A program made the position numbers and the translations under genes. DNA of 64,000 nucleotides from Ustilago trichophora (taxonomy: Eukaryota > Basidiomycota > Ustilaginomycetes > Ustilaginales > Ustilaginaceae): positions 434,001-498,000 of the forward strand of contig OOIN01000017.1 of assembly GCA_900323505.1 (NCBI GenBank), given 5' to 3'. The notes below the pieces were generated by a model. The model was given only the letters and a program-made list of their open reading frames with translations, made no database searches and had not been told where the DNA came from. Below, one piece after another: positions 1 through 64,000 of the stretch; within the stretch, counting starts at the first letter, position 1; each line of letters begins with the position of its first letter.

Positions 1-74
1 GGATAACGTGTACAATGCTGAGTGCGCTGTTCAAAACAAATGCGTGTAAGATAGCATGGGCGGAGGAAGCTTAC

Positions 75-113
75 CTTGATGTCACCCAGAGTAGTGTGGA
101 GGGTGACCGACAT
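75..113 (-). CDS. PPIL3-like cyclophilin, first exon only (gene truncated by window edge)
   Basis: On the minus strand an ATG at 113 opens 13 codons reading MSVTLHTTLGDIK, followed directly by a canonical GTAAGC donor (74-69). This N-terminus is characteristic of the PPIL3/Cyp10 class of short cyclophilins, peptidyl-prolyl cis-trans isomerases linked to the spliceosome. The remaining exons should lie left of the window. The AG dinucleotides in bases 1-30 do not lead into an expected continuation, so the intron probably extends past base 1. The gene is divergent from the Hua1-like gene. The catalytic residues are not visible here; the call rests on the N-terminal match and the splice donor. 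Confidence 0.7.
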
Positions 114-603
114 GATTGCACGCTGAAGCGGGATCCTTTGGCCGCTTTAGCGATTGTGCGCACTTTTTACCGCGGATGATGTGCTCGGCAGCAAAGTGTG
201 GTCTTGCGGTGAGATGGCGAGAGGGGATGAGAATGAGAATGAAGAGGCAAGGCAAGGATGGACCCTTGAGAAAGTTAGAAGAAAGCAATCCAGTCGTAGA
301 AGCTCGCGATTTCCGACTTCCGCTTCTTGCTCTACACTCCACTTTGTGCGAGTCGTGTCGTGTGTGTACAGTACGCCAAATCGGAGAAAAGCAACGCAGC
401 AGAAAGGCAGCAATGGTACGCTTTATTTTATTTTCGGTTAAGTTTGCCGAACAAACTGCGCCAAGAATCAACTCTGGACGCACAGACTGAAAAGGTTGCA
501 CAGCTTTACAATCTCTTGCCGACTCGTCATCTTTCGCTTCCATCAGCCTTATCACTATCATCGTTTTGATAGTAGTACCGACCCGAAAGTAAGGCCGACA
601 ACC
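114..603. other. Shared upstream region of the cyclophilin and Hua1-like genes
   Basis: About 490 bp between two divergent starts, with no supported gene. Short overlapping frames on both strands look like chance. It holds one copy of the recurrent GTACAGTA motif (366-373) and a GA-rich stretch around 220-260. Confidence 0.5.
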
Positions 604-2073
604 ATGTCGCGCAACAACGAAACTGATGTCGATCCACTGCCGGATGAGCCTCCGCCTCCGTACGAGCCATTGGCCCACGAGACTGCCAATCAGGCGGCCA
701 GTACAACTGCTTCATCCACTGCTCCATCAGCGAGCACTGCAGCAGCCAGCGCAGCAACAAGCACGAATGCGACTACGAATACGAATCTAAATGCGTCACA
801 CAACCCGTTCCTCGCGCCGGAAGAGCACACGGCAGGTACAGCCAACACAGTGACAGCCACCTCAAGCTCGCCGAATCCCTCGTCAAGCACGAATCCATTC
901 TTGAGTACGGTTACGCCGCAGCAGACGGGTACTTCAACAGTATCTACTGCTGCCGCTGCGTCGGCCAGCCAAGCTCCATCACTGCCTCCCCGAACGTATG
1001 CCACACCAAGTCCCGCTCCTTCTCAGCCAGAACCGACACGGCCAAGCATAGACTCGCGCCACTCGCGCCACTCTTCCGTTGTCTCGCCCGTCTCACCCGC
1101 GCCTGCTTCACCCTCCGTATATGCTCCACCCTCCGGCCCTCCACCGATATCTGCATCGGCCTCAAATCGGCCAAACGCGAGGCACAACGACCAGTACCGC
1201 CCGACCACAGTCCCCACCCCTGGTCAACCTCTTTTGCGCAAGAGAAAACTCCTCGTCTACCCCCGCGACTGGCGAGGATGCCCTAAATGTCACGACACGG
1301 GCTACAAGCATGGCGATCCGAACAACCCGCACAAGAGCTGCTGGGACAAGTACGGTAAAACATATACCTCTGCTATGAGCTATTCGGCTGGTCTGAACGG
1401 GGCTACGGATAAGTTTCAGCGGCCGTTGCCGGTACTCAGTGGTCCTTCTCCGCAGGGAATGGCAGGACCGAGTCATGGATATGTGCCAGGAGGATATCCT
1501 GGTGCTGGTGTTGGTGCTGCGCTTCCTCCAGAGCAAGGCTATGGGCATGGAGGCTTCAGACCGCCACTACATGCTCCTCCTCCACCGATGGCGATGCCAC
1601 CAAGAACTGCAACTTCACCAGTGGTGGACGCAGAAACAGAGGGTTCGAGAATGTCAGATGTTCCGCCCAACTATCAAGACGCTTCGAATGTTACTTCGGA
1701 AGAACGGCTGCCCTCGCAGTATGTTCCCCCGCCACAACCTCCTCCCGGCCACGGTCCGCCTCCACCACCGCCTCGCCCACATGCTCATCCAGGACCTTCA
1801 CCATATGGTTGCGCACCGCCGCCACCACCAGGGGGATTCGTCGGCGGCTTTGGCCCGAACCCCGGAGGTCCTAATCCATACGTATCCGTTCAACCCCAGC
1901 AAGCATGGTACGGCGCCCGTCCGCCACCGCCAGGAGCCCTTGTTGTGATGCCTGGAGACCCCCGCATCGGAGGCCGCCTGTGCTTTGAATGTGGCGGTCG
2001 AGGATTGACAGAAAGCTTCTGGTTTGGTGACGAGACTTGTCTACGCTGCAGGGGCTCCGGTCGAATCTTTTAG
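604..2073 (+). CDS. Hua1-like proline-rich protein with zinc-ribbon motifs
   Basis: 489 residues. The ATG at 604 (context ACC ATG) is preferred over an upstream in-frame ATG at 496 because the recognisable protein begins here. The N-terminus carries a PPPPYEPL segment, a PPxY motif of the kind bound by WW domains of Rsp5/NEDD4 ligases. A long Ser/Thr/Ala/Pro-rich region follows. A conserved core near residues 215-250 contains RKLLVYPRDWRGCPKCHDTG. After a Pro/Gly-rich tract, the C-terminus has a second pair, CFECGGRG and CLRCRGSG, resembling the DnaJ zinc ribbon. This layout matches yeast Hua1, a cytoplasmic protein linked to ubiquitin ligase and actin-patch factors. The Hua1 assignment is from family knowledge; binding to an Rsp5-type ligase is inference. 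Confidence 0.75.
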   Translation: MSRNNETDVDPLPDEPPPPYEPLAHETANQAASTTASSTAPSASTAAASAATSTNATTNTNLNASHNPFLAPEEHTAGTANTVTATSSSPNPSSSTNPFLSTVTPQQTGTSTVSTAAAASASQAPSLPPRTYATPSPAPSQPEPTRPSIDSRHSRHSSVVSPVSPAPASPSVYAPPSGPPPISASASNRPNARHNDQYRPTTVPTPGQPLLRKRKLLVYPRDWRGCPKCHDTGYKHGDPNNPHKSCWDKYGKTYTSAMSYSAGLNGATDKFQRPLPVLSGPSPQGMAGPSHGYVPGGYPGAGVGAALPPEQGYGHGGFRPPLHAPPPPMAMPPRTATSPVVDAETEGSRMSDVPPNYQDASNVTSEERLPSQYVPPPQPPPGHGPPPPPPRPHAHPGPSPYGCAPPPPPGGFVGGFGPNPGGPNPYVSVQPQQAWYGARPPPPGALVVMPGDPRIGGRLCFECGGRGLTESFWFGDETCLRCRGSGRIF

Positions 2074-2466
2074 CCCCAAATGTATACCCCACATACCCTT
2101 CCACACAGGCCAAAAAGATTCTGTGACAACAAGAGACGGTGTAGTTTGTGATTGTGAGAGACAGAAAGAGCTTGGATACAGTGAAAGTTGAGAAATGCGA
2201 TTGCGACTTGAGAGAAAAGGATCAGAGAGAGAGAGAGAAATGGGATGCATGCAAAATTGAAAAGAGACTGTGACAGAGAGAGTAAGTTGAAAGCCTTGTG
2301 AAATGAGAGCCGAAAGTGAGGATAAAGAAAGTGAAGTTGTGAAAAATTCCGACAGCTTGAGTTTAGTTTGAGCCAAAGGTAGACCGGTATCTCTTCGTTT
2401 AAAGCAGAATTTCGCCGGCCACTGTCCTGGCACCCCTTGAACTCTAACCTAGACTGAGCCGTGGCG
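2074..2466. other. Convergent 3' intergenic region
   Basis: About 390 bp between two converging genes. It is purine-rich on the plus strand, with a short GA tract near 2225-2240. No gene is supported. Confidence 0.5.
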
Positions 2467-3537
2467 TCAATCCCGAGCAGCACTAACGGGGAACCCATAA
2501 TCGGACTGACCAACGCCGGCCTCGTATGCAGGCGAGGGCAACACTGCGGCAGCTGAAGGCGAATGAGGAACTCCGAATCGACCCAAGCTCTCTACCGAGC
2601 TCAGAAAGGTCAGCTGCTCCGGAGTCAGACCTCGTTTCGGGTAGGAATACTGAGAGCGAACGAGGGTCCAACTGAGTGGTTCTGAGATGTTGCGACCGCC
2701 CAGGTTGGGCCTTACTGTGGAGGTGAGGGCACGGTTCCTGCGTGCGAAGATGCCAGATGATGATGGAGGCGAAGAAGGGGTGGGAGAGAGAGGCGTCGAG
2801 AGGTGACGAGACATGGGGATACCGTTGGCGAAGGTAGGCTCGGTGGTGATAGGGGTTAGATTGCTGCTTGTACGTGGTCTTGTGTGTGTGCGAGGGTTGG
2901 AGATGGAGAGGGGGACAGCGGAGGAGAGCGGATCTGTGCGTTCGTATCGAGGGGATGGCTCTGCGACGAGCTGGCTTTGAAAGGCGCGCAATGAAGTAGC
3001 CTCGGGAGGAGTTTGAGGCCACATGGAGGCCGAAGCAAGCCGCTCTTCCTCCTCTTGTTCATCTTGGTCTAAGAAAGTATCATTGAACTCTGGTGATCCT
3101 TCTCCCTGTACTTGCTCTCCCCGTTCTGCTTGTGCAGCTGCTTGATCCCTCTGCATGGCAGCCAAAGCCTCCGCCTCCTCCTGAGCCTTGAAGAGTACCA
3201 TTTCATCGTCACCCACCTCATCCGTGTATGCAGGTACAGGCCAGAAAGAATGCTGTCCGTCTGCATCTTCCCAAGGATTGCCCCTGCGCGCCCGCAACTC
3301 AGCGCGATACGCCGCACCAGGAGGCTCAAGGTAGTACGCCCGAATGGGGAGCGCGAAAAAGTTGACAATGGATCGCCATTTACGCTTGAGAGGGTTGCGA
3401 CGGCCGTGGATCTCAGGTTCCGGGGGCAAGCGCAGAAGTAAGCGCGGCGGTGGTTGTGTGTCTGTGGGATTGGAGGTTGGTGTGGAGAGTGGGGTGGCGC
3501 CGAGCGCTAATTGCGGCGCAGATGCCACTGCTGCCAT
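2467..3537 (-). CDS. Unrecognised protein, 356 residues
   Basis: Intact single-exon frame with ATG at 3537. I do not recognise the family. The N-terminal 40 residues are Ala/Pro-rich. A basic segment NPLKRKWRSIVNFFALPIRAY (about residues 48-68) then leads into a hydrophobic stretch that could be membrane-associated. The middle is acidic and Gln/Glu-rich (about 125-165), and the rest is Ser/Pro/Thr-rich and probably disordered. The C-terminal third has a more ordered-looking segment around RGLTPEQLTFLSSVESL. The long frame, Kozak-like start and neighbouring gene spacing support it as real. It may be smut-specific, but that needs a database search. Confidence 0.6.
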   Translation of the reverse strand: MAAVASAPQLALGATPLSTPTSNPTDTQPPPRLLLRLPPEPEIHGRRNPLKRKWRSIVNFFALPIRAYYLEPPGAAYRAELRARRGNPWEDADGQHSFWPVPAYTDEVGDDEMVLFKAQEEAEALAAMQRDQAAAQAERGEQVQGEGSPEFNDTFLDQDEQEEEERLASASMWPQTPPEATSLRAFQSQLVAEPSPRYERTDPLSSAVPLSISNPRTHTRPRTSSNLTPITTEPTFANGIPMSRHLSTPLSPTPSSPPSSSGIFARRNRALTSTVRPNLGGRNISEPLSWTLVRSQYSYPKRGLTPEQLTFLSSVESLGRFGVPHSPSAAAVLPSPAYEAGVGQSDYGFPVSAARD

Positions 3538-3581
3538 GTTCGAAGCGGGATGAATTAGACCGTGGAACCCCGAGAGAAAGA

Positions 3582-3585
<4 letters not shown>

Positions 3586-3622
<37 letters not shown>
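3586..3622. repeat. (GA)n microsatellite, 37 bp
   Basis: Perfect dinucleotide tract about 50 bp upstream of the ATG at 3537 of the minus-strand gene, so it is a CT tract in that gene's leader or core promoter. Confidence 0.9.
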
Positions 3623-3624
<2 letters not shown>

Positions 3625-5472
3625 TGTAGAAGTAGGACTAGGTCGATGTTGCTGCTCTGGTGTGAGAACACTTTGATGCTTTGAGAGATATAGGTGAGTC
3701 GAGAACGAGGAGAGTGGAAGTGCTTCGATCGACCAGCAATCTTGTGTGAGTCTTAATGAAGTGTCGGCGGCAATTGTTGGTGGCGATGAGCTTTATGAAA
3801 TGAGGAAAAGTCGTGGGTGATGAGGAGCGGCGGGATGGTGTGTAGGATCGATGACGGAAAGGTAGAGGATAGGTTGAGATCGTAGGATGGAGAGCAGGAT
3901 TAAGAATGAGCTGGATCCAGGGGGAGGAAGAGCGTAAGACTAGGGTCGGAATCAGCGTGGACGAGGAATAGCAACTCTCAAATTGGAAGAAGCTCGCAGG
4001 CAGAACAGCGGCGGAGAGGCAAACTCGCACAGAGGGGATCTCTGTCACAGAGCAGGGTGAGAACCTCTACCCGCTTTCTTCTTTTGTGTTGCGAGAGTGA
4101 AATAAAGGGTCCAGAAGCCCGACACCGCAGCACCGCATGCTCTTTGGCTCGCACACACGATAAGCTTTTTCCCTTTTTTTATCCGACCGGTGTACTGTAT
4201 CTGTGCCACTCTCTTTAGCTCACCCTTTTGCACTCCTAACCCGTCTAAGCCTATCTATTACCCAAAAAGGGGCCATGACAAGGTCCAAGCTCAATTAGAT
4301 GGAGGCCAAGGATGAGCGGTAACTTTTTGTCTTTGTCTCGTTCTTGGCTGTCTCTGATTGGTTCCAAACACAGTCAGTGCGACAGGTTGCGGGGGAACAG
4401 AAGGCCGGTTTCTTGTCGTAAACACCCCAGTTTGGCGCGCATCTGCACTTGCTGCACTTAGCCAGTGTGGCGTAGAAAGTTGGGGAGAAATTTAAGCTAC
4501 AGGGACCACACCGATTCTTTCCTGAATTTTTCCAGGTCAAGTTTGATCGGGATCATGATGATCACGATTTGGGCAATGGTGTTCCCGATGATGGTGAAAA
4601 CGTGGCGAGGACAGGGTTCCTGGATTTGTGCTTCAGCGTCTTGGTGTTTGCCCCTTCACTTGGCACCTCTTTCACGACAGGGTCAGAAAAAATGTCAAGC
4701 TGTCGGAGATCAACATTCAGCACCGCTGAGATTGGTTTGACAGTACATGCTCCGATCGACTGTACTTGACTTTGAATCCCAAGAGCGAGACCGTGATAAG
4801 TTGCCAACAGGGAGCATGTCGCACAATCCACATCTCGGCTTGTTAAAGCAAAAGATACCTGTGCTTGAAACAGTTTCAGGCCGGTAGTCAGCTTCGCAAG
4901 CTTCTGCGCCGAAACGAAATTGCAAGATCGGCGCTAAGAGAGAGTCGCCAACTTGCTCGTTGTGCCTGTCACGTTAAGCGAGCCCTTTTTCTGCGAACGA
5001 ACGTGTCCTTCTTGTTTTACCTTCCTTCCATATCTTCATCGGACCATATTCCTGAACTGCCCTTCTCAGCCTAAGTCCGTGTTCATGTTCATGCGAGAGG
5101 ATTGGAGATGCCGCAACGTGTTCGCCGATGCTCCCGCTGCCTGCTGCCTTCTTTCACCGGGCTTTTGCCTTCCGCTACACGTTCCTCTTCTTATTTGCCC
5201 CGTATTGAAGAGCCTCTTCTCAGTTGGCCATTACAAAGCAACGACAGCTCATTTGCTTCCTTTTGTTGAAGACTCTGTGTGATGTCGTCTAGCCGCTGAG
5301 CCGCCTGTCTATTGCCGCCGCATGAAAAGGGTGGTCGACCGCCGTCTCTTTGGCTTTTGGAGATCTCTCGATGCGCCTCATCAAGGCAACTGCTTGTTTC
5401 TAGAGCCCCTCGTCGAGCGCCACCCGGCGGGATCTTGTTCAGCACAGCATGAAATTGTATCTTTCGCTGAGA

Positions 5473-5481
5473 GCATATAAG
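5473..5481 (+). promoter_or_regulatory. TATA box of the purple acid phosphatase gene
   Basis: The sequence GCATATAAGG lies about 55-60 bp upstream of the chosen ATG at 5535. That spacing suits a short leader and disfavours the upstream in-frame ATGs at 5487 and 5505, which would leave almost no leader. Confidence 0.5.
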
Positions 5482-5534
5482 GAGGCTTGGTTGCTTTCGG
5501 ACCCATGCTGCCAAACAGCCACACATTCATCACA

Positions 5535-7100
5535 ATGGTCGGCCTTACCTTCAGCAGCGTGCTGTCTCTCATGGCAGCCGCTGCCACTTCAGTCTCCGCT
5601 TACCAATATCCCAACATCCCTGCCGACAAGACCACACCCACTCAGACCCGTCTCTCGTTTCAATCGCTCAACGCCGTCTCTGTCGCCTGGAACACCTACG
5701 AGAAACTTGCTCAATCCTGTGTTGCATATGGCACCTCCCCTTCGTCGCTTGACAAGCGCATCTGCTCTTCCAATTCCGACACCTACACCACTTCTCGCAC
5801 ATGGTTCAACAATGTCATCCTTCCCAATCTGACCCCTTCTACAACATACTATTACAAGATTGAATCGACCAACTCGACCACCTTGTCCTTCAAGAGCGCT
5901 CACGCTCCCGGAGACGATGCCAGTTTCTCTGTCAACGCTGTCATCGACATGGGTGTATATGGTGCTGATGGCTACACGACCACCATGAAACGTGATATCC
6001 CTTACATCCCTCCCAGTCTGACCCACTCTACCATCGAACAACTGGTGAGCAGTAAAGACGAGTACGACTTTGTCATTCATCCAGGCGACTTTGCCTATGC
6101 AGATGACTGGTTCTTGCGCCCGCAGAACCTTTTGGACGAGAAAGACGCCTATGCTGCGATTACGGAACTCTTCTTCGATCAGTTGAGCTACGTCTCCTCC
6201 ATCAAGCCTTACATGGCCGGGCCTGGAAACCACGAGGCTGCATGCCAGGAGGTCAAATACTACCAAGGTGCTTGTCCCGAGGGACAGTACAACTTCACCG
6301 ACTACCGCGTTAGATTCGGTCCTAATATGCCAACTACTTTCCCATCGCAGAGCTCCGACGCAGCGGCAAAGGCCAACGCTTCGGCGGCGAACAGCTTGGC
6401 TTTGCCTCCCTTCTGGTACTCTTACGATTACGGTATGGCGCACTTTGTATCGATTGACACCGAGACTGACTTCCCGAACGCTCCGGATACGAGCAAGCTC
6501 GATGCGGGCCCGTACGGCCGATCTAACCAACAGTTGGAATTCCTCAAGGCTGACTTGGCATCGGTCGACCGTACTGTCACCCCTTGGGTCATAGTCATGG
6601 GTCACAGACCCTGGTACAGCACCGGTGGAAGCGACAACATCTGCTCCGAGTGCCAAGCCGCTTTCGAAGATCTGTTTTACGAGTATGGCGTAGATCTCTT
6701 TGTTGCTGGACACGTGCACAACTTGCAGCGCCAGCAGCCCACCTACAAGGGCACCGCCGATTCCGCCGGACTCAACAACCCCAAGGCACCCTGGCACATC
6801 GTCGCTGGTGCAGCGGGAAACATCGAGGGTCTATCGAGCGCTGGTACAAAGCCCGCTTACAACGCATTCGTTGACGACAGCCACAACGGTTACGCTCGCC
6901 TGACATTCCAGGATAAGAACAATCTCAAGGTCGACATGATCCATTCGACCAACGGAGAGGTGCTCGATTCGGCGACGCTCTTCAAGAAGCACAACGAGGC
7001 GTTTGTTCGACAGCCCGTAGCTGCTTCATCTGCTGCATCCGCCACGAAGTCGACCTTGCTCGGTTCGCTGTTTGGCGGCGTGTTGAAGCGAGATGTTTGA
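5535..7100 (+). CDS. Secreted purple acid phosphatase (metallophosphoesterase)
   Basis: 521 residues from the ATG at 5535, chosen because it starts a classic signal peptide (hydrophobic residues 4-20, likely cleavage after about A23). A fibronectin-like N-terminal domain (about 35-125) precedes the catalytic domain. All five purple acid phosphatase metal-site blocks are visible: D138 in VIDMG, GDFAYAD (184-190), GNHE (231-234), VMGHRPWY (354-361) and GHVH (392-395). These coordinate the Fe-metal centre that hydrolyses phosphomonoesters at acid pH. Several NxS/T sites fit secretion or cell-wall/vacuolar location. The family is often induced by phosphate starvation, but I see no PHO element I can assert. 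Residues after about 500 are Ser/Ala-rich. Confidence 0.93.
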   Translation: MVGLTFSSVLSLMAAAATSVSAYQYPNIPADKTTPTQTRLSFQSLNAVSVAWNTYEKLAQSCVAYGTSPSSLDKRICSSNSDTYTTSRTWFNNVILPNLTPSTTYYYKIESTNSTTLSFKSAHAPGDDASFSVNAVIDMGVYGADGYTTTMKRDIPYIPPSLTHSTIEQLVSSKDEYDFVIHPGDFAYADDWFLRPQNLLDEKDAYAAITELFFDQLSYVSSIKPYMAGPGNHEAACQEVKYYQGACPEGQYNFTDYRVRFGPNMPTTFPSQSSDAAAKANASAANSLALPPFWYSYDYGMAHFVSIDTETDFPNAPDTSKLDAGPYGRSNQQLEFLKADLASVDRTVTPWVIVMGHRPWYSTGGSDNICSECQAAFEDLFYEYGVDLFVAGHVHNLQRQQPTYKGTADSAGLNNPKAPWHIVAGAAGNIEGLSSAGTKPAYNAFVDDSHNGYARLTFQDKNNLKVDMIHSTNGEVLDSATLFKKHNEAFVRQPVAASSAASATKSTLLGSLFGGVLKRDV

Positions 7101-7266
7101 AGCCTCCCTCTTCCACACTTTCTCTTCGCTGAACCCTCTGGTGTAGCTTGCACCACGTTGATTGCGAAGTAACCATACATAGCTGCTGCTTTGAATGCTG
7201 GACGCTGTTGTAGAATTGCCATGCTGAGTACAAGTACAGATGAATTAAAGCCGGATCTGGTACAAG

Positions 7267-8035
7267 TTATACGTCGTCGATGATTGATCCGCCGCGATGC
7301 AAGTTGTCGAGCTGCGTTATCGATGTTGAAGTCTGAGGTCGTTCGGTGGTCAAGTGAGAAATGTCAGTCAGCGACAGCACTTTGCCTCGACAATCGCGAA
7401 CAGAGACCTACGAGATGGATGTGTGCTTCGATCTGGGCTAGCTTGTCTATCGCTCGGTCCCGTTTCCTGTAATCAGCGAGGTAGCGTCCAGGTCAGTAAT
7501 TGTTTCGGTCAAAACAGTAGGAGGAGAGAGACGAGGTGTAAGGTGCCTACATTTCGAGCAGGGCCAGCTTCTTTGTGATGAAAGCTCTTGCTTCTCTGTT
7601 GGTCAGTTGTGCATAAAAGTTGGCGAGCCCTAGCGAGATGATCGGTTTCTCGTCCTCAACTCTACATGGCATTATCGTCAAGTACGGTATCACTTTGTCA
7701 GTACTTGGTCATCATGTCATGTTCTGTTATTGGGAAGGCACTCACAGCTGAGTTTGAGCAGCGACGCCACCGCCGATATCCGCAACAAGCATTGCACCCT
7801 TTGACCTTGCATTCACGTCCTTGATCCTGTCCTCGTCTGTGTCTAGGGACCTCAGCGTCTCGCGCAGCTTCTTGTATTCGTCAATCTGGGCAATGAGGCT
7901 CTGGTGATCGCGGTTAGCTCGGTCGAGATCTGGTAAAAGCCGTGTAGTAAGGAACTGGCGAGACTTGGCGAGCGCATCGGCCGTCTCGGCTTTTGTGGCT
8001 TCGTCGAGCTCTGACTCCTTTTGGAAGCGGTCCAT
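7267..8035 (-). CDS. UXT: UXT-like prefoldin-family protein, four exons
   Basis: Exons by reading: 8035-7746, 7661-7551, 7466-7412 and 7332-7267, giving 173 residues. The introns are 84, 84 and 79 bp with GTGAGT, GTAGGC and GTAGGT donors and TAG, CAG and CAG acceptors, and all phases join. The first exon encodes a coiled coil (MDRFQKESELDEATK onward) with DEYKKLRETLRSL, and the second gives ISLGLANFYAQLT. The third ends in AQIEAHIHL, matching the end of UXT (ubiquitously expressed transcript), a prefoldin alpha-class subunit of the R2TP/URI complex. The last exon is the least certain: reading through its donor would instead give a stop 48 bases later. It is divergent from ETFRF1, with about 290 bp between starts. 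Confidence 0.75.
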
Positions 8036-8327
8036 CGTATTTCCTGAAAAGAGATGATAGTGGTGATGAGGAGAAAGGCAATTTTGCAACCCTGATTTTT
8101 GTTTTAGCAGAAATTCGGCTAAGCAAAAGGGCGACTTCCGAGCGTGAATCACTCAAAGGTGTGGAGGAATGATGGTCTAATCATGTGCTCTTGACTGTCT
8201 ACCACCTCTTCCTAGGACAGATTCACCCTCGTCAGCTCCGCACTTGGACAACAAAGAGAGGGAAAATTCTTCGACAGAATCACTACAAGATTCGCAGTAT
8301 CGACACAACTGCTCAGAGACACACGTT

Positions 8328-8850
8328 ATGCCGCCACTGGGACATCCATTACGAGCGAGAGCCATCGGGCTGTACAAAGAAGTATGTAGCACACCCCATA
8401 GTTGAGAGCCTACTTTCGCCTTCATCAAAACCGAGTATTCAGGCTATGCAAATTCCTGATATCTTTCACTTCAACGAAAGAGCGGTAAGCTGAAGCTCCC
8501 TTCCTCTCAACTGTGATATTGACTCATCGTGACCTCTCGCAGCTCCACCGGCTGGGTCGAGAATATCCAGACCCCAAGTACAATTTCCTGGGCAAGCTCC
8601 GAAGCATGTTTGCCAAAAACGCACATCTGACCGACGAGAAAGAGATCAAGGCCAAACTGGATCTTGCCGAGTTCATCAAGAAGGGTAAGTGAACACCCAG
8701 GTAGTGCTTTGCTGTTCGAGTCAGAAGCTATTCGGCAGCTGACACTTGGTTTGTTGTGCTTTTACTCGAATTGCGTGTCGTACAGAGACAGAGACATTGT
8801 ACTCACTCAAGAAGTATAGGACCATGCGCCGGCGCTACGTTCAGGATTAG
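8328..8850 (+). CDS. ETFRF1: ETFRF1/LYRM5-like LYR protein, three exons
   Basis: Exons 8328-8381, 8543-8684 and 8786-8850 give 86 residues. Introns are 161 bp (GTATGT...CAG) and 101 bp (GTAAGT...CAG), with phases 0 and 1. Splicing joins GLYKE to LHRLGREYPDPKY, producing the LYR-type motif (here LYK). The remainder, including AEFIKKETETLYSLKKYR and TMRRRY, closely follows human LYRM5/ETFRF1. That protein is a small mitochondrial LYR-motif factor that binds electron transfer flavoprotein and removes its FAD. Length fits the family (about 90 residues). The gene is easily missed because no exon exceeds 142 bp. Mitochondrial role is from family knowledge. Confidence 0.85.
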
Positions 8851-9133
8851 AGCTGGGATCATGAACAATATCCAGTAGTAGCACTTGGCAACTCGATGCC
8901 ATTATGTATTTGTATCTTTCGATCTTGCCTGTTCCTCACACATTATCTCTGGATGCGCTTGACAGAGCATCCCTTGACTGCAATCATAAGAACTCACACT
9001 GAAGACCACACAAAAGTCTCACAGATCGATCTGCCAACAGCACAAACACACAGGGGCAAAGCGCAGCATCAACCTGAGAAGAGTATAACATTTCCTGAAG
9101 GATTCCCTACACGATTCCGAGCATCTTTTGAAA
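8851..9133. other. Convergent 3' intergenic region
   Basis: About 280 bp between the ends of ETFRF1 and the minus-strand dehydrogenase. No further gene or repeat is seen. Confidence 0.5.
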
Positions 9134-10126
9134 CTACAGACGGGGCTGGAACTGAATACTCTGACCGCCGTCAACGACGATTCCGGTACCGGTGCAGTGA
9201 GCGCCGGCACGCGAGGCGAAGAACATGGCGACACCGCCAATGTCCTCTGGAGTACCAACACGGCCAGTGGGCTGAATGCCCTCGAGCAGGTCGCGGTTCT
9301 CCTCGAGACCGTAGGCGGTCATGCGGGAGGGGAAGACACCGGGGCAGATGGCGTTGACCATGATGAATCGTTCTGCGAGCGAGTTGGCGAGTACCTTGGT
9401 GAGGTGGAGCGAGGCTGCTTTTGATGGTTGGTCTGTCAAGAGCAATATGTATATACACGAAGAGGGAAGAAGACGAAGAAAGGGGTCAGTACGGCTCGCT
9501 CGAAAGACAACTAAGAGAGTGGAATAGAATGGGGAGCAGAACTTACAAGAGTAGGTGCCGTTTCCTGGAGCAGAGAGACCACCCTCAGCAAGAGGGACGA
9601 TGGCAGCGGTAGAAGCAATGTTGAGAACGGTAGCGTGCTCGGTGTTGCTCTTTCCCTTCTCGAGCAGAGGCAGAAGGGCGACAGTGAGGTAGAACTGGCT
9701 CTTGACGTTGAGGTCAAAGACCTTGTCCCAACCTTTCTGCTCAGGGAAGTCGACCATGGGAGCGCCCCAAGTGAGACCAGAATTGTTGACGAGAATGTCG
9801 AGTCTGGATTCGGCCTTCTTGACCTGCTCTGCGAGAGCGTCGCAACCGGCCTTGCTACCAACATCAGCCTGAAGAGCGACGCAAAGGCCCTTCTTTCCCT
9901 CAGGATCGCTGGGGTGGAGCTTGGAGAGCTGAGCGGCAACCTTTTCGAGGTCGGCGAGCTTTCGGCTGGCAATGTAGACCTTGGCACCGTTGCGAATGTA
10001 GGTGGCTGCGATCATCTTGCCGATACCGGTGCCACCGCCGGTGACGAGGGCGATCTTGCCATCGAGCGAAAAGAGGCGGTTGGCGCCGAGCTCGGGCATG
10101 ACTTCGGGGGCTGCGTCCTTGGGCAT
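9134..10126 (-). CDS. Short-chain dehydrogenase/reductase, two exons
   Basis: Exons 10126-9547 and 9432-9134 give 292 residues. The ATG at 10126 starts MPKDAAPEVMPEL; more upstream ATGs lack family similarity. Rossmann dinucleotide motif TGGGTGIG lies near residue 30. NNSG (variant of NNAG) is about 110 residues in, followed by NIAST with the catalytic Ser. After splicing, YQPSK supplies the catalytic Tyr and Lys. The C-terminus ends in a typical classical-SDR segment, TGTGIVVDGGQSI. The 114-bp intron (9433-9546, GTAAGT...CAG) splits the catalytic Tyr codon and, unspliced, leaves the frame open. The likely reaction is NAD(P)H-dependent carbonyl reduction or alcohol oxidation; substrate unknown. 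Resemblance to RhlG or 3-oxoacyl reductase-like fungal SDRs is general only. Confidence 0.88.
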   Translation of the reverse strand: MPKDAAPEVMPELGANRLFSLDGKIALVTGGGTGIGKMIAATYIRNGAKVYIASRKLADLEKVAAQLSKLHPSDPEGKKGLCVALQADVGSKAGCDALAEQVKKAESRLDILVNNSGLTWGAPMVDFPEQKGWDKVFDLNVKSQFYLTVALLPLLEKGKSNTEHATVLNIASTAAIVPLAEGGLSAPGNGTYSCKFCSPFYSTLLVVFRASRTDPFLRLLPSSCIYILLLTDQPSKAASLHLTKVLANSLAERFIMVNAICPGVFPSRMTAYGLEENRDLLEGIQPTGRVGTPEDIGGVAMFFASRAGAHCTGTGIVVDGGQSIQFQPRL

Positions 10127-10721
10127 TTTGATGTGTGTGCAGGGTTTAGGAGAGGTGGATGAGGGTTGAGAAGATAGAATGCGGGGAGGAAGGGTTGGCA
10201 AGTTCGGTAGGAATTTCTAGTAGTCCGGTGGCACGGAGCACAAGAACCGTATGCCCCGCAGAAGTTGAACTCGCGAGCAACACAGCAGCAGCAGCGTTGG
10301 ACAAGGTTCGCAACCAAAGGCTCGCTTTCTCGCTCGGTCTGCATTTTGGATGAGTAGCCGGTGTTGCCTCGTACACTGCCGGTATGCAGTCGACCGGCCA
10401 CGCCGGCAACAAAAGCAGAGAGGCACGACAAACCTTAAAAGTGTGAGAGCCACTTCTTTCTAACACGGAAATGGAGATTCAATTCGGGCGAGATGGTTGT
10501 CAAGAAGTGGAATTGGTCGGGCTGCACGGTCCAACTCTACTGTACTCCACACTCTCTGCTGTGTTCAGTGACACTCGGTTGGCCACGATGACAGAAAACT
10601 TGACACTCCGCTGCACACCTAGACGCACACGATCAGCTGCTGACAGCAATTGCTTTCAACCGCATACTGCAGCTAGCCATTCTCCCTCCTCTACACCATC
10701 ATCATATCCCTTTTTTGCAAC
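10127..10721. other. Divergent promoter region of the dehydrogenase and twinfilin
   Basis: 595 bp between two divergent ATGs. It contains one TACTGTAC motif (10538-10545) and a CT-rich leader before the twinfilin start. No gene is supported. Confidence 0.5.
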
Positions 10722-12716
10722 ATGTCAAACATCCCGATCGCAGACGATCTGGCCAAAACGTTCCGGGAGGCCGACCAGTCGATCCGAGCCATCCTTGTCC
10801 AGAACGATGGAGGATTCCTCAAGCTCGTCGATTCTACTCCTCCATCCAGCGATGATGTGAGCGACAAGGATGACTTTCTTCCGATCCTTAGCAAGCTTTT
10901 TGCAAATGATCCTCAGCGCAGCGGTTATGCTCTGTACCGTCTCGACAGCCAATCCGCATCAGGAGAATGGGAATGGCTATGCTGCTCGTACCAGCCTGAC
11001 GGTGCCAAGATTAAGGAGAAGATGCAGTATGCCATCACACGATCCTCGCTCATGGCAGGTCTCACGGAGCGCAACTTTTTGGAGACCATCTTTGGTGCCA
11101 CCCCGAAGGACTTTTTGTGGCCTACCAAGCTGCGTAACAGCCGAAAGCACGACTATCAGAATCCCCAACTCAAAACCGCCGGTCTGGCTGCATCCGATGC
11201 GGCAGGTACAGGTGTTGGAGGCGCACGAAGGAATTTCGGCTCGGTCAGCAAGGCCAACAACTTGAGGTCGGCGGAGAACACCGGCACCGGATCTAGCTCA
11301 AGCAGCGCTCCCAACCTCGCTGCTACTTCGGGCGTGTCTGGGGTTAGCAGTGCCGGTAGCGCCACGCCAGAACGCCCTCAGCCTGTCCCTGAAGCACAAC
11401 AGCCCACTTTGACTTCTCCACCTGCACCTAAGCGATACAACTCGCACGAGTTTACCTCTGCTTTCAAGAGCCCTTCACCTCCCGCTTCTGAGGAGCCTGT
11501 GGAGGAAGTTGCGGTCAAGGAGGAGCAGATCGTCAGCGAGGAGAAGTCAACGTCGGTATCCGACAACGCCAAGCAATTCGCTTCGGAAACAAAAGCACCC
11601 GAAGAACCCACTACACCGGCTGTGGTCGTTGGGCAGAAGGACAATCTCTCGCAGCCCACCATTCCATCCAACTCGACCCTCGCGGCAGCTGCTGGTGTTG
11701 CATCGGCTACAGATGCCAACGAGTCGGAAGCAAAAGTGACATCAGCTGAGCAAGAATTCGCCGAGACAAAAGCACCTCAGGAGCCATCCACACCCTCAGC
11801 CCGGTCATCGGCACCCCTGTCGCAGCCTACCTTGCCAACATCGCTCGACCAGGCTAGTCTTGGCGAAAAAGCATCTGAGATGCCTCGAGAAAAGAGTTCC
11901 ATCTCCATCGGTTCCGGCACCGGACCATCCACAAGCGGTCTCACCCAACGCGAGGAGGAGCTGGCCGAGTTGCGCAGACTGCAAGCCACTGAGCGTGCCG
12001 GTAGCGGCAGCAACGGTGGCAGTGCAGGCAATGGTGCAGGCGGTCCAGCGCTTGGATTCAAGTGGGGCGATGGAGTGCAAGAGGCCATCCAAGGGCTTGC
12101 ATCCACTGCTTCTGGCACTTCAGAATGGAACCTGGTGGTGCTGGCCATTGATCTGCGTAGCGAGACGGTGGAATTGGAGTCGCCACCTCGATTTGTGCCC
12201 CCCGCAGATCTGCCCTCGACGCTGAGCGCCAACGATCCACGCATCGCCTTCTACCGATTGGACAATGTATCGATGCAAACGTCGGGTGAGAGCGTGGTTG
12301 CCATGCTCTACTGCTGTCCCGCCTCGAGCGGTGTCAAAGCAAGAATGATCTACTCGAGTAACGTGTTGATCATCATGAACCACGTCAAGGGCTTTTCGGG
12401 TATGCGCGTTGTTAAGAAGGTATGTTGCCGCCCCGGACCCCCATCCCCCTCATTTCTCATATTTTGAGCTCGTAGAGACGGCTTGCTGACCATGTTGCTT
12501 CTTCTGGTACTTTGACGCGCCGTGCAGCTCGAGGCTTCGGACAGGGATGACCTGACTCATGCCTACGTTTCAGGCGAGATCGAAGAGGTACTGGCCCAAG
12601 AGAGGCACAAGTTTGCCGGTACTGGTATTGACAGCGAGGCACCACAGACTATCACCAAGACTGAAGGTGCCGGTTTCTCGAGGCCTCGCAAAGCTGGTGC
12701 TTCGAGCCGACACTGA
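10722..12716 (+). CDS. twf1: Twinfilin (two ADF-homology domains) with a long linker, two exons
   Basis: Exons 10722-12419 and 12528-12716 (108-bp intron, GTATGT...CAG) give 628 residues. ADF-homology domain 1 spans about residues 1-145 (WLCCSYQPDGAKIKEKMQYA). ADF-homology domain 2 spans about 445-600 (WNLVVLAIDLRSETVEL, GVKARMIYSSN); its last helix, DDLTHAYVSGEIEEVL, is in exon 2. Two such domains define twinfilin, which sequesters ADP-actin monomers, caps barbed ends and helps filament disassembly at actin patches. Usual twinfilins are about 330-350 residues; here an approximately 300-residue Ser/Thr/Ala/Pro/Glu-rich linker is inserted. The linker contains a near-duplicated ETKAPxEPxTP...SQPT(I/L)P module about 59 residues apart. 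Confidence 0.85.
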
Positions 12717-13173
12717 AGCGTGTGCAATCCTCATACGTTGTAAGCTCTTGGCGCAACGAAAAATAAAAAGTAGCTCTCTTAATGAACAAGTGTTTGTGGG
12801 TTTTGTAGAAAGTGTCAGAACGAATGACAGTGTGCACGGAAGACAAGGAGCGAGACCCTGAGGCTAAATTTGTCGGAAAAAGGCTCTCTTTGGTCTTCCT
12901 TTTTTTTCGGGCCGCGATGCGGTCTGCAAAGTGAATCTGCATCCCAATGCACGTTTGGCAGAATCTAGACCGTTGGAAAGGCGGGGCCACACGCGCCCAG
13001 TCAACAAACAATACTGTACTGTACTTCTCTCGCTTTTTGCTATTCCGGTGCCGACATCTTCATCCGTATCATTATCACTATCCACCGATCCTACATCCAT
13101 CAACACCTTTGCTCACATCTGGTATTTCATTTTCCGTTGTTGAAATTGGCCTCAATAGGGCTCGACAGGCACC
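12717..13173. other. Intergenic region upstream of the DUF2985 gene
   Basis: About 460 bp holding the end of the twinfilin transcript and the promoter of the next gene. It contains the tandem motif TACTGTACTGTAC at 13012-13024, about 150 bp upstream of the next ATG. Confidence 0.5.
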
Positions 13174-15270
13174 ATGCCACACCGACACCATCGACACAGA
13201 ACGATGCGATTGCGCAAGCATCGACATACAAAATCTCCCACTACTCCCCCCTCTTTACACCCCACCTCTGTCCCCTTACGGACCCTTCATCCACACCAAG
13301 GCTCAGCATCCGACTCGGAATCGTCAACCCATAAGCAATCTGACTCTGAACCTACCGCCGCCGCATCTTCTTCAGTTGACCCCGAACAGACCCTCGAAGA
13401 GCGCCACCGTCAAGCGGAAGATGCTAGGAAGCTGACCAAGGCCCGACTGTTTCTCAATTCCGAGGTGCGACATGCTTCGATCGATGCCAACTCCCTGCAG
13501 CCAACTGATTCGGTAATCCCGCCACATGTTGGAAGTGTGACCAGCGAAACGGGATCCTATCTCGCTCGGCTTTCGGCTCAGGCTGAGCAAGCGAGTTCTT
13601 CCAAACGCAACAAGGATCAGAGGCGAGGACCGCAGAATGACGACAGTGATGACGACTCAATCTATGAAAGGCATCATCACAGGGTCAGACCTTGCGCGCA
13701 CGGCATTGTGAGACGGATGGCCGAGAAGCACCAGCGCAAGGTGGATAAGAGGGAGAAACGTAGACGCATCGAACGATTGCGAAGGATTGCAGCGCTCGAC
13801 CCGCTCAAAGAGGGCGAGCGCGAACGTGGCCAAGCAAAAGAAACCACCTTTATGGCGCTGATCCGAAAGTATGGAAGCATGGCACAGGAAGACGCTCATC
13901 GCACCAATAGCACCAACGCTTCACCGGTTACAGAAGATGTCCAGCCGACTACCACCGACACAACTCCAACCTCGGAAACATCTTCCCTGGATGAACATTC
14001 TGCCTACCTCGTAGATACACTAGATGTCGTAGATCCAGGCGTTTCTGCTGCGGGGCATCTGTCCAACATCGGAAATTCGCTCATCTTCCCCAACATCCCT
14101 GCGCTTTACGATCGACGGCCGGTCATCGACCTGCCCACCCAACAAGTCGACCCTAACGCCACCACGACTGAAGCTACGCTTCAGCTCGAAGAAGGCCTTC
14201 TTCCACCCACTTCTGATGCCGTCACTGCTCAAGACCAAGACGACCTGCATCTAGACGCATACGTCCACGAATTGCTCACCAAAAAGCAAAAGTTCAAACG
14301 CGCCATGCAGGGTATCTGGGCTTTCCTCAAGACGCCCATTGGTGTGATTGCTGGTATCTATGGATTCTTGGTCGTGTTTGGTGGTGCTGCGCTGGTGCTG
14401 TTCCTCGTGGGCGCAGTCGATGGAGGCAAGAACAAGGACTTTTGGGTTGAAGTGTTTTCTCAGTTTGAAAACGGACTGTTCACAATTCCCGGTGTGGGAC
14501 TCATCTATTGGAGAGTGAGAGATACGTGGAGGATGGCATGGATCGCATATTACCAGCATCTCACTTGGCGACTTCGCAAGAAGCAAGGCCTTCCGCGTCT
14601 TGCGGACAAGAACGACGTTCCGTCGCTTGCTGCTAAGCTCCACAAGAAGAAGAGGAAGGGTGCTTCTCAACTCGAACAAGACGACAACGACGACTCATCC
14701 TCTGACGAAGACGAGACCACGCCCGAACTGTCGTCGGAAGCAGTCCTGACCCCGCACCAAGCCCAACACATGCACACGTTACAAACAGCATTCGCCGAGT
14801 CTCAATCCTGGTATCGACCACACGAGACGTTTACTCATCACGCATTCTCGATCAGCTTCGCGCTCTGGATCACGATCTGCAACGATCTCAACTCGCTCTT
14901 CCAGTGCTTGTTGTGTGGATATATGTGGGGATACGCCACGCACTACCGCGACCGACCCGCTTGGAGCACTGGAACGTTCATGCCATGCTCGTTTTTGGCA
15001 GGTATCGGTGCGGCAGTGTTGATCTGGAAGGGCGGAGAGAGGAGTAAGAAGAAGAGAGAGGTGGAGGAGAAGCTGTTGGCTGCCTTTGCTAGGGATGTGG
15101 ATGCGCAGGTTGAGGCTATGCGGAGGGAGGCCAAACCACAAACCTCTGCGGGAGGGGTGAGTGGGGTGTTGGCGGCGGTGGACGAGAACACCGCTAGACA
15201 GGCAGAGAAGGTGCATGGTGAAGATTTGGACTTGTTGGCCAAGAAAATTGCCCAGGAGAAGGAAGCATAG
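13174..15270 (+). CDS. DUF2985 integral membrane protein
   Basis: 698 residues from the ATG at 13174 (context ACC ATG). The first 375 residues are polar and low in complexity: a His/Arg-rich start, acidic Ser-rich tracts, and a basic coiled region around HQRKVDKREKRRRIERLRR. A membrane segment (about 388-412, GVIAGIYGFLVVFGGAALVLF) is followed by FWVEVFSQFENGLFTIPGVG, typical of DUF2985 proteins. An acidic loop (about 500-525) leads to two further hydrophobic segments near 560-590 and 600-618. The C-terminal tail is charged and probably cytosolic. The family is a fungal membrane protein of unknown function, sometimes linked to PLAC8-like proteins. The membrane fold is visible; function is not. 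Confidence 0.75.
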   Translation: MPHRHHRHRTMRLRKHRHTKSPTTPPSLHPTSVPLRTLHPHQGSASDSESSTHKQSDSEPTAAASSSVDPEQTLEERHRQAEDARKLTKARLFLNSEVRHASIDANSLQPTDSVIPPHVGSVTSETGSYLARLSAQAEQASSSKRNKDQRRGPQNDDSDDDSIYERHHHRVRPCAHGIVRRMAEKHQRKVDKREKRRRIERLRRIAALDPLKEGERERGQAKETTFMALIRKYGSMAQEDAHRTNSTNASPVTEDVQPTTTDTTPTSETSSLDEHSAYLVDTLDVVDPGVSAAGHLSNIGNSLIFPNIPALYDRRPVIDLPTQQVDPNATTTEATLQLEEGLLPPTSDAVTAQDQDDLHLDAYVHELLTKKQKFKRAMQGIWAFLKTPIGVIAGIYGFLVVFGGAALVLFLVGAVDGGKNKDFWVEVFSQFENGLFTIPGVGLIYWRVRDTWRMAWIAYYQHLTWRLRKKQGLPRLADKNDVPSLAAKLHKKKRKGASQLEQDDNDDSSSDEDETTPELSSEAVLTPHQAQHMHTLQTAFAESQSWYRPHETFTHHAFSISFALWITICNDLNSLFQCLLCGYMWGYATHYRDRPAWSTGTFMPCSFLAGIGAAVLIWKGGERSKKKREVEEKLLAAFARDVDAQVEAMRREAKPQTSAGGVSGVLAAVDENTARQAEKVHGEDLDLLAKKIAQEKEA

Positions 15271-16429
15271 TTGCTGCCCTCATTCGAACAGCTTTAAATC
15301 AGGACTCTTTTGCTGTCACACACGGTAACTCGGACCGTTTTGGAAGGAATGGAGTGGGAAGAGAGTATTCTCTATTAACTTGCATCAAGCTTTGTGTGTG
15401 TGTGGAAGGACGATTGATGCATGCGGTAGATCTCTTAAACAGCCACGCGAGCAGAAGGTATGAATTTGGAGTTGCGGAGTGTAGAAATCACAACACACAG
15501 ACACCAACACAAACCTTGCGTGAGTTGTGAGTTTCGAGTGGAGATGTTGATTCCTTTCGCCGTTTGAATTCCACCCTCCTTTTTTGGACGCACAAACTTG
15601 CCTCACCGCATCAACCGCAGGAAGTAGTCAAAGTGCGGGACCGTATGTTTGGTTCAGTCCCGAAACGATTTCATGTCTCACAGAAAGAAAGGAGGAAAGT
15701 TGATATATCTCTAAAGCTCCTAGGTGTGGTAGTGTGTGGCGAAGCGGAAAATGGGCTGATTTCCACAATTGTCTATGTCTATGTCGAGTCTAGAAAGGCA
15801 CGTAACTTAGCACAAAAATCAAAAAGAAGGGGAAAAGGAAAGTGATGCACGTCGAAAAAAAAGTCCGACTGTACTGTACTGTACAGTATACAGCTCGGTT
15901 GCAAAAAAAGAGTAACAGCCCCTAATGCACGCGAGCAACACACACAGCAGCACACACGCACACACATTACCCCTGATCTGACCAACCCCTTCCTCTCCAA
16001 ATCACCTTTTCGCGACAAGGAGACAAAGAAGGTGGAAACGGTGTTCGTTGGGCCCTTTCATGCCTCGCCGGGAAAGGATCTTCTTGACGTGACACCACCG
16101 ACGCCGCCATTCCGGGTTCTTGACCTTGATACCCTTTCTTCCCCCTCCGATACCCTCCTTCCACCTTTCCTTTGCTTCGATTACCACTTTCTTATCACAT
16201 CCATCTTACGACTATCAATATTGGCACGATTAGCATCATTCTACGACTTTTGACGATGCTGTAGCTTCAACACCATCACTACCAGCATCAACAGCGCAAT
16301 CAAGAGCAGAACCCTAATAACAGCGACCATAACTAACAGCCAACAACCCGCCTGCACACCAGTCCAAGCACTGTACAACGGATTCATCACCCAGCGCAGC
16401 ATCGAAATCACTCGCATAGCCTCAGCACG
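15271..16429. other. 1.16-kb intergenic region
   Basis: Tail-to-head spacer with no supported gene. It contains the densest copy of the recurrent motif, GTACTGTACTGTACAGTATA at 15871-15890, a CA-rich stretch near 15935-15965 and a pyrimidine-rich leader (16130-16260) likely belonging to the downstream gene. Confidence 0.5.
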
Positions 16430-18091
16430 ATGGGCAACATCTCTTCGCGCCAAGCCACCAACCTCATCGACGGCTTTGTCCTCCGTCTAGCCCGAACCAT
16501 CGACTCGATCCTTCGCACGATCAACCGCAAACTATCCACCGTTTCCTCATTCTTCTTTTCCCGAGTCTTTGGCTACGACGTAGTATTCACCGATGACTCT
16601 GCACCATGTGTATCGCACGGAGGGACCTCTGGCGATGCAGCACAGGGTCTTATGTGTCAAGGAAACGTATGCATCGTTCCCGTGTCACGAATCCAGCAGC
16701 GACAGTTGGAGAAGAAGCGTCGTAGCGAACGACGCAAGCGAGCCGAGGCTGCCGCACTGGGAGAAGGGTTGTTGAGGAAGCATCATAGAGAGAAAGAGGG
16801 TGCTGGAGGCTTATATGCAAAGATGGGGAGTGTTCCTAGTAGCCCAGTGGCAGAAAAGGATAGGGATAGGGAGAGGGTTATGGAAAGTTTAGGGCCTGTA
16901 GCGAGAGCGCCGGCGCCAAGGCCGGTGGAGGAGAGGGAGACTGTGGGTGAAAGAGAGAGGGGAAAGTTGTGGGTGATGGGCAATGTTCAGCCTCGGAATG
17001 CGCCCGTAGCGCAGGTCCCGGTGCAGTACTCGCGAATGGTGGCGGCGGAGAGCGGTCCTTCTTCACCGGTGGGCGACAAGACAATCGACGAACGAGTATT
17101 GCAACGAATGCAAGAGCAAAGAGCATCTTCTTCTGCCACTGTTGCTGTCAAAACTCGTATTCAGCCACGCAAGTCCTCCAAACCGCCCCGTTTAGCTCTA
17201 TCAGAAAAGATCGAGCCGGTCGCCGAGAAGAACGAAATCTCTGCAGAAGGCAACTTTGCCGCCGTCCACTTGACCACCAGGAAAGACGCTCCTGTCCCCG
17301 TGCGAGCTTTGCACACCCCCAAAGCTATCCGCTTACCCCCCGGAGCTCTCTCCCTTGGCCCATCTTCTTGGGAACCATCCTTCCGCCATCCGTTCACCCT
17401 CGACCACGAACCCGTAACAGCTTTCACCAGCAAAGCCAAACAACAACTTCGCCAGCAGTATCGTCCCAGACTTTCGCTCGATACCCATCTCGAAACTTCG
17501 CCGCTCCCACACGCCGCAGCTGCATTCATCGCCTCCCCTCTCAGCCTCAGTGACGAGGGCGAAGGTGAAGACTCTTACGACTCTACCGCGATTCTGAATC
17601 TCGGCATGGGCATCTCTCGTCCGCCATCGACCGCATCAAACCATCGTGCGAGGACGCCAGGAATGGCGAGGAAGAGCATTGATGCGATCTCATTGCGCTC
17701 TGTCGATTCGTCTGCACACGGTGGCGGGGATAGAGTGATTGACGTCAAGACGTTGGCGAGCAAGGCGGTCAAGGAAGAAAAGGGTAGGAAAGTTTGGAAA
17801 GACGAGGTGAACAAGTTCGCCATGCAAAGATGTTTATTGCAACAACAGGGGGGTGCTTGTGATCCAGGGAGGAGGTTCAGTACGGCAACCTTGGCAGGGG
17901 CCGCGAGCGATAAAGCTCTGACGAGGGTGCGGACGCAAGAAGGTGAGCCATTGGCGCTGTTGGGTAACAATGCAGGAAATAAGGGAAGAAGAGGATCCAG
18001 TCCAGCCCTCAACTTGGGAATGGGCATGGTTAGTGGACGATCGACACCTGTGCTTAGGGCCGAATCACCGTTGCATACTGTTCTCCGCTAG
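16430..18091 (+). CDS. Unrecognised protein with predicted N-myristoylation signal, 553 residues
   Basis: The protein starts MGNISSRQ, which fits the N-myristoyltransferase consensus (Gly2, small residue at 6). It may therefore attach to membranes. Residues 10-50 form an amphipathic, hydrophobic helix-rich part (FVLRLARTIDSILRTINRKL, then FFFSRVFGYDV). Basic segments follow, near QLEKKRRSERRKRAEAAALG, and then long Ser/Pro/Ala-rich disorder. A repeated LNLGMGI/LNLGMGM segment occurs twice (near 385 and 525). No catalytic domain is recognisable. The long intact frame and good start context support a real gene. It could be a scaffold or signalling adaptor, which is inference only. Confidence 0.6.
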   Translation: MGNISSRQATNLIDGFVLRLARTIDSILRTINRKLSTVSSFFFSRVFGYDVVFTDDSAPCVSHGGTSGDAAQGLMCQGNVCIVPVSRIQQRQLEKKRRSERRKRAEAAALGEGLLRKHHREKEGAGGLYAKMGSVPSSPVAEKDRDRERVMESLGPVARAPAPRPVEERETVGERERGKLWVMGNVQPRNAPVAQVPVQYSRMVAAESGPSSPVGDKTIDERVLQRMQEQRASSSATVAVKTRIQPRKSSKPPRLALSEKIEPVAEKNEISAEGNFAAVHLTTRKDAPVPVRALHTPKAIRLPPGALSLGPSSWEPSFRHPFTLDHEPVTAFTSKAKQQLRQQYRPRLSLDTHLETSPLPHAAAAFIASPLSLSDEGEGEDSYDSTAILNLGMGISRPPSTASNHRARTPGMARKSIDAISLRSVDSSAHGGGDRVIDVKTLASKAVKEEKGRKVWKDEVNKFAMQRCLLQQQGGACDPGRRFSTATLAGAASDKALTRVRTQEGEPLALLGNNAGNKGRRGSSPALNLGMGMVSGRSTPVLRAESPLHTVLR

Positions 18092-18340
18092 CCGAACCCA
18101 CATCCACCTGTCAAACTCAGTCCCCACTCATATTCATACCCACCTCCATCGGCGCCACTGTGCGACGCTATACCCACTCAGTCTCACGCCGTATCAAAGG
18201 CGTCACTTTGTCATTGTTGTTTTGTGTCGATGGGATTGATCGGAAACGAGTCTATGCTTGAGAAAACATGCTTGCGAACGGACAAGTCTTAGTGCTACAG
18301 TGCTATTGAAATCTATCTACAATATAAGCCCTCCTCACAT

Positions 18341-19687
18341 CTAAGCGAAAAACATGGCGAGGGCGGGCAGAGCCACAGCTCCGGCAACAGCGATCAAACT
18401 AGCCTTGTGCTTGTTCGCCGGGCTGCTACTTCCACTTCCACCGCTGGTAGTAGACGTGCTGACGGTCTGACTGTTTGTACCCGAATTCAAACCGCTTGCG
18501 AGACTTGCGAATCCTACAGCGGCGCCTTGGTTCGAGTTTGTGGTGAAGACGCTGTACACGTTTTTGAGGAAAGCGTCTCCGACAATCCATTGCAGATCGG
18601 TCTGAATGCTGCTTCCCAACCCGAAGAATGCACCAAGACATTCGGATCCCGAACGGTCCAGCGTACCCGCGATGAAATCTTGATCCGGAATCGTGTACTG
18701 CTTGTTACCAAAAGTCAGCGTTGCGCCAACGCTCGATCGGCAAGGGAATGAGTAGTATCCATTACCCTGACTGCGAGAGTTGGGAATTTGAGAGTAAAGC
18801 TCTTGGATGACCGAGTCGGGTCCACCAATGAGAGTTGTACCCGTGTCAATGGCTGCTCGTGTCAAGCCGTTGAGGTTGACATTGGAGTTCTTGGTACCGG
18901 CAGCTCCCAGACGGACCATCCAGTATAGTTGCTCGATGAGAGGATTGTAGGAGATATCGCCTTGGTAGAGGGAGCTGTTGGTTCCGCCGAGGGTGAATGT
19001 TCCTCCTTGTTGGGTAGAGTCAGAGGATGTGAGGGAGGCTCGTTCGAGGTAAAATGAGAAAGTGTCGATGTTGGCAGCGACCCACAGTGGAGGTTCCCCG
19101 GATGAGGCGAGTTTTTGGAATCCCATACCCATGATTCCTTCCATTGAAGCGCTGGTTAGCCCACTAGAGACGCGGTTTGCTACGGCAAAGTGCAGATTCT
19201 GAACCGTCGTCCCCGCGAGAGAGAAGGTATCGGTTGCCTGGTATCCGGCTACCTCTCCGCTGCCATACTGAATATCAAACGGCGTGCTCTGGTTCTGGAA
19301 ACTGCTCGAACCCGAGGGAGAGTAGTATTGGGAGGAAATCCACAAGTCGGCAGACCCCGTGTCGAGAACCACTTGGTAAGTCTGAGATGGTGTGCCACCG
19401 GTGAGGGGTGCAACCCAGCTGCTGTCGTATTGGACGTTGGTGAGAGATGCGGAGCCGGCGCGACGGGATTTGGAGGTCGAAGGGAGGTTGTACTTGGATT
19501 GAAGGATGGATTTTTGGTCATAGGCCCAGGTGAGGAGGTCGTTTCCGGAGCGAGCGACAAGAGGGCCACGCTTGGTGATAGGTACGTGGACAGGGGTCGA
19601 ACGCGGCTCGTTGACGGTGGGGGCAGCGAGGGTGGTTGAGGCGACCAAGAGGCCCGACGAGACCAGGGTGGCGCTGCTGACCTTCAT
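18341..19687 (-). CDS. Pepsin-like aspartic protease, probably GPI-anchored
   Basis: 448 residues from the ATG at 19687. The signal peptide covers about residues 1-21. A propeptide carries a Kex2-type KR (39-40) and a second basic site SRR (74-76) just before the mature domain. Two catalytic aspartates are visible, DTGS (109-112) and DTGT (281-284). Conserved LWISSQ follows the first. The C-terminal part is Ser/Thr/Gly-rich, then a hydrophobic tail LIAVAGAVALPALAMFFA that fits a GPI-attachment signal as in yapsins. The enzyme should be secreted or displayed at the plasma membrane or wall and cleave proteins at acid pH. Substrate unknown. Single exon. Confidence 0.9.
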   Translation of the reverse strand: MKVSSATLVSSGLLVASTTLAAPTVNEPRSTPVHVPITKRGPLVARSGNDLLTWAYDQKSILQSKYNLPSTSKSRRAGSASLTNVQYDSSWVAPLTGGTPSQTYQVVLDTGSADLWISSQYYSPSGSSSFQNQSTPFDIQYGSGEVAGYQATDTFSLAGTTVQNLHFAVANRVSSGLTSASMEGIMGMGFQKLASSGEPPLWVAANIDTFSFYLERASLTSSDSTQQGGTFTLGGTNSSLYQGDISYNPLIEQLYWMVRLGAAGTKNSNVNLNGLTRAAIDTGTTLIGGPDSVIQELYSQIPNSRSQGNGYYSFPCRSSVGATLTFGNKQYTIPDQDFIAGTLDRSGSECLGAFFGLGSSIQTDLQWIVGDAFLKNVYSVFTTNSNQGAAVGFASLASGLNSGTNSQTVSTSTTSGGSGSSSPANKHKASLIAVAGAVALPALAMFFA

Positions 19688-21789
19688 CGCGAGGAAAACT
19701 GTACAGCAGGGATGCGACTAGAAGGGAGTGCGTGTATTGTAGGTTACGACTATAGCGTCGAGAGCTTGGCGTTGGTGATGAGAAAGGTCGACAAGCTCGT
19801 ACAGAAAAGGTTTTGAGGGCAAGGATGATGACGAAGAACACGACACGATAGATACTTATGGGAATCGTGGACACCCCGCCAAAGCACACAGTCATAGAGA
19901 AGGGCCAAGCCGATACAATGCACAGCTTTGACCTCTGATGTCAGCACTTTACCAACTGAGCCACACCGTCAGAGTCGAGTACAGTACAGTATGACCGGCC
20001 GCGGCTACGAGCGGCAGGCAGGACCCTTTTCTGACAAAACTGGGCATCACCACGGGACAGGCACCAGACGGAAGATCCGGCATCTGAACTTTTTTTTTTT
20101 TTTTTTTTTTTTTTTAGCCAAGAGAAGAAGCAAGCACCGCCTCTTTTGCTGTGCCACCCGAATTTTTTCGGATTTGCAAACAAAGATAATGACGACACTC
20201 AAGCATATCCTCTCGAAATCTGCCTAAACGAGACACACATTGATTTTAATTTCTTTTTGGATCATCCCTTCGAAGTTCTACCTGACTGTACTGATACACT
20301 ATGGATTACCGGCGAGCTCGTAAGCTTTGACTAAACCTGTCAGCTGCCGGTTTTGCTCCGTCGTCGTCATAAAGACTCAGAAAGGCTAGATCTGGCGCTG
20401 CACTGCAACCCTATGTGTATGCACGATAGAGGTGTCCCCCTTCCACGGAATTTCCGACCTTGTGGAAGGCTTGCACATGTACTGTACGACTCACACTTTC
20501 CTGTCTTGGAATCGGGTCATCCGGTGTCGCTTGTCATAGTGTGACGCCTCTCACTTTTCGGTCACGTCACGATTACCGCTCTCGAGACCCCTTCTCATCA
20601 CACAGAATCATCGAGAGTGTTTCGTCGGCCCTCTCTCTCACACACTCACACATACTCTCTCTTTCTCCTATCCAGCTGAAGTTGGCCACATCGATCGGAC
20701 TAGCAAAATGAAGCGAGCCTGTTGGACCCTGTCGAGTGGGTCTTCTTCTGTCGGCAACCATGCGAAATTGCATGCGGTTCTATACAGTACGGCATCCTGC
20801 AGCACAGCCTCGCGTGTCTTTTCCGCATGCTCAGGTACTCGGCCACTTTGAAATTTGAGCTCAGATCGGCCTCTCTCTGTACGGTGAGCAACACCTTTGC
20901 TGATGGGACGTGAGCTCGCGTGGCAAATTGTCTAGTAGCCCGCCATGAAGTGGGTCGTCGATCAGAATGACAACAAGTGATATGAAAGGCGGTTGGGTGG
21001 GTGTGGAGTTCGATGGTGGTTCGCTTCATTTTTGTCTTCGAAAGTCCAGTTTGCGCAAAGGTTGATTACTGGGCGCTAGACGGCTACAGACGAGATAGGC
21101 TCTGAAACCAAAGAGTTGCTCTACAGTGAAGTCTTCTAGAAGATCTTTCCCGAGGTACAGCACAGTAAGAAAACACATCGACGGAGACAGGCGCATCTAA
21201 GGACAAACTCCGCACATTGAACCTGAAACACAAGGCCTTGAACAGCCAGTTTTCTTCAATCAGCTCAGGTATTATTCTTCTTCGAGACATGAACAAGGAT
21301 TGTACGCTAGATAATGCTTCTTGTAGGGGAGGACAAGCTGCTCCAAGATCAGGGCAAAGTGAGCGGCAGGTCGGAGAAGAGTCGAAGAGCAGGCAACGAT
21401 CTTGTGTTAGCCGTGATGGCAATGAACATGGCAGGCTCGCATCAGCCAGACTCTAGCCTCGTATCGATGCTGATTGCCCCGGCTGGCAACACCGCGCCTA
21501 GGGACGGCGAGCAAGCGGCAACTCTCCCTTGTTAATCATGGCGCTTCGATCATTCCAGTCGTCGTACTTTTTCATATTGTCCCCATTCCGCCCGTCGTCC
21601 TCGTTCTGTTCGTTCTTGCTGTTCTTGGTCTGATACCATCTGTCACTCTGATTTTCTTCGTCACCCTGCTAATCTTGAATGATACCTCGAGACAAACAAA
21701 AGGCCCTGAATTGAGATGATGAGAACGCTTCAATCTTATTGTAAAAGGTTCGCGTCTCCTGCCACCACTCCATCTTTGCCAGTGAGGTT
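19688..21789. other. 2.1-kb region without a recognised gene
   Basis: It contains GTACAGTACAGTA (19979-19991), a 26-base T run (20090-20115) and another TACTGTAC copy (20480-20487). A tRNA-like A-box fragment lies on the minus strand near 19925-19972. A CT-rich leader-like stretch (20620-20680) precedes a 47-codon frame at 20708 that I cannot assign. If a real gene exists here it must be small and spliced. Confidence 0.45.
20090..20115. repeat. Poly(T) tract, 26 bases
   Basis: Uninterrupted homopolymer in an intergenic region, one of several such tracts in the window. No target-site duplication or retroposon body was found beside it. Confidence 0.9.
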
Positions 21790-24700
21790 CTAGATGGCGA
21801 CCTTCCGAATGAGAAACACATAGACATGGTACCCGATCTCGATCTTCCTCATCTTTTCGTTTCTCTTTGCCTCCAACCTACCCTGCTCTTTGACCTTTTC
21901 CTCCTCCCAACCTTTTACAGCTGCTCCGTTTTCCGTGTCATCCAACATCCTCACTTCTTCCATCACCAAGCAGCTACCCATTCGCTTCTTTCTGCAGGTG
22001 GTTTCGAATACGGAAAGCGCTCTGCTCAGAGTCCTATGTTCCGCAGTGACTGTAACAATGTACCCTCCTGTGCGAAGGACACTGTACCAAGACTCTAAGA
22101 AGAAATGGTAAAGTTTGGAGAGTGATTGGCTGGCTTTTTCTCTTTTGCCCCAGGGTAAGTCGGTGATGATGGCATCGATAGTTCCGGGTCCACCAACGAA
22201 GGCTTCTAGAGCGATGCGGTCGGTTCCGTCCACTCCGCGAAGGTGAACTTTGACACTTCCGTCGGTGGGGGAGAATCCAGCGAGGGAGGAGATCTGTTCA
22301 GCTCGAGAGACGGTCTCCTCATCCACATCGCAGCCGAAGACTTCGCCGGTGAGACCGCGCAACTCCATCATGGCTGCGGTCTCGAATACTATCGATCCGT
22401 GACCGCAGCAGGGTTCCAACACGCGAAGTGGACCCAGGTCGCCTTTGGTCTGCATTACGTCTTTGATCTTGCGCTCCGTGGGAAGAGGGATAGCCAGGGC
22501 GAGCGATGATGCGCGGTACTCGGCCATGGTGGTTCCGCCTACCAGCAGTGCGTTCCTGCCCGGTGGTCGCCTGGGATGCGCCGTGACAGGCGGTGGAAGC
22601 TTGAGCATAAACACGATACACCCTTCACTCTTGAGCGCAGGGTCATCGTCCTCGCTAAGCTCCTTCTCGAACTCATCACCAATCCCGAAGCCGGGGAAGA
22701 ACTTCAAGGTGATATCGAGCAGGGGCTTCTCCAGGTCGACTTTCCAGTTTGTCGGGATGCTGCGGTCAGTAGCAGGGGTATCGGGACCATTGAGCCAGTC
22801 CCATGCAAGCTCGCCAACGTAGCGTTCCATGGTCTGGGAGTTCAAGCTGGGCAGGTTGTAGGTAGCTCGATCGACTGTGGCGCGGTAGGTGCGATTGGTG
22901 GGGGTGAGAGTGGTGCTAGTAGTGGACTCGACGATTTGGGTCCAGCTGGAAAGGGCAGATGTGAGCTGTGGAAGGGATGATTCCCAGATGTCGTCAAGGA
23001 GATGGAGAAGTTTCTCTTCGGAGGGGAAGGGAGCTCCTTCGTCGGCGTCGGCGTCGGCGTCGGCGTTTGAGTCGGCCACGCTTGCTGCTGAGCTCGTCGC
23101 TACCGCCTCCCCTGCATTCGATGTCAGAGCAGTTGCATCCTCTTCAGCTTTTGCCTGAGCGGCCTCAGCTATAGCCTGTGCATCGTCTCCCCCGCGCAAG
23201 ACCGACGGCTTGGCAATAAGCCCAGGCGTGGCCTTCTGCGTCCCCATCTTCTTTCCTTCCTTCTTAGCCAGCGATTTCCTCAACTCCTTCGCCTTCCATT
23301 TGGCCCTTTTGCTCGCTCCTCCGATGTACTTGTCGTGCTTGAGCTCCTTTGCAAGGTTCCTTGGGAACTCTCGCTGGGCGGTCAGCAAATATGCTGTCTT
23401 TGCGATGCCGAGGTTGGCATCAAAGTAGACTTCCAACGCATGACTCGCCAGCTGGGCGTCTTGTACGCGGACATGGCCAGAGTGGATGCTCGAATGTGTT
23501 CCGCTTTCTGCTATCGGCTGGAGCTGAGGTGCGCGTGACAGGGTCTGCTGAAGGATCTCGCGTTGCGCAAAGTCTTCAAATCCTCCAAAGACTTGGAATA
23601 CCACGGGGACGTCAATGTTGTCCACCACCGCCTTTGAGCTGCTTGGGATCGTGGCTGCGGGGGGATAGTCCACGAGCTGACGCACTTGTGTGAGTTCCAC
23701 CCCGAGATCCTGCTGGGTGTGCTTGTGCGGTTCGGCCAACCTTGAAGCTTTCTCTTCGATTTCGCTGGTGATCAGACTAGAGATGGCGGCAGAGTTGGAT
23801 GACAGCTGAGCTTCGCTCTTGTGCGCTAACGCAGCTAATTCTTGCGGCAATGTCGCACCTTGAGCTTCCTTGGTGTGCGGAGTGATCGACTTCCAATCTT
23901 CCCTCGCCCACCAAGGCAGAGCGTCTTCGAAGGACCATTCGTCGGTCCAGTACTTGATCGCATGCAGGTAGATATAGAGCTCTTCCGGCTTGGGATCTGG
24001 CAGCAAGGGGATCTTGCATTCCGGGCAAAAGTCGGATGATTGTTCCCGGACACGCTTTTGCCACGCTGTTTCGAGATCAGCGGGGCGATTGAGGCCCTTG
24101 GATGGAATGTCGCCTGAATCGAGCTCCAATTTTGCGAGGGCACGCTTGAGAAGTTCGTCAGAGGGTCGACTTGAACGACCGTTCGGTCCCGGAACATGGA
24201 CGTTTTCAAGGCCCTCTTGGGCGATCATGTCTTTGAAGAGCACTTCGTCTTTCCAACGTGCCCAGTCCTCTTGTCCGTCTTGGTCGCCTTTGATGGCATC
24301 GACGATCATCTCTACTTCCTTCTGGCCGATTTCACCGCCGACCTTTTTCCACTGGTCAGGGATGACTTCGGCAAAGGAGGAGGGGTCAACTTTGGACCAT
24401 ACGTCATGGCCGTAGATGGGATCGTTGCAGATTGGGTGACCTAGGTATTGGACGTGGACTCGGATCTGATGTGTGCGGCCCGTGATGGGTCGACAGAAGA
24501 CGACGGAAGAGTCGGTCTCGGCGTCGTACGAGAGTCGAACAAAGATCGTCTCGCAGTACTTTCCTTTGGGGTGGACGATGTTGACTCCGCTCTGTCGATC
24601 GATGGTGAGGATGGGCTCTTTGCAGACGATTTCGCCCTCGGGGAATTTCCCGCGCACACGGCAGACGTAGGCTTTGCTTACCTGACCAGCAGCAAACTGC

Positions 24701-25341
24701 GCTCCGAGCCTCGAGGCAGTCTCCTTCTTTGTCGAGCAAACCATGATTCCGCTGGTCAATCTGTCTAGACGATTTGTCGTATAGACCATCTCAATCCCAT
24801 GTTCCGTCTTGAGCAAATCCGTCAAAGTGTGCCTAAGGTACCTTCCTGCAGCATGCACAGGAATCGATCCTGGCTTTACGATGACCAAGATCCCCTCCTC
24901 GTCGTCGCGGTGAATGATCTTGATCGGCTCATCTGTCACCGGCGGTTCGTGGCGGTGAACACTGTTGCAGATCTTATCACCATCTCCAATGATCTGATGG
25001 ATATCAGCCTTCTTGCCGTTGACGGTGCAAATACCCTTATGGATAGCCCAGACGTAGTACTCTTTGGTACGATCGCGGAATTCGGTGGTCATAATCTCGA
25101 TAAGCTCGCGGCCGAACCAGCGCAACTTGGAGTACGTCTGAAACTCGTACCAGTAAGGTTGGGTCTTGCGAAGACCATCTTGGAAGGTAGTGATGCTCGA
25201 CGAAGAGCTTGGTCCTGCGCCGTGACCGCCCATGTTGCTAAAATGCAAAGCGGTGCAGATGGTGAAAGGACCGTGGAACGTGCTGAGCAAGTCAAGGGTC
25301 TCTGTAGCACTTCCCACACGACTCAACTTTTTGTGTGACAT
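21790..25341 (-). CDS. Fusion of RluA-type pseudouridine synthase and THUMP-type RNA methyltransferase
   Basis: 1,183 residues in one uninterrupted frame. The start is either 25341 or the ATG at 25233 (MGGHGAG), which has the better context (AAC ATG G). The N-terminal half is an RluA-family synthase of the Rib2/Pus9 type: an S4-like segment (about 60-125), catalytic D193 in NRLDRLTSG, GRTHQIRVH near 290, and a Cys-pair tail typical of fungal Pus9 (FCPECKIPLLPDP). After a linker, GFEDFAQREIL (about 580) begins a THUMP/Trm14-like part. The Rossmann methyltransferase has the SAM-binding block VLEPCCGHGSIVFE (about 973-986), an acidic loop FGCDVDEETV and the active-site motif TDLPWG (about 1059-1064), as in THUMPD2/3 guanosine-N2 methyltransferases. 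A DADADADADE run comes from a GTC/GAC repeat. Its likely job is to isomerise uridine and methylate guanosine in tRNA or snRNA. Confidence 0.85.
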   Translation of the reverse strand: MSHKKLSRVGSATETLDLLSTFHGPFTICTALHFSNMGGHGAGPSSSSSITTFQDGLRKTQPYWYEFQTYSKLRWFGRELIEIMTTEFRDRTKEYYVWAIHKGICTVNGKKADIHQIIGDGDKICNSVHRHEPPVTDEPIKIIHRDDEEGILVIVKPGSIPVHAAGRYLRHTLTDLLKTEHGIEMVYTTNRLDRLTSGIMVCSTKKETASRLGAQFAAGQVSKAYVCRVRGKFPEGEIVCKEPILTIDRQSGVNIVHPKGKYCETIFVRLSYDAETDSSVVFCRPITGRTHQIRVHVQYLGHPICNDPIYGHDVWSKVDPSSFAEVIPDQWKKVGGEIGQKEVEMIVDAIKGDQDGQEDWARWKDEVLFKDMIAQEGLENVHVPGPNGRSSRPSDELLKRALAKLELDSGDIPSKGLNRPADLETAWQKRVREQSSDFCPECKIPLLPDPKPEELYIYLHAIKYWTDEWSFEDALPWWAREDWKSITPHTKEAQGATLPQELAALAHKSEAQLSSNSAAISSLITSEIEEKASRLAEPHKHTQQDLGVELTQVRQLVDYPPAATIPSSSKAVVDNIDVPVVFQVFGGFEDFAQREILQQTLSRAPQLQPIAESGTHSSIHSGHVRVQDAQLASHALEVYFDANLGIAKTAYLLTAQREFPRNLAKELKHDKYIGGASKRAKWKAKELRKSLAKKEGKKMGTQKATPGLIAKPSVLRGGDDAQAIAEAAQAKAEEDATALTSNAGEAVATSSAASVADSNADADADADEGAPFPSEEKLLHLLDDIWESSLPQLTSALSSWTQIVESTTSTTLTPTNRTYRATVDRATYNLPSLNSQTMERYVGELAWDWLNGPDTPATDRSIPTNWKVDLEKPLLDITLKFFPGFGIGDEFEKELSEDDDPALKSEGCIVFMLKLPPPVTAHPRRPPGRNALLVGGTTMAEYRASSLALAIPLPTERKIKDVMQTKGDLGPLRVLEPCCGHGSIVFETAAMMELRGLTGEVFGCDVDEETVSRAEQISSLAGFSPTDGSVKVHLRGVDGTDRIALEAFVGGPGTIDAIITDLPWGKREKASQSLSKLYHFFLESWYSVLRTGGYIVTVTAEHRTLSRALSVFETTCRKKRMGSCLVMEEVRMLDDTENGAAVKGWEEEKVKEQGRLEAKRNEKMRKIEIGYHVYVFLIRKVAI

Positions 25342-25651
25342 TTCTTCCAGCTTGCGAGAAATTTTCTAGAGTGTCGTGCCCGACTTCCGGAATCTCTTCT
25401 GGATCTTCACACAAGCTCCTCTCTTGACATAAGAGACCGAAACAAGAGCAGTCGGACCTTTTCGACAGCAAGAACACAAAACCCAGGAGAGGAAAGCGTG
25501 GCAAACATGGAATTAGGTATACAAATACAGCAAAGGTGAGAGCGACGAATGCAATGCGAATGATAAATGATGTTATGGTATAGTGGTGGCTGAGCGCCTT
25601 GGGTGGGTTTACAAAGTCTATGAGAGCGTCGTATGCGGTAGAGAAGACAGT
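25342..25651. other. Spacer between the fusion gene and SDHAF3
   Basis: 310 bp holding the promoter of the fusion enzyme and the 3' end region of the minus-strand SDHAF3 gene. No gene seen. Confidence 0.5.
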
Positions 25652-26173
25652 CTAGTCATCCTTCTTGACAGACATTCCAGCCTCAGAAGCCGCCTTCTCC
25701 GCGATCTCCCTCTGCTTGTGCGGCGGGTGAGCCTGAGCCTTGTCCGAGTATGCTTCCTGAGTAGCAGTCATCAGCTCGTGGATCTGATAGATCTGCTCGT
25801 CAGACATCTTTTCAAGCAGCTGAGGGTCCAGTCTGCTTCCCCTGAATCCGCCAGGCTGGCCCTGTTGTACCTCGAGCTGGTCGAGGTACATCTTCCACGA
25901 GCTGAGGAAGCCAACGATCTGGAGCGGGTTGTCGATGCCCTTATGACGTCGGAATTCGTCCTTGATGTAGTTGTCACCGATGGCACGCATGTCTGCGTCG
26001 AGACGGCGGTGCGCACGGAGAAGTCGCCTGTAGAGCTTGATTGGTGGCAAGATGGTTGCTGCTGTGCGTTTGACCGCATTGAGCTCCGAGCCGGGTGGGA
26101 TGGGTTGGTTGGAAGCCGAAGCAAGCTGACGCAGCGATGTGCGCAGCAAGAGAGTCTGGGTCGGTCGGAACAT
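25652..26173 (-). CDS. SDHAF3: Succinate dehydrogenase assembly factor 3 (ACN9/SDHAF3), LYR protein
   Basis: 173 residues from the ATG at 26173, chosen because the preceding residues from 26239 are hydrophobic and unlike the family, whereas MFRPTQTLLLRTSLRQLAS is a good mitochondrial presequence. The LYR motif lies at 47-49 in KLYRRLLRAHRRL. Family blocks ADMRAIGDNYIKDEFRRHK and DNPLQIVGFLSSW follow. Members protect or mature the iron-sulfur subunit of succinate dehydrogenase (complex II) in the mitochondrial matrix. The tail after about 135 is charged and less conserved. Length is slightly above the usual 120-150. Single exon. Confidence 0.92.
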   Translation of the reverse strand: MFRPTQTLLLRTSLRQLASASNQPIPPGSELNAVKRTAATILPPIKLYRRLLRAHRRLDADMRAIGDNYIKDEFRRHKGIDNPLQIVGFLSSWKMYLDQLEVQQGQPGGFRGSRLDPQLLEKMSDEQIYQIHELMTATQEAYSDKAQAHPPHKQREIAEKAASEAGMSVKKDD

Positions 26174-26856
26174 GTTGTGGGATGGGTATATGTAACTGTG
26201 ACTGTGGAAAGCGAGCAAGATAAAGATCAGCGACGGCATTCATGACAATAGAAATGCTTGCTGCTGCTGCTGCACTTGCTGAGGAAATATTCCTTCGTTG
26301 TGTTCGACGGCTCAGAAAAGAAATGTTGGGTCATCGACCAGGGCTCCGAACAACACAGATCGAAATCTGCCCATTCAGAAACCAAGGGCTCGGCGAAGAG
26401 GTGCCAGATATGTTGAGCGCTTTTTAAAACCTAGCGCGATCGCTCATTGCCGGTGGTGGGAACACAGAACAGCGGCGGCAACCATGATGTGAAAGATATA
26501 CGTACGCTTTGGTTGTGTAAGCGCGATGGCTTTTACATTGTGATGGTGGATGTAGAGAATCGAGAAGCAGAGTAGAGGCTGCAAGAGCTGTTCTTCCGGT
26601 GCGACCGTCCTCGAGCTTACGAAAGACAACTCTGCCGCAGACTTTTTACCTTTTTTTTTTTTTTCGCGTGTCCGTTTTCTTCCTCAATTTCCCGATCGAT
26701 ACCCGATCGATCTCTTGAAGCATACTGCTCATGGTTGAGGTTGCGATGCTGAACATGTTCTGATGCTGCACTTGTGACACACTTTCTGGGTCTCTGATGA
26801 AGGTTTGCTATGTGTATGCTACAGTGGCTCAAAACAGTTTCGTGCTATTTCGGACA
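26174..26856. other. Intergenic region, 683 bp
   Basis: Between the SDHAF3 start and the end of the histidine acid phosphatase, both on the minus strand. It holds a T14 run at 26651-26664. Short frames here are not convincing. Confidence 0.45.
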
Positions 26857-28739
26857 CTAGGCAGAGACAGGCTGCGTTTTGTCGCCGTTGTTGCTCTTGG
26901 TGTAACACTTGTCCCACTCTTCAGCGCTGTCGACCCACCTGAGCGGTTCGAGGAAGGCAGAGAGAGGGCATAGATCGTTGTTACCGAGCACAGCCGTTCC
27001 CTTTGCTGCTTTTGGGCACCAGGTCCCGCTCGAAGCGCTAGCAGGCTGATCATTGATCAACACCCTGACAAAGTCATCCTGACCGCAGTTCAACTTCTCT
27101 ATTGTGAGCCGGCCCGAGAAGGGCGTCGTCAGCGACGTCACCCATTCATGATCCTGTTCCCACACCCCGAGCGCAGCGATGATGGGAGCAAGCTGGTTGT
27201 CGTGAGTAAAGTCAACAAAGGCCTTTGGCCCTTTACCTTGAGGAAGAGGGAAAGTGTGGCTGCTATCGTCAAGCGTAGTGTTGATCGAAGTGGGAGGAGT
27301 CATGACAGGAGGTCTGTCTTCGAGCCTGGCGAGTAATTCTCGCAGCCATGGTGTGGCCAAAGACTTGTGCAACGGATTGTGAGCTGCAAAACCGTAATCC
27401 TTCTCCATGTTGGTCGCGACCTCGTAGATGCTCGCGAACTCTCCCTGCTTGAAGAGCCCACAGAAGGGGCTCACTGCACCGTTGTTTCTCTCCGGCTTGT
27501 TTTGCAACAGTCCGTAGGGATCTAGCCTTGCCACTGTATCGAATGCGCATAAGCTGAACAGCTGAAGCACCTGCTTAGGCTCCAGATGGATCCTTTCTCC
27601 GCGTCGGTCTTTGCTGCCTCCGCGACGAACACCCATTTGGCTCGCCAGACGCTCCCGAATCGCAGCGGTAGCATTGTAAGCGAAAGCGGCAGTCTTGAGC
27701 GAGGCAGGGCTCTGCGCGTTGTCGCGATAGTCATGCTCGAATGCAGAGCAAGTGTAGACATCGAGCGTGTTATTGCTGGCGATCTGACCGAGTTTGTCCG
27801 ACTTGCGCGCTTCCGGGATGATGACGTCAGGTTCGGGGAGGTTGCGGATACGGCGGTGCGGCTTGCCACCTTTGAAGCCATCGAGAACGACGGGGCGACC
27901 TTTTTGGGGCCAGGGTGCGGATTCGGGGGAGCGTGACGGAAAGGTTTGTGCGGAGAGTGGGCAAAGCCTTGCAACCAGAAGCGGGAGGTGGTGATGACGC
28001 GATCTGCTCCAGAAGCGCGCACAAACGGTCGTTGATGGTGCTTCTCATGGGGATGTTTTAAGCTTGAGCCGCTGCGTATCATGTGGCAGAGGCCTCGGCG
28101 GGCGTGGGAGAAGAGTTGAGAGCCGGGTCCAGAGCTGAACGCTACGTCTGCATGAGGCGCCTCACAGAGCGAGGCGAGCAGACGCTTCGAGCTTGCAGCT
28201 TGACTGCTGTATGCAACGTCAAAGTCTGCGTTGACGTCGACGTGCTCGTCTTTGAACAGATCTGCGTACTGCTCGTAAAAGCGCCAACCGGAAGAATACG
28301 CCTCATACTGCCCATAAGGAGTGAGCTCGGAGTTGCCGAGGCGGTTGCGTAGGCCTCCATCTTCGGTCTTTTTGGTCTCTACCCAATGACGCAGCCACTT
28401 GAGCTCTGGATCAAGACCCTCGCTGTCCACCTTGTTGTGCTTGGAAGCATCAGGTACACGTTTGAGGTGGTTGCCGATCTGACGGAGGGTCTTGCGCAGC
28501 TCCTTGTATGCTCCATTGGTCGGGTATCTAGATCCGTGCCTTTCAAGCTGGCTGACAAAGGTTACCGTGCATTGGTCGGGGACGGTGGACTGAAAAGATG
28601 CTGCATCTGCGGGGAACCAGGGAGAGTATTGACCGAGGTTGTGAAAAATATCGGGTGGCAAGAGACTCGGTCCGGGGAGATGAGGAGTGTGCAAGCCAGC
28701 AGCACCGGCTGCCGGGAGCGTATGAGCGACTGCTGGCAT
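26857..28739 (-). pseudogene. Histidine acid phosphatase (phytase-like) with a single-base frameshift
   Basis: Two overlapping frames together make one histidine acid phosphatase. The upstream frame (from 28739) carries RHGSRYPT, the phosphohistidine motif, and ASGADRVITTSRFWLQGF. The downstream frame carries PEPDVIIPEARKSDKLG, CGLF and the proton-donor block FTHDNQLAPI. They differ by one base, and the total span plus one base is exactly 628 codons. The break falls in or near a run of five G (27925-27929; C on the coding strand), where one further base would join HAPP to ESAPWPQKGR in frame. No plausible intron explains it. The N-terminus lacks a clear signal peptide, so an upstream exon may be missing. 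It is either a real recent null allele or a homopolymer sequencing error. Confidence 0.8.
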
Positions 28740-30176
28740 GTCGATCTGCTATTAGCGATTCTACTGATCCTGAGAGTATGAGGGGACTCCAAGTTGGGTG
28801 GGATTCCGTGGGGAGGAGGGTTGAGGTACGATCATCGCAAGCAGAGCAAGGTTTAAATACACTTGCAGAGCGCTATACAAAGCATGTCGTGGGACGCTGC
28901 TCGGCTGAGATGGAACGACATTCGGATTGAAGGCTCGGATGCGGAGCAAAGCAGCCAGATGCCAAGGCATGATGAACAAAACGTTCAGCAAGGCGCTCCG
29001 AGGGAACGTGGCGGACCCAAAAGGTGCGGACATGGGGAACGTGATCAAAAATAAAGCTTCTGCAGAACCAGATAAGCCGTGCAGTGAAGGAGAGAGGACC
29101 CTTTCGGTCATATCGTTCGACTTGTGGAATCTATCACCCGATCACCCGATTCAAAGAAGCACAATGACATCGGGAGAGATCGTCCGAGCATCGAGAAAAG
29201 TTGATGTTTGATTAAATCAAGTCAAAGCCAAGCCACGAGGCACCGCGGACAGATCGCTTGCGAATGCAAGTTGAGCCAGATGAAAAGTGCCGGACTGCTT
29301 TCCTGTCGCTATTACTGCTGCCGAATGACTGCATCTGCATGATTATCCCCAGACGAGAACGCTTGCCTGTCCCCGACATCACCAATCTGAGCAGCATGAT
29401 GATCGGAGCCAAGGGTCAACAGCGATAGACCAATGGAGAAGAAAAAGATCGAGAGAAAAAAAGACAGGAACCAAACAAGTCAAATTCGGCGTCTGAGCTT
29501 CTGTGGCTGCACAGTTACGAAAATTCTCCTTGACGCAAGACATAGGCAAAAGAGCGCACCTTGACGTATCCCTTTCTTGCTGCACTGACTTTCTGCTTCG
29601 CGCAATGTTGGGGAACCTGGTCAGTGTGCATGAAAGTTCCTCCGAAAACATCAGCTGCAAATTCAATTGCAAGGAAAAAGGTCGACGCTCGGCCCATCTT
29701 TTCTAGGTTGTTGCTTGTTGCAAGCCAGTGAGTGAGTGAGTGAGTGAGTGAGTGAGTGAGTGAGTGAGTGAGTGAGTGACAGTGAGAGAGTGATACAGTA
29801 CTGTACTGTAATACTTCACCGACGCCAAGGCTTACACTGCGCTGTTGTGCTTCCCGCACCGCCGCCCACCAACCAGCCTTGATACAGTAGTAGCAACAGA
29901 CATGAGAAAGAAGTGTGACGACCCTGGCTCGTTTCCCGTGACCCGGGCGCTGTGAGTTGCAGAGACAGGGTGCGCATCAGCCATCATCCCATCTTTCGCC
30001 CATTCTTCGCGTTGGCTCTCCCTCTCACTCTCACTCTCCCCACACACACACACGCCGGCTTCACCTCATTGCGGCATATCTTCTCTCTTGTCACCACCGT
30101 CTCTCTCACCATCGGCTCCCATCCGAATTGAACCAGTTCCACTCGAGTCGCTCCATCCGATCCTGCTCACATCATC
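28740..30176. other. 1.4-kb divergent intergenic region
   Basis: Shared upstream region of the histidine phosphatase and hexokinase. A (GTGA)n microsatellite lies at 29727-29779, followed at once by TACAGTACTGTACTGTA (29794-29810). A CA/CT-rich leader occurs at 30000-30070. An open frame at 28761-29111 (minus) has a hydrophobic segment and could hide an upstream exon of the phosphatase, but I cannot join it. Confidence 0.45.
29727..29779. repeat. (GTGA)n tetranucleotide microsatellite
   Basis: About 13 near-perfect copies of a 4-base unit in the hexokinase upstream region. Confidence 0.9.
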
Positions 30177-31601
30177 ATGCCGGCTGTTCCGTCCGTTTCG
30201 CGGCAGCAAGCCATCAAGTCGATCGAGGAGCAATTCACCCTCGACAAGCCGCTCCTCGAATCCCTGATCGCTCGTTTCCAGGAACTCTACGACTATGGTC
30301 TCGCCAACCATGGCGCCGAGATGCAGATGATCCCTTCGTTCGTCACTGGTGTACCCACAGGTTCGGAAAAGGGAACCTATCTCGCTCTCGATCTCGGCGG
30401 AACCAACCTCCGAGTTTGTGAGGTTGCTCTTGATGGCAAGGGCACTTTCGCAATCAAGCAGGAAAAATACAGAGTCTCGGATGCGCTCAAGCAGGGTCCC
30501 GTTCGCGATCTCTTCGATTACATGGCCACCAGTGTCGACAACTTCCTCACCGACTTTGGCACCACCTCCACCGAGGACGTTCTGCATCTTGGCTTCACTT
30601 TCAGTTTCCCCGTCGAGCAATCCGCTATTGACCGTGGACACCTGATTCACTGGACAAAGGGGTTCAACTGCCCCGATGCACCCGGAAAGGATGTCGTCCA
30701 ACTGCTCCAGGAGGCTCTCGATCGCAAGCATATCAAGGTCAAGTGCAGCGCTCTCGTCAACGACACGGTCGGTGCGCTATTGGCCCATGCTTATGCTTCC
30801 AATGGTGCCCTCATCTCGGCCATTTTTGGCACAGGTACCAACGGCGCTTACCTTGAAGACATTTCCAAAATCAAGAAGCTCAAGTCTGCCGAGGGTTCCA
30901 TCACCCACATGGTAGTCAACACGGAATGGGGAGGATTTGACGACGAACGCAAAGCGCTGCCCGTTACCATCTTTGACAACCAGGTCGACAGGGAGTCGAT
31001 TCGACCAAGAAACCACATCTTTGAAAAAATGATCAGCGGCATGTACCTGGGCGAAGTCACCCGTTTCGTGCTGCTTCACCTCATCGACCAGCTCGTTCTC
31101 TTCCAAGGCTTTTCTTCCAAGCTGCTCAACACGCAATACGCCTTTGATACAGCCTATATGTCGGCCATTGAAGCGGACAAGGAGGACGCCTCTTCGCCAG
31201 ACAGCCCAACCCGCAAAGTGCTGGTGCAGACACTCAAAATCAACGAAGCGCACGTCTCCGCTGAAGATGTCGAGACCGTCCGCGAGGTTTGCAAGATTGT
31301 TGGTACCCGCGCGGCGAGATTGAGCGCGGTTGCCATTGCAGCCACCATGGTTCAGACGGGCAACGTCCAGAGCTCCGGGCCACAGGATGACGGCGTCAAA
31401 GTAGGAATGGACGGCAGTGTCATCGAGTACTATCCTCACTTTGAGGAACGTATGCGAGGTGCACTCAGGGAACTGATCGGTGAAGAGGGCGAGAAGAGGG
31501 TCAAGATTGGTCTGGCAAAGGATGGAAGCGGTGTAGGTGCTGCGTTGGGTGCACTGCAGGCGGCTAAGCAGGCTGCTAGCGGTCACCGTGTCGAGACTTG
31601 A
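30177..31601 (+). CDS. Hexokinase
   Basis: 474 residues from the ATG at 30177 after a CT-rich leader. It phosphorylates glucose and other hexoses with ATP in the cytosol as the entry to glycolysis, and in many fungi also signals sugar repression. Visible motifs: phosphate-1 LDLGGTNLRV (71-80), sugar-binding FSFPVEQ (143-149) and TKGFN (160-164), catalytic D196 in NDTVGALL, and the nucleotide-binding FGTGTNGAY (217-225). Length fits fungal hexokinases of about 470-500 residues with one catalytic domain. The sequence does not by itself separate hexokinase from glucokinase function, though hexokinase PII-like is favoured. Single exon. Confidence 0.95.
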   Translation: MPAVPSVSRQQAIKSIEEQFTLDKPLLESLIARFQELYDYGLANHGAEMQMIPSFVTGVPTGSEKGTYLALDLGGTNLRVCEVALDGKGTFAIKQEKYRVSDALKQGPVRDLFDYMATSVDNFLTDFGTTSTEDVLHLGFTFSFPVEQSAIDRGHLIHWTKGFNCPDAPGKDVVQLLQEALDRKHIKVKCSALVNDTVGALLAHAYASNGALISAIFGTGTNGAYLEDISKIKKLKSAEGSITHMVVNTEWGGFDDERKALPVTIFDNQVDRESIRPRNHIFEKMISGMYLGEVTRFVLLHLIDQLVLFQGFSSKLLNTQYAFDTAYMSAIEADKEDASSPDSPTRKVLVQTLKINEAHVSAEDVETVREVCKIVGTRAARLSAVAIAATMVQTGNVQSSGPQDDGVKVGMDGSVIEYYPHFEERMRGALRELIGEEGEKRVKIGLAKDGSGVGAALGALQAAKQAASGHRVET

Positions 31602-31824
31602 ATGTAAGGGTCAGTTGGTCGACAGCATCAAAGAATCGCAATTTTAAGCTTCATGCCAAACTCAAAGAGAAGCAGAAAGGGTTGCATTTCCGAGTGATGT
31701 TGAGAGAGTGTGTGTCAAAGCAGACAAAGACTGAGCGTGGAGGGTATCTGAGCCGAAACAAGAGGAAGACCTAAAGCACTATTTTTTGAGAAAGACAATC
31801 TGAGCAGAGCAACGGTGGGCTCTC

Positions 31825-32931
31825 TTATCTGCCCCAGCTCTTCTCGATCTCCATAAAGCTGTACAGCGAACCTTTGATGACCGATTCTTTCCAATCTCTG
31901 AATTTGATGCCTAGATCCTGTTCTGCCCTACTTGTGTCCATCTTGGCTAGAGGAGTGGGTCGGTGTTTGGTTCCATGTTTTCCGGTTGGAATATGATCTC
32001 TGAGTTCCTGCGGATACTCTGAGGGGTTATCATGAATTTCATCAGCCACTTCTTGCCAGCTGACGGTTCCACCGCAGGCCAGATATCGCGTATTGGAAGC
32101 TTGAGGTCGGTGTAGAGCTTCAACGTGAATTTTGGCGACATCGCGAACGTCGCAGAAGCTCCAAAAGCTCTCTACGGGCACTTGACCGTCGCCGTTGGGT
32201 CCTCCGGCTTTGTACAGTTTCCAAGGCTCGGCAGAAGAGGTATTGATGGCATCTTCTGATTTGACTTGGTGAATGATGGGGCCGTAGATCTGAGGCGGGT
32301 TAACGGTGGCAGCGTCGAATGTGGGCTTGTGCTGGTCGAGGAAGGACCATACCGACCTCTCGGCGAGGGTTTTGGAGATGAGATAGGCGAGAGGGGTATA
32401 GAACATACCCAAGAAGGCGTAGCTGATGGGTTGCCAGTCTTTGTCCGTGTACGTGTAGTCACGCTTCTCAATGCCTTTCAAGGGATTCAAGATGGCAGCA
32501 AAGGAAGAAGTGACCACGATACGTTTGAGTTGAGGGGTGAGACCGGAAGCTTTGGCTTTGTTCTCAGCTTTGAGAGCCGCCTCGAGGACGTTTCGAGTCA
32601 TGTTGACCGCGGGTTCGATGATGTCCTTCCTATTGTTCTTGGCTGTGAGGACGTAAGGAGAGGCTACGTGGACGACGTAATCCTTCCCCTCTACTGCTGA
32701 GTCGAGACATCCGGGAGCGAGAAGGTCGGATACTTCGACGACGTCGATTCGTCTGCTGGCAAAAGCATCTGCGAACTGACGAGATAGCCAAGGCTCCGTT
32801 TTGGCCTTGGATCGAATGACACAAGTGACATGGTAGTTGCGGTCGGATTTGAGAAGTTGGTCGAGGACGTGCGATCCTACAAAGCCCGACACTCCCGTCA
32901 GCAGCACTTTGGGTGCGGTTTGCGTTGACAT
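31825..32931 (-). CDS. Gre2-like NAD(P)-dependent reductase (extended SDR)
   Basis: 368 residues from the ATG at 32931. The N-terminal TGVSGFVGSHVLDQLL is the extended-SDR dinucleotide motif (TGxxGxxG). VVHVASPY, VVTSSFAAI and catalytic YLISK (Tyr/Lys) follow in the expected order. NPPQIYGP and the C-terminal segment resemble the Gre2/dihydroflavonol reductase/cinnamoyl-CoA reductase group. Yeast Gre2 reduces methylglyoxal and isovaleraldehyde. Probable role is NADPH-dependent aldehyde or ketone reduction in the cytosol; exact substrate cannot be told. It converges with hexokinase over about 220 bp. Confidence 0.9.
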   Translation of the reverse strand: MSTQTAPKVLLTGVSGFVGSHVLDQLLKSDRNYHVTCVIRSKAKTEPWLSRQFADAFASRRIDVVEVSDLLAPGCLDSAVEGKDYVVHVASPYVLTAKNNRKDIIEPAVNMTRNVLEAALKAENKAKASGLTPQLKRIVVTSSFAAILNPLKGIEKRDYTYTDKDWQPISYAFLGMFYTPLAYLISKTLAERSVWSFLDQHKPTFDAATVNPPQIYGPIIHQVKSEDAINTSSAEPWKLYKAGGPNGDGQVPVESFWSFCDVRDVAKIHVEALHRPQASNTRYLACGGTVSWQEVADEIHDNPSEYPQELRDHIPTGKHGTKHRPTPLAKMDTSRAEQDLGIKFRDWKESVIKGSLYSFMEIEKSWGR

Positions 32932-33207
32932 CTTTGCCTATCCTTAACCTCGAAATGCGGTGGGAAGATGGCGGTAGTGGGGCAAGCAATCCATACAGCC
33001 ATATATGGTAACGGTCAAAGAGTCTGCTCGAACCAAAAGAAAATGAATTAAAAAAAAGGATCTTGAGACCCGATGCACATGAGCGGAAGCTTACCCGCCG
33101 CTGAACCAAGCTGTCGAGGTCTTGGCTTCGCAGGGTGGCGCCACTATCTTGTGCGGGGCCCACAGAGACGGCTGGTTCTCGCCGCCTTTTTTTGGTGTTT
33201 TTTTGGT

Positions 33208-33208
<1 letters not shown>

Positions 33209-33240
<32 letters not shown>
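33209..33240. repeat. Poly(T) tract, 32 bases
   Basis: Long homopolymer preceded by two shorter T runs separated by GGTG (33187-33208). Confidence 0.9.
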
Positions 33241-33245
<5 letters not shown>

Positions 33246-33924
33246 CATGCAGACCCTGTAAGTCGTCGATCTGTTCCGACGTCATTGAGGCAGGTTCTCT
33301 CCGCGGAGGAGCATGATTGGAAAGGAAAGGAATTTGAAAGTGTGCCTGGGGCTTTGCACGCGAGAATGAGGCAAAACGTGTCAGAACAGCTGCTGCTACT
33401 TCTGTACGCATTCATATTGGTTGCTCACCTTCTGCATTATCATCAATCATCAGCAATACTCTCTGTCTAATAGCGACGATCTGTTGCGACTGATCATTCC
33501 GCCGAGGACTAGCGTCAGACAGCGGCAATTACGGGCTCTGAGCTGACGACAAATCGCGTATTTGTCAAAGCTAGCATAGCAAGTGCATGCGTGCTGAAGA
33601 TCCGGGCGTTCGCAGCCGGACGGTTCCGATTGTTAGTTTTTGCTTGACTATGAAAGGATAAAAAGATGTTGTAGATCACTCGATCACCGGAACAGAAGGA
33701 TAGAAGCGTTGCAGATGGAAGACGCGAATATGAGTCTAGAACAAGTCAAGATCGGTGAAGAAGCCGCGCGGGGTGAGAGACGATCAGAAGCTGTTTGCTG
33801 CGCACACACCCGGTTTCGGATCAATCAGGGGTTGGGCGCTCCACGGCGGCAGCTCATATTGATTCAACCCCCCCTGTGGATGGGCCGATCGGATGGACCG
33901 GGAAGCTTTCCGCGAGACAGGCTC

Positions 33925-33940
33925 AAAAAAAAAAAAAACC

Positions 33941-33969
<29 letters not shown>
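33925..33969. repeat. Poly(A) tract, A14-CC-A29
   Basis: Homopolymer in opposite orientation to the T32 tract about 700 bp to its left. The intervening DNA has no element-like coding content. Confidence 0.9.
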
Positions 33970-33972
<3 letters not shown>

Positions 33973-34395
33973 TGAGGGTGAAGGCGTGGGAAACATGTGC
34001 TCTCCTCGCTGCGATAGGAAACAGCTTCTCGGTTAGTTTAGTCTCCAGCTGTGACAGCAATCGATGCGGAGCTTCTCGCTGTTGTGCTTTCTTATCGTGA
34101 GATGTAATGTACCGCTCTCTTGATTGAGCACTTCAACAGATGCTCGAAAGTGGCTGTGCGGGGTCAGCGATTCGCCTCGAGTCATGTCATTCAATGAGCT
34201 TGTTGGGAGGACACCTTTGTCGCGATTTTGAGCAATCTGTGTCGTTCCTGCGGATCTCAGTGCTTCCGACGCTTGCATATTGTCAAGCGCCACCACCGCT
34301 TCTACATGTCGGTGTTGCAAACATTTGAGCGAGGATTGTGACGCCACCTATGACCTTTGTTTCCGCTGGAACGACGAGAGAGACAACGTTCAGGT

Positions 34396-34402
34396 CATCA
34401 TC

Positions 34403-34434
<32 letters not shown>

Positions 34435-34438
34435 TATG
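34396..34438. repeat. (ATC)n microsatellite
   Basis: Trinucleotide repeat with one or two interruptions in noncoding DNA. Confidence 0.85.
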
Positions 34439-35856
34439 ATGGAGAACAATATTGGCCGACCGTAGCTTGCGACTCCAAGATCAAGTCGCCGCATGTGGGC
34501 TTTGACGAGGTAAAAACCCGACGGTGAGATCTGACAGTTACTCGCGCTTGGTGCCGACCGTCATCTTTCAAGCTCAAGTTGTTGGTCATCAGCTTTTCAT
34601 ATCTCGTCTTCTTGCGCGGCATAGATCAGAGTCGAGGCTGGTGTATGACGAGATGGTCTGCGCAGAGGAACGAGAATTCAGCATCCACTGAGAAGATGGA
34701 TCAGACTGCAAGCAAGTCAAAATCGACGCCTCTGTGGGGTTGGATCTGGATTACATCGACAAACGTTTCAAGAAGAATCTGCTTTTTTCCATGCCACGCG
34801 TGGTGGTGATCACGTTTTTGGATCCACCTTATGGCTTGAGAAGAAGGTGAAGACCAGACAGATGTGTGGGTCAGCACCGCCATCTTCCGAACCCACAGAA
34901 GCATGTGTACCTTTTGAAGTGTGTAACCTGCCAAAACGGGATGCGATGTCGACCTGCATCCCTTTCTTCTCGACCCAACGTGGTCTCAAAGTGGGTTTGA
35001 CGCTTTCAAATCGAGCGTTTGCGAAACGCGCTCTCACGGATATTGACTTCCGTCCACCGTCCGACAGTCAGCCACATCACACCGCAATTTATCTCTTCTG
35101 GCGGATTTTGAAAAAATAAAAACCAAAAATCAGAGCGTATGACGTGCATGAGTGTGTCTCTCTCTCTGGTCTCTTGTCGCTGGGAAAAAAGTTTCTGGTC
35201 GCTCGTTCATGCGAAGTACTGTAGTCCAGTCAAAGCTGAGACTTTTCGGATCGAGGCTGCAACCTCCTTTGTTCTTGGTTGCAGTTACCACCCAACTCCG
35301 GAGGCTCCCTTCCCATTTCCATTTGATGCATCAGATAAAGCAATTCATGTGGGCGGTTGTGATGTGGTGGTAACAAAAATGGTTTGGGGCGATTCGCCGG
35401 GCACCATGTGGACTTTGTTTGTCATGGTGGGCACGATCAAAGAAAACAGGTCAACATCATGACTGACAAAGGTCATGACAAGAAAAAGGAGAACACTTTC
35501 TCTTCCCTTTCGGAAAACAAAATTTTAGACACGAGAACTCAATGTACAGTCACTGCTCCGTACTCCGTGGAATTTAGCGCTTTTAGGTCTCGGCGACCTA
35601 AGAAGCAAAGAAGGAGAGCGCTTATGCACAAACCATTAAATGCTTTCGACGTCAGTCTTTTAGGCCGCGCTATCTGTTGTTGATTACGCTTTCGTATCAT
35701 CCACTGTCGATTCTGCAATTCGTCGATGAACGGTTTCTGGAGAACTTAAGTCTTTGCTTTGTTTCCATGTTCAGTCGATGCGGTTGAGGAAAGATAGATT
35801 CCGGATCTGCACAAGTTGAGATCGAAAGTGGGACAGTTCGGTGCTGTGCGGCTCTT

Positions 35857-35857
<1 letters not shown>

Positions 35858-35891
<34 letters not shown>
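35858..35891. repeat. (TG)n microsatellite
   Basis: About 17 perfect dinucleotide copies in noncoding DNA. Confidence 0.9.
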
Positions 35892-36140
35892 TGGGGGAGG
35901 AGGAGTGCGATTCGCTCGGAGCTTATGTACTGTACGGTACAAGACACCTTATTGCACGCCCTCTCTCCATTCGAAACTCTCTGGGTGACGCCTGGGCTTA
36001 TCCCTCCCTTTGCCCTGTCTCACGCAGAACAGACCGACGGTTAGATGATCCGCTGCCTGTACCTGCCTATTTCGCACCCCATGCAGTCTGTGGTACCCTG
36101 AGAATCTTACCTCGTGGTTGGTCTTAGCTTGATGTTGATG

Positions 36141-36147
36141 TATAAAG
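36141..36147 (+). promoter_or_regulatory. Candidate TATA box of the RTA1 gene
   Basis: TATAAAG about 195 bp upstream of the ATG at 36338, with a CT-rich stretch between, as expected for a leader. Confidence 0.4.
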
Positions 36148-36337
36148 AGTCGGTGACTTGAGTGAGACTTTTCCTCTTCCCGCCTCGTTGGTCATCCATT
36201 CATACCATAGCGCTCTCTTCACCTTGTCTTCACATCTGGATCGCTACCTAGTGTAGCAGCCTCCTCTTCCACCTCATAGACTTTGGCGACGTTTCTTGGC
36301 ATCCGAACTCTAGCATAGACCTCCGCTCCAGCTCAAC

Positions 36338-37416
36338 ATGGGACCTTCACAGTGCACAGCAGTCGACCCGACGCCAGGCGCCATCTGCAACGCCGCTAAC
36401 TCCAACTATGGGTTCCAGCCAGGTAGGTTCTCCCGGCCCCGTCATTGAAAGAATTGACATCATCCTGCCTCGGAATTGCTGACATCCTAACCTCGCCTTT
36501 GCTCGCATGCTTCTCCTCGCGTTCAGAACTCTGGGTCGGCATCGTTTTCTCCACCCTCTTCGGCCTTGAAGTCTTGATCCACTGTGGACTTCTCGCCTTG
36601 CACCGTGGCTTCCCCAAGTTTATGATCATCGCCATCGTCGCAGCATGTGGAGAGCTCGCCGGCTGGATCGCGCGCACTTACGGCCACACGGACCCCTTTG
36701 ACCGCAACGGCTACATTGCCCAGATCATCTGTCTCATTCTCTCTCCTGCCTTCATTAGCGCCGTCAACTACGTCGCCTTCCAAAACACCATGGACATTTT
36801 TGGCAGCAAATGGTCTCGCATCCCTCGCAAGTGGTACGTTCTCGGATTCTGCGCTGGAGATCTCTGTTCGCTCGTCGTTCAGGCTGTCGGAGGTGCGCTC
36901 TCCGCCGAGGCCAGCACCGAAGACGAAGTGAACCTGGGCAAAAACGTCATGATCGCTGGTGTCACCGTTCAAGTCGCCGTCACTGCCCCCTTCTTGCTGC
37001 TGTACCTCGACTACAACATTCGTAGGCTTAGGGAGTGGGCTAGCATCCCCAAGCACGAGAGACCTCATCGCAAGGTGGAGATCTTTACCGCTACCATCGG
37101 AATCAGCTCGCTTTTCATCTTGATTCGATGCATCTACCGTATCGTAGAGATGGCCGACGGCTGGCTCGGTTACTTGGCCACTACACCGGTGTACTTTGAC
37201 CTCCTCGACGGATTGATGATCCTGCTGGCGATTGGAGTGTTCATCCCTATCCACCCGGGCTGGTTCCTGCCCAGGAACGTCGAGAAGGGCGGCGTATACA
37301 ATGCGGCCGAGTACCTCGACGAAAAGCCACACAGGAGCCACACCGAGCAATCGCACCAGTCGGTCGACTCGACCCTTACCGCTGCTAGCTCCAACAGCGG
37401 TCACAGCCCCGCTTAA
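36338..37416 (+). CDS. RTA1-family seven-transmembrane protein, two exons
   Basis: Exons 36338-36422 and 36527-37416 (104-bp intron, GTAGGT...CAG) give 324 residues. Exon 1 encodes a short extracellular start MGPSQCTAVDPTPGAICN with two cysteines and YGFQP, typical of RTA1/RSB1 proteins. Exon 2 has about seven membrane segments and the family blocks GELAGWIAR, CLILSPAFISA and GDLCSLVVQAVGG. The tail is hydrophilic and Ser/His-rich. Members include Rsb1 (sphingoid long-chain base export) and Rta1 (7-aminocholesterol resistance). A plasma-membrane lipid-translocation or sensing role is likely; the substrate is unknown. Confidence 0.92.
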
Positions 37417-38045
37417 CCATCGGAGTGCACAACAACAATCATGGACATTTCTCACTCAACCTTCAGCATCAGAGCATCGCTTGATGCGGGCTCATCCTCC
37501 ACTGTCAAATAGAGCTTCTCTGCCGCCTCTTTTCTAGAATAGCACAACAATTGTAAATAGTCAGCCTCACGCATTCTTCACTGTTGAATATACCCTCATT
37601 TGCACGGTACCTACGACCCTATCACTGCTTTGTCTCAGCCACGTTATGCGACTACTGTACAGAAAGTCTCATCACATCGACAAATTGAATGTGCAGCTAC
37701 CTCGGTCACGCTGGTCTTGCCTTCACACCGTGTCTGTGATGCTAATGCCCACTGCATGGGGAACGGCTTCAGAAAATTCGCCGAGCTTGACAAAGGAAGC
37801 GCCCACCGTTACTTCTTGTTTTTTTTTTGTTTTTTTTGTTTTTTTTTTTTTTTTTTTTGGGCCTTTTCAGACCCTGAATTCGATGCTTGCATCTTTCATT
37901 CAAACACTCCGAAAGCATCTTCTCATCTCTTTCTCATCTCCTTCGCCGCATCCGACCACAGCTCAGCCACCATTGGCGCTTCCAACCTTATTGAATCGAC
38001 TTCAGGATGCATCCGTAGACAGCGGTAGGCGCCATCATCGTAGCA
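37417..38045. other. Intergenic region, 629 bp
   Basis: Contains TACTGTAC (37653-37660) and a broken T tract ending in T20 (37839-37858). No gene seen. Confidence 0.5.
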
Positions 38046-39800
38046 ATGACACAAGAGAACAGTAGCAGCAGCTGCTCAAGCTCAAGCTCGGTCGTCGAGC
38101 AGAACCGGGTGCTGTCCGCGCTGCTTTCTCTCCATCCTTCTGCATCATCCAAGCCTGGATCATCGTCTTCTGCGGTTGATGTGGCAGTGCAAGTCTCAGA
38201 CCGGGTGCCCGCAGGCCGAGGCTTGGTCTTCACCCACGACATCAAACCGGGTCAACAGGTGCTCTCGCTCCCCTCGGATGCTCTGATCAATGTAAAGAGT
38301 TACAAGAGCTTTTTCCACCCAGATACGTTGCCGATTGCAGTCGGCATCGCAGGAAGTAGCAAAAAGGGAGAGCGAAAGCTGTCTTCTTCTCAACTTCTGT
38401 CGCTGCTCATCGCGCGGGCAAAGATGGAGTCGGAACTGCGGCGGGGACAGGATGAAGAGAGGGAAGCGGAGTCGAAGAAGCATGAGACGTTGAGGTTATT
38501 CGTTCGAACACTGCCAAAGAGATTCGAAAGCGCTCCCTTGAGTTGGTCTTTGCTCGCGCATAGTATCGATAAGGACTCGAAACAAGGTGATGAGGAGACA
38601 GACTGGAAACGGCGCTTCTTCCAAACTCTGCTCCTCGCCTTTCCATCGCACAGCCGGGAACTGTCTAACAAAGTGCGCCGTCGCTTCGAACAGGACTGGC
38701 TCTCCATCAACTCTATGCGCGCTAACCACCCAGATCTCCTCGCCGAGCCCTCGTTACTCGCCATTAACCCCGACCTCGCCCGCAGAATCATCCGCTCCAT
38801 CGACCTTAATACCTATCTCTGGGCCTGGCTCTGCGTCAACTCGCGTTGTGTCTTTCTGCCTCTCTCACTTGCAGATCACTCGGACAATTTCACTCTGGCA
38901 CCCATGCTAGACATGGCCAACCACACACCCGACCCAGCTCTCGAGTGCAAAGTTCGCTATGCCTCTGATGGAGGGCTGGAACTGTGTGGTCCCATCTCGG
39001 ATGTTTCACCCTCTGGTCTGAAAGGGGGAGATGAATGCTTTATCACCTACGGTCCGCATTCGAACCAAAGCCTGCTGTGCGAGTATGGATTTGTGCTCCC
39101 TCCCCAGCTCGAGTTCGCTGCCGAGGGTGATGATGGTGGAAACGGGGCAAGGTGGAAAGGTAGTAGATACGTAGACGTCCTCATGGATCAAGAAATCGAA
39201 ACGATGCTCAAAGCGCAGGGAAAGGGCGGAGAGGCCAAAATAGAGCTTCTGCAGAACAGAGGATACTGGGGAGAGTTTACGATACATCCATATCCTGAGC
39301 CTGCACATCCATCACATAGGCTCATTCCAGCGTTGCGACTTGCAGCTTTGGATCTACATGCACCTGCACCTGCGGCAACATCCAAAGTGGCCAAGACCCA
39401 TCATCAGCCGGGAGTCAAAGCGGGGAAGAAAGCTTTTCCTGTCCACCAGTCAAACTTCGCTGCGCAGGGAAGTGCGTCTGATCTGGACAAATGGGAAGAG
39501 ACACTCACTGGATACAGGGACATCGTTTCGGAGGAGAACGAGCGTCATGCGCATCTGATTTTGGTAGATCTCTGCGAGTCGAAACGCAAGGATACAGAGC
39601 AAGCGCGAATTCACTTGGTGGGCGCAGAAAAGATTCTCCAGGCTCATGGTGATGATGGCGATGAAGCGGATGCGAATGGGCTGGAGCCAGGGAGAGAGGG
39701 ATGTAGGCTGAGCTTGAGCTTTGTCAAGCAGCTGTTGGATGAAGAGGACGCCGTGCTGCGGTTGGTTGGGCAGGCGGCAAGGGATCAGGTCGAGTGGTGA
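38046..39800 (+). CDS. SET-domain protein lysine methyltransferase (RuBisCO LSMT/Set10-like)
   Basis: 584 residues from the ATG at 38046. The N-terminus is Ser-rich. RVPAGRGLVFTHDIKPGQQVL (about 55-75) is the usual opening of a SET domain. An LSMT-type helical insertion follows. The post-insertion core shows NSRCVFLP, APMLDMANHT (the NHS-like SAM-binding site) and ECFITYGPHSNQSLLCEYGFV with the catalytic Tyr. A substrate-binding C-terminal half carries a charged insertion. The family methylates non-histone lysines, such as ribosomal proteins (Rkm) or chromatin factors (Set10, SETD6). Target is unknown. Single exon. Confidence 0.9.
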   Translation: MTQENSSSSCSSSSSVVEQNRVLSALLSLHPSASSKPGSSSSAVDVAVQVSDRVPAGRGLVFTHDIKPGQQVLSLPSDALINVKSYKSFFHPDTLPIAVGIAGSSKKGERKLSSSQLLSLLIARAKMESELRRGQDEEREAESKKHETLRLFVRTLPKRFESAPLSWSLLAHSIDKDSKQGDEETDWKRRFFQTLLLAFPSHSRELSNKVRRRFEQDWLSINSMRANHPDLLAEPSLLAINPDLARRIIRSIDLNTYLWAWLCVNSRCVFLPLSLADHSDNFTLAPMLDMANHTPDPALECKVRYASDGGLELCGPISDVSPSGLKGGDECFITYGPHSNQSLLCEYGFVLPPQLEFAAEGDDGGNGARWKGSRYVDVLMDQEIETMLKAQGKGGEAKIELLQNRGYWGEFTIHPYPEPAHPSHRLIPALRLAALDLHAPAPAATSKVAKTHHQPGVKAGKKAFPVHQSNFAAQGSASDLDKWEETLTGYRDIVSEENERHAHLILVDLCESKRKDTEQARIHLVGAEKILQAHGDDGDEADANGLEPGREGCRLSLSFVKQLLDEEDAVLRLVGQAARDQVEW

Positions 39801-40035
39801 TCTGCAGAAACACCCTGCATAAGGAAATTCACATCATAGACACTTTTGCACAAAAGCATGTTCAGCGCCACACCACGGACAATACCATCACACACACACA
39901 CGCACATATAGGTGATCTTTCGGGTGTAACACTTTCCCATGACATTTCTGTTTCTAGACAAGGAGGCAGGACGGCATAAAGTACGTCTTGCTATCCACTT
40001 CGATCGCCATTTTGATGGTGGTGGAGAAGATTGCT
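39801..40035. other. Convergent 3' intergenic region
   Basis: 235 bp between the ends of the SET gene and the aquaporin gene, with a short CA tract. No gene seen. Confidence 0.4.
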
Positions 40036-41223
40036 CTAGAAGTTCTTGACGCTGAGGTTGGTCCTCTTTTTCTGGAGGGCGCTGGCGTCGCCACCCCTGC
40101 TGATGGTTTGGGCGATCTTCTGGTCGAGCATCTCGGCGTGAAGGGTCTCTGCGCGTTCGATCGACTTTACGTGTTCCTCGTGCATGTGGTTGAGTGCCAC
40201 AGTGGCAGGGGGACGTCTGGTGTCGCTAAGGAAGAAGGTGTAGATACCGCATCCGATCAAGGTTGCGGGGATGTTGGTGAGTGCGGCCAAAGCGGTGTAT
40301 CCAGACGGGAAGCACTCTGAGCCCCAGAACATTCCGCAGACAAACCTGGCACCCAAATCCCTAGCAGAGTTGGCGGCGACGTTGGAAGACGAGAAACACC
40401 AGACAACGACGGCGAAACCGAGGCCAATGGTGTAAGGAGCGACCTGAGGACCAGTGAAAGGGTTGGCAGCGTCCAAGTTGGCCCATACGATCATGGCAAC
40501 GAGGATATCGGCGAAGAACTCGTTGACAAAGATCGATCCGAGCGAACGACCAGGGGTGGGGAAAAGTGCAATGACACCTGCGGGTCCTTCAGCGGTGAAA
40601 ATGGTAGCACCCTTGCCAGTAGCCCTGAGAAGATGGGTGATCTTCATCAATTCATCGTGCCACGAACCGACGACGATGAGCGAGGCAACCATAGCACCGA
40701 CGATCTGAGCGCAGATGTAGAGCGGGGCGAGTTTGATTGGGAAACCTTTGAAGACGACCTGAGCGATGGTGAAGGCAGGGTGGAATTGACCACCAGAAGT
40801 GGTGGCGCAGACGACAATAGCAAAAGTGATACCGAAAGCGTAGGCGAAACCGATCATAGTTAAGTTACCCTGAGGAGAACCTCCGTAGGTGGTAATCAAG
40901 AATCCAGCGGTGGCCATTTCACCAGCGAGACAGTAGAACATGGTTCCGAAAAACTCGGCGATCAGAGCGGGAATGAGGCGGGGCATGGCTTGCTCCAGTC
41001 GAACTCGACCGGACCAGTCGGCCAGACCGGAGGAGGTGGCTACATGACGCTGGACATCGGAACGACCTTCGAGGATTTCGGTGACACCAAGTTCGAGTTC
41101 GCCATTCTTGCGGTGAGCACGCTGGAAATGGTGAGACGAGGCGGAGTTGGCATCCTTGTCAGAGGTGTCGTGGGTGAGTTGGTCGGCTGGGATGTAGCTG
41201 GGTGTTTGGGCGGGTTGCGACAT
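40036..41223 (-). CDS. Aquaporin/aquaglyceroporin-like channel with altered NPA boxes
   Basis: 395 residues from the ATG at 41223. An N-terminal cytosolic part of about 80 residues precedes six membrane segments of the MIP fold. The first half-helix is GGQFHPAFT, so HPA (148-150) replaces NPA. The second is AANSARDLGAR, so NSA (285-287) replaces NPA while the conserved Arg remains. Family members conduct water, glycerol or other small neutral solutes across the plasma membrane. The altered boxes suggest changed selectivity, which is inference. The long C-terminal tail is charged. A TATAAAG element lies about 135 bp upstream. Confidence 0.9.
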   Translation of the reverse strand: MSQPAQTPSYIPADQLTHDTSDKDANSASSHHFQRAHRKNGELELGVTEILEGRSDVQRHVATSSGLADWSGRVRLEQAMPRLIPALIAEFFGTMFYCLAGEMATAGFLITTYGGSPQGNLTMIGFAYAFGITFAIVVCATTSGGQFHPAFTIAQVVFKGFPIKLAPLYICAQIVGAMVASLIVVGSWHDELMKITHLLRATGKGATIFTAEGPAGVIALFPTPGRSLGSIFVNEFFADILVAMIVWANLDAANPFTGPQVAPYTIGLGFAVVVWCFSSSNVAANSARDLGARFVCGMFWGSECFPSGYTALAALTNIPATLIGCGIYTFFLSDTRRPPATVALNHMHEEHVKSIERAETLHAEMLDQKIAQTISRGGDASALQKKRTNLSVKNF

Positions 41224-41353
41224 GATAGGCGACCTGTTGACTCCCGGAGTGGAGTGTTCTAGGAAGGGGGAGGGAGTGGAGGCGGGAAGCTGGTGAGAGG
41301 GGAGGGTTCAAGCTGAAGAGGAGTATGCTTGATGTACAACGAACCAGGTCGTC

Positions 41354-41360
41354 CTTTATA
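41354..41360 (-). promoter_or_regulatory. Candidate TATA box of the aquaporin gene
   Basis: TATAAAG on the minus strand, about 130 bp upstream of the ATG at 41223. Confidence 0.45.
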
Positions 41361-41740
41361 TGCCTATCCTCGAAGTGCTGGGCAGGTGTCCTACAAGGGA
41401 GGGGAAAAGTGTAGCAATGAGGATAGAGTTACTGCAAGAGAGTGGCCTGGGATGATCATCCGTTTGGGGCAGTTGCCAAGGCTCTAGGTGGCGTGGGTTG
41501 GAACCTTTGCCCCGTTCTGACTGTCCAACTCATCTCGTTTCATCTCATCCCATCCCATCCCATCATCAGACGACGGAAGTGGACGACTGATGAAGCGCCT
41601 GTCGCGGGAACCTTGTCCCCACCCATTGCGCATCTCTATGCATATAGGAAAGGTGGGTAAACCATGTCAAAAAAAAAAAAAACAGACTCGTGGGAGTCAC
41701 AACCCAAACCAATGCATCAAAACCCCACATGATCTCGTTC

Positions 41741-41744
<4 letters not shown>

Positions 41745-41775
<31 letters not shown>
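41745..41775. repeat. (CT)n microsatellite, 31 bp
   Basis: Perfect dinucleotide tract in noncoding DNA. Confidence 0.9.
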
Positions 41776-41778
<3 letters not shown>

Positions 41779-44587
41779 CGGGCACAGGGTGTGTGGGGCA
41801 GCTGATCAATTGCTAATGTATGACTGTAAGGAACGCTCTCTCTTTTGCTTGGGACCCCGCAAATTGGCGTGGTTTGGCAAATGTGTACAGTATGGTGCGG
41901 GGTAATACGACATGCATCTGCTGTGCGAGTTTTGGCCCTGCATTGTCTTGGTGAAGCGCGGGGTACATGATGACAGTTTGGCTGCAGCGTGGGCAAGTCG
42001 TAGTTGGACGAAGGTCATCAACGATTCACAGATGCGTAACGAGAGAGGGGGTGGAAAAAGCATTGCCGCGGAAAGCCCATCATGACACATCTGAGCCAGG
42101 GTGTGGGTTGACAGCATCGCCCACACGCATAACTCTGCCGGAGAAGGCACACAACCCCGAGATGAGTGACAAAACCGCAACCAAGGAGAAACAGAGAGGG
42201 AGAGATGACAGCAACCAAACGTTTGTTACTGTTTCGGTATACTGTATGGTGCCTTAAGCGAAAACCAGAGATGCATGAGATGGGCGCGTGGCTTGAACCA
42301 CAAAGAGAAAGAGAGAGAGGAGAAATAAAGAGGCGCGGCTGGTCGGAGCCATGCCAACCGTGGGCCCGGCGAAAAGGCCAAAAAGGTGGGAAATTCAAAA
42401 ATGAATAAAACGTAAAACAAATAGCCGCGGGAGGATCACAGAGCCTCCGGTTATCCATCCGACCGCCGTCTCCCCGTCTTTTGCTCCTTCCTTCTCTTTT
42501 GATCAGGCAAGCGGAGTGGCAAGTAATGTCTGTGTGTGTGTGTGTGTTGGCTGAGATCGAATCGTCAAGAGGGACGGATTGTCTGTTCCGCCCGCCAGGA
42601 ACTACTCGAACCCTTTTCTTCGTGTTTTGATGTCACTCCTACTTTGATGGTTAGCAACGAGCTAGAGTCAGCGTGTGTGCAAAGCAAAACGAACCGTAAA
42701 ATTGCGGACCTTCCTCATCCAACTTGAAAAAGCTTCAGTGTCCTGCAAACCGTGAGCTTGGGCAAGAGTCTGTTTGGCGAGGCGGAAAATTTGAACAGAG
42801 CAACACAGGCAGAGTTTCTGCGCGAGGGAGGGAGAGAAAGACCAACCGGTGTATTCGGCAACGCTTCATTGCTATGATTGGTTGCCGAGCCCGAGCCTCT
42901 ATTCACCACCACACATTTCTCCACTCTTCCTGGTTTGCCTCGTCAAAAGTTGCTTTGTCTTTCCCTCAATCTGAGACTTCACCTGTGCCCACTTTGCAAC
43001 TGAGCCAATCGAAGAGATTTCACAAAAACAATCAAGCTCATAGATGGATGATGAGTCAAAGATCACCTTGTACGACAGGAGCTTTTTGTATTACGGCACA
43101 AGAGAGCCGAAAATGCACTATGCGCCAAGAAGTTCAAGCCTCGAAACAAGAATGTGCACGTCGATGGAGGTTGCGGTGGTTTGCTGCTGCTTGCTGCACA
43201 TGGATGCAGCAAGATGTTGTGTTGCAGGATTTGTGTATGTGTGTCACTGTTCCGGTCATCGCCACGTTGACTCTGGCTTCCGGTTTTGGGTATTCGGGCG
43301 GTGGTGGAGAGATCCGTTGTGGTCCCAATTTCCACTTGTGGACAGTCCAAGGAAATGATCTGGTGCTAATTGACGATCCTCTCCATGTGGTCACGCTAGC
43401 AAGGGAGTAAGCGATCACAACAAGGCAAGGAAAGGAGCAAGTGTGAGGATTTGTTCTCCAACGGAAAAGTTACTCTGCATCGTCAAAGAGGATCATGCTA
43501 CCGAATACTTTAGCACTTCCGGCAAGAGGGTGAGGTATACCGACCGGCATCATTGATCTCTGAGCCGGAGTCTTTGTACAGCTTTGCATAAGAACTTCTT
43601 TCTCTCATTTCAGGCACCGAGGAGACAAAAAAAAAAGAAGAGATGATCACGCGCGGCATGTTGGACGTGGGGGGATGATACAACGGCACGGCGAGGAGCG
43701 GCGGGCGGAGATCCAAATTTATCCCTCTCTTCGTTTTTGTTTTGCGGAGCTCCACTGCCGGCCGCCGGAGACACTTTCCTTTTCTCTCTCGTCACACTCT
43801 TGTTCTGAGATCAAAAGGGCTTCACCGTAGGCGATGGAGAAAAAGAATGGTGTGGGTTTCTCTCTCAGCTCCGCGGCCCTTTTTTTTGGCCCTTCTGACC
43901 CTCAGACTAATCGGATTCATCTCGCTCGGCAAGGAATCCCGTGCAAACCATTCCCCGCATCCACTACTCTTCATCGACACTCCTGCCGTCGTTGTACAAA
44001 AGTCATCCCACGAAGCAATATAACTGTTTGATCACATCCCAACAGCACTAATGCAGCCTCACCGCAACACACATACGCTCACGGAGACTCCTCCACACAT
44101 GGTTCCTGAATGAGTCGAGGGCCAGAACCCATCCGCCTCGGTTAGCTAGTTGGACCCAGCTCGTGGCATCCTTAGCATTCTTTTTGTGTGGGGTGAGCTA
44201 ATCAGCGTCAAGCGTGCTGGTTTGGCCATCCGATCTACTTAGCCCTTGTCTTGGTACAAACTCTGAGCCAGTGTTGATCAGTGCTTCAGAGATGCTTAGC
44301 CTTTCGAAATGGAATGGTTGGTTCGCATAGTGGTCATGTGGTATAAGCCGCGACCTTTTCTAGTTATTTTTGTGTTCCCGATTTCGCTTCATATTTTTTT
44401 CCTCTCATTATTTTTCCCCCTCACATCAAGCCAATCATTCGTCGACCTCCTTAGTCTGACAGAATCCACCATCAAACCTTGCCTGCCTGGCAATAAGTGC
44501 CGCTGCCAGAAATAAGATTCTCAAAGAGAAGCAAGACAGTCCCCCGATGCCAAAACAAGTAAAAAAAAAACGATGGGAAAAAACAGC

Positions 44588-44593
44588 AAAAAA
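44588..44593 (-). terminator. RNA polymerase III terminator of tRNA-Ser
   Basis: Six T on the minus strand, starting 15 bases after the tRNA 3' end. This is the expected pol III stop signal. Confidence 0.75.
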
Positions 44594-44607
44594 TAACCCG
44601 TAATTGT

Positions 44608-44721
44608 CGACACCCGTCGGATTTGAACCGACGCAGGCAGAGCCTATAAGTTAACTCGTCACAATGGGACGATCGAAAGCAATATTCGAGACTTACCCCT
44701 TAACCACTCGGGCAGAGTGCC
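44608..44721 (-). tRNA. tRNA-Ser(CGA) with a 32-base intron
   Basis: 114 bases, 82 after intron removal. The acceptor stem GGCACTC pairs with GGGTGTC (two G-T pairs), followed by discriminator G typical of Ser. The D arm is GCCCGAGTGGTTAAGGGG. The anticodon stem TAAGT/ACTTA encloses loop CTCGAAA with anticodon CGA. A type II variable arm has stem GGC/GCC, and the T arm is GTCGG-TTCAAAT-CCGAC. The intron follows position 37, the standard site, and contains TCG able to pair with the anticodon. CCA is not encoded. It reads UCG serine codons. Confidence 0.95.
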
Positions 44722-45039
44722 TTGATGGCTAATTCGCCTCGATATTGCATTCATAATTCACTTTCTTAATTTATAGAAATTTTTTTTAGTCAACAGCATG
44801 GCCATCTCGACAATCTCGACACATCTGCTCCCAAGAGTACATCATGAAGCCCATGCTGGGAAGTCATAGGGATCGAGATGATCAGTAGGGGCCAAAACTC
44901 GGTGGGATACGAATGCAAGCTCGACACAGCCTGTGTGATGGTGACAAGAGAGCAGCTTTATTGGTGAGATCGAAGCAAATCGTGGTGGCCGACAATCTCG
45001 AAGAATCGAATACAATCACTGCTCTAGACCAGATGGGAC
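44722..45039. other. Spacer between tRNA-Ser and the kinase gene
   Basis: 318 bp, AT-rich near 44745-44790, probably containing the 3' UTR of the kinase gene. No gene seen. Confidence 0.45.
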
Positions 45040-46407
45040 CTACTCCAACGCGCGCAAAGCAGCTTGTGTCAATTCGATGACCTGATCGATATCCGGTCTC
45101 TCCTCAGGTTTGACCTGGATGCAACGCTTGATCACCTCCCGAGTCTTTTCCGAGTATGGATCCTCTCCACCGCTCGGCATCTTGTACGACCCGTTCAGCA
45201 CGGCCAGTGCAATACTGCCACCCTGCTCAATGGTCTGTGTCGTCTCGAAGGGCGAGTGCAGGTACGCAAGGGCATACAGCAGACAGCCGAGAGACCAAAT
45301 GTCCACAGCCTCGGTGAGAGTTGTATCTGTCGGCACATCAAACAGTTCTGGCGCGCGGTAGGGCATGGAGGAGCGTTCTGCGGCCATATCCTGGTGTGCT
45401 ACTGCCTGTTTGCGGTTCTTGATGTGGACACGGGCTTTGATGGTGCTGCCAAAGTCCATGAGGATGGGAGTCTTTCCATCGTCGGCGACCATGACGTTGC
45501 CCGGTTTGATGTCGCGATGCGCGTAGGGGAGGTGCTCACCTACGCTACCCGACTCGACACCGCCGTCGAGAGCTGTTTGGGTGACGCTGTCCGAGTCAAG
45601 GCCGAAATCGCGCCCTTTGCCCTTGTTCGGTTTGGGTGGGTAGGACGAATTATCGGCACCCTCGTCGTCCTCATTGTGTTGGTTCGAGATGAGTGATGTT
45701 TCCTCACCGTTGCCGAGCGCTGCTTGCGAGTCAGCAAAGGGGTCTTGCGGTGGGGTGACTTCCATCCGCGGTATCGGTGCTGAGCCTGCGCTTCGGCGCG
45801 TAACTCCTACGTTAGGCAGTCGGTAGTGGTGCATCTCTCGAACAGCTTTACATGTCCCAAGGAAGAGCTGCAGCATCTCGCGCTCTCCGAACCTTGTTCC
45901 TCGTACGACATGTGCATTGATCGCATCCTGCAGATTGCCCTTTTCGTAAAATGGCAAAAACAGGTAGATCACTTTCCCACCATCTCCTCCTCTTCCACCA
46001 GCACCATCCGGATCACTCGAAGGCAAGTTGCCGAACAGCGTACCCGATCCAGCATCATCTTGCACCACACAGCTGTCGTAGATCGGAATGATATGCGGCG
46101 AGCGGAACCGTTTTGTCGCCTCAATCTCCTTCATCGCCTCCTGGAACGAATCGGCGCCGTACGAGGAGCATCGAATCTTCTTCAACGCGAAGAAGCGTCC
46201 CGAGTTCTGATCCTTGACGAGGTATACAAAGCTGAACCCGCCTTCGCCGAGAAGTTTGACGATTTGGAAGTTGCGTCCGTTGAGTTTGAGCACCGATGTC
46301 TCGGGTGTGCAGGGAAGACATGATGACAGCGCAAAGATGGCATCCTGTGCCCGCTCGAAGAGGCTTCCGAGCAGCCCTGATGCCGAAGAGGACTGGATGG
46401 AGGGCAT
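45040..46407 (-). CDS. ENV7/STK16-like (NAK family) serine/threonine kinase
   Basis: 455 residues from the ATG at 46407. CLPC at 30-33 is the likely palmitoylation site that anchors this family to the vacuole or Golgi membrane. The glycine loop is GEGGFSFVY (54-62), the VAIK-type lysine is in FALKKIRC, the catalytic loop is HRDIKPGN (about 297-304) and the magnesium loop is DFGST. APELFDV and SLGCLLYALAYLHSPF close the domain, typical of NAK kinases. An acidic, low-complexity insertion of about 90 residues lies between the lobes, as in many fungal homologues. Yeast Env7 regulates vacuole membrane fusion. Its upstream region is interrupted by the retrotransposon 267 bp from the ATG. Confidence 0.88.
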   Translation of the reverse strand: MPSIQSSSASGLLGSLFERAQDAIFALSSCLPCTPETSVLKLNGRNFQIVKLLGEGGFSFVYLVKDQNSGRFFALKKIRCSSYGADSFQEAMKEIEATKRFRSPHIIPIYDSCVVQDDAGSGTLFGNLPSSDPDGAGGRGGDGGKVIYLFLPFYEKGNLQDAINAHVVRGTRFGEREMLQLFLGTCKAVREMHHYRLPNVGVTRRSAGSAPIPRMEVTPPQDPFADSQAALGNGEETSLISNQHNEDDEGADNSSYPPKPNKGKGRDFGLDSDSVTQTALDGGVESGSVGEHLPYAHRDIKPGNVMVADDGKTPILMDFGSTIKARVHIKNRKQAVAHQDMAAERSSMPYRAPELFDVPTDTTLTEAVDIWSLGCLLYALAYLHSPFETTQTIEQGGSIALAVLNGSYKMPSGGEDPYSEKTREVIKRCIQVKPEERPDIDQVIELTQAALRALE

Positions 46408-46673
46408 TGTGTGCTGTACTGCGGAAGAACAGCAGCGATTGTATTCAGAGCAACAGGTGAGGTCGTGTTGGTCCGCGTGTGCTCGTGTGTGGATGAGAGA
46501 GAAGGGTAGATTAGATCAACACTTGAGCGTTTGCCAGAAGTGTTGGAATCGGAGCCAAGAGCTTCGCGTGCAGCTTGGCCGATACAGTAAAATCGGGCTG
46601 CTTCTTGGTGTGTGTGCATGCAACCGAGTGGCTGTACTGTACAGCTGGAAGCGACGCACATTTCTAGGGTTTG
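46408..46673. other. Residual kinase promoter between ATG and retrotransposon
   Basis: 266 bp containing the inverted repeat GCTGTAC-T-GTACAGC (46631-46645), a copy of the recurrent motif, and at its right end one copy of the target duplication. Confidence 0.5.
46669..46673. repeat. Target-site duplication, left copy (GTTTG)
   Basis: Five bases GTTTG abut the left LTR and are repeated at 52688-52692 directly after the right LTR, as expected for a copia integrase. Confidence 0.85.
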
Positions 46674-46884
46674 TATTAAGTTATTGTCGCAACTGAGATT
46701 CAAATTACTGAAGTGGATCAGGGGAGCCATATATATACATGTGCAAAGTTGCACCAAATTGGCTATTGCTGTTGGAGCGAAGTCGTTGGCTTGTGCATCG
46801 GGGAAATAAGTCGGGGAAACACATCGGGGAAACATTATTTTTAGAACATTTTTATCGAACCTTTTTGAGACTGGGAAACTAACA
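46674..46884 (-). repeat. 3' LTR, 211 bp
   Basis: On the minus strand it starts TGTTAG and ends TTAATA. It contains a TATATATA box (46729-46739) and three copies of CGGGGAAA. Compared with the other LTR it has A at 46720 and 46745 and T at 46750, each a CpG transition. Confidence 0.95.
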
Positions 46885-46895
46885 CTCCCCCTTTT
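46885..46895 (-). other. Polypurine tract
   Basis: AAAAGGGGGAG on the minus strand directly abuts the 3' LTR, the expected primer for plus-strand DNA synthesis. Confidence 0.85.
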
Positions 46896-47002
46896 GAGGA
46901 AAATGTTGTGAGTGCGACATCGGACATATCAAACTGGTATCGTAGCAGTGAATTCAGTGGGGGGGGATTATGGAACGGGACTGTTGAAGTCCTTTCTTAC
47001 AG

Positions 47003-47797
47003 TTACTCGTCCTCTTCGAGGACAGGACCAAATACAGCATCCATCATTTCCGACAAGGTTGCAAAGTTTCGAGTCTTGCCGTCGACATGCGTGAAGTCCA
47101 CCCAGCGGACATTTTCGAGTTCGGTGATAATGGCATCCTTGAGTCCTTCGAATTCGTCGACGTGTGCGGTGTAGATTGTCTTGAGTAGGATGAATTGGTT
47201 TTGAGATAGTTCTCGGAGACGGTGAACCTCATCTCGAAGAGATTCCACTTGACGAGTGAGTGTGCCGACGTTGTTGTTGAGAGAATGAACGGATTGGAGG
47301 ATGGCAGTGTCTTCGGCGCGCAAACGGCGGAAGCCAGTGGTGACTTCGGTGCGTAGTGCAGAACGCTGTCCACGGTTGAAGGCTTGCTCGATCAACATAC
47401 GCCTGTGGTTAATGGAGCGCCTCGAGTAGTCATTGGAGCATTTGCGCTTACGAACATAGCACCTGTAACACTTTTGGGAGCAAAGCCCATGCTTGACCTC
47501 CAGAGCATACTGGCAAACATAATTGAACCTTGAGCACGTATCACAGGGTGTGTATATTTCCACCGCATTGTCCAGTTGTTCCTCTATGCCTAGTTCTTCC
47601 TCCAGCTCGTCGACTTCCTCCAATTCGTCATCAGCTTGTGCATCGACTTCGTCGTCATCGTTGATTAGTGCGCCTATGTCGAAACCTAGTTCAAAATCAT
47701 CATCGCTATCGTTGTTGTTGGTTGGGGGGTGTTGGCTTGGGTCGGGAGGTGGGAATTCGACCCAAACATTATCCTGACTGTTACCAATTTCGCTCAT
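47003..47797 (-). CDS. Retrotransposon accessory protein: Zn2Cys6-like cluster plus coiled coil
   Basis: 264 residues from the ATG at 47797 (context ACC ATG A); the frame also has an upstream ATG at 47995. It lies inside the element, downstream of pol and on the same strand. Residues 30-80 are strongly acidic. Cysteines at 85, 88, 95, 110, 113 and 120 form C-x2-C-x6-C-x14-C-x2-C-x6-C, plus an extra C106, close to the fungal Zn2Cys6 binuclear cluster. The second half, CYRCYVRKRKC, is basic. Residues 160-205 have heptad leucines and charged residues typical of a coiled coil. Sequence-specific DNA binding as a dimer is inference. A TATA-like element lies about 80 bp upstream, suggesting its own promoter. 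Copia elements do not normally carry such a gene. Confidence 0.8.
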   Translation of the reverse strand: MSEIGNSQDNVWVEFPPPDPSQHPPTNNNDSDDDFELGFDIGALINDDDEVDAQADDELEEVDELEEELGIEEQLDNAVEIYTPCDTCSRFNYVCQYALEVKHGLCSQKCYRCYVRKRKCSNDYSRRSINHRRMLIEQAFNRGQRSALRTEVTTGFRRLRAEDTAILQSVHSLNNNVGTLTRQVESLRDEVHRLRELSQNQFILLKTIYTAHVDEFEGLKDAIITELENVRWVDFTHVDGKTRNFATLSEMMDAVFGPVLEEDE

Positions 47798-48283
47798 GGT
47801 TGGAGTTGTGAGCGTAATGTTGTGTTTGCTTGGGAGCTTGAGTCTCCCATCATCTCTGGACGACTTCGGTGCTTGTTTTATATCTTCACTGCACCAACTT
47901 CTCCATTGCAAATATTTTCTCGTTGGTCGTTGTCGTCCTGTAGCGAGCCTGGGGTCTGGGCTCCTCGACTGAGTGTCATCATCCTTCTTCTGCACACTCT
48001 TTTTCTTTTAACGAATCACGGGCGATTGCACCAGTGACTTCGTCCTATCTTTCTCTTACAGCCGTGAGTGACATCATACATGCTGATGCCGCTCCGAATG
48101 TAACCCTATCTTGTCACCACCACCCCAAATATAAGCTTTTAACTTTATCTTGGTCCGAGATTGTCCCTACCCTTTTTCCTCGTCCGAGCTTCCTCCTAAG
48201 TTTGACTTCGCGGCGCAACTCAAATCTTGTACCGCCTAAGTCCGTGCTCTGCGCCTTTTTCCTTTTATCTTCGTCGCCGGCAG
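47798..48283. other. Spacer between pol and the accessory gene
   Basis: About 490 bp within the retrotransposon. It holds the TATA-like element and the longer reading-frame extension up to 47995; otherwise no protein is recognised. Confidence 0.5.
47873..47885 (-). promoter_or_regulatory. Candidate internal promoter of the accessory gene
   Basis: GATATAAAAC on the minus strand, 76-88 bp upstream of the ATG at 47797. It would place transcription start inside the frame that begins at 47995, favouring the shorter protein. Confidence 0.4.
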
Positions 48284-51200
48284 TTAATGCATGTTGAGCA
48301 TCCGCCTGCCTTCTTCCGCCTTGTTTGGGCCCAACATTTTCGTTAGGCAGTCAGCTTTCTGCTGCAGTGTTGTCACGGGCACAATCTTTACTTTGTTATT
48401 GCCCACATGTTCTCGAATGAAGTGGAATTTCACGTCTATGTGTTTTGTGCGACTGTGAAATTTGGGATCTGCAGCAAGTTGTCTAGCTGCAGCGTTGTCG
48501 ACGTGAATGTTGGTGGGACTGTACTGTCGAAGTCCCAGCTCGTCCAGTAAGCTGCGAGTCCAAATTATGTCCTTTACTGACTCTGTCATGGCAATGTATT
48601 CGGCGACTGTGGTTGAGTCGGCGACTAACGGCTGTTTCTTTGAAAACCAGTTCACCGGTGAACCATATACAATCGTTACAATGCCCGTCGTTGATTTTCG
48701 ATCTTGTGTGTCCCCGGCGAAGTCAGCGTCACTGTATCCTTCTAACACAGTCGACGTCGTCATTCCTTTTGTGAAGTGGATACCAACGTTCTGAGTTCCT
48801 TTGAGGTACCGTAGGAGGTGCATTGCGCTTTTCATTGATGCCTGGGTTGGATTTTCCAGGTGCTTGCTGAGTCGACTGGTGGCGTAGCTGATGTCAGGCC
48901 TCGTGCCCGTCGATGCATACAGTAGTGACCCCACAATCATGCGATACTTCTTGTGGTCTTGTTCATTTAATGGTTCGACGTCGCTGTCAAATTCTTTTAA
49001 CGGTAGCGGCGTTGTCGCTGGTTTTGCACTTTCGACCAGGAACTTGTCGACCATTTGCCGGATGTATGCTGATTGGCTTAACTTTGTACTATCTGTATTC
49101 CATGTAATTTCCAGTCCAAGTATATACTTTAGTTTCCCTCCTTCTGTCATCTTGAATCGCCTGGTTAACTCTCTCTTGTATTTGTCCATGTCTTCCTGAG
49201 TACGAGTGACCAGGACTATATCATCAACATATACGGCAATTATGCACAGCAACTTCGCTAATGTTCCTATCTTGTATACTCCGAAGTCGCTGGCAATCCT
49301 AGTGAAGCCCATGTCATGCAGACTTTCATCGAGCCTTTCGTACCACTTTCTTCCAGCTTGTTTGAGGCCGTATAATGCCTTCTTGAGTTTCAATGTTTTC
49401 CCTTCCCAGTATCCAGGGGGTGGTTTCATAAAGATATCTTCGGTGATTACGCCGTTCAGGAACGCGGTGACAACGTCCATTTGCTCCATCTTCAGTCCTA
49501 GTGATGTCGCTAGTGCAATTAATATCCTGAGGGTGGAAAACTTGAGTACGGGAGCGAACGTTTCCTCGTAGTCGATACCTTCTCGCTGTGTAAAACCCCT
49601 TGCCACGAGTCTGGCTTTGTATTTGTCCAATGATCCATCTGGGTTAATTTTTAGTTTATAAACCCACTTACAGTCGACAACGTGGCCATCACTGGTGGGT
49701 TTACTAGTGACTTCCCACGTGCCATTTTCACGGTGACTTTCCAATTCCTTATCCATCGCCTCCTTCCACTTGTTCCAATCCTTGCGCTTCTGTGCTTCCT
49801 GGAGTGTGAGGGGGTCTTGCTCTGGTCTAGGGGTAGCGGCGAATTCGACTTGAGTAGTGAGGTTCGCAAGTTCGACTTCACTGATGTCGCCTTCTCCCCC
49901 TGGTCCAATACTTGTCTCTTCTTCATTGCTTTCTTCCAGGGTTGTGGTGGTTATCACCTCTTGGGCATTAGGAGGTTGGACTTCCTTTCGTTTGGCAGGA
50001 AAGTCCGTTTCAACAAAGGTGATGTCCCTGCTTATCCTTTTGTTGAGGAGGCTGAGGTTGACCACTTCATAGGCCTTACGTCCGTATGAAATTCCTAAGT
50101 TTATCATCTTGGTACTCCTGGGTTCCAGCTTTGACTTCCTTTCTGCTTCCTGAATGTGGACATAGGCTGTGCACCCAAACGGTCGAATGTCTTGTATAGT
50201 TGCTTTCTCACCAAGGAATAGTTCCAGCGGCGAAGTCGTTGGTCCGGTCCACTCGTTCGGTACGCGATTTCGTACATAGATTGCATGCATTGCCGCCTTG
50301 GTCCAAAATTGTCCAGGCAGCCCGGATTCGTAGAGCATGCACCTAACCATGTCCATGACAGTCCTGTTCATCCTTTCAGCTATACCATTTTGTTGAGGTG
50401 TGTATGGAGCCGTCCTTCTGTGTACAATGCCCCGACGTCGCATGTAGTCATCCATCTCTTTATTAACGAATTCACCGCCATTGTCACTGAGCAGCATACT
50501 GAGTTTCTTCCCAGTTCGCCCTTCCATGTGGATTGAGTAAAAGTAGAAGGCCGTGGCTACCTTGTCCTTCGTTTCAATTGGAACACCTGTTACGTGCCTT
50601 GAGAAGTCATCAACAAAGGTGACCATGTACCTCTTTCCGTCGATGTCTGTTTCGTAAGGTCCGACGACGTCAGAGTGGACGAGTTCCAGGGGTCTCGTCG
50701 ACCTCGTCACCGACCTATGAAATGGATTCCTTGTATGTTTTCCGACTTCGCATGTTTCGCATTGAATTCTCTTTGCGAGGTCGCTCGGTAATTTTTCTTT
50801 CGTTGCCACTTCTATGGCTTCCTTGACTGACTTCGTATTAATGTGGCCAAGCCTGCGATGCCAGGCTTCGATATCGTTGTTCTTGATTATCGCCAAGTTT
50901 GCGGCCTTGTATTGGATAGTGTGTCCCTTCAATATCAGACTGTTTCCTTCATATTTGCATTGTAGGACCTTCTTTCCGTTTGCAGTGACTTCTGCGGCGG
51001 TCAGTTTGTTGTCGACAGTGAAGTTGATGTTGGCTGCCTTCACAAGATTTACAAGAGACAGCAGGTTTGCCGAAAGCTTTGGTACATATAGTACTCGTTT
51101 GAATACTACGTTTTCGCCTCGTTTGCCATCGATGATGGGTGCGAATTCGACCTGCCCTATTCCTTCTACTTTCAGGACATCGCCAGTCGCAGTCCTGATT

Positions 51201-52405
51201 CTTAAGTATGATTCTCCTTTAACGAGTTTACTGAAGTATTCTAGCCTGTTCGTCATGTGCGAAGAGGCACCAGAGTCAAGTATCCAATGATCATTTATAC
51301 TGTGACTTCGGCCAGCTAGTAGGGATGATTCGTCAGCGACTTCAGCGACTACTTGTGCTGCACATCCCCACACGTCCGGCTCTTCATTTTGTTCCCTATT
51401 TTTGTTGTTTGACGTGTTCGGCATTTGGTTGTCATTTTCTTCAGTCGCGGCGTTAGCGACTTCCTTGCGTTGGAAAGGTCGGTTTCCGTTTGAAGTCGCG
51501 GCACTTTGTTTGCAGTGTCTTGCAAGGTGTCCAACCTTATTGCAGTTGTAACATTTCTTTCCACACAGTGCTGCTATGTGTCCAATCCTTCCGCATTTGA
51601 AACAGGCGCCTTTGGATCCAGTAGACTGTTCCCCATTGAGATTATGTTTGGTATTGCAATGTCGCTGCCCGCCATGTGGTTGTCTATTAGCTGACATTGC
51701 CATCTCTATTTTGGAGCTATCCTTCGCCTTGACTGTCTGGTTGAGCTCCTCCTCCCAAGCCTTTAGGGTCCTCAGCGCATCATTGTATCTTTCTATTTCG
51801 TCCAGCTCGTTGAGCCCTTGAGTGACTGTGTGCTGTTTTCCATCGGCATCAGTATACGTAATTTCCTTCTTGATGAGTTTCCGGTATGTGTCATTTTCTC
51901 GCATTAGCATTGCCTTGTATACTCCGTACTCAGGGCAAAGTCCCTGCACTAGCGCTTTCATTCGTCTGTCGACATCGGTCTTGTATCCAGCAGCGTCGAG
52001 TTGTTCGCAGATCTTTGCAATCCTGGCAGAGTAGGGGTCGATTCCCTCTCCTTCCTTCTGTTTGATTGTGTTAAGCTGTGTCTGTAACATTTCCACTCGG
52101 AGACTTACATGCTCCTCAAAATGGCCCTGAAGTCGCTGCCACATCTCCATGGGTGTTGGCAGCGACTTCACCAGGTGCCTATATTCCTGTCCAATTGCTT
52201 GAAGAATGAATCCTTTTGCCTTGATGTCTGCCTCCATCCATTCTTCTCGAGCCCGTGCCGTAACTTCAGGCATGCCCTGCGTCATACATATATAGACCTT
52301 TCCTTTGGCCATCATGGCCGCCGTGAAGTCGTCCTTCCAGGTGAAGTAGTCATCCACCGACTTCAGCCTGGGGATACCAATGAGACTTGCTTCCTTGTCC
52401 ATCAT
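48284..52405 (-). CDS. Copia gag-pol polyprotein
   Basis: 1,373 residues in one intact frame from the ATG at 52405. Gag (about 1-330) has UBN2-type sequence and two zinc knuckles, CFKCGRIGHIAALC (CX2CX4HX4C) and CYNCNKVGHLARHC. The protease motif is LDSGASSH (about 374-381). Integrase shows the HHCC zinc site (WHRRLGHIN then CETC), and the D-D-E core in HSDVVG, LSDNGGEF and NGIAERMNRT. Reverse transcriptase has KARLVARGFTQREG and the active site YVDDIVL (about 1064-1070). RNase H ends with SDADFAGD and a typical copia tail, TKHIDVKFHFIRE. No frameshift separates gag and pol, as in many copia elements. Activity is not shown but no key residue is missing. Confidence 0.97.
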   Translation of the reverse strand: MMDKEASLIGIPRLKSVDDYFTWKDDFTAAMMAKGKVYICMTQGMPEVTARAREEWMEADIKAKGFILQAIGQEYRHLVKSLPTPMEMWQRLQGHFEEHVSLRVEMLQTQLNTIKQKEGEGIDPYSARIAKICEQLDAAGYKTDVDRRMKALVQGLCPEYGVYKAMLMRENDTYRKLIKKEITYTDADGKQHTVTQGLNELDEIERYNDALRTLKAWEEELNQTVKAKDSSKIEMAMSANRQPHGGQRHCNTKHNLNGEQSTGSKGACFKCGRIGHIAALCGKKCYNCNKVGHLARHCKQSAATSNGNRPFQRKEVANAATEENDNQMPNTSNNKNREQNEEPDVWGCAAQVVAEVADESSLLAGRSHSINDHWILDSGASSHMTNRLEYFSKLVKGESYLRIRTATGDVLKVEGIGQVEFAPIIDGKRGENVVFKRVLYVPKLSANLLSLVNLVKAANINFTVDNKLTAAEVTANGKKVLQCKYEGNSLILKGHTIQYKAANLAIIKNNDIEAWHRRLGHINTKSVKEAIEVATKEKLPSDLAKRIQCETCEVGKHTRNPFHRSVTRSTRPLELVHSDVVGPYETDIDGKRYMVTFVDDFSRHVTGVPIETKDKVATAFYFYSIHMEGRTGKKLSMLLSDNGGEFVNKEMDDYMRRRGIVHRRTAPYTPQQNGIAERMNRTVMDMVRCMLYESGLPGQFWTKAAMHAIYVRNRVPNEWTGPTTSPLELFLGEKATIQDIRPFGCTAYVHIQEAERKSKLEPRSTKMINLGISYGRKAYEVVNLSLLNKRISRDITFVETDFPAKRKEVQPPNAQEVITTTTLEESNEEETSIGPGGEGDISEVELANLTTQVEFAATPRPEQDPLTLQEAQKRKDWNKWKEAMDKELESHRENGTWEVTSKPTSDGHVVDCKWVYKLKINPDGSLDKYKARLVARGFTQREGIDYEETFAPVLKFSTLRILIALATSLGLKMEQMDVVTAFLNGVITEDIFMKPPPGYWEGKTLKLKKALYGLKQAGRKWYERLDESLHDMGFTRIASDFGVYKIGTLAKLLCIIAVYVDDIVLVTRTQEDMDKYKRELTRRFKMTEGGKLKYILGLEITWNTDSTKLSQSAYIRQMVDKFLVESAKPATTPLPLKEFDSDVEPLNEQDHKKYRMIVGSLLYASTGTRPDISYATSRLSKHLENPTQASMKSAMHLLRYLKGTQNVGIHFTKGMTTSTVLEGYSDADFAGDTQDRKSTTGIVTIVYGSPVNWFSKKQPLVADSTTVAEYIAMTESVKDIIWTRSLLDELGLRQYSPTNIHVDNAAARQLAADPKFHSRTKHIDVKFHFIREHVGNNKVKIVPVTTLQQKADCLTKMLGPNKAEEGRRMLNMH

Positions 52406-52464
52406 TGTTTGTCTTCGATTCTAGTGTTAGCTTCTTACTTACTGTATGCAGGGGAGTGCAACTT

Positions 52465-52476
52465 GGGCTCATAACC
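52465..52476 (-). other. Primer-binding site of the half-tRNA type
   Basis: Directly inside the 5' LTR. The plus strand reads GGGCTCATAACC, identical to the anticodon arm of eukaryotic initiator tRNA-Met, so the element RNA (GGTTATGAGCCC) pairs with that loop. This is the priming mode known for Ty5 and Drosophila copia. Confidence 0.8.
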
Positions 52477-52687
52477 TATTAAGTTATTGTCGCAACTGAG
52501 ATTCAAATTACTGAAGTGGATCGGGGGAGCCATATATATACATGTGCGAAGTCGCACCAAATTGGCTATTGCTGTTGGAGCGAAGTCGTTGGCTTGTGCA
52601 TCGGGGAAATAAGTCGGGGAAACACATCGGGGAAACATTATTTTTAGAACATTTTTATCGAACCTTTTTGAGACTGGGAAACTAACA
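52477..52687 (-). repeat. 5' LTR, 211 bp
   Basis: Same length and ends as the left copy. It retains CpG at the three variable positions (corresponding bases 52523, 52548 and 52553). Confidence 0.95.
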
Positions 52688-52692
52688 GTTTG
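52688..52692. repeat. Target-site duplication, right copy (GTTTG)
   Basis: Pairs with 46669-46673. Confidence 0.85.
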
Positions 52693-52825
52693 CGTATCTG
52701 CTCCTCGGAAGACAGAAAGAAAGCGCGTCGATTTTGGTTGGCACGGACCAGCCGCGGCCGCTATCCGGACGAGAAGGACAAGACCCTTGCGTTTTGCCCC
52801 ACAAAGCCATGTGAACGCACAAGGT

Positions 52826-52834
52826 TTATATAGC
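52826..52834 (+). promoter_or_regulatory. TATA box of the alpha/beta hydrolase gene
   Basis: TTTATATAG about 90 bp upstream of the ATG at 52924, outside the retrotransposon, so the core promoter survived the insertion. Confidence 0.5.
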
Positions 52835-52923
52835 CGCTCCCTTCTTCACCTCTTCTTCGCCTTCTTCCACACTCTCATCACCTAGAGCTTCTCTACCTTT
52901 CATCGAAAGCATTGCACTCGGAG

Positions 52924-53868
52924 ATGCGCACGATCAGCTTCGAATTCGCCAAGCGCGAGGTCCCGATCCTCCTCGACCTTTGCCTTCCCGACACCGCCTC
53001 ATCCACCCCACTCCCCATCTTTATCTGGTGGCATGGCGGCGGCCTCATCCAAGGCGCCCGTCAAGCCATGGCTGGTCATCTCAAGCGTGCCGTCGACAAA
53101 TACAACATTGCTGTTGTATCCACCGACTACCGTCTCGCCCCTCAGGTCCGCGTACCCGATATCCAGCAGGACATGGACGACTGTTTCGCTTACGTCGTCG
53201 ACAAGCTTCCCTCCGAGCTCGCTGCCAAGGGCGAGACCGCCAAGCTGGACACGGACAGGATTGTGCTGAGTGGATCCAGTGCCGGGGGATGGCAATGTTT
53301 GATGCTTGGACTGGGTATGTGTCCAAACACAAAGAAGGAACATCTGAAGAAGGTCAAAGGTATCGCTGCTATTTACCCGATTACAACCATGGACCACCCT
53401 TTCTTCCTCGAGAAACAGACACCTTTCATGGGCATGCTCAAGGACAATCCCGACTCGTTTGCTGAATTCCGCGACCCAGAAGCCCCAGTCACGGCAAACA
53501 CTGCGGCAGTGGCACACAGGCAAAAGTTCTACATGCACGCTCAACAGGAGGCACTCTTCCCCTCGCTGCTCTTCTCGCAACAGCAGAGAGATGGCGGCTG
53601 GCTGCAAAAGACCGACGTAGTGACTTTCTTAAGAGGAACTTCTGAGGAACAGAGGAAAGCATTTCCACCTGTCTACATCGTGCACGGCGAAAAGGACACT
53701 GCTGTAGATGTGGATCATTCGAGAAGACTCGAAAAGGCGCTCAAGGAGGCAGGAACGCCGGTTGTCTACGACGAGGTGCCTGGCAGAGACCATCTGTGGG
53801 ACCAGCTCGAACCAGAGGAGAATCTGGAGGCGCTCTGGAAGTTTTCGATTGAGAAACTTCGCGCGTAG
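52924..53868 (+). CDS. Alpha/beta hydrolase (fold-3, HGGG-type lipase/esterase)
   Basis: 314 residues from the ATG at 52924 (MRTISFEFAK). The oxyanion-hole motif WWHGGGLIQG is near 38-47. STDYRLAPQ follows, and the nucleophile elbow is GSSAGG (GxSxG). The catalytic Asp is likely in HGEKDTAVD and His in GRDHLWDQ, both in the expected C-terminal order. The HGGG class corresponds to the hormone-sensitive lipase/carboxylesterase group and also includes arylformamidase-like and detoxifying esterases. Cytosolic, since no signal peptide is seen. Substrate not predictable. The retrotransposon ends 236 bp upstream of its start. Confidence 0.9.
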   Translation: MRTISFEFAKREVPILLDLCLPDTASSTPLPIFIWWHGGGLIQGARQAMAGHLKRAVDKYNIAVVSTDYRLAPQVRVPDIQQDMDDCFAYVVDKLPSELAAKGETAKLDTDRIVLSGSSAGGWQCLMLGLGMCPNTKKEHLKKVKGIAAIYPITTMDHPFFLEKQTPFMGMLKDNPDSFAEFRDPEAPVTANTAAVAHRQKFYMHAQQEALFPSLLFSQQQRDGGWLQKTDVVTFLRGTSEEQRKAFPPVYIVHGEKDTAVDVDHSRRLEKALKEAGTPVVYDEVPGRDHLWDQLEPEENLEALWKFSIEKLRA

Positions 53869-54126
53869 ATAAGAGATTGATTTGTACAACACACTCATGC
53901 AATGCGATAAGGTAAGGCAGCTGTTCGAAACTGCTTTTCCCGGGGCATACCGATCGGACGGTGTCGATGAACTTGAATGAATGAGCATCTCGAGACGTGG
54001 TGGTCCAGTTCGATTAGTGGAGGGGTATCTGAGGAGCAAGACAAGTAGCACTACACATTCCAATATGAGATTCCGTTCGAAGGCCGAGCCAGTCGATATC
54101 GATGCCAATCTAAGAGTTCAATCCGT
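53869..54126. other. Convergent 3' intergenic region
   Basis: About 260 bp between the hydrolase and the DUF202 gene. No gene seen. Confidence 0.4.
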
Positions 54127-54746
54127 CTAGACTCGAAGAATGAGCACCAGCAATGCGATCTCGACCAAGCCCACGAACGCGGTTGCCGCGGCGACTACCG
54201 ATCCGGCAGTGACAAAGCTCTCGCGAAGTACCGTCCCAACGGGTGCTGGTGTGTGGTTGACTGGGCTAGGATCCGCATCGCCTGGTTGTGAGAGATGCTG
54301 CGTCTGGTCTGACTGCGTTTTCGGGGAGGGCTGAGCTAGGTCTTGTGACGGCTGTTGTGGCTCGACCACTTCCATAGCTACTACGCGCTCAGCGTTGCTG
54401 ACTGCCATTCGGTAACGGAAGATGGCTACAGGTATAAAGCCCATGCCGAGAACCGCATAGACGAGGCCTGCATGATGCAAGTGTCAAGGGCGACGCAAGG
54501 TCCGATCAGAAAGTTGCTCACGGGCGCAACGTTCATGGTACAAGCTGTGCGAGACTCACCGATATAGAAGAACTTGGGTTGAAAAAGGCGGAGAATGACG
54601 ATAGCATAGCATAGCTGACCAAGTGCCGTCCTTGCATAGGCTCCGTCGAAGGTTCTTTGAACAGCTCGGTAGTCAAGAAGGTCACGCTGGCTAAGCTTGA
54701 TGACATTCGCCCGGGGCGGAATTACTCCCGTTTCTGGTGTCGCCAT
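54127..54746 (-). CDS. DUF202 membrane protein, two exons
   Basis: Exons 54746-54560 and 54467-54127 (92-bp intron, GTGAGT...CAG) give 175 residues. Splicing joins KFFYIG to LVYAVLGMGFIPVAIFRYR. The order RTFDGAYARTALGQL, hydrophobic helix, then FIPVAIFRYR is the DUF202 signature of small fungal and bacterial membrane proteins. A hydrophilic Gln/Pro-rich loop of about 45 residues follows, then a C-terminal membrane segment. The family includes vacuolar membrane proteins of unknown function (VTC-like DUF202). Topology is predicted only by hydrophobicity. Confidence 0.85.
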
Positions 54747-55995
54747 GACCTCAAGTCTGTTGCCGTTCCGTATCCTTGATGATCAGAGGTTGAGGATGCA
54801 GGTAGTGGTCGTCGCAGTGAAGAGCGTTTCATGGCAAGAAACCGCTACTATGTGTGCAAAGGAGCAGATGGTGCGTGCGAGAGGCACAGGATTGCGCCAA
54901 ATTGGACATCGATCGAGATACCTCGCCATCGAGAAGCCCGATCCGACTTTCCCCATTTTTGCGACGAACGAGATTCACTTCAAAGCCACGCAAGCTCTGC
55001 AAAAGCTTTCTTTGAGTGCAAGCATCTGGCACCGCCTCTGCAGCTTGGCTGGAATCTCGAGCTCTGAATGTCTTACCTGCACGCCCCAACTGGGGCCAAC
55101 GTCCGTCTATCCACATGGCGTGAACAAAAATCGGCCCGACTGAACCAAGCTAGAGATGCATGATTCTCACGTAGATAAGCTGCAGCCTCGGCTTCCCACA
55201 TGACCCCAGCACGAAGAGCTCAAAGACAGCATACGGCGACGACTGCCACTGTCTCTCAGCCGGGAGAATTCGCCGACCTATCGTGGAAGAATTGCCCCGA
55301 CGTGAGGCGTAGCTCGTGATTTGGTTCTCGCTAATTGAGCTAACATGCGCGGACCAGTCCTGGCTTCCCTCGATTCGCTTCGCCTGTGTCTCTGATTCCG
55401 CTGCCGAGAAGACGCATCGATGCAAACACTTCAAGCCACCAAACTCATCTTTGCTTTGGAAAGGTGTGGGAGTGCGTGCTCGCTTGCGCATGAATGGATC
55501 TGCTGCCCGTGACTGCGTTCCACTTGAGTTACTCCATACCCCAACCTGTGCGTCACGCCTGAGAGGTTCGCTTGACGCTTTTATCCGCTTCTCCTTGCAT
55601 CTCGCTCCGTTCGAGGCGTCTGCATGCACAATTGCAAACCCTGAGCTTGTTACGCCACGCCGCTGCTGATGAGCTAACTCGCGTAGCGGCTTTGTATGAT
55701 TCTGTTCAGCTTGCCGTGAGGAGAGCTCCTTGAGGGTGCATAATGCAGATGTTGATGCGACGACGTTGCCGGTCCGTCCAAAGCCTGCGGCTAGAGATGC
55801 AGATTCGAGACTGGATCAGTGGCCGGTCTCAAGGGCCACTCCCGCCCTTTGCTCTGCGTCCCTTGGGCTCATCTCTTCTCAGCCCTGTATTCTCGTCTCT
55901 ACTTCCATCATCTATGCATCAACCCTGACCTCCAACACACCGAAAGACAGAGGGCGGCCAATGTCATCCCTGGCCGTCACAGCGACCTTTCGAGG
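54747..55995. other. 1.25-kb divergent intergenic region
   Basis: Upstream DNA of the DUF202 and F-box-like genes. Frames at 55150-55629 (minus) and 55316-55669 (plus) overlap each other and lack recognisable features. No gene is called. Confidence 0.45.
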
Positions 55996-57495
55996 ATGAA
56001 TGGTGACCGTCATTGGCGTCACCCTTCCGAATGGCCTGCTTTGAGCGAGCCGCTACTTCCGTCCACTTGGCGCCATCTACCTCGCGAGCTGGTGCTCCTC
56101 ATTGTTGAAACATCGAGCTGGCTCGTCCCGGCTGACACACTTGCCCGCTGGTGCCGGGTGGAACGAGCATGGTATCGTCGTGCCGTCGTACCTCTGTACG
56201 CCTGTGTGGCATTGTCGCCCCATGACGAAGACAGATTGGGCGCTTGGCGCATCGAGCGCTTCTGTCACACCATCTCTCACAACAAGCAGCTCGCCGAATC
56301 AGTCAAGGCGCTCGACTTTGCCGTGAGCAGAGAAGAGGAAGGCATCGCAAATCAAGAGCAATATATGTCCATTCTCAGTCACTGCCGCAACCTCATCTAC
56401 TTTCGGAATCTGCAACGGTTGCGGGACCCAGAAGATACCTACCTTCTTTCGGTACCGTCAGGAGCATTGTCGCGTCTTCGATGGCACGATTCCGATCTAC
56501 GTGCATTCGAAGAGCTGGTCGAGTCCGTATTCAAACCGCTGCACTTTCGCATCAATCCGGACGCGCGCGGTATCGAGCGGTCCGATCTGATTGCAACGAC
56601 AGCACGGTCGGCAGGTCGCATGCTGTATGATATCAGGCTGCTCTCTCGATTGCCAAGTGTCCACAAGCTGCCCAAAGGCTTCTTCCGCCGCATGGTCTCG
56701 AATCAATTGCCACGCCAAAAGATCCTGGCTGCACGATGCAGCAAGAACTACCAGAATGACCGAGTCGGCACACGGATTGCAATGGGCATCATCCATATCG
56801 TCTCCCGGCTGTTTTGGCAGGTTGAGCTCGTCGAAGTCTATATTGCGGATCGTGACTTCCATACTGGTGCGCCTCTGCATTTCGTATCAAAAGCGAGCAG
56901 GACCGGGCTGCCTTGCCTTTACCCTCGTTCGTTCTGGGACGATAGTATCCAACAGCTGCTGGCTTTGGGACCACTCCCCTTCGCTGTGGCCATGTATCAT
57001 GTGTGTTCCAACGAGGTAGGAGATGCGCCAGGATTCGACATCGGTGGCGAATATGACTTGTTTCCTACCGAGAGAGCATCGACGTCGGACATCGCGGCAC
57101 TCGGCGATGAGTATCCATATACGGTAGAGGAAGATGACCTCTCTCGACGCACCACAACAGGTCACGGATGGCAGGAACCGTTCCTGCTTTTGCCCAACTC
57201 GTCGAAGATCGTGCCTATCAAATTCAAGGGCGGATACCGTTCATTGCCTTTTGCCAGCTATGACGTCAATGGCAAGGCTGCATGGGAGGTGTTGGTGAAC
57301 CCTCCAGAAGACATCATGGCAGACAAGACGCAGATGGCAGATGCGCAAGAGGAATGGGATGTGGATTCAATGCTCGGGGCAAGTCGACCTCGACCGTCGA
57401 CGATGCATCCTCTAACACCTCGTCGAGGATCGCTTGAATGGCTACGCCTCGTTTCTCGCAATCTCGAGTTTGGCCAACATGATCTTTTCCTCTAG
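55996..57495 (+). CDS. F-box-like protein, 499 residues
   Basis: From the ATG at 55996. Residues about 25-70 (TWRHLPRELVLLIVETSSWL then WCRVERAWYRRAVVPLYACV) have the F-box pattern: LP.E....I, a central hydrophobic helix and a W..V...W end. This would bind Skp1 in an SCF ubiquitin ligase. The rest is alpha/beta mixed with leucine-spaced segments but no clear LRR or WD repeats. It may recruit a substrate to SCF, which is inference from the N-terminal box alone. It lies 484 bp upstream of the RCC1 gene on the same strand. Confidence 0.6.
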   Translation: MNGDRHWRHPSEWPALSEPLLPSTWRHLPRELVLLIVETSSWLVPADTLARWCRVERAWYRRAVVPLYACVALSPHDEDRLGAWRIERFCHTISHNKQLAESVKALDFAVSREEEGIANQEQYMSILSHCRNLIYFRNLQRLRDPEDTYLLSVPSGALSRLRWHDSDLRAFEELVESVFKPLHFRINPDARGIERSDLIATTARSAGRMLYDIRLLSRLPSVHKLPKGFFRRMVSNQLPRQKILAARCSKNYQNDRVGTRIAMGIIHIVSRLFWQVELVEVYIADRDFHTGAPLHFVSKASRTGLPCLYPRSFWDDSIQQLLALGPLPFAVAMYHVCSNEVGDAPGFDIGGEYDLFPTERASTSDIAALGDEYPYTVEEDDLSRRTTTGHGWQEPFLLLPNSSKIVPIKFKGGYRSLPFASYDVNGKAAWEVLVNPPEDIMADKTQMADAQEEWDVDSMLGASRPRPSTMHPLTPRRGSLEWLRLVSRNLEFGQHDLFL

Positions 57496-57979
57496 TCAGC
57501 ACTGTATCGATCACAATATAACCTCAACTAGCTCCGACGAATGTCACATGTACTATGATATTAATTGCATTGATCCAATTTACTGGTTAACAATCGCATG
57601 GGTCGAGGAGAGTGATGCAGAGATGAAAGCCTCCGCTTTCGATTCTCTTGGCGTGGGAACGTCAAAAGCAGTCAGCATGCGGAGAGATGACAAAGTTGAC
57701 CGTCAGATGACCGTGTGCCAGTTTCATTGTAAGCCGAGGCTGGGATTTGTAAGGGGTGGTGAGGGAATCTGGGGTGATTGTGTCGAGAGAGCGTGAATAT
57801 TCGGCAAAGCCGATAGTCACACGAGGTGGAATAACAGCAGTGAGGTCGATGGCCAATGCAAAATTCTCACGTTGCTTGGGACGTGCGCCTTTGCCGATGA
57901 CTTCCATAACTGCGGCAGTCACACGCAAGCAACACCATCGGCTCCTCTCCAGGATCACCGGAAAAGCATCGGCGCAACG
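57496..57979. other. Spacer between the F-box-like and RCC1 genes
   Basis: 484 bp. An open frame on the minus strand (57662-57958) has no recognised content. Otherwise promoter DNA. Confidence 0.4.
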
Positions 57980-59530
57980 ATGACGCGGCGGCTGCTAGTC
58001 GCAGGCAGCAATTCGGGCTATCAGCTAGGTGTGGGTCACGACGACGATGCACGAACTTTGCAGGAGGCACTCTGTCGGATGGATGGACAAGACAAAGCTA
58101 CGAGATTCCCACCGGCAGGCTATACAGTGGTTGAGATCTCGTCTGGCGCCAATCATACGCTGGCTTTATTACAGCCACTCAAGGACGGGCGCGACACTAC
58201 AGTTGCAACCACACAGACAGAGATATGGATAGCTGGCACTGGCACTCAAAGTCAGCTTGGACCTGCAGATGTCTCGCCCAGAAGCAAGCCGATTGATGTC
58301 TTTACTCGGCTGGATCTTCAGGCTTGTCTCGAGAATATGCCTGACTCACCGCTTTCAAATTTGTCAGAAGCATGTCTTGAGCCAAGACAGATCGTCTGTG
58401 GCTGGAACTGCAGCTACATTGTCCTGACGCCGAGGTCAAGCGCAAGCATTACAGCAACGGATCAAGATGTTTTGATTTCGCTCGGCTCGCATCGCGACAA
58501 CACCTTTGGAGAGCTGGGCTCCACACCCAACGCCTCTGCAGAAGGTGCTGCCCCCTGCGTGCATATGATCTCCTTTGCTAGTGTTTTGGCCGAGGCTGGA
58601 CTCGATCCGAGTAGCCCTTTCCGGATTGCTGATGTAGCAGCGGGGCTGAGGCACGCAGTCGTGGCTCTCAGTGTTGAGGTAGGCTCGGATGGCCAAGCTC
58701 GAGTGATTGTGGCGGGATGGGGCTCGGCACGACAAGGTCAGATAGGTCGGATCCCAGAGGCGGCATCGAGACGTCCTGAACCGTCCAAGCGGCCAGGTCC
58801 AGCTGCAGCAATCGTCTTGGAGCCTCAGCTCATCTATGATTGGAAGATGCGAGCTAAGTGCAAGGTGAGAGCAGGTAGAGAACACACGGTGGTCCTGATA
58901 CAAGGCCAAAAAGGCGACAAGGAAGACAGTTTACACTGTATCGGATCGAACAAGCAGGGTCAGCTCCTCGACGCCTCTGTATTGCCGGCCCACAAATCAG
59001 CAGAGGAAGAGATCGTCGATGTCACCTGCAACTGGACCAGCACTCTTCTACTTACGAGGCAACAAGACATACTTGGCTGCGGAAACAACAGTCGAGGCCA
59101 GCTAGGCACCGGCCTTGTCGAATCAGACGGCCCACTCTCGTCTGTCGACCTCACCACGGTCTTGCAACAGCGCCAGGTATCGGCCTCAACAGACGAAGCA
59201 AACTTATGCAGCTCGTTACTGACGAGCAAAGTGACGTTGCAGAAGCTCGTTTCAGGGAGCGAGCATTCCTTGCTTCTGGTCTGCCATCAGACCAACGCGT
59301 CATCGGAAGATTCGCACCGTCTTCGTACGAGCACGCAAGTGTGGGGATGGGGCTGGAATGAACATGGCAACTTGGCGCAGGGGGAACATGATGAAGCGGA
59401 CCGCGACCGACCTGTGCTTCTTCTCGACGGAACGCGGTCCGGTGCTGCCCAGCCAGAATACATGCCCTTAGATATCTGGGCAGGGTGTGGTACAACTTTC
59501 CTTCTTGTCGATAAGCCCAACAATCCATAG
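57980..59530 (+). CDS. ATS1-like RCC1-repeat protein
   Basis: 516 residues from the ATG at 57980 (MTRRLLVAGSNSGYQLGVGHDDD); the frame extends upstream to 57872 but without family similarity. The start GSNSGYQLGVGHD, the internal GSNKQGQLLD and GCGNNSRGQLGTG, and VSGSEHSLLLV with WGWGWNEHGN near the end are RCC1 blade motifs. The last two and GCGTTFLLVD match yeast Ats1, which partners Kti11/Dph3 in electron supply for wobble-uridine (Elongator) tRNA modification and diphthamide synthesis. It is longer than yeast Ats1 (about 330) through loop insertions. It could alternatively be another RCC1-like regulator. Confidence 0.75.
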   Translation: MTRRLLVAGSNSGYQLGVGHDDDARTLQEALCRMDGQDKATRFPPAGYTVVEISSGANHTLALLQPLKDGRDTTVATTQTEIWIAGTGTQSQLGPADVSPRSKPIDVFTRLDLQACLENMPDSPLSNLSEACLEPRQIVCGWNCSYIVLTPRSSASITATDQDVLISLGSHRDNTFGELGSTPNASAEGAAPCVHMISFASVLAEAGLDPSSPFRIADVAAGLRHAVVALSVEVGSDGQARVIVAGWGSARQGQIGRIPEAASRRPEPSKRPGPAAAIVLEPQLIYDWKMRAKCKVRAGREHTVVLIQGQKGDKEDSLHCIGSNKQGQLLDASVLPAHKSAEEEIVDVTCNWTSTLLLTRQQDILGCGNNSRGQLGTGLVESDGPLSSVDLTTVLQQRQVSASTDEANLCSSLLTSKVTLQKLVSGSEHSLLLVCHQTNASSEDSHRLRTSTQVWGWGWNEHGNLAQGEHDEADRDRPVLLLDGTRSGAAQPEYMPLDIWAGCGTTFLLVDKPNNP

Positions 59531-60607
59531 CCTCTCCACTTGACAGGAAGCAGAGCGGAGATCGTGTCGCCAGGCAAGATGAACGCCTGGCTCGAGGAGA
59601 TCTGTTTGTGCGTTTCCCGAATGTACCACCACCTTCATATGCATAGTTCAGGGTCCAAGATTGGCAGCAAAGAAAAAAGAGAAATGAGTGAGATTCCCTT
59701 CGGAAATCTATGTATCGACCGGCAACCAGAGAGCGCAGAGAAGGTATCGCTAGCTAGCTGAATGGATTGACCGAGCTTGCAAGTCGCCGTGTCCATGAGG
59801 CAGCTTCTGAGGGAGCGGCCGTACCTGGGCGTTGGATCGGCGTCCGTCGGTCAAATTCTGTGTTGCTTGCGCACGCACGGGGCGGTGCTGCGTGTTGCTT
59901 TGGAAGAAAAATGTCACGAAGCAGCAGCAATCATGCACGGTTTTCTCTGAATCGATAAGCTTGAGGCAGGGCAGAAAAATTTCCGCTCAACATCAGGCTG
60001 CTCTGCCTCTTTATCAAAGGGCAAAGCTTTGCCGATCGGGCGAACTCTGGGCTTCGGCGATGAAGCGCCATTGGCCAGCGTGGAATGCAAATCTGCACTT
60101 GCTCGACCCGCCACAAATTGTGTTCGCCAAAGGCTTGCTAGGGAGATGTATTAATAAGAGAGCTTTGCTTTGTAATGAATGAGAGACGTGGCAGTCTCCC
60201 GATTTCGTGTGGTTGGCAAGTTCTTCTGGCCTACCATTCAGCTCGTCATGCAAGATAGTCTTGAGTAGTGGGGATCTGACCAACGATCGGGCCCTTGTTG
60301 ATAGAAAGCACTTTCGTCATGTGCAGCAAAGTCTCTCTCTCTCTCATATGGAGGCAGGATCGCAAGATTTCTTTCCAGTACTGTACCGCGTTAAAACGCC
60401 TTACGCGAGCACTGTGCCTGTATGACTCTTCTTCTCTGTACTACAAGATAGTGTCACGGTGAGCGCTGGGTTTCTTCTTCCGGAATTTGATTTGTTTGCT
60501 CTGCCTTCCAAAGCGAAATCCAATTTTAGTTGCTCTGCTCACCCCGAGCTGGAGCCCGTGGCACAAGCAGATTGCCGAGTTTCGGTCAGGGTTCGCTCAA
60601 GCCGGCA

Positions 60608-60609
<2 letters not shown>

Positions 60610-60639
<30 letters not shown>
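60610..60639. repeat. Poly(T) tract, 30 bases
   Basis: Homopolymer in noncoding DNA. Confidence 0.9.
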
Positions 60640-60640
<1 letters not shown>

Positions 60641-60839
60641 AAAAGGAGAAGCTCGTCATCTTCTCGAAGCCAGATAGGAGGCAAGGCGAATGAGGTTGTA
60701 TGCATACCGTATACAGCAGCAATCAGTATGAGAGTTCGTGGGATCAGGGCTCTGGCAGTGCAGTCTTCGAGAGACAGCGCCGCGAATATTTTTGCGTGTC
60801 ACGAGAAGAAGAAAAAAAATTAAAGATAACTAGCACAGA

Positions 60840-60886
60840 AGCAAGCAAGCGAGCAATCAAGCAATCAAGCAAGCAAGCAAGCAAGC
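60840..60886. repeat. (GCAA)n-like tetranucleotide repeat
   Basis: Imperfect copies of AGCA/AGCG/ATCA units, becoming perfect GCAA towards the right end. Confidence 0.8.
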
Positions 60887-61109
60887 AAAGCCCTCGTGCA
60901 TGCTTGGCTCTCTGAACGTGATTCATCGTCAAACACGAGATGGCACATACAGTACACACATCAATCAGGAAGATCCCACTTTGATCGAGTCACTCCCTCT
61001 CCCAGCTTCTTTCTCCCCCACCTGAACCACCACCATCACCACCACTCTTCTCTTCCAAACCGTTCCTTGGTCCGTCCACCGACGTCCCATCCACAATATA
61101 CCAGGCGGG

Positions 61110-62858
61110 ATGATGTCTCCAGCGATTCGTGCTGGCTCGCTTCGAGCGATGTCCACGCCCTCTTTGGCGCTCAGAGCCTCGAGGATCGGCATGGCATCCA
61201 CTAGCGCCGCCGTCACAGTCACACCGGTGCAGCAACAGCAGATTCGTGGCATCTTCCGAACACCTTTCCGAAGAAACGACAAGGTCGCTGCTGTGGTCCA
61301 GGCCGCACAGTCCGACGTTCAGGCACAGCTGCCGCCCCCAAATAACGGCAACGGCAAAAAGAAGGGCGGTTTCTTCCGATCGCTCCGCCGCGGCTTTTAC
61401 GTCGTTGCTCTCGGTAGTCTCGGAACATATGCATACTTTGTCTACCAAGGCCGACACCCACCTGACCAACTTCCTCAAGACCCTACCAAGAAGACGATCG
61501 TCGTCCTTGGAAGCGGCTGGGGTGCCACGTCGCTGCTTAAGAACATCGACACCGAGGAGTACAACGTGGTCGTCATCTCGCCCCACAATTACTTCCTCTT
61601 CACCCCTCTTTTGCCCTCTGTGACCGTTGGTACGCTAGATGGCCGCAGTATCGTGCAGCCTACCCGTCACACGACACGTTTCAAGACGCGCGAGGTCAAG
61701 GTGTACGAAGCCGATTGCGAATACGTCGACCCTATCAACAAAACCGTCACTTTTGAAGACAGGAGTGAAGTCAAGGGCTCTGTTTCCAAGGTCACTATCC
61801 CTTACGACTACCTCGTCTACTCGGTTGGTACCGAGAACCAGACGTTCGGCATTGAGGGCGTCAAGAAGCATGCTTGCTTCCTTAAGGAGCTCAACGACGC
61901 CGAAAAGATTCGTGCTCGTCTGATCGACTGTGTCGAGAGTGCTGCTATCAAGGGCCAGTCCGAAGAAGAGATCGATCGCCTGCTGCACATGGTTGTCGTC
62001 GGTGGCGGTCCCACCGGTATCGAGTACGCTGCCGAGCTGCGCGACTTTGTCGAGTCAGATCTGATCCGCTGGTATCCCGAGGTGGCCAACAAGCTGCGCG
62101 TGACCCTCATCGAGGCGCTGCCCAACATCCTGCCCATGTTCTCGCAGACACTCATCAAGTACACCGAATCCACCTTCAAGGAGAACTCGATCGACATTCT
62201 CACCAAGCACATGGTCAAGGACGTCGACGAGCGCGATGTGCTGGTCAAGACTCCCTCTGGCGAGGAGAAGAAGATCCCCTACGGTTTGCTCGTGTGGGCC
62301 GCCGGTAATACTGCCCGCCCCCTCACCCGTCAGCTGATGGCTGCTCTTCCCGAGGCCCAAAAAAACCGACGTGGTCTCGAGGTGGACGACCACATGCGTC
62401 TCAAGGGTGCCGAGGATTCGGTGTTTGCCCTCGGTGATGCCACTGCCACCCAGTTCGCCCCCACTGCGCAGGCCGCCTCGCAGCAGGGTGCCTACCTTGC
62501 CCGCGTCTTCAACCAGCTCGCGCGTCTTCACGTTCTCGAGCACAAGCTCGAGACTGCCAAGAAGAACAACGCCGATGCCTCTGAGCTGAGCGGTCTCGAG
62601 CGCCAGATCGAGAAGGCTGCCAAGATCCGCCCCTTCAAGTACTCGCACCAGGGTTCGCTCGCCTACATTGGCTCCGAAAAGGCCATTGCCGACATTCCTC
62701 TTCTCGGAAACAACCAGATCGCTTCCGGTGGAGTGGTCACCTTCATGTTCTGGCGATCGGCCTACGTTTCGATGCTCTTCTCGCTGCGAAACCGATCGCT
62801 GGTGGCTGCCGACTGGTTCAAGGTATTCCTGTTCGGTCGTGATGTGTCGCGAGAGTGA
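61110..62858 (+). CDS. Alternative (type II) NADH:ubiquinone oxidoreductase
   Basis: 582 residues from the ATG at 61110. A basic, Ser/Arg/Ala-rich mitochondrial presequence spans about 1-50. A membrane segment, FYVVALGSLGTYAYFVY (96-112), precedes the enzyme. FAD-binding GSGWGATS is at 134-141 and NADH-binding GGGPTG at 298-303. LLVWAAGNTARPL and SVFALGDATA complete the typical order. The C-terminal amphipathic segment (WRSAYVSMLFSLRNR) is the quinone/membrane-binding part. It oxidises NADH with ubiquinone without pumping protons. The N-terminal anchor favours an external (Nde-type) location on the inner mitochondrial membrane. Strong codon bias suggests high expression. Single exon. Confidence 0.95.
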   Translation: MMSPAIRAGSLRAMSTPSLALRASRIGMASTSAAVTVTPVQQQQIRGIFRTPFRRNDKVAAVVQAAQSDVQAQLPPPNNGNGKKKGGFFRSLRRGFYVVALGSLGTYAYFVYQGRHPPDQLPQDPTKKTIVVLGSGWGATSLLKNIDTEEYNVVVISPHNYFLFTPLLPSVTVGTLDGRSIVQPTRHTTRFKTREVKVYEADCEYVDPINKTVTFEDRSEVKGSVSKVTIPYDYLVYSVGTENQTFGIEGVKKHACFLKELNDAEKIRARLIDCVESAAIKGQSEEEIDRLLHMVVVGGGPTGIEYAAELRDFVESDLIRWYPEVANKLRVTLIEALPNILPMFSQTLIKYTESTFKENSIDILTKHMVKDVDERDVLVKTPSGEEKKIPYGLLVWAAGNTARPLTRQLMAALPEAQKNRRGLEVDDHMRLKGAEDSVFALGDATATQFAPTAQAASQQGAYLARVFNQLARLHVLEHKLETAKKNNADASELSGLERQIEKAAKIRPFKYSHQGSLAYIGSEKAIADIPLLGNNQIASGGVVTFMFWRSAYVSMLFSLRNRSLVAADWFKVFLFGRDVSRE

Positions 62859-63887
62859 GCGACATGTTTTCGCATCCTATTCCTTGTTCGAAACGGTGGA
62901 CGCGGAGGCTCGTTCAAACGCTGCTTCAGACCAGCTCGCCTTATTGCTCGCCGCATAGACTAGATTGACTTCAGATACAGGGCAGCTTTGACATGGTTAC
63001 GCCCAGATCGCTCTTCAAGGTGAATGGCACGCTCTGGTTGATTGTGCTTGCGTCTGGATATCTGGCGTCTATCCTCTGCATTCCTTCCTCTTGATTCACT
63101 TGCTCTCACCCTTACCTTGCCCCTTCGCTCCGTCCCAACTTGTACTCGTATTGCGGCCCGTCACTCAAAAGATCTAAATTTGCAGCAGCACCTAATTCAC
63201 GCAGAAAAACCATCGCCTGCAGAAAGAGTACGCGTCTTTCCAGCCAGCCAAGTCTTTGACCTAAAGCATACACAGGCTTCAACCGACACTGCATGCAGAC
63301 ATTCGACCGATGCCTCACCATCTTGAACCACAACGGCGACGCACGTAAAGTGTCAAGACAAGCTTCTGCTACAGCTGGAGCATGCGACAAAGTGAGTACA
63401 GAATGAGAGAGAGAGAGAGAAAAAAAAGAAAAAGAGACGGGACCTCCGCTCGGTCCCCTTCCGATCTTCTCTGCTCCTTTGCCTTTACGTGACTAAGCGA
63501 GACGACCCTTTCGACTGTCACTTTCTCGAGACAGGAAAGAGATAGAAGGAGTGCTTAGCCATGAGACAAGACTCTTTCAGATAGCACCGCATCTGGACCC
63601 TTTGTTGCGTCGGAAACAGGCCGAAAGTCGCACGCCGCTGAGGCAAATTAGTTTTGCGATGGTCAGCACACTGGCCAGCTGCATATCACTCCAGTCGCCA
63701 CGCATCCGACACTTGTCTTCTAACGTGCACAAGCCATTTCGCCACAGCTGCGAGGACTGCGACTCAGCCATGGTCGTCAAAGGTACATATACTGGAAGGT
63801 TCTCTTCAGTGCCGATCCATTCTCGACTTGTCCTCACATCCGGGCACCATCGCAATCGATCGCCCACCTCTCCTGGCAAGGACCAAG
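62859..63887. other. 1.0-kb intergenic region
   Basis: Contains a GA-rich and A-rich tract (63405-63435) and the promoter of the truncated right-end gene. No gene is supported. Confidence 0.45.
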
Positions 63888-64000
63888 ATGGCATCCGACA
63901 TATATGCAGAGGGTGGCACTGATATGCTCATGTCGCGCGCAAAGCTCTTCGAGATCCTCGACAACCTCGGCGCCAGCCTACCCGCCGATTTCAAACACAT
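63888..64000 (+). CDS. Start of an unrecognised protein, truncated by the window edge
   Basis: An ATG at 63888 (context AAG ATG G) opens 37 codons, MASDIYAEGGTDMLMSRAKL and onward, still open at base 64000. The start has good context and the codons look typical of neighbouring genes. The short stretch is insufficient to assign a family. An upstream start or exon cannot be excluded. Confidence 0.4.
   Translation, partial: MASDIYAEGGTDMLMSRAKLFEILDNLGASLPADFKH

Follow-up and report, generated by a model that had tools for sequence, protein, structure and literature searches.

To our knowledge, few systems are known in which proteins encoded by transposable elements recognize their own family. 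In fungi, canonical Zn2Cys6 proteins carry the cysteine arrangement CX2CX6CX(5-12)CX2CX6-8C, with the basic half first, and read CGG triplets. VANDALs are Mutator-like DNA transposons. As far as the available text of the source goes, the sites of VANC, an antisilencing accessory protein of Arabidopsis VANDAL elements, have the sequence YAGTATTAY and are mainly noncoding, in one orientation, and often arranged as tandem repeats (PMC5735166). Bovine Tas, a foamy virus protein, binds both the LTR and an internal promoter, according to the accessible portion of the relevant report (PMC4929722). Here, we describe a copia retrotransposon in a 64,000-nucleotide stretch of DNA (the window) from the smut fungus Ustilago trichophora. 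The element resembles Ty1/copia (Pseudoviridae) in its LTRs, a gag-pol in one frame, integrase before reverse transcriptase (RT), a 5-bp target-site duplication (TSD), and a half-tRNA-like primer site. It departs from them in having a dispersed, paired word and, between pol and the 3′ LTR, one further gene on the sense strand.

The Window Harbors a Complete copia Element with an Additional Gene

A complete Ty1/copia element of U. trichophora, 6,014 bp long and the reference copy of what we term family A, occupies 46674-52687 of the minus strand of the window. Its features are as follows:

46674-52687, minus strand: Ty1/copia element, family A, 6,014 bp (LTR pair, copia Pfam domains, empty homeologous site)
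46669-46673: left 5-bp target-site duplication, GTTTG (read from flanking sequence)
52688-52692: right 5-bp target-site duplication, GTTTG (read from flanking sequence)
52477-52687, minus strand: 5′ LTR, 211 bp, in which a GACTTC pair precedes the TATA (direct-repeat comparison)
52601-52634, minus strand: three TTCCCCGA repeats with a 13-bp period in the 5′ LTR, upstream of the GACTTC sites and TATA (sequence reading)
52533-52540, minus strand: TATA of the 5′ LTR (sequence reading)
52465-52476, minus strand: primer binding site GGTTATGAGCCC (read from sequence)
48284-52405, minus strand: gag-pol, 1,373 amino acids, with copia gag, CCHC, pre-integrase, integrase, and RVT_2 domains (Pfam)
47876-47882, minus strand: TATAAAA upstream of the accessory gene (sequence reading)
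47003-47797, minus strand: accessory gene, 264 amino acids, with an ATG start and no internal stop (ORF list, genome search, pN/pS)
46885-46895, minus strand: polypurine tract AAAAGGGGGAG (read from sequence)
46674-46884, minus strand: 3′ LTR, 211 bp (direct-repeat comparison)

The assignment to Ty1/copia follows from the Pfam matches, which place integrase upstream of RT (RVT_2) and identify a copia gag and a CCHC motif, together with the LTRs, the short TSD, and the empty site. The primer binding site GGTTATGAGCCC resembles what we take to be a half-tRNA-iMet primer (half of the initiator tRNA-Met). Within 40000-60000 of the window, the LTR pair is the only direct repeat of at least 40 nt, and the two LTRs differ at three bases, all of the C>T/G>A type. 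The three TTCCCCGA repeats recur in the 3′ LTR at 46798-46831; the LTR of the related family B (see below) has one TTCCCCGA, which runs into that LTR's GAAGTC. The element sits in the short gap between two divergent frames, one kinase-like and one hydrolase-like as named from their translations, with 46408-46668 and 52693-52911 remaining on either side. An initial annotation of this DNA had placed an intact 264-residue gene on the element's own strand, in the interval from pol to the 3′ LTR, with a TATA-like element some 80 bp upstream of its ATG that might allow independent expression; the gene and the TATA-like element are both present at the positions listed above.

The Accessory Gene Is a Constant Component of a copia Lineage

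When the accessory protein was searched against its own genome (E 0.001; match counts are lower bounds), at least 12 matches were found, seven of them full length at 97-100% identity and one of these seven with an internal TGA. The others comprise two fragments of a single split copy, on contig C44, and three relatives with 33-35% identity. In the split copy (C44:165419-175361; L037, L038), ∼9 kb of other sequence interrupts the gene. All seven full-length copies are flanked by LTR pairs, and 5-bp TSDs were found around all seven (flanks read by eye, with the split C44 copy set aside); at least eight family A elements were seen altogether. The homeologous locus on contig C15, 85% identical, lacks the element and retains a single target site that differs by one base. 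The empty locus and the TSDs around the copies indicate that the accessory gene arrived with the element. It is not a host gene of the window locus, and the possibility of a host gene lying beside an element, or of an ordinary host gene into which an element had recombined, is thereby ruled out.

Our assembly comprises 38.8 Mb and includes a second copy of the window region at 85% identity (for example, C16 and C15:409457-411502). The published U. trichophora genomes are 20.7 Mb in the available portions of the reports that describe them (PMC4966473; PMC8951962). Our assembly may be hybrid, diploid, or mixed.

The three relatives at 33-35% identity define a second copia family, family B, which harbors its accessory gene at the same position in the element. 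The gene thus recurs in a second copia family within this genome and is neither restricted to one copy nor devoid of homologs. Family B comprises two tandem copies on contig C29 (L039, L040; repeat unit 6,349 bp) and one on C11, the latter with an insert within pol. The family B pol is 54% identical to that of family A (724 of 1,347 aligned residues; window copy versus C29 copy). A third family, C, has two copies with a pol that is 34% identical and aligns with that of family A over nearly its whole length; no accessory gene was found in it, the pol match ending only ∼160 bp short of the 3′ LTR.

Among the seven family A copies, pN/pS is 0.22 for the accessory gene, 0.18 for pol, and 0.07 for accessory residues 81-125. 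By these values, the accessory gene is under purifying selection about as strong as that on pol, and its product is a protein kept by selection rather than debris. A chance ORF is ruled out by pN/pS and by conservation in the second family.

Protein database searches returned nothing but family members. The first recovered family members only, two U. trichophora records. The second added three more members: one U. trichophora record, which bears the UniRef name Zn(2)-C6 fungal-type, and two unnamed ENA proteins that are 65% and 37% identical to family B. The third, with an alignment of five sequences, yielded nothing new and did not relist P0006. Searched against its own genome at E 1, P0006 gave at least 11 matches, 11 of 11 lying within A or B copies. 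No host source outside element copies was found in the own genome at E 0.001 or, with P0006, at E 1; the protein searches that bear on this question include the two ENA proteins, whose genomic context is unassigned. Searches of viral contigs with the accessory protein alignment and with part of pol found no homologs. The suggestion that the gene is a captured host regulator is thus unsupported, with no match outside element copies in the own genome or among the protein search matches. Taken together, these data make the accessory gene a constant component of a copia lineage in this smut.

Sequence and Predicted Structure of the Accessory Protein

The accessory protein is cysteine rich, acidic, and, as predicted, helical, and could bind DNA. 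Three regions can be distinguished:

47558-47716, minus strand: acidic stretch, residues 28-80, with 25 Asp/Glu and no Lys/Arg (residue count)
47438-47545, minus strand: cysteine stretch C85-C120, with six invariant cysteines (alignment)
47111-47428, minus strand: predicted long helix, residues 124-229, a probable coiled coil (AlphaFold)

The protein had been described as having an acidic N terminus, Zn2Cys6 spacing, and a coiled coil, like Gal4-type dimers. The acidic N terminus is confirmed by the composition of residues 28-80, 53 residues in all. The cysteines of the window copy, at 85, 88, 95, 110, 113, and 120, have the spacing CX2CX6CX14CX2CX6C, and the six are invariant throughout an alignment of five sequences that includes two A copies (CX2CX6CX13-14CX2CX6C). 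The six cysteines and the outer spacings fit Zn2Cys6, whereas the loop of 13-14 residues exceeds the canonical 5-12. Cys106 was considered as a seventh ligand and rejected, being private to the window copy and replaced by Arg in the other six full copies.

The Pfam profile Zn_clus (PF00172) scored below its gathering score of 21 bits: the best match, to an isolated 50-residue family A stretch, reached 15.3 bits (E 0.023), and the isolated 50-residue stretch of P0006 reached 14.9 bits (E 0.028), also below cutoff. The whole proteins P0001, P0002, and P0006 gave 8.1-9 bits, with P0004 and P0005 absent among the matches, and no Zn_clus match was obtained for the family B stretch or for any of six isolated half-stretches. 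In our reading of family A, the two halves look exchanged: the first cysteine triplet would fit the second half of the profile, and the basic residues belong to the second triplet. NCBIfam matches were far below cutoffs, the best being P0004 to HypA (E 0.0007, 19.8 bits versus a cutoff of 112), and a search against PDB sequences returned none at E 1.

AlphaFold models the family A protein with one long helix, residues 124-229, mostly at high confidence, which is consistent with the coiled coil described after the cysteines. The family B protein is modeled with several helices after the cysteines and, like that of family A, poorly around them. Both models are poor overall (pLDDT 64 and 53), and a Foldseek comparison with the PDB, in which the cysteine region entered at low confidence, gave no match at E 0.001. 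For the proposed Gal4-type fold, the six cysteines and the helix speak in favor, and the subthreshold Zn_clus scores, the absence of a fold match at E 0.001, and the low confidence of the cysteine region speak against. On the sequence evidence, a Zn2Cys6 cluster in this protein is plausible.

A Six-Letter Word Is Dispersed Through the Families That Carry the Gene

When all 6-mers were ranked by excess, GACTTC/GAAGTC came out on top in both family A and family B. The window element contains 31 copies, compared with 3.4 expected from first-order Markov shuffles (maximum 8 in 100), and the C11 copy of family B contains 40, compared with 4.9 (maximum 11 in 100); second-order expectations are 6.5 and 8.3, respectively. 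The C29 unit of family B (6,349 bp) contains 42 versus 8.0 expected. In density, the window element has 5.15 per kb, versus 0.52 per kb in the remaining window (30 copies). In both families the words lie on both strands and in coding and noncoding DNA along the whole element, and the flanks favor Y before and R after, which makes the word close to an inverted repeat, YGA..TCR. The related words GACATC, GACGTC, and GAATTC are mildly raised as well.

Within the pol frames there are 20 sites in A and 29 in B, compared with 7.2 and 8.0 after synonymous-codon shuffling (maximum 14 and 14 in 200), and all six frame-and-strand classes of the word are used in both. Synonymous shuffling and the use of all six classes rule out codon usage or protein sequence as the cause. 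An RNA motif is unlikely, given the free orientation and one conserved site that is inverted. Five other copia stretches (family C, counted once, and L044-L047, of which L046 and L047 are partial) contain one to four GACTTC each, so that the word marks the families with an accessory gene (two of two versus none of five other copia stretches).

Family C has a dispersed word of its own, AGCGCA, with 27-28 copies compared with about 8.5 expected (L042 2053-6592; L043 2034-6571) and, in pol, 27 compared with 8.4 under synonymous shuffling; no clear spacing peak was found for AGCGCA in this family. Since family C has no accessory gene, dispersed words do not need one. Either dispersed words are a general copia habit here, read by host or pol proteins, or AGCGCA reflects something else.

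The Sites Occur in Pairs About 34 bp Apart

In the window element, all six site pairs within 80 bp are spaced 33-35 bp, and in the C11 copy of family B six of nine are, the others being at 68, 72, and 74 bp. Six pairs at 33-35 bp arose in 0 of 100,000 random placements for A and in 7 of 100,000 for B; the distance was picked after it had been seen, but B repeats A except for pairs common by descent. One-mismatch partners peak at the same distance, summing to 11 (A) and 16 (B) across three offsets (mean 0.75 and 0.99 per offset), and one of those in B sits in its LTR directly upstream of the TATA. The pairs show all four combinations of orientation in A and three in B. Pooling the seven A copies gives 35 site places; nine pairs fall within 80 bp, all nine of them at 32-35 bp, and two among these represent one pair present in both LTRs. 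The C29 copy of family B has additional pairs at 24 and 26 bp. The pairs of the window element and the sites near its accessory TATA are as follows:

52548-52587, minus strand: GACTTC pair, 34 bp, directly upstream of the LTR TATA (sequence reading)
52325-52364, minus strand: pair, 34 bp, near the gag-pol start; both sites at the same place in family B (alignment)
52129-52169, minus strand: pair, 35 bp; one of two sites retained in family B (alignment)
51458-51497, minus strand: pair, 34 bp; no aligned B sites, with a B pair 6 columns off in a poorly aligned stretch (alignment)
51304-51343, minus strand: pair, 34 bp; both sites retained in family B, one inverted (alignment)
47612-47650, minus strand: pair, 33 bp, within the accessory gene (sequence reading)
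47862-47867, minus strand: GAAGTC on the gene side of the accessory TATA (sequence reading)
47896-47901, minus strand: one-mismatch partner GAAGTT, 34 bp from the GAAGTC at 47862-47867 (sequence reading)

Around the accessory TATA, the pair is exact in three other A copies (C5, C21, and C44); no exact pair at 34 bp surrounds the accessory TATA-like box of family B. We scanned the genome for exact pairs in the same-orientation and GAAGTC-GACTTC patterns, leaving GACTTC-GAAGTC aside and sorting places by eye. Same-orientation pairs occur at 45 places, 30 in A/B copies or LTR relics and 15 elsewhere (reversed-pattern control, 31), and GAAGTC-GACTTC pairs at 31 places, 20 in A/B copies and 11 elsewhere (control, 9).

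The Word Is Retained Between Families A and B

When the pol codons of A (window) and B (C29) are aligned, 11 of the 20 A sites have a counterpart at the identical place in B, compared with 1.7 expected (P about 1e-9 if sites are independent). Ten are in the same orientation and one is in the opposite orientation, encoding Glu-Val versus Asp-Phe. For comparison, six-base windows, sites included, are identical between the two pol genes in 230 of 1,054 cases with unchanged residues and in 43 of 2,922 with differing ones; A sites are retained in seven of seven and four of 13 cases, respectively. Of the 27 6-mers found eight or more times in A, GACTTC is the most retained (0.55 versus a median of 0.11), and the next four overlap the word. 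This retention indicates that selection has acted on the word as DNA, irrespective of reading frame, and the one conserved site that is reversed between the families points to sites that act as double-stranded DNA.

C>T/G>A changes account for most of the differences among the seven aligned A copies; they are commonest at CpG, and at TCG in particular. At CpG, 122 of 603 C or G positions are variable, versus about 3% in other C contexts, and 74 of the 122 are at TCG. Outside the sites, 59 of 202 TCG positions are variable versus 48 of 368 other CpG positions. The GACTTC sites end in TCG when flanked by CpG, and no protection of the sites from CpG decay was detected, their CpGs decaying no more slowly than other TCG positions (15 of 33 site CpGs versus 59 of 202 other TCG, P = 0.07). 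The CpG/TCG decay shows a methylation- or RIP-like pressure on A copies, against which an anti-silencer would be useful.

A Possible Role in Reading the Element's Own Sites

The reading we tentatively favor, with a little less than even confidence, is that the accessory protein binds paired GACTTC sites, marks the element's DNA, and raises its transcription. The accessory product would be a small regulatory protein in which an acidic N terminus is followed by a knot of six cysteines that probably binds zinc and then by a long coiled coil. It would bind YGACTTCR words and work on pairs 34 ± 1 bp apart, with the element keeping such words on both strands along its whole length. Candidate bound pairs include one beside the LTR TATA and, in family A, also one around the accessory TATA. 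Binding would label the element's own DNA and boost transcription, by direct activation, exclusion of silent chromatin, or both. Spacing at 34 bp regardless of orientation is suggestive of a flexible dimer or tetramer bridging two sites, whose distance the long helix could set. Zinc binding, dimerization, the reading of these sites by the protein, and the effect of binding are parts that we infer. The earlier proposal that the gene is a regulator of the element gains support from the dispersed, paired GACTTC sites in both gene-carrying families, although the link between protein and sites stays conjectural. Several findings weigh against this reading: just two families, of common ancestry, carry the accessory gene; GACTTC contains no CGG triplet of the kind canonical Zn2Cys6 proteins read; the Zn_clus scores are below cutoff and the models poor; family C has a dispersed word but no accessory gene; family B lacks an exact pair at its accessory TATA-like box; and the sites are not spared from CpG decay.

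A host DNA-binding protein might read the GACTTC pairs instead, with the element borrowing a host factor for activation, boundary formation, or replication and the accessory protein having a different task. The different dispersed word that family C retains without an accessory gene is in keeping with such a reader, as is the lack of a proven DNA-binding fold in the accessory protein. Outside the A/B copies and LTR relics, however, the genome shows no excess of exact pairs (15 and 11 places versus 31 and 9 in controls), and the word goes with the accessory gene in the copia stretches compared; we judge a host reader unlikely, if still a serious contender. A self-label read by Gag, integrase, or some other protein of the element during packaging or integration of double-stranded cDNA would account for sites along the entire element, in both orientations and retained between families. 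Yet the pol of family C, which lacks the GACTTC word, aligns with that of A nearly throughout, and no further DNA-binding domain besides the usual ones is above the Pfam cutoff in pol, making this the least probable of the readings considered.

If the reader is indeed the accessory protein, it might act as a repressor that limits copy number through the LTR and its own promoter. The family A pair flanking the accessory TATA is positioned such that it could block it, and copy number is low (at least eight family A elements). However, the acidic stretch (25 of 53 residues) suits an activator better, and promoter repression does not need conserved sites across the entire body, so that repression seems very improbable. 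Alternatively, whatever reads the sites, the accessory protein could be an integration-targeting or cDNA-handling factor that tethers the preintegration complex to promoters and is unrelated to the GACTTC sites. For four of the seven family A copies, the insertion is upstream of an open frame (213-467 codons), 267-359 bp from its ATG, and the window copy lies between two divergent frames. The numbers are small, the genome is compact, and the frames are ORFs only; moreover, other copia elements here have no such gene and the site pattern would be left unexplained. We regard this role as improbable. Activation through the paired sites remains our preferred reading. A broader formulation, which we hold to be possible though somewhat doubtful, is that this retrotransposon lineage writes a self-recognition code in its own DNA through its coding frames, in the form of 34-bp pairs of a six-letter word in any orientation, selected as DNA since the families parted and read by an element-encoded protein.

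Comparison with Known Systems

The six-cysteine region recalls the fungal Zn2Cys6 domain (Gal4-type, PF00172) in its CX2CX6C...CX2CX6C pattern, in the basic residues of one half, and in the predicted long helix that follows. It differs in its loop of 13-14 residues, in having the basic half second, in Pfam scores below cutoff, and in its putative association with GACTTC instead of CGG triplets. Foamy virus Tas (Bel-1) is likewise encoded toward the 3′ end of a retroelement, and the family A site pairs at the LTR TATA and accessory TATA extend the likeness, though Tas belongs to an animal virus and the element described here is a fungal copia element. We know of no lattice of sites through a foamy virus genome. 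Among the literature matches listed, no copia element with such a gene or such sites was apparent from titles and the beginnings of abstracts, subscription journals being mostly outside this coverage.

Were a protein of an LTR retrotransposon to read such sites, element regulation, escape from silencing, and protein coding would evolve on the same bases, with a self/nonself label overlapping the genes independently of reading frame. The site pattern alone could then find such systems in other genomes, and the 34-bp rule is precise enough for a test with one purified protein. A further likeness is to VANC of Arabidopsis VANDALs, which, in the available text, also combines an accessory protein encoded by the transposable element with a short word that is dense in its own family and rare elsewhere (PMC5735166). 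The GACTTC sites do not have the VANC-type arrangement of noncoding tandem repeats in one orientation; here, the element is a copia retrotransposon, and the sites lie also inside pol, in mixed orientations and in 34-bp pairs. Self-recognition by element-encoded proteins is thus known, and there is a fair chance that paired sites embedded in coding sequence have not yet been described.
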